Below are positions 1-33,001 of a stretch of 33,001 nt of DNA, in pieces. Within the stretch, counting starts at the first letter, position 1. Each line of letters starts with the position of its first letter. The DNA lies in NCBI GenBank assembly GCA_030602185.1, contig JAUWAE010000010.1:1-33001 (forward strand). The letters are read 5' to 3'. The notes below the pieces were generated by a model that did no database searches, had not been told where the DNA came from, and saw nothing but the letters and a program-made list of their open reading frames with translations. This stretch comes from Comamonadaceae bacterium (GTDB lineage: Bacteria; Pseudomonadota; Gammaproteobacteria; Burkholderiales; Burkholderiaceae_C). A program made the translations under genes and the position numbers.

Positions 1-118
1 TGGGACTAAACCGCTCGCGCGGTAGTCTCCGAGCATGGATTGTTGGTTGACGGCGTAGGCACTCATGGCGATGTTGTGAAGTGAGGCAATTGGCCTCGTT
101 CACGACAGGAGCAACGCC

Positions 119-994
119 ATGAATGCACCCCGACAGACCATCTCGCCCTTGCGGCTGCGCATGCTCGAAGACATGCGTATGCGCAAGCTCGCGCCCAGAA
201 CCCAGACAGGGTATATCCGCGCCGTGCGCCGCTTCACTGCCTACCTGGGTCGGCCTCCGGACACAGCCACCGTCGAGGACCTGCGCAACTTCCAGCTCCA
301 CCTGGTAGATCAGGGCACAACGCCCGCCACACTCAACGCCACCATTTCCGGGCTGAAGTTCTTCTGTGATGTCACCTTGAGTCGCCCCGAGCTCATGGCC
401 AAGATGCAGCCGGTGCACATTCCCAGAACGCTGCCCGTGATCCTCAGCCGCGAAGAGGTAGCCCGCCTGATCGCGGCGGCGGCCAACCTCAAGCACCAGA
501 CTGCACTGTCACTGGCCTATGGCACAGGCTTGCGGGTCAGCGAAGTCGTCGCACTCAAGGTGGGTGACATCGACAGCGAGCGCATGACGCTTCGTGTCGA
601 GCAGGGCAAGGGCAGCAAGGATCGGTACGCCATGCTCTCTCCCGTCCTGCTTGAACGCCTGCGGGTCTGGTGGCGCGTGGCCCGTGCTCAAGGCAAGATG
701 CTCGACGGGGGCTGGCTCTTTCCCGGGCTCAACCCAGTCGAGCCGCTGACAGCGCGTCAACTCAACCGCGCCGTGCACATGGCAGCCGACGCGGCCCATA
801 TCGACAAGCGCGTGACCATGCACACGCTGCGCCACAGCTTTGCCACCCATCTGCTGGAACAGAAGGTGGATATCCGGGTGATTCAGGTCCTGCTGGGCCA
901 CAAGAAGCTGGAGACCACGGCCATGTACGCCCAGGTGGCCACCGACATCCTGCGTGAGGTGGTCAGCCCGCTGGATCAGTTGAACTCGGCGTAG
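119..994 (+). CDS. IS91-associated tyrosine recombinase (phage integrase family)
   Basis: A 291-aa site-specific recombinase with a SAM-like N-terminal core-binding domain (about 10-95) and a C-terminal catalytic domain (about 105-285). The visible catalytic set is complete: R139 (GTGLRVSE), K164 (GKGSK), H235 and R238 (MHTLRHS), H261 (LLGHKKLE) and nucleophile Y270 (TTAMYAQ). The ATG at 119 follows an AGGAG ribosome site at 107-111. It lies 7 bp upstream of an IS91 transposase, so it is best read as the accessory recombinase of that element rather than a host XerC/XerD. It is intact, with no frameshift. Its role in IS91 rolling-circle movement is not settled; resolution or integration of the circular form is an inference. 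Confidence 0.9.
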   Translation: MNAPRQTISPLRLRMLEDMRMRKLAPRTQTGYIRAVRRFTAYLGRPPDTATVEDLRNFQLHLVDQGTTPATLNATISGLKFFCDVTLSRPELMAKMQPVHIPRTLPVILSREEVARLIAAAANLKHQTALSLAYGTGLRVSEVVALKVGDIDSERMTLRVEQGKGSKDRYAMLSPVLLERLRVWWRVARAQGKMLDGGWLFPGLNPVEPLTARQLNRAVHMAADAAHIDKRVTMHTLRHSFATHLLEQKVDIRVIQVLLGHKKLETTAMYAQVATDILREVVSPLDQLNSA

Positions 995-1001
995 GCCCAC
1001 C

Positions 1002-2189
1002 ATGGCCACCGCTGCCCTGGAGGTGGCGGACATCTTCCGCGCCCATGGGCCCGAATGGCGACACGCCCAGCGCAACCATCTGAGTCTGGGTCAACTCAAG
1101 GTCATGACCGCCATCGAGCAGTGCCGCAGCGCGGCACTGGGTGGGCATGTGCTGCGCTGTTCGGATTGCCAGCGCCTGCAGGTGGCTTACAACTCCTGCC
1201 GCAACCGGCATTGCCCCAAGTGCCAGGCGGCAGCCGCCCAACGTTGGCTGCAGGCGCGCCAGGCCGATCTGCTGCCGGTGGACTACTTCCATGTGGTCTT
1301 CACATTGCCCGCTCCCATCAGCGACATTGCGTATTACAACAAGGCCGTCATCTACGGCCTGCTGTTTGAGGTGGCGGCCGAAACGCTGCGCACCATCGCG
1401 GCCGACCCCAAGCACCTGGGGGCGCAAGTCGGCGTCACGCTGGTGTTACATACCTGGGGATCGGCACTGACCCACCACCCCCATGTGCATGGCATCGTGC
1501 CCGGGGGAGGACTGTCACTGGACGGGCAACGCTGGGTGGCTTGCCGCCCAGGCTTCTTCTTGCCTGTTCGGGTGCTCTCCCGGTTGTTCCGACGGCGCTT
1601 TCTGGAGGAGTTGACTGCTGCCCACCGCAAAGGCCAGTTGCAGTTCTTCTCCGAGCATGCTGGACTCGCTGACCCAGCGGCATTCCAGTGCTGGTTGGCA
1701 CCGTTGCGGCAGTGTGAATGGGTGGTCTATGCCAAGAAGCCGTTCGCTGGTCCCAGCGCGGTACTGGCATACCTGTCTCGGTACACCCACCGGGTGGCCA
1801 TCTCCAACTCGCGGCTGCTCGCACTCGACGAGCGTGGCGTGACGTTTCGCTGGAAGGACTACCGCGACAGGGGCAGGACGCGTCACAAGACGATGACGTT
1901 GAGTGCGCAGGAATTCATGCGTCGCTTCTTGCTGCATGTGCTGCCGCCAGGGTTTCACCGCATTCGGCACTATGGGATGCTGGCCAACACCCATCGGCGC
2001 GACTGCATTGAGCTGGCACGCCAGTGCTTGAACGTGATACCCGCATCTCCGGCCTCGGGCACCAGTGACTCAGTGCAGCTGGTACGCCCTACCTTTGTCT
2101 GTGTTCATTGCGGGGCGGCGATGCACATCATCGAGACGTTTGTACGCGGCCAGTCAGTTCAACTGCCGCCACAACGGGCGCCGCCATGA
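1002..2189 (+). CDS. IS91-family transposase (HUH/Y2 rolling-circle)
   Basis: A 395-aa transposase that nicks and joins single-stranded DNA by a rolling-circle-like mechanism. The N-terminus is a zinc-binding region with C53, C56, C66, C71 and C74 (RNRHCPKCQ). The metal-binding HUH motif is H161-V-H163 within HHPHVHGIVPGGG. The paired catalytic tyrosines are Y257 and Y261 (YLSRYTHR), the Y-x3-Y arrangement of the Y2 transposases. The start GCC-ACC-ATG at 1002 lies just after the stop of the upstream recombinase, suggesting co-transcription. The C-terminus has two further Cys (VCVHCG, near residue 370). Length is close to the family norm and all key residues are present, so the element could still be active. 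Confidence 0.95.
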   Translation: MATAALEVADIFRAHGPEWRHAQRNHLSLGQLKVMTAIEQCRSAALGGHVLRCSDCQRLQVAYNSCRNRHCPKCQAAAAQRWLQARQADLLPVDYFHVVFTLPAPISDIAYYNKAVIYGLLFEVAAETLRTIAADPKHLGAQVGVTLVLHTWGSALTHHPHVHGIVPGGGLSLDGQRWVACRPGFFLPVRVLSRLFRRRFLEELTAAHRKGQLQFFSEHAGLADPAAFQCWLAPLRQCEWVVYAKKPFAGPSAVLAYLSRYTHRVAISNSRLLALDERGVTFRWKDYRDRGRTRHKTMTLSAQEFMRRFLLHVLPPGFHRIRHYGMLANTHRRDCIELARQCLNVIPASPASGTSDSVQLVRPTFVCVHCGAAMHIIETFVRGQSVQLPPQRAPP

Positions 2190-2769
2190 GATCCCTCGCA
2201 CTACACCTTGTGAGCTTGCTTGAAACGGAGCCATCTGGGCCCCGTGGGATCTCCCGTGCGCCATGTGGAAACTGGCCTGCTCACATGGTCCTGAGCCCCT
2301 GGCCCAGCCGCTGCAAGGGCAAAAACGCGATACAGAATGGGCAAGCACGGATGCCTCAGCACGCCACGATGGCCTCCTTGGCGCTGGGGATCACCGTCAA
2401 ATCCCCATAGGAGCAAGCTGGTCTGCCCAGATCGGCACTCCCCGCGGTTTCCTCCCCCGAGGCTTGCACGACACCCACCCTTCGTGAATGCGCTGCCCCC
2501 GTGGTGCACCTGCGCGGGCGGGTGTCCTACAACCCTTAACTGTTGCAGTAGTTCGCCGGGAACCACACAAGGACTGCTCTCGTTGACGAAGCGGTCACCC
2601 AAGCGGTCTCGATCTTTTTTTGTCCAACGACTGCGTGTATGTCGCGGGAAATCAGTGGCAAACAAAGCACTCCCTTCTTGTGAAGGGGAGGCAGATGTCG
2701 TGAACCTTAGTTCCACGCGAAAGGGGTGGCCGCTGGGCGCCCAGTAGAAATCGGCCACCCATACCCTGC
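2190..2769. other. 580-bp intergenic stretch, no supported gene
   Basis: This stretch follows the IS91 transposase and precedes the minus-strand small recombinase. The first 200-300 bp probably include the right end of the IS91 element. Reading frames here have no SD-preceded start and no recognisable domain; a 190-codon minus-strand frame (2201-2773) spans an unlikely composition and I reject it. A T7 run lies at about 2612-2618. The most structured part is the nested palindrome at 2724-2760, listed separately. I see no tRNA or clear promoter. Confidence 0.6.
2724..2760. repeat. Nested inverted repeat 3' of small recombinase
   Basis: GGGTGGCCG (2724-2732) and CGGCCACCC (2752-2760) are perfect 9-bp inverted copies. 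Between them lies a perfect 12-bp palindrome, CTGGGCGCCCAG (2733-2744), plus 7 nt (TAGAAAT). The structure begins 10 bp beyond the stop codon of the minus-strand recombinase. It may be a transcription terminator lacking a U tract, or a folded recombination/attachment site. I cannot distinguish these from sequence alone. Confidence 0.6.
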
Positions 2770-3393
2770 TCAAATTTCCGTCTGCTCCGCGATTTCGAGA
2801 GCATCATCGAGTTCGATGCCGAGGTATCTCACGGTCGATTCGAGCTTCGAGTGTCCCAGCAGCAACTGCACGGCTCGCAGGTTTTTGGTACGGCGATAGA
2901 TCAGTGTCGCCTTTGTTCTCCGCATCGAATGTGTCCCGTAGTCGGCGCGATCCAGCCCGAGTTCGTCCACCCAGTGCCCAAGGATCCGCGCGTACTGCCG
3001 AGTCCCCAGGTGCGGAGACTCGTGCAACCTGCTTGGAAACAGGAAATCATCCGATTTCAACGCTGCCAGCTGGATCCATGCCTGCAGCGCGTCTCGGGTT
3101 GCTGCGGTGATTTCGAACTGCACCGGTCGCTGCGTTTTGTGTTGCATGACGATGGCTCGCGCGGCCAGTTGGTCCCCGTGACACACATCACGAACCTTGA
3201 GGGCCACGAGGTCGCAACCACGTAATTTGCTGTCGATGCCCAGATTGAAGAGCGCAAGCTCTCGGACGCGCCCTTGCATCTGTAGGTGCACCCGTAACGC
3301 CCATATCTCCTTCAGCTTGAAGGGTTCCTTTTGCCCCACTATCTTTCCCTTGTTCCAAGGCTCGTGGTGAACAGAACTGCTCGGAGTTTCCAT
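2770..3393 (-). CDS. Small tyrosine recombinase/integrase
   Basis: A 207-aa protein that is almost only a catalytic tyrosine-recombinase domain. Visible residues are R59 (SKLRGCDL), K86 (QHKTQRP), H155 and R158 (THSMRRTKA), H181 (LLGHSKLES) and Y190 (STVRYLG). The N-terminus is a short charged segment (NKGKIVGQKEPF) without a full core-binding domain. Short integrases of about 200 aa with exactly this layout are common on proteobacterial mobile elements, so it is probably intact rather than truncated. It is transcribed away from the B12 locus and towards the IS91 element. Base composition is lower in GC than the neighbouring cob genes. Which element it serves cannot be told from this window. 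Confidence 0.88.
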   Translation of the reverse strand: METPSSSVHHEPWNKGKIVGQKEPFKLKEIWALRVHLQMQGRVRELALFNLGIDSKLRGCDLVALKVRDVCHGDQLAARAIVMQHKTQRPVQFEITAATRDALQAWIQLAALKSDDFLFPSRLHESPHLGTRQYARILGHWVDELGLDRADYGTHSMRRTKATLIYRRTKNLRAVQLLLGHSKLESTVRYLGIELDDALEIAEQTEI

Positions 3394-3698
3394 GATGGTC
3401 TCCCATCGAGTTGAGGGGCCGACAGCTTGCGCCTGATACCTTCCTTCGTCTTGTTCTGGGTCAAGTCGTCATCTGAAACTATGTGACCGGGTGGGTGCGA
3501 ACGAGATCGAGACAGACCTGCAGAAGGGGACTCCCCACCCACTAAGCAAGCACTTCAGCTTCAGGAGAGCAGCATTGGAGTGCGGAGTGTCAGCCAAGAC
3601 GAGCCTCTCGCCTGTGCTCCATGCTCCGATGCACGAGCTCTAGGATCGCAACGTTGCCGCTCAAACGCTCCGAGCAATTTTTGGGGTATAGAATAAAA
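3394..3698. other. Intergenic region between recombinase and B12 riboswitch
   Basis: About 305 bp between the divergently oriented recombinase (minus) and the cobalamin leader (plus). Near its right edge TATAGAAT (3687-3694) is a plausible -10 element for the B12 transcript, 5 nt before the start of the riboswitch fold, but I find no good -35 at 16-18 bp. No coding region is supported. The composition is clearly less GC-rich than the cob operon. Confidence 0.45.
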
Positions 3699-3918
3699 GC
3701 TGTTGGTGCTCGCGATGCTGTTCAGGCATCGCAGTTCAACGGGAAGCAGGAGGGCGAGTCCCACACGGACGAACCTAACCTGCGCTGCCCCCGCAACGGT
3801 AAGCAGACGGGTGGTCCAAGGCATTGCCAAGGCCCCCATTTCTCAAAATTTCGCCACTGGGTCACACCGGGAAGGCTTTGGGAAACGTTCTGTCAGCCCG
3901 GATACCGGCCAACAAGGA
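3699..3918 (+). promoter_or_regulatory. Cobalamin (AdoCbl) riboswitch
   Basis: The stretch carries the conserved blocks of a B12 aptamer in order. These are an early stem around GCGATGCTG/CAGGCATCGC (about 3711-3731), the CTGCCCCCGCAACGGTA core (about 3785-3802), a GCCACTG block (about 3852-3858), a GGGAAGG block (about 3869-3875) and the B12 box GTCAGCCCGGATACCGGCC (about 3892-3910). It lies upstream of a cobalt permease and eleven B12 genes on the same strand, the usual context. Binding of adenosylcobalamin is expected to shut down expression of the operon. Outer boundaries are approximate. Confidence 0.93.
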
Positions 3919-3939
3919 GGCTGCGCCCCAAGCGCAGCC
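3919..3939 (+). promoter_or_regulatory. Hairpin directly after the B12 box (possible expression platform)
   Basis: GGCTGCGC (3919-3926) and GCGCAGCC (3932-3939) form a perfect 8-bp stem with a CCCAA loop, starting 9 nt beyond the B12 box. There is no U tract after it, so it is not a standard intrinsic terminator. It could be part of the switching platform or a Rho-related element. The next 218 nt up to the cbiM start contain no other feature I can name, an unusually long leader for a simple SD-sequestering switch. Confidence 0.4.
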
Positions 3940-4157
3940 GCATTACCCAAACACCGTCGGGGAAGGCGGTGAGGGGTCTTTGTCGGTGTCCTCATGTCGT
4001 CCCTTCGCATTGCTTTGCGAGTCTGTGCCAGCGCCTGCGCGTGCGCTCGCAGGGGGCTGTCCGTTCGCCGCTGGAACCTGTGCTCGCTTTCCCCTTGGGT
4101 CTTTGCCGACTTTTCAACCGCGTTGTGTCCAACGCACCCAACCCAAGGAGTCACTTC

Positions 4158-4835
4158 ATGCACATCGAACCAGGTCTTGTGGACGGGGCCAAGCTCGCAC
4201 TGAGCGTCGCCACAGCGGCCGCCTGTGGCGGCTACACGCTCAAGCTGTCGGCCGACATGCTCAAAAAGGACGGCGCGGCAGCCCTGCTGCTGCGGGCCGC
4301 GCTGGCCACGGCGCTGGTGTTCTGCTTTTTCGAGGTGCTGCCGCACCACCCGGTGGGCGTGTCCGAGGTGCACCTGATTCTGGGCACCACGCTGATGCTG
4401 CTGTTCGGCGCGGCGCCCGCGGCCATCGGGCTGGCGGGCGGCCTGCTGATCCAGGGCCTGTTCTTTGCACCTTTTGACCTGCCGCAGTACGGCATGAACG
4501 TGACCACGCTGCTGGTGCCGCTGTTCGCCACCGCGGCGCTGGCTCGCCGCGTGATTCCCGACCAGATGGCCTATGTGGATCTGCGCTACGGCCAGGCCCT
4601 GAAGCTGTCGCTGGCCTACCAGGGCGGCATCGTGCTGTGGGTGGGTTTCTGGGCGCTCTACGGGCGTGGCCTGGGCGCCGAGAACCTGGTGAGCATCGGC
4701 AGCTTCGGCGCCGCCTACATGAGCGTGGTGCTGGCCGAGCCGCTGATCGATCTGGCCGTGCTCGCACTGGCCAAGACGCTGCGTGGCCTGCAGGGCAGCG
4801 CGGTGGTGGAGCGCCGTCTGCACCAGGCCGCCTGA
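4158..4835 (+). CDS. cbiM: CbiM-family cobalt transporter permease (ECF S-component)
   Basis: A 225-aa polytopic membrane protein that should bind and import Co2+ for corrin synthesis. It starts with MHIEPG, matching the Met-His N-terminus that CbiM/NikM proteins use to coordinate the metal ion. Several hydrophobic segments follow (about 12-28, 45-62, 70-110, 115-130, 155-175, 190-215). The start at 4158 was chosen because AAGGAG lies at 4145-4150 and because it exposes this Met-His end; the frame is open further upstream through the riboswitch, which is not coding. CbiN, CbiQ and CbiO genes are not next to it, so it is either a stand-alone importer or uses components encoded elsewhere. Nickel instead of cobalt is possible, but the B12 riboswitch and downstream cob genes favour cobalt. 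Confidence 0.88.
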   Translation: MHIEPGLVDGAKLALSVATAAACGGYTLKLSADMLKKDGAAALLLRAALATALVFCFFEVLPHHPVGVSEVHLILGTTLMLLFGAAPAAIGLAGGLLIQGLFFAPFDLPQYGMNVTTLLVPLFATAALARRVIPDQMAYVDLRYGQALKLSLAYQGGIVLWVGFWALYGRGLGAENLVSIGSFGAAYMSVVLAEPLIDLAVLALAKTLRGLQGSAVVERRLHQAA

Positions 4836-4848
4836 CCGGGGGTGCACC

Positions 4849-5631
4849 ATGGGCCTCGGAACGGTCTGGTTTGTGGGGGCGGGTCCGGGCGATCCGGACC
4901 TGGTCACGGTCAAGGGGCGCGACCTGATCGCGCGCGCGGGGGCCATCCTGTTCGCTGGTTCGCTGGTGAACGAGGCGGCCACCCGCTGGGCACCGCCGGG
5001 TTGCCTCATCGCTGACAGCAAGGACATGACATTGGAGCAGATGTCGGCCTGGCTGATCGCAAACGCGGCGCGCTGCGACACCGTGGTGCGCCTGCAAACT
5101 GGCGACCCGGCCCTCTACGGCACGCTCATCGAACTGGTGCAGCCGCTGGACGCCGCGGGCGTGCCGGTGGCGGTGGTGCCGGGCGTGTCCTCGGCCATGG
5201 CCTCGGCGGCGGCGGCGATCGAGAGCTTCACCTTGCCCGAGGTCACGCAGACCACCATCTTCACGCGGGTGGAGGGCCGCACGCCCATGCCCGACGGCGA
5301 GGACCTCGCCGCGCTGGCGGCACACCGCACGACCTTGTGCATCTTTCTGTCCATCACGCTGCTGCACAAGGTGGAAGCCGGCCTGCGCCAGGCCGGCTGG
5401 TCCGACGACGCGCTGGTGCTGGTGGTGCACAAGGCCAGCTGGCCCGGCGAAGAGCGCATCGTGCGCGGCACGCTGGCCACCATCAAACAACAGTGCCGCG
5501 ACGCCGGCATCGTCAGCCAGGCCATGGTGATCGCCAGCCCCACGCTGGGCGCGCGCCACTGGCCCGAGCTGACCAGGTCCCGGCTCTACGACCCGGGCTT
5601 CACACACCGCTTCAGGAAAGCCACGACATGA
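4849..5631 (+). CDS. cobM: Precorrin-4 / cobalt-precorrin-4 C11-methyltransferase
   Basis: A 260-aa SAM-dependent tetrapyrrole methylase that methylates C11 of (cobalt-)precorrin-4 to give (cobalt-)precorrin-5A (CbiF in the cobalt-early pathway). The N-terminal glycine-rich motif VWFVGAGPGDPDLVTVKG (about 5-22), the GDPALYG motif (about 86-92) and VVPGVSSAMASAAA (about 109-122) are typical of the CobM/CbiF subfamily, as is the SLTLPEVTQT-like segment after it. It starts 13 bp after the cbiM stop and its stop overlaps the cbiX start as ATGA, indicating translational coupling. Length is normal for the family. With CbiD, CbiG and CbiX nearby, the substrate is probably the cobalt form. Confidence 0.95.
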   Translation: MGLGTVWFVGAGPGDPDLVTVKGRDLIARAGAILFAGSLVNEAATRWAPPGCLIADSKDMTLEQMSAWLIANAARCDTVVRLQTGDPALYGTLIELVQPLDAAGVPVAVVPGVSSAMASAAAAIESFTLPEVTQTTIFTRVEGRTPMPDGEDLAALAAHRTTLCIFLSITLLHKVEAGLRQAGWSDDALVLVVHKASWPGEERIVRGTLATIKQQCRDAGIVSQAMVIASPTLGARHWPELTRSRLYDPGFTHRFRKATT

Positions 5632-6518
5632 ACCACACCACGATCCTGCTGGTGGGCCACGGCTCGCGCGAGGACACCGGCAACCAGGAAATCCGCGACT
5701 TCGTCGACCAGTGGCGCGCCCGCCAACCGGCCTGGCGCATCGATGTCTGCTTCATCGAATTCGCCGCGCCCTCGCTGCACGATGGCCTGCTGGCCACGGC
5801 GCAGTCGTCGCGCCGCGTGCTGGTGCTGCCGCTGATCCTGAATGCCGCCGGCCATGCCAAGATGGAAATTCCCGAAGCCATCGAACACGCCCGCGAGCAC
5901 GCACCCAGCGTCGAGTTCCTCTACGGCCCGCACCTGAGCGCCTGCGACCCCATCCTCGCCATCCTCAAGCGCCGCCTGCGCCAGGCCATGGCCACGCTGG
6001 ACATGCCCGACCCCACCACCACGGGCGTGGTGCTGCTGGGCCGGGGTTCGTCGGACCGTGGCGCCAACGGCGACATGGCGAAGATGGCGCGCTGGCTGCA
6101 GGAAGAGAGCGACCACGAACTGGTGGACCTCGCCTTCACCGGCATCACCTGGCCGAGGCTGGAGCGCGTGGTGCAGCGCCAGGTGCTGATCGGCCTGCGC
6201 CAGATCGTGGTGCTGCCCTACTACCTCTACACCGGCACGCTGATGCAGCGCATCCACCGCCAGGTGGACCACCTGCGCGCGCAGTACCCGCAGGTGCGTT
6301 TTGCCTGCGGCACGCACTTCGGCTTCGAGAAGGAAATCTTCGGTCTGCTGGAACAGCGCGTGCACGACCTGCTGGCCGGCGTGCCCGACAGCCGGCTGCC
6401 CTGCGACGGCTGCAGCTACCGCGAGCTCGCACACGACATGGGCCATGGGCATTCCCACGAGCACACGCACGCCCCGCTGCATGTGCATCCCCACACCGCA
6501 CAGGTGCAACCTGCATGA
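5628..6518 (+). CDS. cbiX: Sirohydrochlorin cobaltochelatase, long form with Cys pair and His tail
   Basis: A 296-aa class II chelatase that inserts Co2+ into sirohydrochlorin, the entry step of the cobalt-early route. It has two tandem CbiX-like halves. The active-site histidines are seen only in the N-terminal half: H11 (LLVGHGSRE) and H76 (LNAAGHAKME). The second half has GRGSSD in place of GHGS. The C-terminus carries a CDGC pair (C259, C262) followed by a His-rich tail with nine His in 21 residues (269-289). Long CbiX of Bacillus megaterium houses a 4Fe-4S centre at an MXCXXC motif near a His-rich region, so a similar cluster is plausible here, although the Met is replaced by Leu-Pro. 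The gene overlaps cobM and cobH by ATGA. Confidence 0.95.
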   Translation: MNHTTILLVGHGSREDTGNQEIRDFVDQWRARQPAWRIDVCFIEFAAPSLHDGLLATAQSSRRVLVLPLILNAAGHAKMEIPEAIEHAREHAPSVEFLYGPHLSACDPILAILKRRLRQAMATLDMPDPTTTGVVLLGRGSSDRGANGDMAKMARWLQEESDHELVDLAFTGITWPRLERVVQRQVLIGLRQIVVLPYYLYTGTLMQRIHRQVDHLRAQYPQVRFACGTHFGFEKEIFGLLEQRVHDLLAGVPDSRLPCDGCSYRELAHDMGHGHSHEHTHAPLHVHPHTAQVQPA

Positions 6519-7195
6519 GCACGGTCAACACCGTCACCGAGCAGCTTACCGCCGCCGGCCAGGCCATCGAGCACGACAGTTTCGCCATCATCGACGCCGA
6601 GGCCGGCCCGCACGGCTACAGCGAATGCCAGTGGCCGATCGTGCGCCGCATGATCCACGCCAACGCCGACTTCGAGTTCAACGGCCTGACCGACTTCCAC
6701 CCCGACGCGGTGCGTGTGGGCGTGGCCGCGATGCTGCGCGGCGGCACCCCCGTGGTGGCCGATGTGGAGATGATCTGCTCGGGCCTGTCCCGGCCGCGCC
6801 TGGCGCACTTCGGCATGGCCACGCACCAGTTCATCAGCGATGCCGACGTGATCGCCCAGGCGCAGGCCGACAACACCACCCGCGCCGTGCAGGCCATGCG
6901 CAAGGCGCACCGCCTGGGCCTGCTGCAGGGCGCCATCGTCGGCATTGGCAACGCGCCCACCGCGCTGATCGAACTGGTGCGGCTGATCGTGGAGGACGGC
7001 GTGCGCCCCGCCCTGGTGGTCGGCATGCCGGTGGGCTTCGTGTCGGCCGCGGAGTCGAAAGACCTGATGGCGCAGATCACCGACGTGCCGTGGATCGTCA
7101 TCCGCGGTCGCAAGGGCGGCTCCACCCTGGTGGTGGCCGCCCTGCACGCGCTGCTGGCGCTGGCCGAGGCGCGGCAGCGCGCAGAAAGCGCCTGA
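6515..7195 (+). CDS. cobH: Precorrin-8X methylmutase
   Basis: A 226-aa enzyme (CobH/CbiC) that moves the C11 methyl to C12, giving hydrogenobyrinate or cobyrinate. The family histidine is visible in RRMIHANADFEF (H48), equivalent to the catalytic His43 of Pseudomonas denitrificans CobH by position and context. Other family stretches are the VADVEMICSGL segment (near 86-96), AIVGIGNAPTAL (near 146-157) and VGMPVGFVSAAESK (near 175-188). It starts at ATG 6515 in an ATGA overlap with cbiX, and the stop is 2 bp before cbiD. Length is normal. In this cluster the substrate is likely cobalt-precorrin-8. Confidence 0.95.
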   Translation: MSTVNTVTEQLTAAGQAIEHDSFAIIDAEAGPHGYSECQWPIVRRMIHANADFEFNGLTDFHPDAVRVGVAAMLRGGTPVVADVEMICSGLSRPRLAHFGMATHQFISDADVIAQAQADNTTRAVQAMRKAHRLGLLQGAIVGIGNAPTALIELVRLIVEDGVRPALVVGMPVGFVSAAESKDLMAQITDVPWIVIRGRKGGSTLVVAALHALLALAEARQRAESA

Positions 7196-7197
7196 CG

Positions 7198-8393
<1,196 letters not shown>

Positions 8394-8397
<4 letters not shown>

Positions 8398-9752
8398 ACG
8401 ATCTTCCCTCCCACGATCCCAACCGCTGCCGCGTCATAGGCGTGCTCGACGACGGCGTGGCCAGCCTCGGCGCCACCGCACTGGCCCACCTGCGCACGGC
8501 CGACGTGGTGATCGGCGGCGCGCGCACGCTGGCGCTGCTGCGGCACACGCTCAAGGCCGGCGCCGTCACCCACGACCTGACCGGCCAGCTGAAGGCGGTA
8601 CCCAGCTGGGTGCGCGCCGCGCGCGAGGCCCACCAGGCCTGCGTGGTGCTGGCCACCGGCGACCCGCTGTGCCACGGCATCGCGCCCTACCTGGCCCAGC
8701 ACCTGTGCCTGGAGGCGCTGGAGATCCTGCCCAACCTGTCCACGCTGCAACTGGCCTGTGCCCGCGTGGGCCTGGCCTGGCAGGACGCGCGCATCGTCTC
8801 CGTGCACGCCGCCGATGCCGGCGAGTGGCAGCGCGGCGCCCCGCCCACGCACGGCCTGTACGCGCTGGCCCAGGCCCTGCGCGCCGAGCAGCGCCTGCTG
8901 CTGCTGACCAGCCCGGCGAACAGCCCGGACCGCATCGCCCGCCTGCTGCTGGCCGAAGGCCTGGGCAGCGACTTCCACATGGCCGTGGCCGAACACCTGC
9001 TGCAGCCCGACGAGCGGGTGCATGCGCAACTCAGCCCGGCGGAGGCGGCCCGCATGCGCTTTGCCGAACCGAACGTGGTGCTGCTGTGGCGAGCAGGGCC
9101 GCGGCCGCAGCCGGTGCGCTTCGGCCTGGCCGACAGCGCCTTCGAGCAGCGCCGGCCCGAGAAGGGCCTGATCACCAAGCAGGAGGTGCGTGCCGTCAGC
9201 CTGGCGCGGCTGCAGCTGCGCGCCGACAGTGTGATCTGGGACATCGGCGCCGGCAGCGGCTCGGTGGGGCTGGAGGCCGCCCGCCTGTGCCCGCAGGGCC
9301 ATGTGTTCGCCATCGAGAAGAACGAGGCCGACCACGCCATCGCCCGGCGCAACCACGCGGCCTTCGGTGTCAGCAACTACAGCCTCCACCTGGGCAAGGC
9401 GCCCGACGGCCTGGACACCTGGCCCGACCCCGACGCGGTGTTCATCGGCGGCTCCGGCGGCGAGCTGGCCGGTCTGATCGCGCAGGTGTTGCGGCGCCTG
9501 CGGCCGCAGGGCCGGCTGGTGATGAACTTTGTGACGCTGGAGAACCTGGCCACCGCCACCCAGGCCCTGCAGCAGCTGAACGCCGACTGGGACGTGCTGC
9601 AGCTGCAGGCCGCGCGCAGCCGCCCCATCCTGCACATGCACCGCATGGCCGCCGAGAACCCGGTGTGGCTGGTGTGCGCCGGCGTGGGCCCCATGGGCCA
9701 CGGCGAACACGGGCCGGTGGTGGTGGCGGCGGAGGAGGCGGCGCATGGCTGA
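8394..9752 (+). CDS. cobL: Precorrin-6Y C5,15-methyltransferase (decarboxylating), CbiE-CbiT fusion
   Basis: A 452-aa bifunctional enzyme. The N-terminal CbiE-like methylase domain (about 10-230) contains VIGVLDDGVASLG and ATGDPLCHGI. The C-terminal CbiT-like Rossmann methyltransferase (about 250-430) contains the SAM-binding motif WDIGAGSGSVGLEA starting at W282. Together they methylate C5 and C15 and decarboxylate the C12 acetate side chain of (cobalt-)precorrin-7. Fused CobL/CbiET is common in proteobacteria and its length is normal. It begins in an ATGA overlap with cbiD and its last 8 bp overlap the cobI start, keeping the tight operon pattern. Confidence 0.95.
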
Positions 9753-10551
9753 CGCCACGCCTTCCACTGCCCCCCGCATGGGCGCCCTGCACGGCATCTC
9801 GCTCGGCCCGGGCGACCCCGGCCTGATCACCCGCGCTGCCTGGGCCGCGCTGGAGCGCCGCGACGCCATCTGGGTCTACCCGGTGCGCAGCGGCAAGACG
9901 CCCAGCTATGCGCTGGACATCGTGCAGCGCGCCGGGCTGCCGCTGCCCGAGACCCACACGCCGCTGCTGTTTCCCATGACCCACGACGGCGAGAAGCTGG
10001 CGCGCGCCTGGCTGAAGGCCGCGCAGACCGTGCTGCCCTGGCTGCAGGCCGGGCGCGACGTGCTGTTCCTGGTCGAGGGCGACGCCTCCACCTACGCCAC
10101 CTTCGGCCACCTGGCGCGCACCCGGCGCGGGCTGGACGAGCGGCTGCCGGTGCGCACCATCGCCGGAGTCAATTCGTTCACCGCGGCCTGTGCCGATGTG
10201 GGCGAACCGTTCGCCGAGCAGGACGACACCGTGGCCATCGTGCCGGCGGCCTACGGCGTGGGCGCGGTCGACCGGCTGCTGCCCGACTTCGACACCCTGG
10301 TGCTGATGAAGATCAAGCCGCTGATCGAGGACCTGCTGGACTGGCTGGAGGCGCGCGACCTGCTGGCCGGCGCGCACTTCGTCGAACGCGTTGGCGCGCT
10401 GGACGAGCGCCGGCTGTCCGGCCCCGAACTGCTCACGCTGCGCGGCAGCAAGGTCAACTACCTCTCGCTGCTGATCGTGAAAAACCCCCACCGCGTGCGC
10501 GGCGAGCGCATCAAGGGCTGCCTCAAGAAAACCCCGGAACCTGTTGCATGA
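9745..10551 (+). CDS. cobI: Precorrin-2 / cobalt-precorrin-2 C20-methyltransferase
   Basis: A 268-aa SAM-dependent methylase (CobI/CbiL) that methylates C20 of (cobalt-)precorrin-2. The N-terminal ISLGPGDPGLITRAAW (about 16-31) and the FLVEGDASTYATFGHL block (about 108-123) are typical of this subfamily. So is the spacing to the TIAGVNSFTAACADVGEPF segment (about 139-157). An AGGAGG-like ribosome site lies within the end of cobL about 10 nt before the ATG at 9745. The stop overlaps the next gene as ATGA. Length is slightly above the usual 230-245 aa owing to both termini. Confidence 0.94.
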   Translation: MADATPSTAPRMGALHGISLGPGDPGLITRAAWAALERRDAIWVYPVRSGKTPSYALDIVQRAGLPLPETHTPLLFPMTHDGEKLARAWLKAAQTVLPWLQAGRDVLFLVEGDASTYATFGHLARTRRGLDERLPVRTIAGVNSFTAACADVGEPFAEQDDTVAIVPAAYGVGAVDRLLPDFDTLVLMKIKPLIEDLLDWLEARDLLAGAHFVERVGALDERRLSGPELLTLRGSKVNYLSLLIVKNPHRVRGERIKGCLKKTPEPVA

Positions 10552-11330
10552 GCTCCGACCATCCCCCTTCGCTTCCCCGCACCGTCCTCGTCGCCATCAC
10601 CAAACACGGCGCCGCGCAGGCCTCCACGCTGGCTCGGCAGCTGCCGCAGGCGTCGCTCTGTGTCGCCGCCAAGTTCGCCGAGGCCTGCGCCGGCCTGCCA
10701 AACCCGCTGCAGACCTACGACGGCGCATTCAAGGACCAGATCGGCGAGCTGTTCGCGCAGTTCGACCAGATCGTGTTCTTCGTCTCGCTGGGCGCGGTGG
10801 TGCGCCTGATCGCGCCGCACCTGAAGAGCAAGGACGAGGACCCCGGCGTGCTGGTGGTGGACGACGCCGGCCAGTTCGCCATCCCGGTGCTCTCGGGCCA
10901 TGTGGGCGGCGCCAACGCCATGGCCGAGACCGTGGCCGCGCTGCTGGGCGCCACGGCGGTGCTCACCACCGCGTCGGACGTGGGCAAGACCATCCCGGTC
11001 GACATCCTGGGCCGTGAGCTGGGCTGGCAGGTTGAGGCGCCCAAACTCAACATCACCCGCGTCTCGGCCGCGGTGGTCAACGAGGAACCGGTGGCAGTGG
11101 TGCAGGAGGCCGGCAGCCCGCACTGGTGGACCCGCCCCACCCCGCTGCCGCCGAACATCCACCGCCACACGCGCCTGGAGGATGTGGATCTGGCCCGCTA
11201 CCGCGCGGTGCTGTGGATCACCCACCGCCCGGTGGACGACACGCTCTGGCAGACACTGCACGAGCGGCTGGTGGTGTACCGCCCGCCGCTGCCGGCGGGC
11301 AACGACGCCACCACCGGGGCCGCGGCATGA
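10548..11330 (+). CDS. cbiG: Cobalt-precorrin-5A hydrolase, N-terminal and central CbiG domains only
   Basis: A 260-aa protein matching the N-terminal and middle parts of CbiG, which opens the delta-lactone ring of cobalt-precorrin-5A and releases acetaldehyde. Signature blocks are SLGAVVRLIAPHLKSKDEDPGVLVVDD (about 77-103) and IPVLSGHVGGANAMAE (about 109-124). The LTTASDVGKTIPVDILG block (about 139-155) marks the central domain. The C-terminal CobE-like domain, present in full-length CbiG, is absent here and is found at the start of the next gene, which overlaps by ATGA. The pair therefore looks like a CbiG split into two chains. This gene strongly supports a cobalt-early pathway. Confidence 0.9.
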   Translation: MSSDHPPSLPRTVLVAITKHGAAQASTLARQLPQASLCVAAKFAEACAGLPNPLQTYDGAFKDQIGELFAQFDQIVFFVSLGAVVRLIAPHLKSKDEDPGVLVVDDAGQFAIPVLSGHVGGANAMAETVAALLGATAVLTTASDVGKTIPVDILGRELGWQVEAPKLNITRVSAAVVNEEPVAVVQEAGSPHWWTRPTPLPPNIHRHTRLEDVDLARYRAVLWITHRPVDDTLWQTLHERLVVYRPPLPAGNDATTGAAA

Positions 11331-12451
11331 AGGTGGCCCTGGGCATCGGCTGCGACCGCGGCACGCCGCTGGTCACGCTGGCGCGAGCGGTCGACGAAGC
11401 CCTGGCCGTGGCCGGCCTTCAACGCGGACAGGTGACCGGCGTGGGCAGCATCACGCTCAAGGCCGACGAACCCGCGCTGCTGGCGCTGGCCGCGCAGGCC
11501 GGCTGGCCGCTGCACTTCTACCCCGCCACCCAGCTGGCCGAGGTGGTGGTGCCCCACCCGTCGGAGACCGTGCGCCGACACACCGGCACGCCCTCGGTGT
11601 CCGAAGCCGCCGCCTTGCTCGCCGCCGGCACCACCGAGGCCTCAGCCCTGTGGGTGGAGAAGCACCGGCTGCGCGGCGGCGACGGGCGCAACGCCACGGT
11701 GTCGGTGGCGCGGGTGATGCCGCGCACAGCCATCCCGCCCTGTGTCGCCAACCCCGATCCGGCGCGCCGCTTCACGGCCTGCGAACGCGAAGCCGTGTTG
11801 TCGCTGATGCAGGTGCGGCGCGACATGCGCCACTTCACTGCCGGTGCGCAGGTCGCTGAAGACGTGCGGGCCCGCCTGCAATCGGCGCTGCTCGCCGCTC
11901 CTTCGGTGGGCCTGATGCAGCCGCTGCGGGTGCTGCGCATCACCGACCCTGTATTGCGCGACCGGCTGGCCGCCGCCGTGGACCAGGAGCGCATGCGCAC
12001 CGCGCAGGCCCTGGGGCCCCGTGCGGCCGAGTTCCTGGCACTGAAGGTGGAAGGCCTGCGCGAATGCGCCGAGCTGTGGGCGCTGGTGCTGGCGCCCGAC
12101 GACGGCACGGTGTTCGGTCGCCGCACGCTGGCGAGCGAAATGGCGTGGTGCTCGGCCGGCGCCGCCGTCCAGAACCTCTGGCTGGCCGCGCGCGCAGAGA
12201 ACCTCGGTCTCGGTTGGGTGTCGCTGTTCGAACCCGCTGACCTGCACAGGCTGCTGGCGCTGCCCGAAGGAGCGGCGCCACTGGGCCTGCTGTGCATCGG
12301 CCCGGTGGACCGCTTCTACGAAGCACCCATGCTCATCCAGCAACAGTGGCGCCAGGCGCGTCCGGCGCCGGCCGTGTTCACCGAGAACGCCTGGGACCCG
12401 TCCTGGACCACCGGCGGTTGCGCCACACCGGAACACCTGCCGCAGGGCTGA
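11327..12451 (+). CDS. CobE/CbiG C-terminal domain fused to BluB (5,6-dimethylbenzimidazole synthase)
   Basis: A 374-aa two-domain protein. Residues 1-135 match CobE / the CbiG C-terminal domain: KVALGIGCDRGTPL at the start, then VGSITLKADE and STVSVARV-type ends. Residues about 148-345 match BluB, the flavin-destructase of the nitroreductase fold that uses O2 and FMNH2 to make 5,6-dimethylbenzimidazole. Visible BluB blocks are RRDMRHF (D166), PSVGLMQPLRVLRI (192-205), LKVEGLRECAELWAL, and VQNLWLAARAENLGLGWVSLFEP (281-303; S299). D166 and S299 sit about as far apart as the catalytic D32 and S167 of Sinorhizobium BluB. No stop or frameshift separates the domains. It overlaps cbiG-N by ATGA and ends 40 bp before cobJ. 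Confidence 0.92.
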   Translation: MKVALGIGCDRGTPLVTLARAVDEALAVAGLQRGQVTGVGSITLKADEPALLALAAQAGWPLHFYPATQLAEVVVPHPSETVRRHTGTPSVSEAAALLAAGTTEASALWVEKHRLRGGDGRNATVSVARVMPRTAIPPCVANPDPARRFTACEREAVLSLMQVRRDMRHFTAGAQVAEDVRARLQSALLAAPSVGLMQPLRVLRITDPVLRDRLAAAVDQERMRTAQALGPRAAEFLALKVEGLRECAELWALVLAPDDGTVFGRRTLASEMAWCSAGAAVQNLWLAARAENLGLGWVSLFEPADLHRLLALPEGAAPLGLLCIGPVDRFYEAPMLIQQQWRQARPAPAVFTENAWDPSWTTGGCATPEHLPQG

Positions 12452-12491
12452 TCGCCTTGCCATTCAACGCTCGCTTGTCACAAGGAACGAA

Positions 12492-13520
12492 ATGACCACC
12501 GACACCTCTGTCACCCCCCCGCACGACGCGGGCACCACCGGCGCGGCCGGCCGCATCAGCCTGGTGGGCATCGGCCCCGGCCACACCGACCACATGACCG
12601 CGCGTGCGCGCGCCGCCATTGCCGAGGCCGATGTGGTGGTGGGCTATGTCACCTACATCAAGCTGGTGGCCGACCTGCTGGAGGGCAAGGAAGTCGTGCG
12701 CAAGGGCATGACCGAAGAGCTCGACCGCGCCGTGCATGCGCTGGAAGCGGCCCGCGCGGGCAAGAAAGTGGCCCTGATCTCGTCGGGCGACGCCGGCGTC
12801 TACGGCATGGCCGGCCCTACCTACGAGGTGCTGTTCCAGGCCGGCTGGACACCGGAGGACGACGTGGCGGTGGAGATCGTGCCCGGTGCGTCGGCTATCA
12901 ACGCCTGCGCCGCCCTGGTCGGTGCGCCCCTGACGCACGACTTCTGTTCCATCTCGCTGTCCGACCTGCTCACGCCCTGGCCGGTGATCGCCAGGCGCCT
13001 GGACGCGGCCGCCGCCGCCGACTTCGTGGTGGCGCTCTACAACCCCAAGAGCGGGCGCCGCACGCGCCAGATCGTCGAAGCGCAGCGCCTCTTCCTGCGC
13101 CACCGCCGCGCGGACACGCCGGTGGCGATCGTCAAGAGCGCCTACCGGCGCCGCCAGCACATCGTGCACACCACCCTGGACCAGATGGCCGAACAGGAGA
13201 TCGGCATGCTCAGCACCGTGCTGATCGGCAACAGCAGCACCTTCCTGCGCGTGGGGCTGATGGTCACCCCGCGTGGCTACGCCAACAAGTACGACGTGGA
13301 CCAGGGCTTCGAGACCCGCGAAGGCGAGAAGGCTGGCCGCTCGCTCTCCAGCGGTCTGCTGGGCTGGATCGAGGGGCTGCGGGCCGAGCAAGCGGCCGGC
13401 GCGGGCCTGGCCGAACTCGCCAGCCGACACCGCCTGCCCGCCGACTACATCGAACAGGTGCTGGCGGCACCCGACGAACACGCACCGGCCGAGGCCAGTA
13501 CCGAGGAGACCGAGGCATGA
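12492..13520 (+). CDS. cobJ: Precorrin-3B / cobalt-precorrin-3 C17-methyltransferase, C-terminally extended
   Basis: A 342-aa SAM-dependent methylase (CobJ/CbiH) that methylates C17 and contracts the ring. Family motifs are [19 protein letters not shown] (about 23-41), [15 protein letters not shown] (about 95-109), [23 protein letters not shown] (about 130-152), [15 protein letters not shown] and IVKSAYR. The methylase domain ends near 265 (MVTPRGY). About 75 further residues follow, including a short helical segment ([22 protein letters not shown]) and an acidic tail. The usual length is about 250 aa. The extension has no Cys, so it is not the Fe-S domain of B. megaterium CbiH60. An AAGGAA ribosome site lies at 12482-12487; the stop overlaps the ferredoxin start as ATGA. 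Confidence 0.95.
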
Positions 13521-13867
13521 GCAGCACGGAAAAACCCCGCATCGGCGACTACCGCCGGCACCTGCTGGTCTGCACCGGCACGCGCTGCACACAGGACGGC
13601 GCGGCGCAGGTGCTGTTCGACAGCCTGGGCGAGAAGTTCAAGGCCGCCGGGCTGAACGAAGGCGCGCTGCGCGTCAAGCGCAGCCGCGTGAGCTGTTTTG
13701 CTGCCTGCAAGGGTGGTCCCATCCTGTGCGTGCAGCCCGACGGCACCTGGTACCACGGCGTGACCCCCGACAACATGGAGCGCATCATCGGGCAGCACCT
13801 GGTGGGCGGACAGGTAGTCGCCGATCTGGTGTTCCACCAGGGACCGGGGGTCATCGATGGTGAGTGA
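13517..13867 (+). CDS. Thioredoxin-like [2Fe-2S] ferredoxin
   Basis: A 116-aa protein with the Cys pattern of thioredoxin-like (2Fe-2S) ferredoxins: C19-x4-C24 near the N-terminus and C60-x3-C64 ([10 protein letters not shown]) in the second half, plus an extra C71. It sits inside the B12 operon, overlapping cobJ by ATGA and cobA by 11 bp, so it is almost certainly co-expressed with corrin synthesis. The role is not certain. It could donate electrons to a reductive step, to the Fe-S centre suggested for CbiX, or for ring-contraction chemistry at CobJ. A small [2Fe-2S] protein, CbiW, occurs in the B. megaterium cob operon, and this may be a functional counterpart. Confidence 0.85.
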
Positions 13868-14603
13868 GACACCGGCTGCGGGCTCGGTCTGCATCGTTGG
13901 CGCCGGGCCGGGACCGGCCGACCTGATGACGCTGCGCGCGCTGAACCGGCTGAAACAGGCCCAAGTGGTGGTGCACGATCGGCTGATCGCCGAGGATGTG
14001 CTGGCGCTGATCCCGGCCGCCGCCCGGCGTGTGTACGTGGGCAAAGCGCTGGGACACCACGCGGTCCCGCAGGAAGAGATTCATGACCTGCTGGTGGGGC
14101 ATGCGCGCCAGGGCCTGCGCGTCGTTCGCCTCAAAGGTGGTGACCCCTATGTGTTCGGACGTGGTGGCGAGGAAGTGCTGGCGCTGCAGGCTGCCGGCAT
14201 TGCATTCGAGGTGGTGCCCGGTGTGACAGCCGCCAGCGGCTGCTCCGCCGCGGCTGGCATTCCGCTGACTCACCGCCAGCTTGCAGCCAGCTGCGTGTTT
14301 CTGCCCGGCCATCTGGCGGACGACCAGGCCAGTCACGACTGGCAAGCCCTGGCGGGTGCGGGGCAGACCCGGGTGTTCTACATGGGCGTTCAGCGTCTGG
14401 CGCAGATTGCCCAGGCCTTGATCGCCCATGGGCTGCCGCCCGACACACCCGCGGCCATCGTCCAGGACGGTGCCCGACCCACACAGTCCGTTCTGGCCCA
14501 CCCATTGCGCCGTTTGGTCGAGATCGCTCCCCCCTACGGTCCTCGACCGGGCTTGCTGATCATTGGCGAAACGGTGCGACTGAGCCCGTCATTTGAAGAA
14601 TGA
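13857..14603 (+). CDS. cobA: Uroporphyrinogen-III C-methyltransferase (SUMT)
   Basis: A 248-aa stand-alone SUMT that methylates uroporphyrinogen III at C2 and C7 to precorrin-2, the branch-point reaction to B12 and siroheme. Clear motifs are [22 protein letters not shown] (about 11-32), [25 protein letters not shown] (about 88-105) and [22 protein letters not shown] (about 119-140). There is no CysG-type dehydrogenase/ferrochelatase domain, so the precorrin-2 dehydrogenase needed to make sirohydrochlorin for CbiX must be encoded elsewhere. It overlaps the ferredoxin gene by 11 bp and is the last gene of the operon in this window. The coding composition is somewhat less GC-rich than the cob genes before it. 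Confidence 0.95.
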
Positions 14604-14868
14604 TGCGAGTGTCTGAGCCGACGGCAAGGGCGCTGACTCTCCTTGGCGACTGATTTTCGATTTTCGGTTGTGAAAACGCCCGTTCAACAGAGGCTCTGAC
14701 AAATTCATTCGCACCCAGGGCATTGAGTGCTTCCATCATTCTTGAATGGTCTTCCGGCCCATCCGATTTGAAAACCCCGTCCTTGAGATTGATCTCGTAG
14801 TTCGACCTGTTCCAGTTCCAGCCCGTCATACACCACCCGCATTGGATTCCAATGCAGTCATTGTGCAT
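14560..14868 (-). CDS. Doubtful hypothetical reading frame, possibly a gene remnant
   Basis: A 102-codon frame that I do not recognise. The middle (GWNWNRSNYEINLKDGVFKSDGPEDHSRMMEALNALGANEFVRASVERAF) has protein-like composition. The frame stays open upstream of ATG 14868 to a stop at 14947-14949, and that part (SKISADFDPSISFRLGTV) also looks protein-like but has no ATG, GTG or TTG. The 3' end runs 44 bp into the complement of cobA, which is unlikely for an intact gene. It may be a gene cut at both ends when the integrase-bearing segment joined the cob operon. An ATG at 14832 is an alternative start. Confidence 0.3.
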   Translation of the reverse strand: MHNDCIGIQCGWCMTGWNWNRSNYEINLKDGVFKSDGPEDHSRMMEALNALGANEFVRASVERAFSQPKIENQSPRRVSALAVGSDTRIILQMTGSVAPFRQ

Positions 14869-14962
14869 GACTGTTCCCAGTCTGAACGAGATAGAGGGGT
14901 CGAAATCGGCGGATATTTTGGACCTGCTGGTCAGCAGCCCAGCAAGTCAACTTGGAACGTGC

Positions 14963-16441
14963 TCAGGCTGTCTTGGCCCCAGAGCGATTGATCAAAACTT
15001 GGCGCCGCGCAGCACGCTGTCGCAATGCTTCTGCCGCCTGTAGGTGACTCAAGTGGTGATCGAAATACGACTTGAACTCCGGATCGGGGAGCTTGAGCAG
15101 CGCCGGTTCCAGCCCTTCGTGCTTGATCACTTGGATCGTCTCGGCTTGGACCGCGAGATTGATTGAGCGCACATACTTGCCATGTACACCGGAAACCGCC
15201 GTGGTTGTGTGGCCCGACACCCGGTGAATGGCCGCTGCGTTGGCACCGCGGTTGTGCAGGTCAGTGATCACTGTCGAGCGGATCGAATGAAAGGACTTGT
15301 TTGCTCCGTTTTTCAGGCGGCGCTTCACCCACACTGACCAACTTCGTCCAGCCATTTTTTCGGACTTCAGTTCGGGGCGATGGGGAAACAAGCGATCGCA
15401 GCCACGGGCCTTGAGTGCTTCAACGTACTGCCAGAACCCAAGGTCGAGCAAGTCGCTGTGCAAGGGCACGGTCCTTCGGCCACCGCGGGTCTTGGCGTCG
15501 GGGATCAGCATGACTTTGTAGCCTTCGATTTCTACGAAATCGTCGAGCTTGCGATGCGCTATTTCAGACAAGCGCGCGCCGGAGTACATGGCTACCAGCG
15601 GGGTCCAGTACCAGTCCGGGGCTTTCATTTCCTGGCGATAGTCCTCCGAAAATAACAGCTTGATGTCGTCACTGGTGAACTCTTCGTACGGCTTTTCGTG
15701 CCGTCGAATCTCGCTTTTGCCAGCCATTGCCACAGCCATCGGATTTTCACCCCGGTAGCGGCCCGTCTGGATAGCCCAAGCAAAGAGCCGGTGAATGTAC
15801 CCCCTGCGCTTTTCGAGCCGAGCCAGGCTGGTCGCCCGGCCCTGATGCTTGCCGTTCTCGCGTGAGTACTCCGCAGGCCGCCAACGCGTGTTGATGTCGA
15901 CAGACGTGACGGATTGAATCTCTGCGTTGTTGAAAAACGCCACGAACTCAGCAAAGATCGAACGCTTTTCATTGATCGTCGTGGCGCCTGGCTTCAAGCG
16001 GCGCGCTTCTTCGACAAGATGCATCTCGATCACCTCGGCCAGTCGAATCCCTGCAGACGGCAGTCCTTGCGGGCTACCCGTTATCGGCCTTGCGACAGAA
16101 GGATCGGTTTGCGGTTCCACCACAGCCGCTAGAGCAAGCTCTGGAGAACGATTAAACGCCGGTGCACCCAAGGAACCACACTTGGCTGTAACAGACGCGG
16201 CTGCAATCTGATCCTGCAAGCGGGAGCTCTGTGCACCCGCGTATTCCGCTTCCCGCCGAATGAGTGACAGCGAAAACTCCAGCGCGGCAATTTTGGCCGC
16301 GGCTGGATCTTTCGTGAGGAGGGAGCGTTGAACGACTTTGCGCCGTCCTGCACCGTCAAGTACTGGGTACCTGAGGTAGAAGACCCCGTGCCTGTTGGCA
16401 CCGAGACGGGGGACTTTGATCTTCGTTGCTTTGAGCTTCAT
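14963..16441 (-). CDS. Tyrosine-type site-specific integrase adjacent to tRNA-His
   Basis: A 492-aa integrase. The N-terminal part (1-60) resembles the DUF6538-type arm domain of island integrases (PRLGANRHGVFYLRYPV). A core-binding region follows at about 135-230, then the catalytic domain. Active-site residues seen are R290 (YSGARLSEI), H385 and R388 (SFHSIRST), H411 (VSGHTTT) and Y423 (HGKYVRS). I chose the ATG at 16441 because the family fold begins there; the frame continues 10 codons upstream. The gene starts 73 bp from the 3' end of tRNA-His and is transcribed away from it, the usual arrangement for elements integrated at tRNA genes. Its GC content is lower than both flanks, a sign of transfer. 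Confidence 0.92.
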   Translation of the reverse strand: MKLKATKIKVPRLGANRHGVFYLRYPVLDGAGRRKVVQRSLLTKDPAAAKIAALEFSLSLIRREAEYAGAQSSRLQDQIAAASVTAKCGSLGAPAFNRSPELALAAVVEPQTDPSVARPITGSPQGLPSAGIRLAEVIEMHLVEEARRLKPGATTINEKRSIFAEFVAFFNNAEIQSVTSVDINTRWRPAEYSRENGKHQGRATSLARLEKRRGYIHRLFAWAIQTGRYRGENPMAVAMAGKSEIRRHEKPYEEFTSDDIKLLFSEDYRQEMKAPDWYWTPLVAMYSGARLSEIAHRKLDDFVEIEGYKVMLIPDAKTRGGRRTVPLHSDLLDLGFWQYVEALKARGCDRLFPHRPELKSEKMAGRSWSVWVKRRLKNGANKSFHSIRSTVITDLHNRGANAAAIHRVSGHTTTAVSGVHGKYVRSINLAVQAETIQVIKHEGLEPALLKLPDPEFKSYFDHHLSHLQAAEALRQRAARRQVLINRSGAKTA

Positions 16442-16514
16442 GCGTGACACCAAGTAGTGACACCGAAGCACAGAAAAAGCAAAAAACTATTTGAAAATCA
16501 AAGACTTGCAAACT

Positions 16515-16540
16515 TGGGGTGGCTGATGGGACTCGAACCC
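16515..16540. other. Probable attachment site in the 3' part of tRNA-His
   Basis: The 3' T-arm and acceptor of tRNA-His end 73 bp from the start of a tyrosine integrase that points away. Integrases of this kind use tRNA 3' ends as attB and leave a repeat of that end at the far border. By reading I found no second copy of the GATGGGACTCGAACC block in the window, so the other border is either outside or diverged. Exact core limits are unknown. Confidence 0.5.
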
Positions 16541-16591
16541 ACGACAACAGGAATCACAATCCTGGACTCTACCAACTGAGCTACAGCCACC
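16515..16591 (-). tRNA. tRNA-His(GTG)
   Basis: On the minus strand the sequence folds as a cloverleaf. The acceptor arm is GTGGCTG/CAGCCAC with the extra 5' G (-1) opposite C73 typical of tRNA-His. The D-arm region is AGCTCAGTTGGTAGAGT. The anticodon stem is CAGGA/TCCTG around the loop TTGTGAT (anticodon GTG), and the T arm contains GTGGGTTCGAATCCCAT. The 3' CCA is encoded (16515-16517). It lies downstream of ppiD and its 3' end faces the integrase gene, so its 3' half is the probable attachment site. Confidence 0.97.
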
Positions 16592-16601
16592 GTAGCCTCA
16601 A

Positions 16602-16607
16602 ATTATA
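16602..16607 (-). promoter_or_regulatory. -10 element of the tRNA-His promoter
   Basis: A perfect TATAAT on the minus strand lies 10 nt upstream of the tRNA-His 5' end, in the 43-bp gap after ppiD. I do not see a good -35 at standard spacing, which would fall at the end of ppiD. It suggests that tRNA-His is transcribed separately from ppiD. Confidence 0.5.
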
Positions 16608-16634
16608 GCGCGATAGAAGCTGGTTTTGGGGTTT

Positions 16635-18554
16635 TCAGCCTTCCACGCCGGATTTTTTGTTGAGCAGTTTGACGTTGTAGCGCGCGCGCAAGCTCTGGAG
16701 GTAGGCTTGCGTCTCGGCCTGCGACCACAGCTTGGCCAGCTGCTCCCGCTCTTGCTGAGCACGGGCTGCATCCACGGCACCGCGCTCGATCACGCGGTTG
16801 ACACGGACCACCGCATACCCGTCGGCCCCCAGGTCCACCCCGGTCCAGGCCGCCGTAGTGGTGCCGGCGGGGGCACTCAGGGCGGCGGTGATCAACGCCG
16901 GCGGCAAACCCTGCGCGTCTTCGCGGGACACCACAACCGCCGGGCGCAACGAGGCCGTTGCAGGCGCCGCCTGCCAGGCCGCCAGCCGGGCAACACCTTC
17001 TTCGCGCGCGGCCGCTTCGGCGCGCTGCTGGCGCAGCCGTTCGCGCACGGCGCTTGCCACCTCATCGAAAGGCCGCACAGCCGCCGGGCGATGTTCCAGT
17101 ACACGCACCGACACCAGCTGGTTGGCACCCAGTTCGATCGCTTCGCTGTTGCGCCGCTGCCGCAGCGAGTCCGCCGAGAACAGGGCGGTCAACACCCTCG
17201 GCTGGGCCAACGGGGCATCGGCCGATGCGTCGGCCGGCCCAGTACGCAGCACGGCTGACGCGCGGCGCGGGGTCAAGCCCAGTTTCTCGGCCGCAGGGCC
17301 GAAACTGTCGGCATGCTCGTACACCAGGTTGGTGAACTCCTCGGCCACTTCGGCGTACCGGCGCTGCGCCATCTGCTTGGACAGTTCGGCCGTGAGCTTC
17401 GCCCGCACCGCCTCGAAGGGCTCGGGCGTTGGCCGACGGATGTCGGTCACCTGGATGATGTGGAAGCCGAATTCGGTTTCCACCACGGGGGAAATCTCAC
17501 CCTTGGCCAACGCGTAGGCCGCATCCTCGAACGGCTTGACCATGGCGCCGCGGCCAAAGTAATCGAGGTCGCCGCCTTGCGCCGCCGAACCCGGGTCTTG
17601 CGAACGGGTGCGCGCGAGTTCGGCAAACCGATCGGGCGACTGACGCAACTGGGCCAGCAGCGCATCGGCTTGCGCACGCACCTTGCCCTTGTCGTCGGCG
17701 CTCGCACCAGGGTCCACCGTCAGCAAGATGTGTCGGGCCCGCCGCTGCTCCTGCTGGGCCAGGGCCGCGTTGTTCTGCTCGTAATAAGAGCGCAACTCGC
17801 TGTCGCTCGGCCGCACCGTGCGCGCAACCGCCTCGAGGTCGAGTACTAGGTACTCCACATCCACCTGCTCAGGGGTCTGGAAGGACTGGGCGTTGTCGTC
17901 GTAAAAACGGCGCACCTCGTCGTCGGACACCGTGATCGCGGCCTTGAAATCGGCCGGACGGAACAGGCTCCACTGGATCTCACGCCGTTCGAAGAACGCC
18001 TGCAACGCGGTGCGGGCGGCGGCCTCGGTCACAAAACCCGAGCCTTCGACACCCTGCAGCACCTGGCGCCGGGCCAAGTCGGCCCGCACCGAGGCTTCGA
18101 ACATCTCCGGGGTCATGCCTTGTGCGCGCAACAACTGCTGGTAGCGCTCCACATCCAGGCTGCCATCTGGCTTGCGCAGGGCAGCGATCGTGGGGTCCTG
18201 GGTCAGTTCGCGGGCCAAACGCTGATCGGTGGCGAGGAACAGGCCATCCTGCGCCGCCAGGGCCAGCACGCGCTCATTGACCAGCCGCTCCAGCGTGGCA
18301 TCGCGACTGGCCGCGTTGTCCAGCAGGCTGCGGTCCACCCCGGGCAGCGACGCCGCTAGGCGGTCCACCTCGTTGCGGTGCGCCGCATCCCACTCCTGGC
18401 GGGTGATCTCGACCTTGCCCACCTTGGCCACGACGTCCTTGTTCTCGCGGAAACTGCTGTAGCCCTCGATGCCAAACAGCACGAACGACGGGATGATGAG
18501 CAACATCAGCAGCCCCATGAGGAACTTGATGTTGTTACGGAAAAAGTCAAACAT
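16635..18554 (-). CDS. ppiD: Periplasmic folding chaperone PpiD (parvulin-type PPIase)
   Basis: A 639-aa inner-membrane-anchored chaperone that helps fold proteins leaving the Sec translocon. The N-terminus MFDFFRNNIKFLMGLLMLLIIPSFVLFGIEGY holds one transmembrane segment (about 10-30). A SurA_N-like region follows (about 35-190). A parvulin domain lies at about 270-365 (RRARHILLTV, GSAAQGGDLDYFGRGAMVKPFEDAAYAL, FGFHIIQVTD), and a second helical region closes the protein. Length matches the PpiD/SurA_N group of betaproteobacteria (about 620-640 aa). The start ATG at 18554 directly precedes the membrane anchor. A hairpin at 18577-18598 separates it from tRNA-Val. Confidence 0.95.
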   Translation of the reverse strand: MFDFFRNNIKFLMGLLMLLIIPSFVLFGIEGYSSFRENKDVVAKVGKVEITRQEWDAAHRNEVDRLAASLPGVDRSLLDNAASRDATLERLVNERVLALAAQDGLFLATDQRLARELTQDPTIAALRKPDGSLDVERYQQLLRAQGMTPEMFEASVRADLARRQVLQGVEGSGFVTEAAARTALQAFFERREIQWSLFRPADFKAAITVSDDEVRRFYDDNAQSFQTPEQVDVEYLVLDLEAVARTVRPSDSELRSYYEQNNAALAQQEQRRARHILLTVDPGASADDKGKVRAQADALLAQLRQSPDRFAELARTRSQDPGSAAQGGDLDYFGRGAMVKPFEDAAYALAKGEISPVVETEFGFHIIQVTDIRRPTPEPFEAVRAKLTAELSKQMAQRRYAEVAEEFTNLVYEHADSFGPAAEKLGLTPRRASAVLRTGPADASADAPLAQPRVLTALFSADSLRQRRNSEAIELGANQLVSVRVLEHRPAAVRPFDEVASAVRERLRQQRAEAAAREEGVARLAAWQAAPATASLRPAVVVSREDAQGLPPALITAALSAPAGTTTAAWTGVDLGADGYAVVRVNRVIERGAVDAARAQQEREQLAKLWSQAETQAYLQSLRARYNVKLLNKKSGVEG

Positions 18555-18576
18555 GAGCGCGCTGCCTGAAACAGAA

Positions 18577-18598
18577 AAGGCGAACCCGTGTTCGCCTT
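18577..18598 (-). terminator. Intrinsic terminator after tRNA-Val
   Basis: On the minus strand AAGGCGAA, a 6-nt loop CACGGG and TTCGCCTT form an 8-bp stem followed by TTCTGTTTC, starting 13 nt past the tRNA-Val 3' end. It fits a Rho-independent terminator for the tRNA transcript just upstream of ppiD. Confidence 0.6.
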
Positions 18599-18611
18599 CT
18601 GTGTGGGAGGG

Positions 18612-18687
18612 TGGTGGGTGCTAACGGGATCGAACCGCTGACCTACGCCTTGTAAGGGCGCCGCTCTACCAGCTGAGCTAAGCACCC
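18612..18687 (-). tRNA. tRNA-Val(TAC)
   Basis: A 76-nt minus-strand cloverleaf. The acceptor is GGGTGCT/AGCACCC, the D arm is AGCTCAGCTGGTAGAGC, the anticodon loop CTTACAA (anticodon TAC) sits on GCGCC/GGCGT, and the T arm is CAGCGGTTCGATCCCGTTAG. The 3' CCA is encoded. It lies 20 bp downstream of hup and 57 bp upstream of ppiD, both on the same strand. Confidence 0.97.
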
Positions 18688-18707
18688 CTCCGGAACCTGT
18701 CTACCTT

Positions 18708-18980
18708 TCACATGATAGCGTCTTTCAGCCCTTTGCCAGGCCGAAACTTCGGAATTTTAGCGGCTTCGATGCGCACTTCCTCGCCAGTCTTGGGATTGCG
18801 CCCGGTGCGTGCGGCGCGCTGGGCCACCGCGAACGAGCCGAACCCCACCAGCGACACCGTACCGCCCTCCTTCAACGTCGCCACGATGGCTTCCAGCGTC
18901 GCATCCAGCGCTCGGGTGGCCGAGGCTTTGGAGATGTCCGCACGCTGGGCAATGTGTTCAACGAGGTCGGCTTTGTTCAT
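18708..18980 (-). CDS. hup: HU-family DNA-binding protein
   Basis: A 90-aa histone-like protein that bends and compacts DNA as a dimer. It begins [27 protein letters not shown] and contains the family signature [24 protein letters not shown] (about 46-69) with the beta-arm Pro. The end [15 protein letters not shown] is typical of HU rather than IHF. Length is exactly that of HU. It is followed on the same strand by tRNA-Val and ppiD, an order often seen around ppiD in proteobacteria (hup next to ppiD). Confidence 0.96.
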
Positions 18981-19040
18981 GGTTGGGCAATCTGTGAGAT
19001 GTGGTGGGTTACCGCCAAACGGGGGATTCTAGTCGGTCGC

Positions 19041-19934
19041 TCAGGCCTTGGGCGCACGCACGACCAGGCTCACGCCCAGCGCGGTGAGCGCGGTACCCGC
19101 CACCGTGATGGCGTTGATCGGCTCGCTGAACAGCACCCATGCGATCAGCGCCGTGCACGGCGGCACCAGGTACATCAGGCTGGAGACCGACGCCGCCGCC
19201 CCACGCTGGATCAGCAGGTAGAGCAGCGAGCTGCCGCCGAGCGTGAGGCCCAGCACCGACCACGCCAACGCGCCCACGAGCTGGCCATTCCAGCCCATGC
19301 CTTCGGACTCGAGCAGCGCCAGCGGCAAGGTCACCGCAAAGGCCGCCAGCAACTGGACCGTGTTGGCGCTGCGCACATCGCAGGGTTGCACGAAGCGCTT
19401 CTGGTACAGCGTGCCGATGGTGATGCTGAACAGCGCAATCACGGCAAACGACAGGTTGAGCCAGGTGGCGGTATCGCCTGGCCCGCCGGCGCCGAACTTG
19501 CGCGACACCACCAGCACCAGACCCGCAAACCCCAGCGTCAGGCCCAGCCACTGGCGCCGCGTCACATGACCGCCGGTGGCCGAGAGCCACACCGCGGTGA
19601 GCACCGGTTGCAAGCCGACCACCAACGCCGACAGCCCAGAGCCCATGCCAGCCTTCACCGCCGCCCACACGCCCCCGAGGTAGCCCGCGTGCATGAGGAC
19701 GCCCAGCACCGCCAGGTGCAGCCACTGCCGCCGGTCCTTCGGCCAGGCCACCTTGGCCAACCAGATCCAGGGCAGAAAGCACAGGATGGACAGGGCATAG
19801 CGCCAGGCCAGGAAGGTCATGGGTGGCGCGTACGGCATGCCGTAACGCGCCACGATGAAACCCGTGCTCCAGATCAGCACGAACACCCAGGGCATGGCGC
19901 GCAGCCAGCCGTTGTCGGACGCAGAAGCCACCAT
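19041..19934 (-). CDS. EamA/DMT-family transporter
   Basis: A 297-aa inner-membrane protein with about ten hydrophobic segments and two EamA repeats (about 12-140 and 160-290), the layout of drug/metabolite transporters such as RhaT/YdcZ-type exporters. The N-terminal repeat has VFVLIWSTGFIVARYGMPYAPPMTFLAWRY and the second repeat ends LMYLVPPCTALIAWVLFSEPINAITVAGTALTALGV, both typical. The start at 19934 was preferred because the 41 upstream codons look non-coding and overlap pgsA. It follows pgsA by 20 bp on the same strand and may share its transcript. Substrate cannot be predicted. Confidence 0.9.
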   Translation of the reverse strand: MVASASDNGWLRAMPWVFVLIWSTGFIVARYGMPYAPPMTFLAWRYALSILCFLPWIWLAKVAWPKDRRQWLHLAVLGVLMHAGYLGGVWAAVKAGMGSGLSALVVGLQPVLTAVWLSATGGHVTRRQWLGLTLGFAGLVLVVSRKFGAGGPGDTATWLNLSFAVIALFSITIGTLYQKRFVQPCDVRSANTVQLLAAFAVTLPLALLESEGMGWNGQLVGALAWSVLGLTLGGSSLLYLLIQRGAAASVSSLMYLVPPCTALIAWVLFSEPINAITVAGTALTALGVSLVVRAPKA

Positions 19935-19954
19935 TGCAGAAAAATGAAGTGCCG

Positions 19955-20524
19955 TCAGCGCGCCTTGGCCCGGATCTCGGGCAGCGCCTTTTGCAGGTAA
20001 TAGACCATGGACCAGACGGTCAGCACCGCCGCCACCCAGATGAGCAGCGTGCCCCACCAGCGGGTATCGAGCAGGCCCAGCACCATGCCGTCAAAGAGCA
20101 AAAACGGAATGGCCACCATCTGCACCGTGGTCTTGAGTTTGCCCACCATGTGCACCGCCACGCTCTTGTTGGCGCCGATCATGGCCATCCACTCGCGCAG
20201 GGCGGAAATGGCGATCTCCCGCCCAATGATGATCAGGGCCACGAACACGTCGGCGCGGTCGAGGTGCACCAGCACCAGCACGCAGGCACAGACCAGGAAC
20301 TTGTCGGCCACGGGGTCGAGGAAGGCCCCGAACGACGAGGTCTGGTTGAGCTTGCGGGCCAGGAAGCCATCGGCCCAATCGGTGATGGCAAACACCACGA
20401 ACAGCACCGTGGCAATCAGGTTCTGCAAGGGCTGGCTCAACCCCGGCCAGTAAAACACGGCGACGATGAGCGGGATCGCGGCGATCCGGGCCCAGGTCAG
20501 CAGGGTGGGCAGGTTGAAGAACAT
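19955..20524 (-). CDS. pgsA: CDP-diacylglycerol-glycerol-3-phosphate 3-phosphatidyltransferase
   Basis: A 189-aa membrane enzyme that makes phosphatidylglycerol phosphate, the committed step to phosphatidylglycerol and cardiolipin. It shows the CDP-alcohol phosphotransferase motif D-x2-D-G-x2-A-R-x8-G-x3-D-x3-D in DWADGFLARKLNQTSS continuing to FGAFLDPVAD (about residues 57-82). The N-terminus MFFNLPTLLTWARIAAIPLIV resembles family members, so ATG 20524 was chosen; ATG 20533 three codons upstream is equally possible. It lies 61 bp after uvrC on the same strand, a linkage shared with many proteobacteria. Confidence 0.95.
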   Translation of the reverse strand: MFFNLPTLLTWARIAAIPLIVAVFYWPGLSQPLQNLIATVLFVVFAITDWADGFLARKLNQTSSFGAFLDPVADKFLVCACVLVLVHLDRADVFVALIIIGREIAISALREWMAMIGANKSVAVHMVGKLKTTVQMVAIPFLLFDGMVLGLLDTRWWGTLLIWVAAVLTVWSMVYYLQKALPEIRAKAR

Positions 20525-20585
20525 GGCCGTCATTATGCGGGGCTTTTGGGGCGTGTCCGGGGCGGCGCACTGTCGCCATCGCGGC

Positions 20586-22550
20586 TCAGTGCAGCGCGCG
20601 GTAAATGGCGTCGGCCAGCTCGGCGGAAATGCCATCGACCGTGGCCAGGTCCTCGGCGCTGGCCGCCGCTACGCCGCGCACGCCGCCGAACCGCTGCAGC
20701 AGGCGCGCCCGCTTCTTGGGCCCCACGCCCGGAATGTCTTCCAGCTGGCTGCCGCCGGTGCGGGTCTTGGCGCGCTGCGCCCGCATGCCGGTGATGGCGA
20801 AGCGGTGCGCCTCGTCGCGGATCTGGGCCACCAGCATCAGCGCGGCCGAATCGGCGCCCAAGTAAATCTTCTCGCGGCCGTCGGCAAACACCAGTTCCTC
20901 CAGCCCCACCTTGCGGCCCTCGCCTTTTTCCACGCCCACCAGACGGCCCAGGTCCAGCCCCAGCGACTCGAACACCTCGCGCGCCACGCCCACCTGGCCT
21001 TTGCCGCCATCGATGAGCACGATGTCGGGCAGGCGGTGCTGGCCCCCTTTGGGCGAACCGTCGTCCTCGCGCAGCGCCTGCGCCAGTTTGCCGTAGCGCC
21101 GCTGCAGCACCTGCCGCATGGCGGCATAGTCGTCGCCGGGGGTGATGCCGTCGATGTTGTAGCGCCGGTACTGGGCGCTCTGCATCTTGTGGCCCTCAAA
21201 CACCACGCACGAGGCCACGGTCGATTCGCCCGCGGTGTGCGAGATGTCAAAGCACTCGATGCGCAACTGCTCCAGCGCGTCTTCGGGCAGATCGAGCGCC
21301 TGGGCCAGTGCCCGGGTGCGCGCCTGCTGGGACCCCTCTTCGGCCAGCAGCCGCGCCAGCTGGATCTCGGCGTTCTTCTGGGCCATGTCCAGCCAGGCGC
21401 GCCGGTGCTCGCGCGGGTTGAACACCGTGTGCAGCCGTATGCCGCTCTGCTCGGTCAGCAGGTCGATCAGGTGATCGTCCACCGCCGCGCCCAGCACCAG
21501 TACGGGCGGGGGTGGCACGCCGGTGTAGTGCTGGGCCATAAAGGCCTCCAACACCCGCTGCTCCACCGTCGCCGCGGCGTTGGACACGTCCTCTTCCAGT
21601 GCGGCGAGCACCGCGCCGTCTTCCACATGGGTGGGGAAATACGGCCGGTCACCCAGGTGGCGCCCGCCGCGCACCATGGCCAGGTTCACGCAGGCGCGCC
21701 CGCCCTGCACCTTCACCGCCAGAATGTCCACGTCCTGGTCGCTGGTGCTTTCCATCGTCTGCTGGTGCAGCACCTTGGAAAGCGCGGCGATCTGGTTGCG
21801 CACCTCCGCCGCCTGCTCAAAGGCCAGCTGTTCGGCGTGGGCCAGCATGCGCTGCTCCAGCTCGTCGAGCACGGTCTGGGTTTCGCCGCGCAGGAAGGCG
21901 CTGGCGCTGCGCACGTCGGCCGCGTAATCGGCCGGGCTCACAAACCCCACGCACGGGCCGCTGCAGCGCTTGATCTGGTACAGCAGGCAGGGGCGCGTGC
22001 GGTGGTTGAACACCGTGTCTTCGCACGTGCGCAGGCGAAACACCTTCTGGATGAGCTGGATGGTTTCCTTCACCGCCCAGGCGTTGGGGTACGGGCCGAA
22101 ATACTGGTGGCGCTTTTCCACCGCGCCGCGGTAGTACGACACGCGGGGGTAATGCTCCGGGCGGGGCGTGCCGGTGGCGCCGTCGGGGCTGGCGGCCACC
22201 GCGGGCGTCCAGTTGCTGGCGCTCAGCCTCAGGTAGGGGTAGCTTTTATCGTCCCGAAACAGGATGTTGAAGCGCGGCTGCTGCGTCTTGATGAGGTTGT
22301 TTTCGAGCAGCAGCGCCTCGGCCTCGGAGCGCACCACGGTGGTTTCCATGCGCGCGATCTTGCTGACCATGTGGCCGATGCGCGTGCCGTCGTGGCTGCG
22401 GGTGAAATAGCTAGACACGCGGCGCTTGAGGTCGCGCGCCTTGCCCACGTACAGCAGCAGGCCGTGGGCATCGAAATAGCGGTAGACGCCCGGCAGCGAC
22501 GGCAAGGCGGCCACTGCCTTGAGCAGGTCTTCGGGGTGCGGACTCGTCAT
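20586..22550 (-). CDS. uvrC: UvrABC system protein C (excinuclease subunit C)
   Basis: A 654-aa nuclease that makes both incisions in nucleotide excision repair. It has an N-terminal GIY-YIG domain (about 16-95: [31 protein letters not shown]). A UVR coiled-coil motif that contacts UvrB lies near 215-250. A C-terminal RNase H-like nuclease domain contains [21 protein letters not shown] and [11 protein letters not shown], and two helix-hairpin-helix motifs lie at the end ([38 protein letters not shown]). ATG 22550 gives a normal N-terminus; the frame is open further upstream, but there it overlaps earP. It is divergent from earP with a 43-bp gap, and pgsA follows. Confidence 0.97.
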
Positions 22551-22593
22551 GGTGTGACGCGATTGTGGCACCAAGCCGGCGACAATTCCGCCC

Positions 22594-23748
22594 ATGCAAA
22601 ACGACGGACCGCCTCTGCGCTGGGACATTTTCTGCCGTGTGATCGACAACTTCGGCGACGTGGGCGTGTGCTGGCGCCTGTCGCGCGAACTGGCAGCACG
22701 GGGCCAACGGGTGCGGCTGTGGCTGGACCAGACCGACACGCTGCACTGGATGGCCCCCGGTGCGCTGGAAGGCCGATACACGGGCATCGAGGTGTTGGCC
22801 TGGGAGAGCGAATGGCCCACCTCGACGCACGCCCACCTGCCCCGCTCCGACGTGTGGGTCGAGGCCTTTGGCTGCGAGCCGCCCGACGGCTTCATTGCCC
22901 AGCAGCGTCCACTCTGGGCTGGCGACGAGGCCCCGGTGTGGATCAACCTGGAGTACCTGAGCGCCGAGGCCTACGTGGAGCGCATGCACCGCCTGCCCTC
23001 GCCCCTGATGCGTGGGCCGGGCCAGGGCTGGACCCGCTGGTTTTTCTACCCTGGGTTCACGCCGGCCACGGGCGGCCTGCTGCGCGAAACCGACCTGCAC
23101 GTCCGCCAAGCGGCCTTCGACCGCCTCACGTGGCGCCAGGCGGCACATCGGTCAACCAACACGGCGGACCTTTCGACGACTGGCACCGCGTCCAGCCGCC
23201 CCTCTGACCTCCTCCCTTCCCTCTGGATCAGCCTGTTTTGCTACGAGCCCCCCGCACTGCCCTGGTTGCTTGGGCACTTGCGGCAGACGCCAGACACCGC
23301 CTTGGCCATCACGCCCGGCCGGGCCGATGCCGCCGTTCGGCAGTGGCTGGCGCCACGGCCGCTGCCCCGCCACTGGCTGCGGCGGCCCTTCGTCGACCAG
23401 CCCGCCTTCGACGAAATGCTGTGGGCCTGTGACCTCAACTTCGTGCGCGGGGAAGATTCGCTGGTGCGCGCCCTCTGGGCGGGACAGGCCTTTGTCTGGC
23501 ATATCTACCCCCAGCACGACCGCGCACACCACGACAAGCTCGTCGCCTTCCTGGACTGGCTGGACGCCCCGGCCGACCTGCGGCAGCTGAACCTGTTCTG
23601 GAACGGCTTGGGTGGCGAGCCACCGCCGGACCTGTCGCCGCAGCGCCTGCACGCCTGGGCCAGCGTGACCCGCACAGCCCGTGACCGCTTGTGGCAACAG
23701 CCCGACCTGAGCACACAGCTGCTGCGCTTCGTCATGGAAAAACGGTAA
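22594..23748 (+). CDS. earP: EF-P arginine rhamnosyltransferase EarP
   Basis: A 384-aa inverting GT-B glycosyltransferase that transfers rhamnose from dTDP-L-rhamnose to Arg32 of elongation factor P. The N-terminus [25 protein letters not shown] carries D18 and D22, spaced as the catalytic D13/D17 of Pseudomonas EarP. E287 in [15 protein letters not shown] matches the conserved Glu of the nucleotide-sugar site. The next gene is efp, whose product has the acceptor Arg at position 32. That gene pair, together with motif matches, makes the assignment firm. A poorly conserved linker (about 188-207, Thr/Ser-rich) lies between the two lobes. Confidence 0.95.
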
Positions 23749-23833
23749 AATGCTGGGTTTTGCGACACGTTCGCCCACCGCCGCGCGCAGAGGTTTCGCC
23801 CTGGCTTGAGCGGCAACAACTCACGGAAACACC

Positions 23834-24388
23834 ATGAAAATCGCTCAAGAAATCCGCGCCGGCAACGTGATCATGCACGGCAAGGACCCGATGATCGTCC
23901 TGAAAACCGAATACGCCCGTGGCGGCCGCGGCGCCGCCACCGTGCGCATGAAGCTCAAGGCCCTGCTGAGCAACATGGGCACCGAAGTGGTGTTCAAGGC
24001 CGACGACAAGATCGACAACGTCATCCTCGACAAGAAGGAGTGCACCTACTCCTACTTCGCCGACCCGATGTACGTGTGGATGGACACCGAGTACAACCAG
24101 TACGAAGTGGAAGCCGGTAACATGGGCGACGCCATCAACTACCTCGAAGACGGCATGGCCGCCGAAGTGGTGTTCTACGACGGCAAAGCCATCTCGGTGG
24201 AACTGCCCACCAGCGTGGAACGCGAAATCACCTGGACCGAGCCCGCCGTCAAGGGCGACACGTCCGGCAAGGTGCTGAAGCCCGCCAAGATCGCCACCGG
24301 CTTCGAAGTGGCCGTGCCCCTGTTCGTGGACCAGGGCGACCGCATCGAAATCGACACCCGTACCGGCGAATACCGCAAGCGCGTCTGA
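23834..24388 (+). CDS. efp: Elongation factor P
   Basis: A 184-aa translation factor that relieves ribosome stalling at polyproline stretches. The modified loop is visible as [15 protein letters not shown] with R32 at the tip, the rhamnosylation type rather than the Lys34 beta-lysylation type. The three-domain length is standard, and the C-terminal domain carries [17 protein letters not shown]. The gene lies 85 bp after earP. TAAAAT at 23746-23751, overlapping the earP stop, could be a -10 for a separate efp promoter. Transcription ends at a strong terminator 22 bp after the stop. Confidence 0.98.
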
Positions 24389-24410
24389 ACGCGGCACGCG
24401 TTTTGCTGTC

Positions 24411-24436
24411 AAAAAGGCTCTGCGGAGCCTTTTTTT
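24411..24436 (+). terminator. Rho-independent terminator of efp
   Basis: AAAAAGGCTC and GAGCCTTTTT form a 10-bp stem with a TGCG loop, followed by further T residues (T7 run at 24430-24436). It lies 22 bp past the efp stop and 26 bp before the next gene start, so it separates efp from the LOG-family gene. Confidence 0.9.
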
Positions 24437-24462
24437 GTGCCCGCTTTCCAGGAGCCCCTCGC

Positions 24463-25362
24463 ATGGACACCCACCAGAACAACAAAACCCACCAACTCAG
24501 CGCGCAACGGCTGGCCGATGCCGCCGTCGAGATGCACCTCATGTCGGACGAGCACCCCAAACTCGAAGCCGACGCCTACCGCCTCGCTTTTGCCGACCCC
24601 GAGTTCCTGCTGCGCCGCGAAACCCGCGGCATCCGCTTCCAGCTCGAACTGCTCAAGCCCGACCTGGCCCAGCAGGAGCATGGCATCGAGAACACCATTG
24701 TGGTGTTCGGCAGCGCGCGTTTCCGCGAGCCGACCGAGGCGCAACGCCAGCTGGACGAAGCCCGGGCCAGCGGAAACGCCCACGCCATCCGCCGCGCCGA
24801 AGCACTGCTGCGCAACGCCCACTACTATGACAAGTCACGCCGCTTTGCGCAGCTGGTGGCCGATTACAGCCTCACCTGTCCCAAGGCCGACCAGCTCTAC
24901 ATTGCCACCGGCGGCGGGCCAGGCATCATGGAAGCCGCCAACCGTGGCGCCCACGACCGGGGTGTGCTCAACGTCGGCCTCAACATCCTGCTGCCCCACG
25001 AGCAGGAACCCAACCCCTACATCAGCCCGGAGCTGTGCTTCAAGTTCCACTACTTCGCGCTGCGCAAGATGCACTTCCTCATGCGCGCCAAGGCGCTGGT
25101 GGCCTTCCCGGGCGGCTTTGGCACGCTCGACGAGCTGTTCGAGGTGATGACCCTGGTGCAGTGCAAAAAGGCCAAACCCGTGCCCATCTTCCTGTTCGGC
25201 TCCGAGTACTGGAAACGGCTGGTCAACTTTGACGTGCTGGTCGAAGAAGGGGCGATTTCACCGGAAGACCTGGAACTGTTCGAATACGTGGACGAACCCG
25301 AGCAGGCCTGGGAGGGCATCAAACGGTTCTACAACCTGCCCGACGCCTGTCCGGTGGCCTGA
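24463..25362 (+). CDS. LOG-family protein (Rossmann-fold nucleotide-binding)
   Basis: A 299-aa protein of the LOG / TIGR00730-type family. The two family motifs are GGGPGIMEAANRG (150-162) and PGGFGTLDE (216-224), the latter holding the catalytic Glu of cytokinin riboside monophosphate phosphoribohydrolases. The N-terminal 85 residues before TIVVFGSARF form an extension found in the longer bacterial subgroup. The start at 24463 is supported by CAGGAG at 24449-24454. Proteins of this kind hydrolyse nucleoside monophosphates to base and ribose 5-phosphate; the in vivo substrate here is unknown. It is convergent with the mrp operon, 34 bp away. Confidence 0.9.
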   Translation: MDTHQNNKTHQLSAQRLADAAVEMHLMSDEHPKLEADAYRLAFADPEFLLRRETRGIRFQLELLKPDLAQQEHGIENTIVVFGSARFREPTEAQRQLDEARASGNAHAIRRAEALLRNAHYYDKSRRFAQLVADYSLTCPKADQLYIATGGGPGIMEAANRGAHDRGVLNVGLNILLPHEQEPNPYISPELCFKFHYFALRKMHFLMRAKALVAFPGGFGTLDELFEVMTLVQCKKAKPVPIFLFGSEYWKRLVNFDVLVEEGAISPEDLELFEYVDEPEQAWEGIKRFYNLPDACPVA

Positions 25363-25369
25363 ACCGGCT

Positions 25370-25393
25370 GGCTGGGGGCAGGAGCCCCCTGCC
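25370..25393. terminator. GC-rich hairpin between convergent genes
   Basis: GGC-T-GGGGGC and GCCCCC-T-GCC form a 9-bp stem with one T/T mismatch and an AGGA loop, filling the 34-bp gap between the LOG-family gene and mnhG. It lacks a U tract on either strand; a bidirectional terminator or transcription roadblock is plausible. Confidence 0.45.
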
Positions 25394-25396
25394 TGG

Positions 25397-25732
25397 TCAG
25401 CGGCGCTCCGGCACCGCATCGCGCGGCACCGGGGCCTGCGAGCGCAGCTTCAGGTGCAGCGCAGCTTGCCCCATGAGGTTGGCCGACACCGGGGCCGTGA
25501 CGAACACGAACAAGGTGATCAACAGCTCGGCCACCCCGGGGCGGCCGTGTGCCAGCGTCACCAGCATCGATGCCAGCAGCACCCCGCCCACTCCCAGCGT
25601 GGAAGCCTTGGTCGGGGCGTGCAGGCGCATATAAAAGTCGGGGAAGCGGACCAGCCCGATCGCGCCCACCAGCAGGAAAAACGACGCCAGCAGGACCAGC
25701 AGGGCTGCGGCGTTCTCAAGCCATTGCGTCAT
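25397..25732 (-). CDS. mnhG: Mrp-type Na+/H+ antiporter subunit G
   Basis: A 111-aa small membrane subunit (MnhG/MrpG/PhaG) with three hydrophobic segments (about 7-28, 42-60, 66-88). The family stretches LVGAIGLVRFPDFYMRLHAPTKASTLG (about 21-47) and ELLITLFVFVTAPVSANLMGQAAL (about 69-92) are clear. It is the last gene of the downstream mrp operon, 18 bp after mnhF. The subunit is needed for assembly of the multi-subunit cation/proton antiporter. Confidence 0.95.
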   Translation of the reverse strand: MTQWLENAAALLVLLASFFLLVGAIGLVRFPDFYMRLHAPTKASTLGVGGVLLASMLVTLAHGRPGVAELLITLFVFVTAPVSANLMGQAALHLKLRSQAPVPRDAVPERR

Positions 25733-25750
25733 GGTTCGTTCTCCTCTCGT

Positions 25751-26029
25751 TCACTCGATCACGTCACCACGGGTCACGTAGCGCGCCAGGGCCACAGTGG
25801 ACACGAAACCCATCATCGCCACCAGCAAGGCGGCTTCAAACAGCAGCTCGGTGTCCCAGCGGATGTCCAACAGGATGACAAGCGCCACCATGTTCATGTA
25901 GAGCGTGTCGATCGCCAGCACGCGGTCGGGCAGCTCCGGCCCACGCAGCAGACGCCAACTGCAAAGCACCACCGCAAGCGCCACCGCCACGATGCCGACG
26001 TTGAGCGCCATGTGAAGCCATACCGTCAT
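25751..26029 (-). CDS. mnhF: Mrp-type Na+/H+ antiporter subunit F
   Basis: A 92-aa membrane subunit (MnhF) with three hydrophobic helices. Family residues are WRLLRGPELPDRVLAIDTLYMNMVALVILLDIRW (about 25-58) followed by a C-terminal helix ending VALARYVTRGDVIE. It overlaps mnhE by 4 bp and precedes mnhG. Bacillus MrpF carries related functions in sodium and cholate efflux; here the complex context points to general cation/proton exchange. Confidence 0.95.
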   Translation of the reverse strand: MTVWLHMALNVGIVAVALAVVLCSWRLLRGPELPDRVLAIDTLYMNMVALVILLDIRWDTELLFEAALLVAMMGFVSTVALARYVTRGDVIE

Positions 26030-26571
26030 GTGGACCTCCTGAAAGCGGTGCCCGCGTCATCGATCCGGAAAATCCGGATCAGCGGGGCCTCGTAACGGTG
26101 TTTCATGTCGCGCACCATGGCCGCGGCATCATCGCAGTTCAGGGCATGGACCAGGATCTCGCCCTTGACGTCGTCCACTACGATGGAGACCGTGCCCGGC
26201 GTGGTGGTGATGATGCTGGCAAAGAAGGCATTGACGCGCGGGTGGGTGGTGGCCAGCGGCACCCGCAGCCAGGCTGGCTTGGGCTTGCCCATGGGGCCCA
26301 GCGTGATGCGCGCGACGGTGACGTTGGACACCACGATGTCCCACAGCACCACCCCCACGAGGCAGAAGGCCTGCCCCCAGCGCACGCGGCTGGCCTGGTC
26401 CAGGAACGGGGCCAGCAGGTGGGGCAGCCCCCACGCCATCAAGAGGGCCGACAGGACGTGCACCAGCGCCAGGCTGTGCGACAGCACCAGCCAGGTCACC
26501 GTCAGTTGCAGCGACAGCACCGGGTGGGGAAACACCCGGCGCCAGCCGCGTTCGGCTTGGGGCGCGCTCAT
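26026..26571 (-). CDS. mnhE: Mrp-type Na+/H+ antiporter subunit E
   Basis: A 181-aa MnhE with an N-terminal pair of hydrophobic helices (about 18-60) and a soluble C-terminal domain containing TLGPMGKPKPAWLRVPL (about 92-108), NAFFASIITTTPGTVSIVVDD (about 114-134) and ILVHALNCDD (about 138-147), all typical. Length is normal for the full family, in contrast to the short second copy at 32177-32536. The start overlaps the mnhD stop, consistent with translational coupling. Confidence 0.95.
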   Translation of the reverse strand: MSAPQAERGWRRVFPHPVLSLQLTVTWLVLSHSLALVHVLSALLMAWGLPHLLAPFLDQASRVRWGQAFCLVGVVLWDIVVSNVTVARITLGPMGKPKPAWLRVPLATTHPRVNAFFASIITTTPGTVSIVVDDVKGEILVHALNCDDAAAMVRDMKHRYEAPLIRIFRIDDAGTAFRRST

Positions 26572-28253
26572 GGTTTGTTCTCCTCGATGGACGGTGCAAG
26601 CGGTGACTCGGCCGGCGCCGCATCACCGCGACGGAACGGCCCACGGCTGCCGTCGTAGGGCAAGGTGGTGCGCAGGTCGACGCCCCCCTGGCGGCCGAGC
26701 ACAGCGGCCGCGTAGCCCGCCTTGTCGGTGAGCTGCTGGGCCGCCGCGTCTGTGTAGGCCTTGATGGGGGCAGCAAACACCGCCATGGCCACGGTCACGG
26801 CCATGAAGGCCCAGGCCGAGGCCAGCAACTTGGGGCTGGAGCCCGAAGCATGGACATTTTCATCGGGCTGGACGTGCCAGAACACGACCACGCCCGCGCG
26901 CGCCAGACCGACGATAGTGAGGAACCCCACCACCAGCACCACCGTCCACACCCAGGCCTGGCCAGGGAGCCCGGCCGAACTTTCCAGGATCATCAGCTTG
27001 CCCAGAAAACCAGGCAGCGGGGGCAGGCCAGCGGCCGAAGCGGCACCGAACAGCATCATCACCCCGAGCAGCACCGGCTCGCGCACGGCGGGGGCCGGCT
27101 GCAAGCGGTCGTAGGTGGCACCGCGCTGCGAGGCCATCAGTTCGACAAAGAGGAACAGGCCCGCGATCACCACCGTGCTGTGCAGGGTGTAGTACAGCGC
27201 GGCCGAGAGCGTTTCGGGCGTGAACAGCGCCACACCCGCCAGGATGGTACCTACCGACGACACCGTCAGGTAGGCCACCAGCCGGCCCAGGCTGTGCGAC
27301 GCGAGCGCGCCGAACACGCCCAGCACACTGGTGATCAGGGCCAGCGGCAGCAGCCAGTCGGCGGCCGTCAGGCTCGCGGCCCCGGCGTCCACCCCGAAGA
27401 TGACCCAATGCACCCGCACGATGCTGTACACCCCCACCTTGGTCATGATGGCAAACAGCGCCGCCACGGGCGCACTGGCCGCAGCGTAGGTGCCAGGGAG
27501 CCAGAAGTACAAAGGCACCAGTGCCGCCTTCAGGCCGAACACCACGAGCAGGACCAGCGCAGCCGACTGGGCCAGCCACAGGGCATCGCTGTCCAGCCGG
27601 GCCACGTGCAGGGCAGCATCGGCCATGTTCAGCGTGCCGGTGGTCGAGTACACCATCGCCAGGCCGATCAGGAACAGGGCCGACGCAGTGAGGTTCAGCA
27701 CCACGTAATGCACCCCCATGCGCAACCGCTCGCGCCCCAGCCCGTGCAACAGCAGCACATAGGAGGCGATCAGCAGCACCTCGAAGAACACGAACAGGTT
27801 GAACAGGTCGCCAGTGAGGAAGGCGCCGCTCAGGCCCATCAACTGGAACTGGAACACCGCATGGAAGTGGCGACCGCGTGTGTCCCAGCCGCCACAGGCG
27901 TACCACAGCACCGGCAGCGCCACCACGTAGGTGAGCGTGAGCATCAGGGCCGACAGCCGGTCCACCACCATCACGATGCCGAACGGCGCGGGCCATTCGC
28001 CCAGTTCATAGACCGTGAGTTCGCCCCCGTGCGCCCGCCACAGCAGGCCGATTGCCATCACCAGGCCGAGCGCCGTGGACGCCAGCCCCAGCCAGCGGCG
28101 CCAGCGCAGGCGCCCGTGGTGGTGCCCCCCGCCCAGGGCCGACAGCCCCGCGTGATCGCCCAGCAGCAGGTGCGCCATCGCCGTGAACGACGGCAGCAAC
28201 ACCGACAGCACTGGGGCATGCTGCCCCCAGAAATCGAGCAAGGCTTGCAACAT
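26568..28253 (-). CDS. mnhD: Mrp-type Na+/H+ antiporter subunit D
   Basis: A 561-aa proton-translocating subunit homologous to NADH dehydrogenase NuoN/NuoM chains, with about 14 transmembrane helices. Visible landmarks are the Glu in LFNLFVFFEVLLIASYVLLLHG (about 140-165) corresponding to the essential helix-5 Glu, and ASAPVAALFAIMTKVGVYSIVRVHW (about 257-281) containing the conserved Lys. GLPPLPGFLGKLMILES marks helix 12. A roughly 60-residue hydrophilic C-terminal tail follows. It starts one base into the mnhC stop (TGATG) and overlaps mnhE. Confidence 0.96.
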   Translation of the reverse strand: MLQALLDFWGQHAPVLSVLLPSFTAMAHLLLGDHAGLSALGGGHHHGRLRWRRWLGLASTALGLVMAIGLLWRAHGGELTVYELGEWPAPFGIVMVVDRLSALMLTLTYVVALPVLWYACGGWDTRGRHFHAVFQFQLMGLSGAFLTGDLFNLFVFFEVLLIASYVLLLHGLGRERLRMGVHYVVLNLTASALFLIGLAMVYSTTGTLNMADAALHVARLDSDALWLAQSAALVLLVVFGLKAALVPLYFWLPGTYAAASAPVAALFAIMTKVGVYSIVRVHWVIFGVDAGAASLTAADWLLPLALITSVLGVFGALASHSLGRLVAYLTVSSVGTILAGVALFTPETLSAALYYTLHSTVVIAGLFLFVELMASQRGATYDRLQPAPAVREPVLLGVMMLFGAASAAGLPPLPGFLGKLMILESSAGLPGQAWVWTVVLVVGFLTIVGLARAGVVVFWHVQPDENVHASGSSPKLLASAWAFMAVTVAMAVFAAPIKAYTDAAAQQLTDKAGYAAAVLGRQGGVDLRTTLPYDGSRGPFRRGDAAPAESPLAPSIEENKP

Positions 28254-28654
28254 CAGGCACGCCCCCCGCGATCGCCGGCCCCGGGGGCCGTGCCGCCCGG
28301 CGCCACGTAACCCACGGCATGACCAGGCTCATGGCCGTCGACATGGTCGCTGCCCGACTCGTGGCGGTTGCGCAGCGCCAGCTCGATCACGAACCCGGTG
28401 GTGGCAAAACCGATCACGATGGCGGTCAGCACCAGCGCCTGCGGCAGCGGATCGGCCACCAGTTCCTGCCCGACCAGGATGGGGTGGGCATCGGTCCACA
28501 GGCGGCCCATCACGAAAATGAACACGTTGACCGCGTAACCGATGAGGGACAGACCCAGCACCACCGGAAAGGTGCGCCCACGCAGCAAGAGGTAAATGCC
28601 ACAGGCGGTGACCAGCCCGATGCCGCTGGCCAGAAGAAATTCCATGCTGATCAT
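28253..28654 (-). CDS. mnhC: Mrp-type Na+/H+ antiporter subunit C
   Basis: A 133-aa NuoK-like subunit with three helices (about 5-22, 30-50, 75-100). Family residues appear in ASGIGLVTACGIYLLLRGRTFPVVLGLSLIGYAVNVFIFVMG (about 9-50) and DPLPQALVLTAIVIGFATTGFVIELALRNR (about 68-97). The C-terminal 30 residues are hydrophilic and rich in His, Asp and Gly. A second Met at residue 4 (28645) could be the true start. It overlaps mnhA by 4 bp and mnhD by 1 bp. Confidence 0.95.
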   Translation of the reverse strand: MISMEFLLASGIGLVTACGIYLLLRGRTFPVVLGLSLIGYAVNVFIFVMGRLWTDAHPILVGQELVADPLPQALVLTAIVIGFATTGFVIELALRNRHESGSDHVDGHEPGHAVGYVAPGGTAPGAGDRGGRA

Positions 28655-31473
28655 GCGTTGCTCCGGTCGGCCACGGCAGGGCCCTCGACGCTGGCCGTAC
28701 CCAGCACCGAGATCGTCAACAGGGTGGCGCCCACCACGGTGAAGTAGACGCCCAGGTCAAACAGCGCCGCCGACGCCAGCGGCAATTCGCCCAGCCAGCC
28801 CACATGGGGGTGGCCATGGGCACTGGTCAGGAAGGGGCGCCCGAACAGGAACGCCGCAGCGCCGGTGAGGCCAGCGATCGTGAGGCCGGAGCCGATCCAG
28901 CGCACGAAACGGCGACCGCCCTCGGCACGCAGGTAGGTTTCGGCGCGGTCCTGGCCCAAGGCCATGAACTGCAACACCAGCGCCACCGCGGTGATCAGGC
29001 CCGCAATGAAACCGCCACCGGGCATGTTGTGGCCACGCATGAAGATGTAGACCGTGAACACCATGGCCACCGGCAACACCACCGAAGCGGCCACCCGCAG
29101 CAACAACGGGTGCTGGGCAAACGTCCAGTTGCGCCCCTCGGGGTCGACCGATGGCCGGCGCGTACGCATGCCCTCCATCAGCGCCAGCACGCCAACGGCG
29201 GCAATGCCCAGCACCGTGATTTCGCCGAAGGTGTCGTAGCCCCGGAAGTCAACCAGGATGACGTTGACCACGTTCGACCCGCCGCCCAGGGGCAAGGCGT
29301 TCTCCAGGAAGTACCACGCGATGGAGCTGTGGTCGCGGGTCATCATCACCCAGGCGATCCAGGCCACGCCCGCGCCACCGGCCAGGGCGATGGCGGCATC
29401 GCGCACCCGCGTGCCAGTGCTCGATTCGCGCGGCGTGTGGTTGGGCAGCAAGGCCAGGCCCATGAGCAGCAGCACCGTGGACACGAGCTCCACCGACAGC
29501 TGGGTCAGCGCCAGGTCGGGGGCCGACAGGCTGACAAACGACCGCGAAGTGACCAGACCGACCACGCCCACCAGCACCACGGCCTGGAAGCGGCGGTGGT
29601 GCGTCACCACCAGCGCCACGCAGGTGGCCAGCAGCAGCAACCACACGGCCATCGACAGGGGGTTGGCCGGCAACAGTTCACGCGCCCCGCTGCCAACGGA
29701 GCGTCCCAGCAGCGGCGCCGCGCCGACCAAGATGACCGCGCCCAGCATCCAGGCCAGGTAACGCTGCAACGAGCCACTCTCGAACAGGCTGGTGACGCGG
29801 CCCGCCATGGCGAACAGACCATCGATGGTGGCCTCGAACAGCTGGCGGCCCGTGGCGCGGCCGAACCACGCCTCGGAGCTGATGCGGTGCAGCCGCTTGC
29901 CGCGCGCCAGCACGGCGTACAGGGCGATGCCCGCCACCAACGCGATCGCGCTCATCAGCAGCGGCAGATTGAAACCGTGCCAGAGGGCCAGGTGGTAGTC
30001 CGGCAAATCACCGGCCACCAGGGCAGTGGCCGCCACGTGCACCAGCGGGCCGAACGTGACCGCGGGCAGCAGACCGACCACGACGCACAGTATCACCAGC
30101 AGGATGGCCGGCAACTTCATGCCCAGCGGTGGCTCGTGCGGGTGGGTGTTGGGGACATCGCCCAGCGGGCCGTTGAAATAGGTGTCGTGCACGAAGCGCA
30201 GGGAATACGCCACGCTGCAGATGCCCGCCAGCGTGACCGCCACCGGTACCAGCCAGCCCCAGACGCCGCTGGTACCCACCACCGCCTCGGTGAAGAACAT
30301 TTCCTTGGACAGGAAGCCGTTGGTCAGCGGCACACCGGCCATGGAGGCCGCCGCCACCATCGACAGCGTCGCCGTCCACGGCATGAGCGACCACAGCCCA
30401 CCCAGCTGGCGCATGTCGCGCGAGTGGGTTTCGTGGTCCACGATACCGGCAATCATGAACAGCGAGGCCTTGAAGGTGGCGTGGTTCAGCACGTGGAACA
30501 CCGCCGCCACCGCGGCCAGCGGCGAGCCCAACCCGACCAGAAAAGTCACCAACCCGAGGTGGCTGACCGTCGAATACGCCAGCAGGCCCTTGAGGTCGTG
30601 TTTGAAGATGGCGATGAAGGCCGCGAACAGCACCGTCACCAGCCCGGCCGCCGTCACGATGGCCTCGAACCAGCCCGAGCCAGCCAGTACCGGGTACATG
30701 CGCATCAGCAGGAACACCCCCGCTTTCACCATGGTGGCCGAGTGCAGGTAGGCCGACACCGGCGTGGGCGCGGCCATGGCGTCGGGCAGCCAGAAGTGGA
30801 ACGGGAACTGCGCGCTCTTGGTGAAGGCCCCCAGCAGAATCAGCAACAACGCGGGCACAAACAGCGGGTCGGCCTGGATCTCGGCCGCCCGGCCGGTCAT
30901 CTCGCTGAGCTCGAAGGTGCCCGCGATCAGCCCCAGCAGCACGAAGCCCCCCAGCATGGCCAGACCACCGCCGCCTGTCACCGCCAGGGCCTGGCGGGCG
31001 CCACTGCGGGCATCGGGCCGGTGGCTCCAATAGCCCACCAGCAGGAACGACGACACACTGGTCAGCTCCCAGAACACCACCAGCAGCAGCAGGTTGTCCG
31101 ACAGCACCACCCCCAGCATGGCGGCCATGAACAGCATCATCACCGCGTAAAACTTGGCCACCGAATCGGTGGGGCTCAGGTAGTAGCTGGCGTACAGGAT
31201 GATGAGCAGGCCGATGCCCATGATGAGCCCGGCGAACATCAACGACAGGCCGTCGAGTCGGAATCCCAGGTTCAACCCGATTTGCGGCACCCACGGCAGG
31301 AACTCGACGACGGTTTGCCCGTCGAAGATGGCAGGCGCATGGGACAACAGCAGCAGGCTGGCGGCTGTCACTGTGGCGGCCGCGAGGGCCGTGAGGGGGC
31401 GTGAACGCGGCCCCAGCCACCATGTGACCAGTGTGCCGACCAGCAAGGGCAATAAAACGATCAGCAGCAACAC
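28651..31473 (-). CDS. mnhA: Mrp-type Na+/H+ antiporter subunit A (fused A and B)
   Basis: A 940-aa subunit combining MrpA and MrpB. The N-terminal NuoL-like domain has the helix-5 Glu in VVFWELTSVSSFLLVGYW (E136) and the Lys helix near LPDAMAAPTPVSAYLHSATMVKAG. The central MbhD-like and MbhE-like parts lead to EITVLGIAAVGVLALMEG. The last 140 residues match MnhB (VLPVAMVFTVYIFMRGHNMPGGGFIAGL). Such AB fusions (PhaAB) are usual in proteobacteria. I chose GTG 31473 because MLLLIVLLPLLVG then starts the first helix; GTG 31518, 15 codons upstream, would run through a hairpin in the intergenic gap. Start confidence is moderate. Confidence 0.92.
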   Translation of the reverse strand: MLLLIVLLPLLVGTLVTWWLGPRSRPLTALAAATVTAASLLLLSHAPAIFDGQTVVEFLPWVPQIGLNLGFRLDGLSLMFAGLIMGIGLLIILYASYYLSPTDSVAKFYAVMMLFMAAMLGVVLSDNLLLLVVFWELTSVSSFLLVGYWSHRPDARSGARQALAVTGGGGLAMLGGFVLLGLIAGTFELSEMTGRAAEIQADPLFVPALLLILLGAFTKSAQFPFHFWLPDAMAAPTPVSAYLHSATMVKAGVFLLMRMYPVLAGSGWFEAIVTAAGLVTVLFAAFIAIFKHDLKGLLAYSTVSHLGLVTFLVGLGSPLAAVAAVFHVLNHATFKASLFMIAGIVDHETHSRDMRQLGGLWSLMPWTATLSMVAAASMAGVPLTNGFLSKEMFFTEAVVGTSGVWGWLVPVAVTLAGICSVAYSLRFVHDTYFNGPLGDVPNTHPHEPPLGMKLPAILLVILCVVVGLLPAVTFGPLVHVAATALVAGDLPDYHLALWHGFNLPLLMSAIALVAGIALYAVLARGKRLHRISSEAWFGRATGRQLFEATIDGLFAMAGRVTSLFESGSLQRYLAWMLGAVILVGAAPLLGRSVGSGARELLPANPLSMAVWLLLLATCVALVVTHHRRFQAVVLVGVVGLVTSRSFVSLSAPDLALTQLSVELVSTVLLLMGLALLPNHTPRESSTGTRVRDAAIALAGGAGVAWIAWVMMTRDHSSIAWYFLENALPLGGGSNVVNVILVDFRGYDTFGEITVLGIAAVGVLALMEGMRTRRPSVDPEGRNWTFAQHPLLLRVAASVVLPVAMVFTVYIFMRGHNMPGGGFIAGLITAVALVLQFMALGQDRAETYLRAEGGRRFVRWIGSGLTIAGLTGAAAFLFGRPFLTSAHGHPHVGWLGELPLASAALFDLGVYFTVVGATLLTISVLGTASVEGPAVADRSNA

Positions 31474-31498
31474 GGCGTTTGTCTTCTTTGTTGTGAAC

Positions 31499-31523
31499 GG
31501 GGCGTGCACCCAGCACACGCCCC
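31499..31523. other. Inverted repeat between the two mrp operons
   Basis: GGGGCGTG (31499-31506) and CACGCCCC (31516-31523) are perfect 8-bp inverted copies around a 9-nt spacer, in the 99-bp gap between mnhG2 and mnhA. There is no U tract on the minus strand. It could end the upstream mnh2 transcript, be an operator, or be a leader structure of mnhA. Confidence 0.45.
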
Positions 31524-31572
31524 TGGCCCGGTGCGGGCCGAAAGAGAAACGCCGATTGTAGTGAAGCCGCGC

Positions 31573-31917
31573 TCAGCGCTGCGCCGGGGCCTTGGCGGCC
31601 GGATCGTCACCCACCAGAGGGGCCTGGGCCACCGTCGCCTCGCCACCCGCTTCACGCACTGCCGCCCGCGCCAGCAGGTGCGATGCCACAGGCAAAGTGG
31701 CCAGCAGGAAGCCCAGCACCAGCAACAGGCGCCAGGTCCACTCGCCATCGCGCGCCACCAGCATGGCCCCCACGCACACCAGCGCCAGGGCCAGCGTACC
31801 GGCCTTGGTGGCGGCATGCTGCCGCGCCAGGGCGTCTGGCAACACGATCACGCCCCAGGCCGCCACCACCAGCAACAGACCGCCCAGCACCAGGCACAAC
31901 GCTGCCAACACCGTCAT
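31573..31917 (-). CDS. Second Mrp antiporter subunit G
   Basis: A 114-aa MnhG homologue: MTVLAALCLVLGGLLLVVAAWGVIVLPDALARQHAATKAGTLALALVCVG shows the VLPD-x-LAR-x-HAATKA version of the family block, and a third helix follows (LLLVLGFLLATLPVASHLLARAA). It differs strongly from the mnhG at 25397-25732, so this is not a recent duplicate. The C-terminal 30 residues are hydrophilic. ATG 31917 overlaps the stop of mnhF2; the frame open further upstream lies within mnhF2/E2 and is not used. It is the last gene of the second mrp operon. Confidence 0.9.
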   Translation of the reverse strand: MTVLAALCLVLGGLLLVVAAWGVIVLPDALARQHAATKAGTLALALVCVGAMLVARDGEWTWRLLLVLGFLLATLPVASHLLARAAVREAGGEATVAQAPLVGDDPAAKAPAQR

Positions 31918-32180
31918 GTCCGCCCTCCTTTGTCCACCAGGCGCGCCCAGCCGACGGTGGCGACAAACCCAACCAGCGCCAAGCCAATCGCCACGTCCAG
32001 GAACACCGTCCGGCCGGTGGTCAACGATGCACCCACACAAAGCGCCACCGCCGCCGCCAGGAAAATGTCCAGCGCCACGATGCGGTCGGCATGCAGCGGC
32101 CCCTTCACGATGCGCACCGTGGCCAACGCCGTGGCCACCAGCGCCGCGATCACCAGCACCACCATGGCCGCCGCGATCAT
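31914..32180 (-). CDS. Second Mrp antiporter subunit F
   Basis: An 88-aa MnhF homologue with three helices. RIVKGPLHADRIVALDIFLAAAVALCVGASL (about 23-53) matches the G-P-x3-DR-x-x-ALD pattern of the family, and the C-terminus VATVGWARLVDKGGRT mirrors MnhF ends. It overlaps mnhE2 and mnhG2 by 4 bp each. Together with the neighbours it belongs to an mrp set distinct from the downstream one. Confidence 0.9.
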   Translation of the reverse strand: MIAAAMVVLVIAALVATALATVRIVKGPLHADRIVALDIFLAAAVALCVGASLTTGRTVFLDVAIGLALVGFVATVGWARLVDKGGRT

Positions 32181-32536
32181 GCTCGCACCCCGAACAAGGC
32201 CACCAGGCCGGGCTCGAAATCGCGCCGGATGCCCTGCACCAGCGCATCGGTGTCAGAGGCGTCAAGCACGTGCAAGAGCAACTCGCGTTTGTCCATGTCG
32301 ATGTCCAGTGTGGTGGTACCAGGCGTGAGCGTGACCATGCACCCCAGCAAGGCCGCACCCTGCGCCGTCATGGGGGCAAAACGCACGCGCAGGAAAGCCG
32401 CGGGGGGTGGTCGGCGCTCCCCCAGGCCGCTGCGCAAGATGACGGCCACGGTCTGCACCCCCGAGACAACCACGGCCTTGACGAATCGCAGCAGCAGCAC
32501 CAGCGCCGCCCAAGGTTTGAAGGTTCCTGATCGCAT
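32177..32536 (-). CDS. Second Mrp antiporter subunit E (short form)
   Basis: A 119-aa MnhE homologue. It keeps one N-terminal hydrophobic segment (WAALVLLLRFVKAVVVSGVQTVAVIL, about 9-34) and the soluble domain with CMVTLTPGTTTLDIDMDKRELLLHVLDASD (about 65-94). About 60 residues of N-terminal membrane region present in the 181-aa copy are missing. Short MnhE forms exist in one branch of the antiporter family, so this is probably natural rather than a truncation. The start lies 1 bp after the mnhD2 stop. Confidence 0.88.
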   Translation of the reverse strand: MRSGTFKPWAALVLLLRFVKAVVVSGVQTVAVILRSGLGERRPPPAAFLRVRFAPMTAQGAALLGCMVTLTPGTTTLDIDMDKRELLLHVLDASDTDALVQGIRRDFEPGLVALFGVRA

Positions 32537-32537
32537 C

Positions 32538-33001
32538 TCAGCGGGCTCCCAGGGTCTGTGCAGCTGCCAGGCTGTAATCCAGCAGCGCCTGCGGGTAGAA
32601 GGAAATGGCCAGCGTCACCGCCGCCAGGCCCAACGTGGCCAGCCAGGCGGGCCACAGGCGGGTGGCGGCGGGACATTGCCAGCCGTCATCGGGGTGCGGC
32701 TTCCAGAAAGCCTCCATCCAGATCTTCATCATGGAGTACAGGGTCAGCACACTCACCAGCAGGGCCACCACCGTCCAGGTCACGTGCCCCTGGGCGATGG
32801 CCTCCTGCAAAACCAGCAGCTTGGACCAGAATCCAGACAGCGGCGGAATGCCCACCAGCTACAGCGCCGGGACCAGGAACAGCACCGCCAGCGCCGGGCG
32901 CACCTTGTACAGCCCACCGATGCGGCGCAAGTCGTAACTGCCGGTCAGCCGCCAGACCATGGCCGCAATCAGGAACAGGTTGGCCTTCACCACGATGTGG
33001 T
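32538..33001 (-). pseudogene. Second Mrp antiporter subunit D, 3' part with in-frame amber codon
   Basis: The minus strand reads as the C-terminal portion of a MnhD/NuoN-like subunit running past the right edge of the window. From the edge it codes HIVVKANLFLIAAMVWRLTG, then SYDLRRIGGLYKVRPALAVLFLVPAL, then a TAG at 32859-32861, then LVGIPPLSGFWSKLLVLQEA and on to the stop at 32538. Both sides are in one frame and match family sequence, so a single codon is altered. A Ser, Tyr or Trp codon one base away would restore it (TCG to TAG, for example). It may be a pseudogene, a sequencing error or, less likely, read-through. Confidence 0.8.

Follow-up and report, generated by a model that had tools for sequence, protein, structure and literature searches.

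A CbiG_C-BluB fusion gene in a mobile vitamin B12 cluster of a Comamonadaceae bacterium

Organization of the locus

The DNA analysed here (the window, a stretch of 33,001 nucleotides) carries a cobalamin biosynthesis operon that is headed by a cobalamin riboswitch and comprises the genes listed in Table 1. Within this operon, an open frame on the forward strand (11327-12451) reads, in the translation of the window, through 374 codons without a stop and is then closed by a stop codon; its product joins CbiG_C to BluB. The TGA of the preceding cbiG gene overlaps the ATG of the fusion as ATGA. The N-terminal and central domains of CbiG are missing from the fusion chain and lie on this preceding gene, where PF11760 and PF11761 both match, so that the upstream cbiG-N gene postulated by a sequence-only reading of this DNA is indeed present. 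Judged by its domain content, the fusion chain is therefore one part of a split CbiG and not a CbiG alone. As the fused CbiG_C is the sole CbiG_C match in the window's genome, it must be the domain that completes CbiG, if CbiG works. Downstream of the fusion, CobJ/CbiH (12492-13520) continues for about 78 residues past its methylase domain.

Integrase genes at 119-994, 2770-3393 and 14963-16471 flank the B12 block (2542-14654), whose DNA recurs at about 92-95% identity in Acidovorax and Hydrogenophaga, on chromosomes as well as on plasmids. IS91-type transposase genes also flank it, and positions 2705-14654 of the window are 94.6% identical to plasmid pACNA2.1; the block is a mobile vitamin B12 cluster. 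A tRNA-His gene is found at 16515-16590, and among the best 20 of 28 direct-repeat families of window positions 1-19000 there was no attachment repeat at this tRNA.

Table 1. Features of the cobalamin operon in the window, parts of the fused protein, and two CbiG_C fusions of other loci
Feature	Position	Strand	Basis
Cobalamin riboswitch, operon head	3687..3927	+	RF00174, 67.6 bits, gathering 31.5
CbiM-like cobalt uptake gene (start not fixed)	4131..4835	+	PF01891; annotated ortholog in L078
cobM/cbiF (start approximate)	4846..5631	+	TP_methylase; ortholog named cobM
cbiX chelatase	5628..6518	+	PF01903 in overlapping ORF 5337-6518
cbiC (start approximate)	6521..7195	+	PF02570 in ORF 5711-7195
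cbiD (start approximate)	7201..8397	+	PF01888, TIGR00312
cbiE-cbiT fusion gene (start approximate)	8391..9752	+	TIGR02467, TIGR02469
cobI/cbiL	9745..10551	+	TIGR01467
cbiG N-terminal and central domains, separate gene	10548..11330	+	PF11760, PF11761
CbiG_C-BluB fusion gene, 374 aa plus stop	11327..12451	+	open frame; domains
CbiG_C domain, residues 4-128	11336..11710	+	PF01890, 115 bits
Linker, residues 132-147	11720..11767	+	pLDDT under 50
BluB domain, residues 149-348	11771..12370	+	TIGR02476, 183 bits
cobJ/cbiH, C-terminal extension after about residue 264	12492..13520	+	TIGR01466 on 22-264 of 342 aa
Thioredoxin-like 2Fe-2S ferredoxin	13517..13867	+	PF01257
cobA uroporphyrinogen-III methyltransferase	13857..14603	+	TIGR01469
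CbiG_C-CobJ/CbiH	L061:9522-10925	+	in-frame
CbiG_C-CobJ/CbiH	L072:9169-10572	-	in-frame

Domains of the fused protein

The two domains assigned from the sequence alone are both recovered above cut-off by Pfam and NCBIfam models. In particular, the Pfam CbiG_C model exceeds its gathering cut-off of 27 bits by far on residues 4-128, which confirms the identity of the N-terminal half, while the Pfam Nitroreductase model scores 73.1 bits on residues 164-325 (cut-off 23.5) and TIGR02476, the NCBIfam equivalog model for BluB, the 5,6-dimethylbenzimidazole (DMB) synthase, exceeds its cut-off of 150 bits on residues 149-348. These are the only Pfam domains of the chain, in which no CobT domain (PF02277) was found. 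The best PDB sequence matches are CobE 2w6k for residues 5-103 (E 9.1e-8) and BluB 2isj for residues 146-356 (E 2.7e-33). CobE (2w6k, 2w6l) and Sinorhizobium meliloti BluB (2isj) share the folds of the two halves and, in the case of BluB, the catalytic residues, but they are separate proteins.

Specifically, D166 and S299 of the fusion, already singled out in the earlier reading for a spacing that fits BluB, are matched in the 2isj chain by residues 35 and 170 and thus stand where BluB catalytic residues are expected. We take residues 35 and 170 to be D32 and S167 of native BluB, offset by a tag of three residues; catalytic roles of Asp32 and Ser167 in the S. meliloti enzyme were reportedly described by Taga in 2007. 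Equivalents of both residues are retained in all 58 aligned BluB rows.

An AlphaFold2 model of the fusion, of moderate confidence (mean pLDDT 69.3, pTM 0.50), resembles CobE 2w6l with a Z of 15.9 and BluB 2isj with a Z of 21.5 (rmsd 1.9 over 179 aligned residues, an alignment that begins at model residue 72 and whose first few residues belong to the CbiG_C half). Residues 132-147, which lie beyond the usual end of most unfused CbiG_C proteins, have a pLDDT below 50 in the model and probably form a flexible linker. A separate internal start for BluB was considered and is not supported: the ATG found at residue 131 in the window and in most relatives is replaced by GAG in one of them (L044). No clear ribosome-binding site, judged by eye, precedes this ATG.

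Distribution of the fusion

Ten loci from named genomes (L036-L045), belonging to Acidovorax, Extensimonas, Hydrogenophaga and two MAGs, carry the fusion at 86-93% identity, one of the ten records bearing an UNVERIFIED_CONTAM label; the protein has 374 residues in nine of them and 383 in the tenth. The fusion also resides on three plasmids of Acidovorax carolinensis and on pVF1 of Vitreoscilla filiformis. It was found in three of 200 genomes in a survey of the family, where 17 of 20 genomes with CbiG_C lack it, and in eight of 399 genomes (six of 141 genera) in a larger draw. Since the matches of G1059, G1047 and G1108 coincide in contig position with those of G204, G208 and G209, they were counted once, giving 15 distinct fusion genomes (G000, which is the window's own, G200-G209, G180, G015, G1082 and G1147). 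Across the order (399 genomes surveyed) and the class (369), no match other than that of the window itself spanned both domains. A candidate of the order survey, G335 (residues 60-357), was discarded as it has a nitroreductase domain only, and in the class survey the match of G965 covers residues 90-363 and contains stops.

The window's assembly is fragmented into 333 contigs, and two genes joined by a sequencing or assembly error could in principle give such a frame. The identical junction, however, recurs in independent genomes and in complete plasmids, which refutes this explanation and leaves it practically no probability; a mis-assembly or a frameshift, the latter named in the earlier reading as a possible refutation, is excluded on the same grounds. 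The fusion is real and inherited in a small group of bacteria.

RefSeq already contains this fusion, set in the same operon, as WP_024814081.1 (A. carolinensis plasmids) and WP_089418440.1 (V. filiformis pVF1), both named bluB or 5,6-dimethylbenzimidazole synthase only, with no mention of the CbiG_C half. The open-access literature searched yielded no published account of a CbiG_C-BluB fusion. In kind, the protein belongs to the known bifunctional cobalamin fusions. Because automatic annotation names the protein BluB alone, the CbiG step appears incomplete in carrier genomes, and pathway predictions that equate one gene with one step will err for them.

Other fusions and the order of genes

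The precedent for this kind of protein is BluB/CobT2 of Propionibacterium freudenreichii, a biochemically characterised bifunctional fusion that channels its product (PMC4657239). As in our case, BluB accounts for half of a bifunctional cobalamin protein, but CobT2 directly uses the product of BluB and CbiG_C does not. Among genomes related to that of the window, Methylibium petroleiphilum PM1 has BluB C-terminal on the corrin enzyme CobA (WP_011831813.1), encoded in a syntenic cluster. It is likewise C-terminal on corrin or siroheme enzymes in other families of the class, with other partners: CysG in L091 (G771) and CobJ followed by a ChuX/HutX-like domain in L092 (G943). In G409, BluB is joined to CobT. 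CbiG_C, in turn, forms an in-frame fusion with CobJ/CbiH in G013 and G166, two of the 17 unfused loci L058-L074. The idea that the pairing of CbiG and BluB is special does not withstand these cases.

These BluB partners emerged from a scan of long open frames ahead of BluB (10 cases plus 9 cases), in which a partner was present for CbiG_C (L075), CobA (L009), CysG (L091), CobJ-HutX-like (L092) and, downstream, CobT (L097). The other 14 frames were rejected as fusions, since they hold a nitroreductase domain only and are kept open by high G+C. In detail, the frame at L091:934-3042 (forward strand, 703 aa) contains the whole of CysG, the siroheme synthase, and BluB, and an equally long open frame is present in G878; the single 704-aa frame at L092:979-3090 (reverse strand) contains CobJ/CbiH with the ChuX/HutX-like (haem utilisation) domain and then BluB. 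At L093:524-2077 (forward strand), CobJ/CbiH is accompanied by a HutX-like domain whose match is weak and below the gathering score.

The BluB tree requires at least four changes to account for the fused state. The best trees show no single CbiG_C-BluB clade, the forks concerned being weak, and a single origin of CbiG_C-BluB is not rejected (p-AU 0.20 and 0.28). As for gene order, at least nine other genomes of the class have bluB and cbiG_C on one strand at a distance of 1.4-3.6 kb, and in the Gallionellaceae cluster L048 bluB directly follows cbiG_C-cbiH. The fusions seem to track operon neighbours: fusion with whatever gene is adjacent fits best, and it requires no particular tie between opening the ring and making the lower ligand. 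This proximity, together with the fact that BluB/CobT2 functions in P. freudenreichii, an aerotolerant anaerobe (PMC4657239), also makes the argument from conflicting oxygen needs of the two halves, put forward in the sequence-only reading, a weak one.

Given the domain and fold matches, the retained catalytic residues, the recurrence of the fusion and the gene order, together with the selection and the occurrence of BluB and CobT described below, we consider it probable that the protein is a bifunctional fusion of operon neighbours, which would complete the split CbiG and synthesise DMB, with joint expression as its benefit. Judging from the families, the CbiG_C half would supply the missing end of the split CbiG and act with the upstream CbiG-N/mid protein, opening the ring of cobalt-precorrin-5A, while the BluB half would convert FMNH2 and O2 to DMB, to be activated by CobT. 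A short flexible linker would connect the two halves. BluB is a dimer, and the fusion may accordingly assemble as a BluB dimer bearing two CbiG_C domains. The likely benefit would be a single riboswitch-controlled product expressed at 1:1; hand-over of an intermediate would not be the benefit, because the two reactions share none. The other fusions of BluB and of CbiG_C seen in related genomes are what one would expect if fusions follow gene order, and since they seem to follow operon neighbours, joint expression is favoured over channelling. The earlier interpretation is supported in part. Co-regulation, one of the two roles it suggested for the fusion, is already supplied by the operon layout and the riboswitch at the operon head.

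A different possibility, to which we assign a low probability, is that tethering BluB to CbiG_C puts DMB synthesis at a corrin-making complex, as a scaffold or metabolon. That BluB is joined to several corrin or siroheme enzymes and that 15 genomes retain the fusion with CbiG_C would agree with it; nevertheless, the partners vary and have no intermediate in common with BluB, the fusions match gene order, and most CbiG_C genomes of the 200-genome survey do without the fusion. The varied BluB fusions represent a natural experiment in which co-expression alone can be set against physical closeness to corrin synthesis as what favours a union of the lower-ligand step with the ring pathway.

State of the BluB half

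Both halves of the fusion are under purifying selection. Comparison of the window with six close relatives gives dN/dS values of 0.19-0.25 (BluB half) and 0.05-0.22 (CbiG_C); for BluB, comparison with the distant L075 and L076 gives 0.39-0.46, with synonymous changes near saturation. No other BluB match above 150 bits was found in 10 of the 15 fusion genomes, although a second BluB may be missed in drafts; these ten include the one-contig genome G015 and Vitreoscilla (G180). A second BluB is present in the remaining five (G000, G200, G201, G203 and G206). L036, L038 and L039 share an identical BluB half; in the genome of L038 it is the only BluB found, whereas the genomes of L036 and L039 have a second. 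CobT was found in 17 of 17 genomes tested, including 13 of 13 fusion genomes (G000, G200-G209, G180 and G015); in the window's genome it is on another contig than the fusion. The standalone second BluB of this genome, on contig C261, outscores the fused half with 257 bits and adjoins genes resembling cobO (named by eye) and cbiB. The fused BluB is not a recent copy of it, the two being 48% identical and placed in different parts of the tree.

Against TIGR02476, BluB halves of the window type score 175-185 bits and are the lowest-scoring full-length group, while other matches over the cut-off reach 202-281 bits, with the exception of a partial match in G012 (178 bits). Their branch is long (0.54, or 0.33-0.34 once another fusion breaks it). 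At 71 positions at least 90% of 41 other rows agree on the residue, and the window type departs from it at seven of these. Single fused sequences change similar numbers (seven of 74 in Vitreoscilla, seven of 71 in G015), six standalone rows zero to two, CobA-BluB one, and the distant S. meliloti BluB 19 of 76. Of the 39 positions invariant in 41 other BluB rows, the window type differs at two; L185Q and W200L fall at positions invariant in 43 other rows. In addition, 38 of the 39 rows that are not CbiG_C fusions have the histidine His189, in place of which four of the five fused lineages carry Leu, Met, Ala or Gln. From these comparisons, we read the changes in the BluB half as drift or adaptation of an enzyme that presumably still works, with a real chance that it has acquired another function.

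Such a function could be a flavin-dependent job in the corrin pathway other than DMB synthesis, as for CbiY of Bacillus megaterium, a BluB homologue in a corrin operon which was purified with bound FMN and had no DMB synthase activity (PMC3573010). The long branch, the altered conserved residues and the loss of His189 in most fused lineages point in this direction. The equivalog score over cut-off and the two retained catalytic residues point against it, as do the 36% identity of the fused half to S. meliloti BluB, compared with an identity of up to 20% to BluBs given for CbiY (PMC3573010), the many carriers in which no other BluB was found and the presence of CobT in every carrier tested. On balance, we regard a different flavin job as unlikely. 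Equally doubtful, in our opinion, is that BluB was joined independently to CbiG_C, CobA, CysG and CobJ-HutX-like because having the lower base made at the corrin line matters, with the altered window-type half depending on this setting or having changed its chemistry. Were the BluB half to prove inactive or altered, finding bluB in these bacteria would be no guide to whether they make cobalamin.

The cobalt-precorrin-6A reductase step

A specific version of the other flavin job would have the BluB half act as the cobalt-precorrin-6A reductase CbiJ, as no CbiJ/CobK (PF02571) was found in the window's genome. This candidate was rejected: G118, G182 and G077 have CbiG_C and no BluB (judged at E 1e-20), and they lack CbiJ as well, so that BluB does not explain the gap. 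PF02571 occurs in nine of 65 genomes and in none of the 34 of these with CbiG_C. An enzyme not yet recognised seems to serve as the reductase in this branch of the pathway. Counting the window's genome, CbiJ/CobK is missing in 35 of 35 CbiG_C genomes examined.
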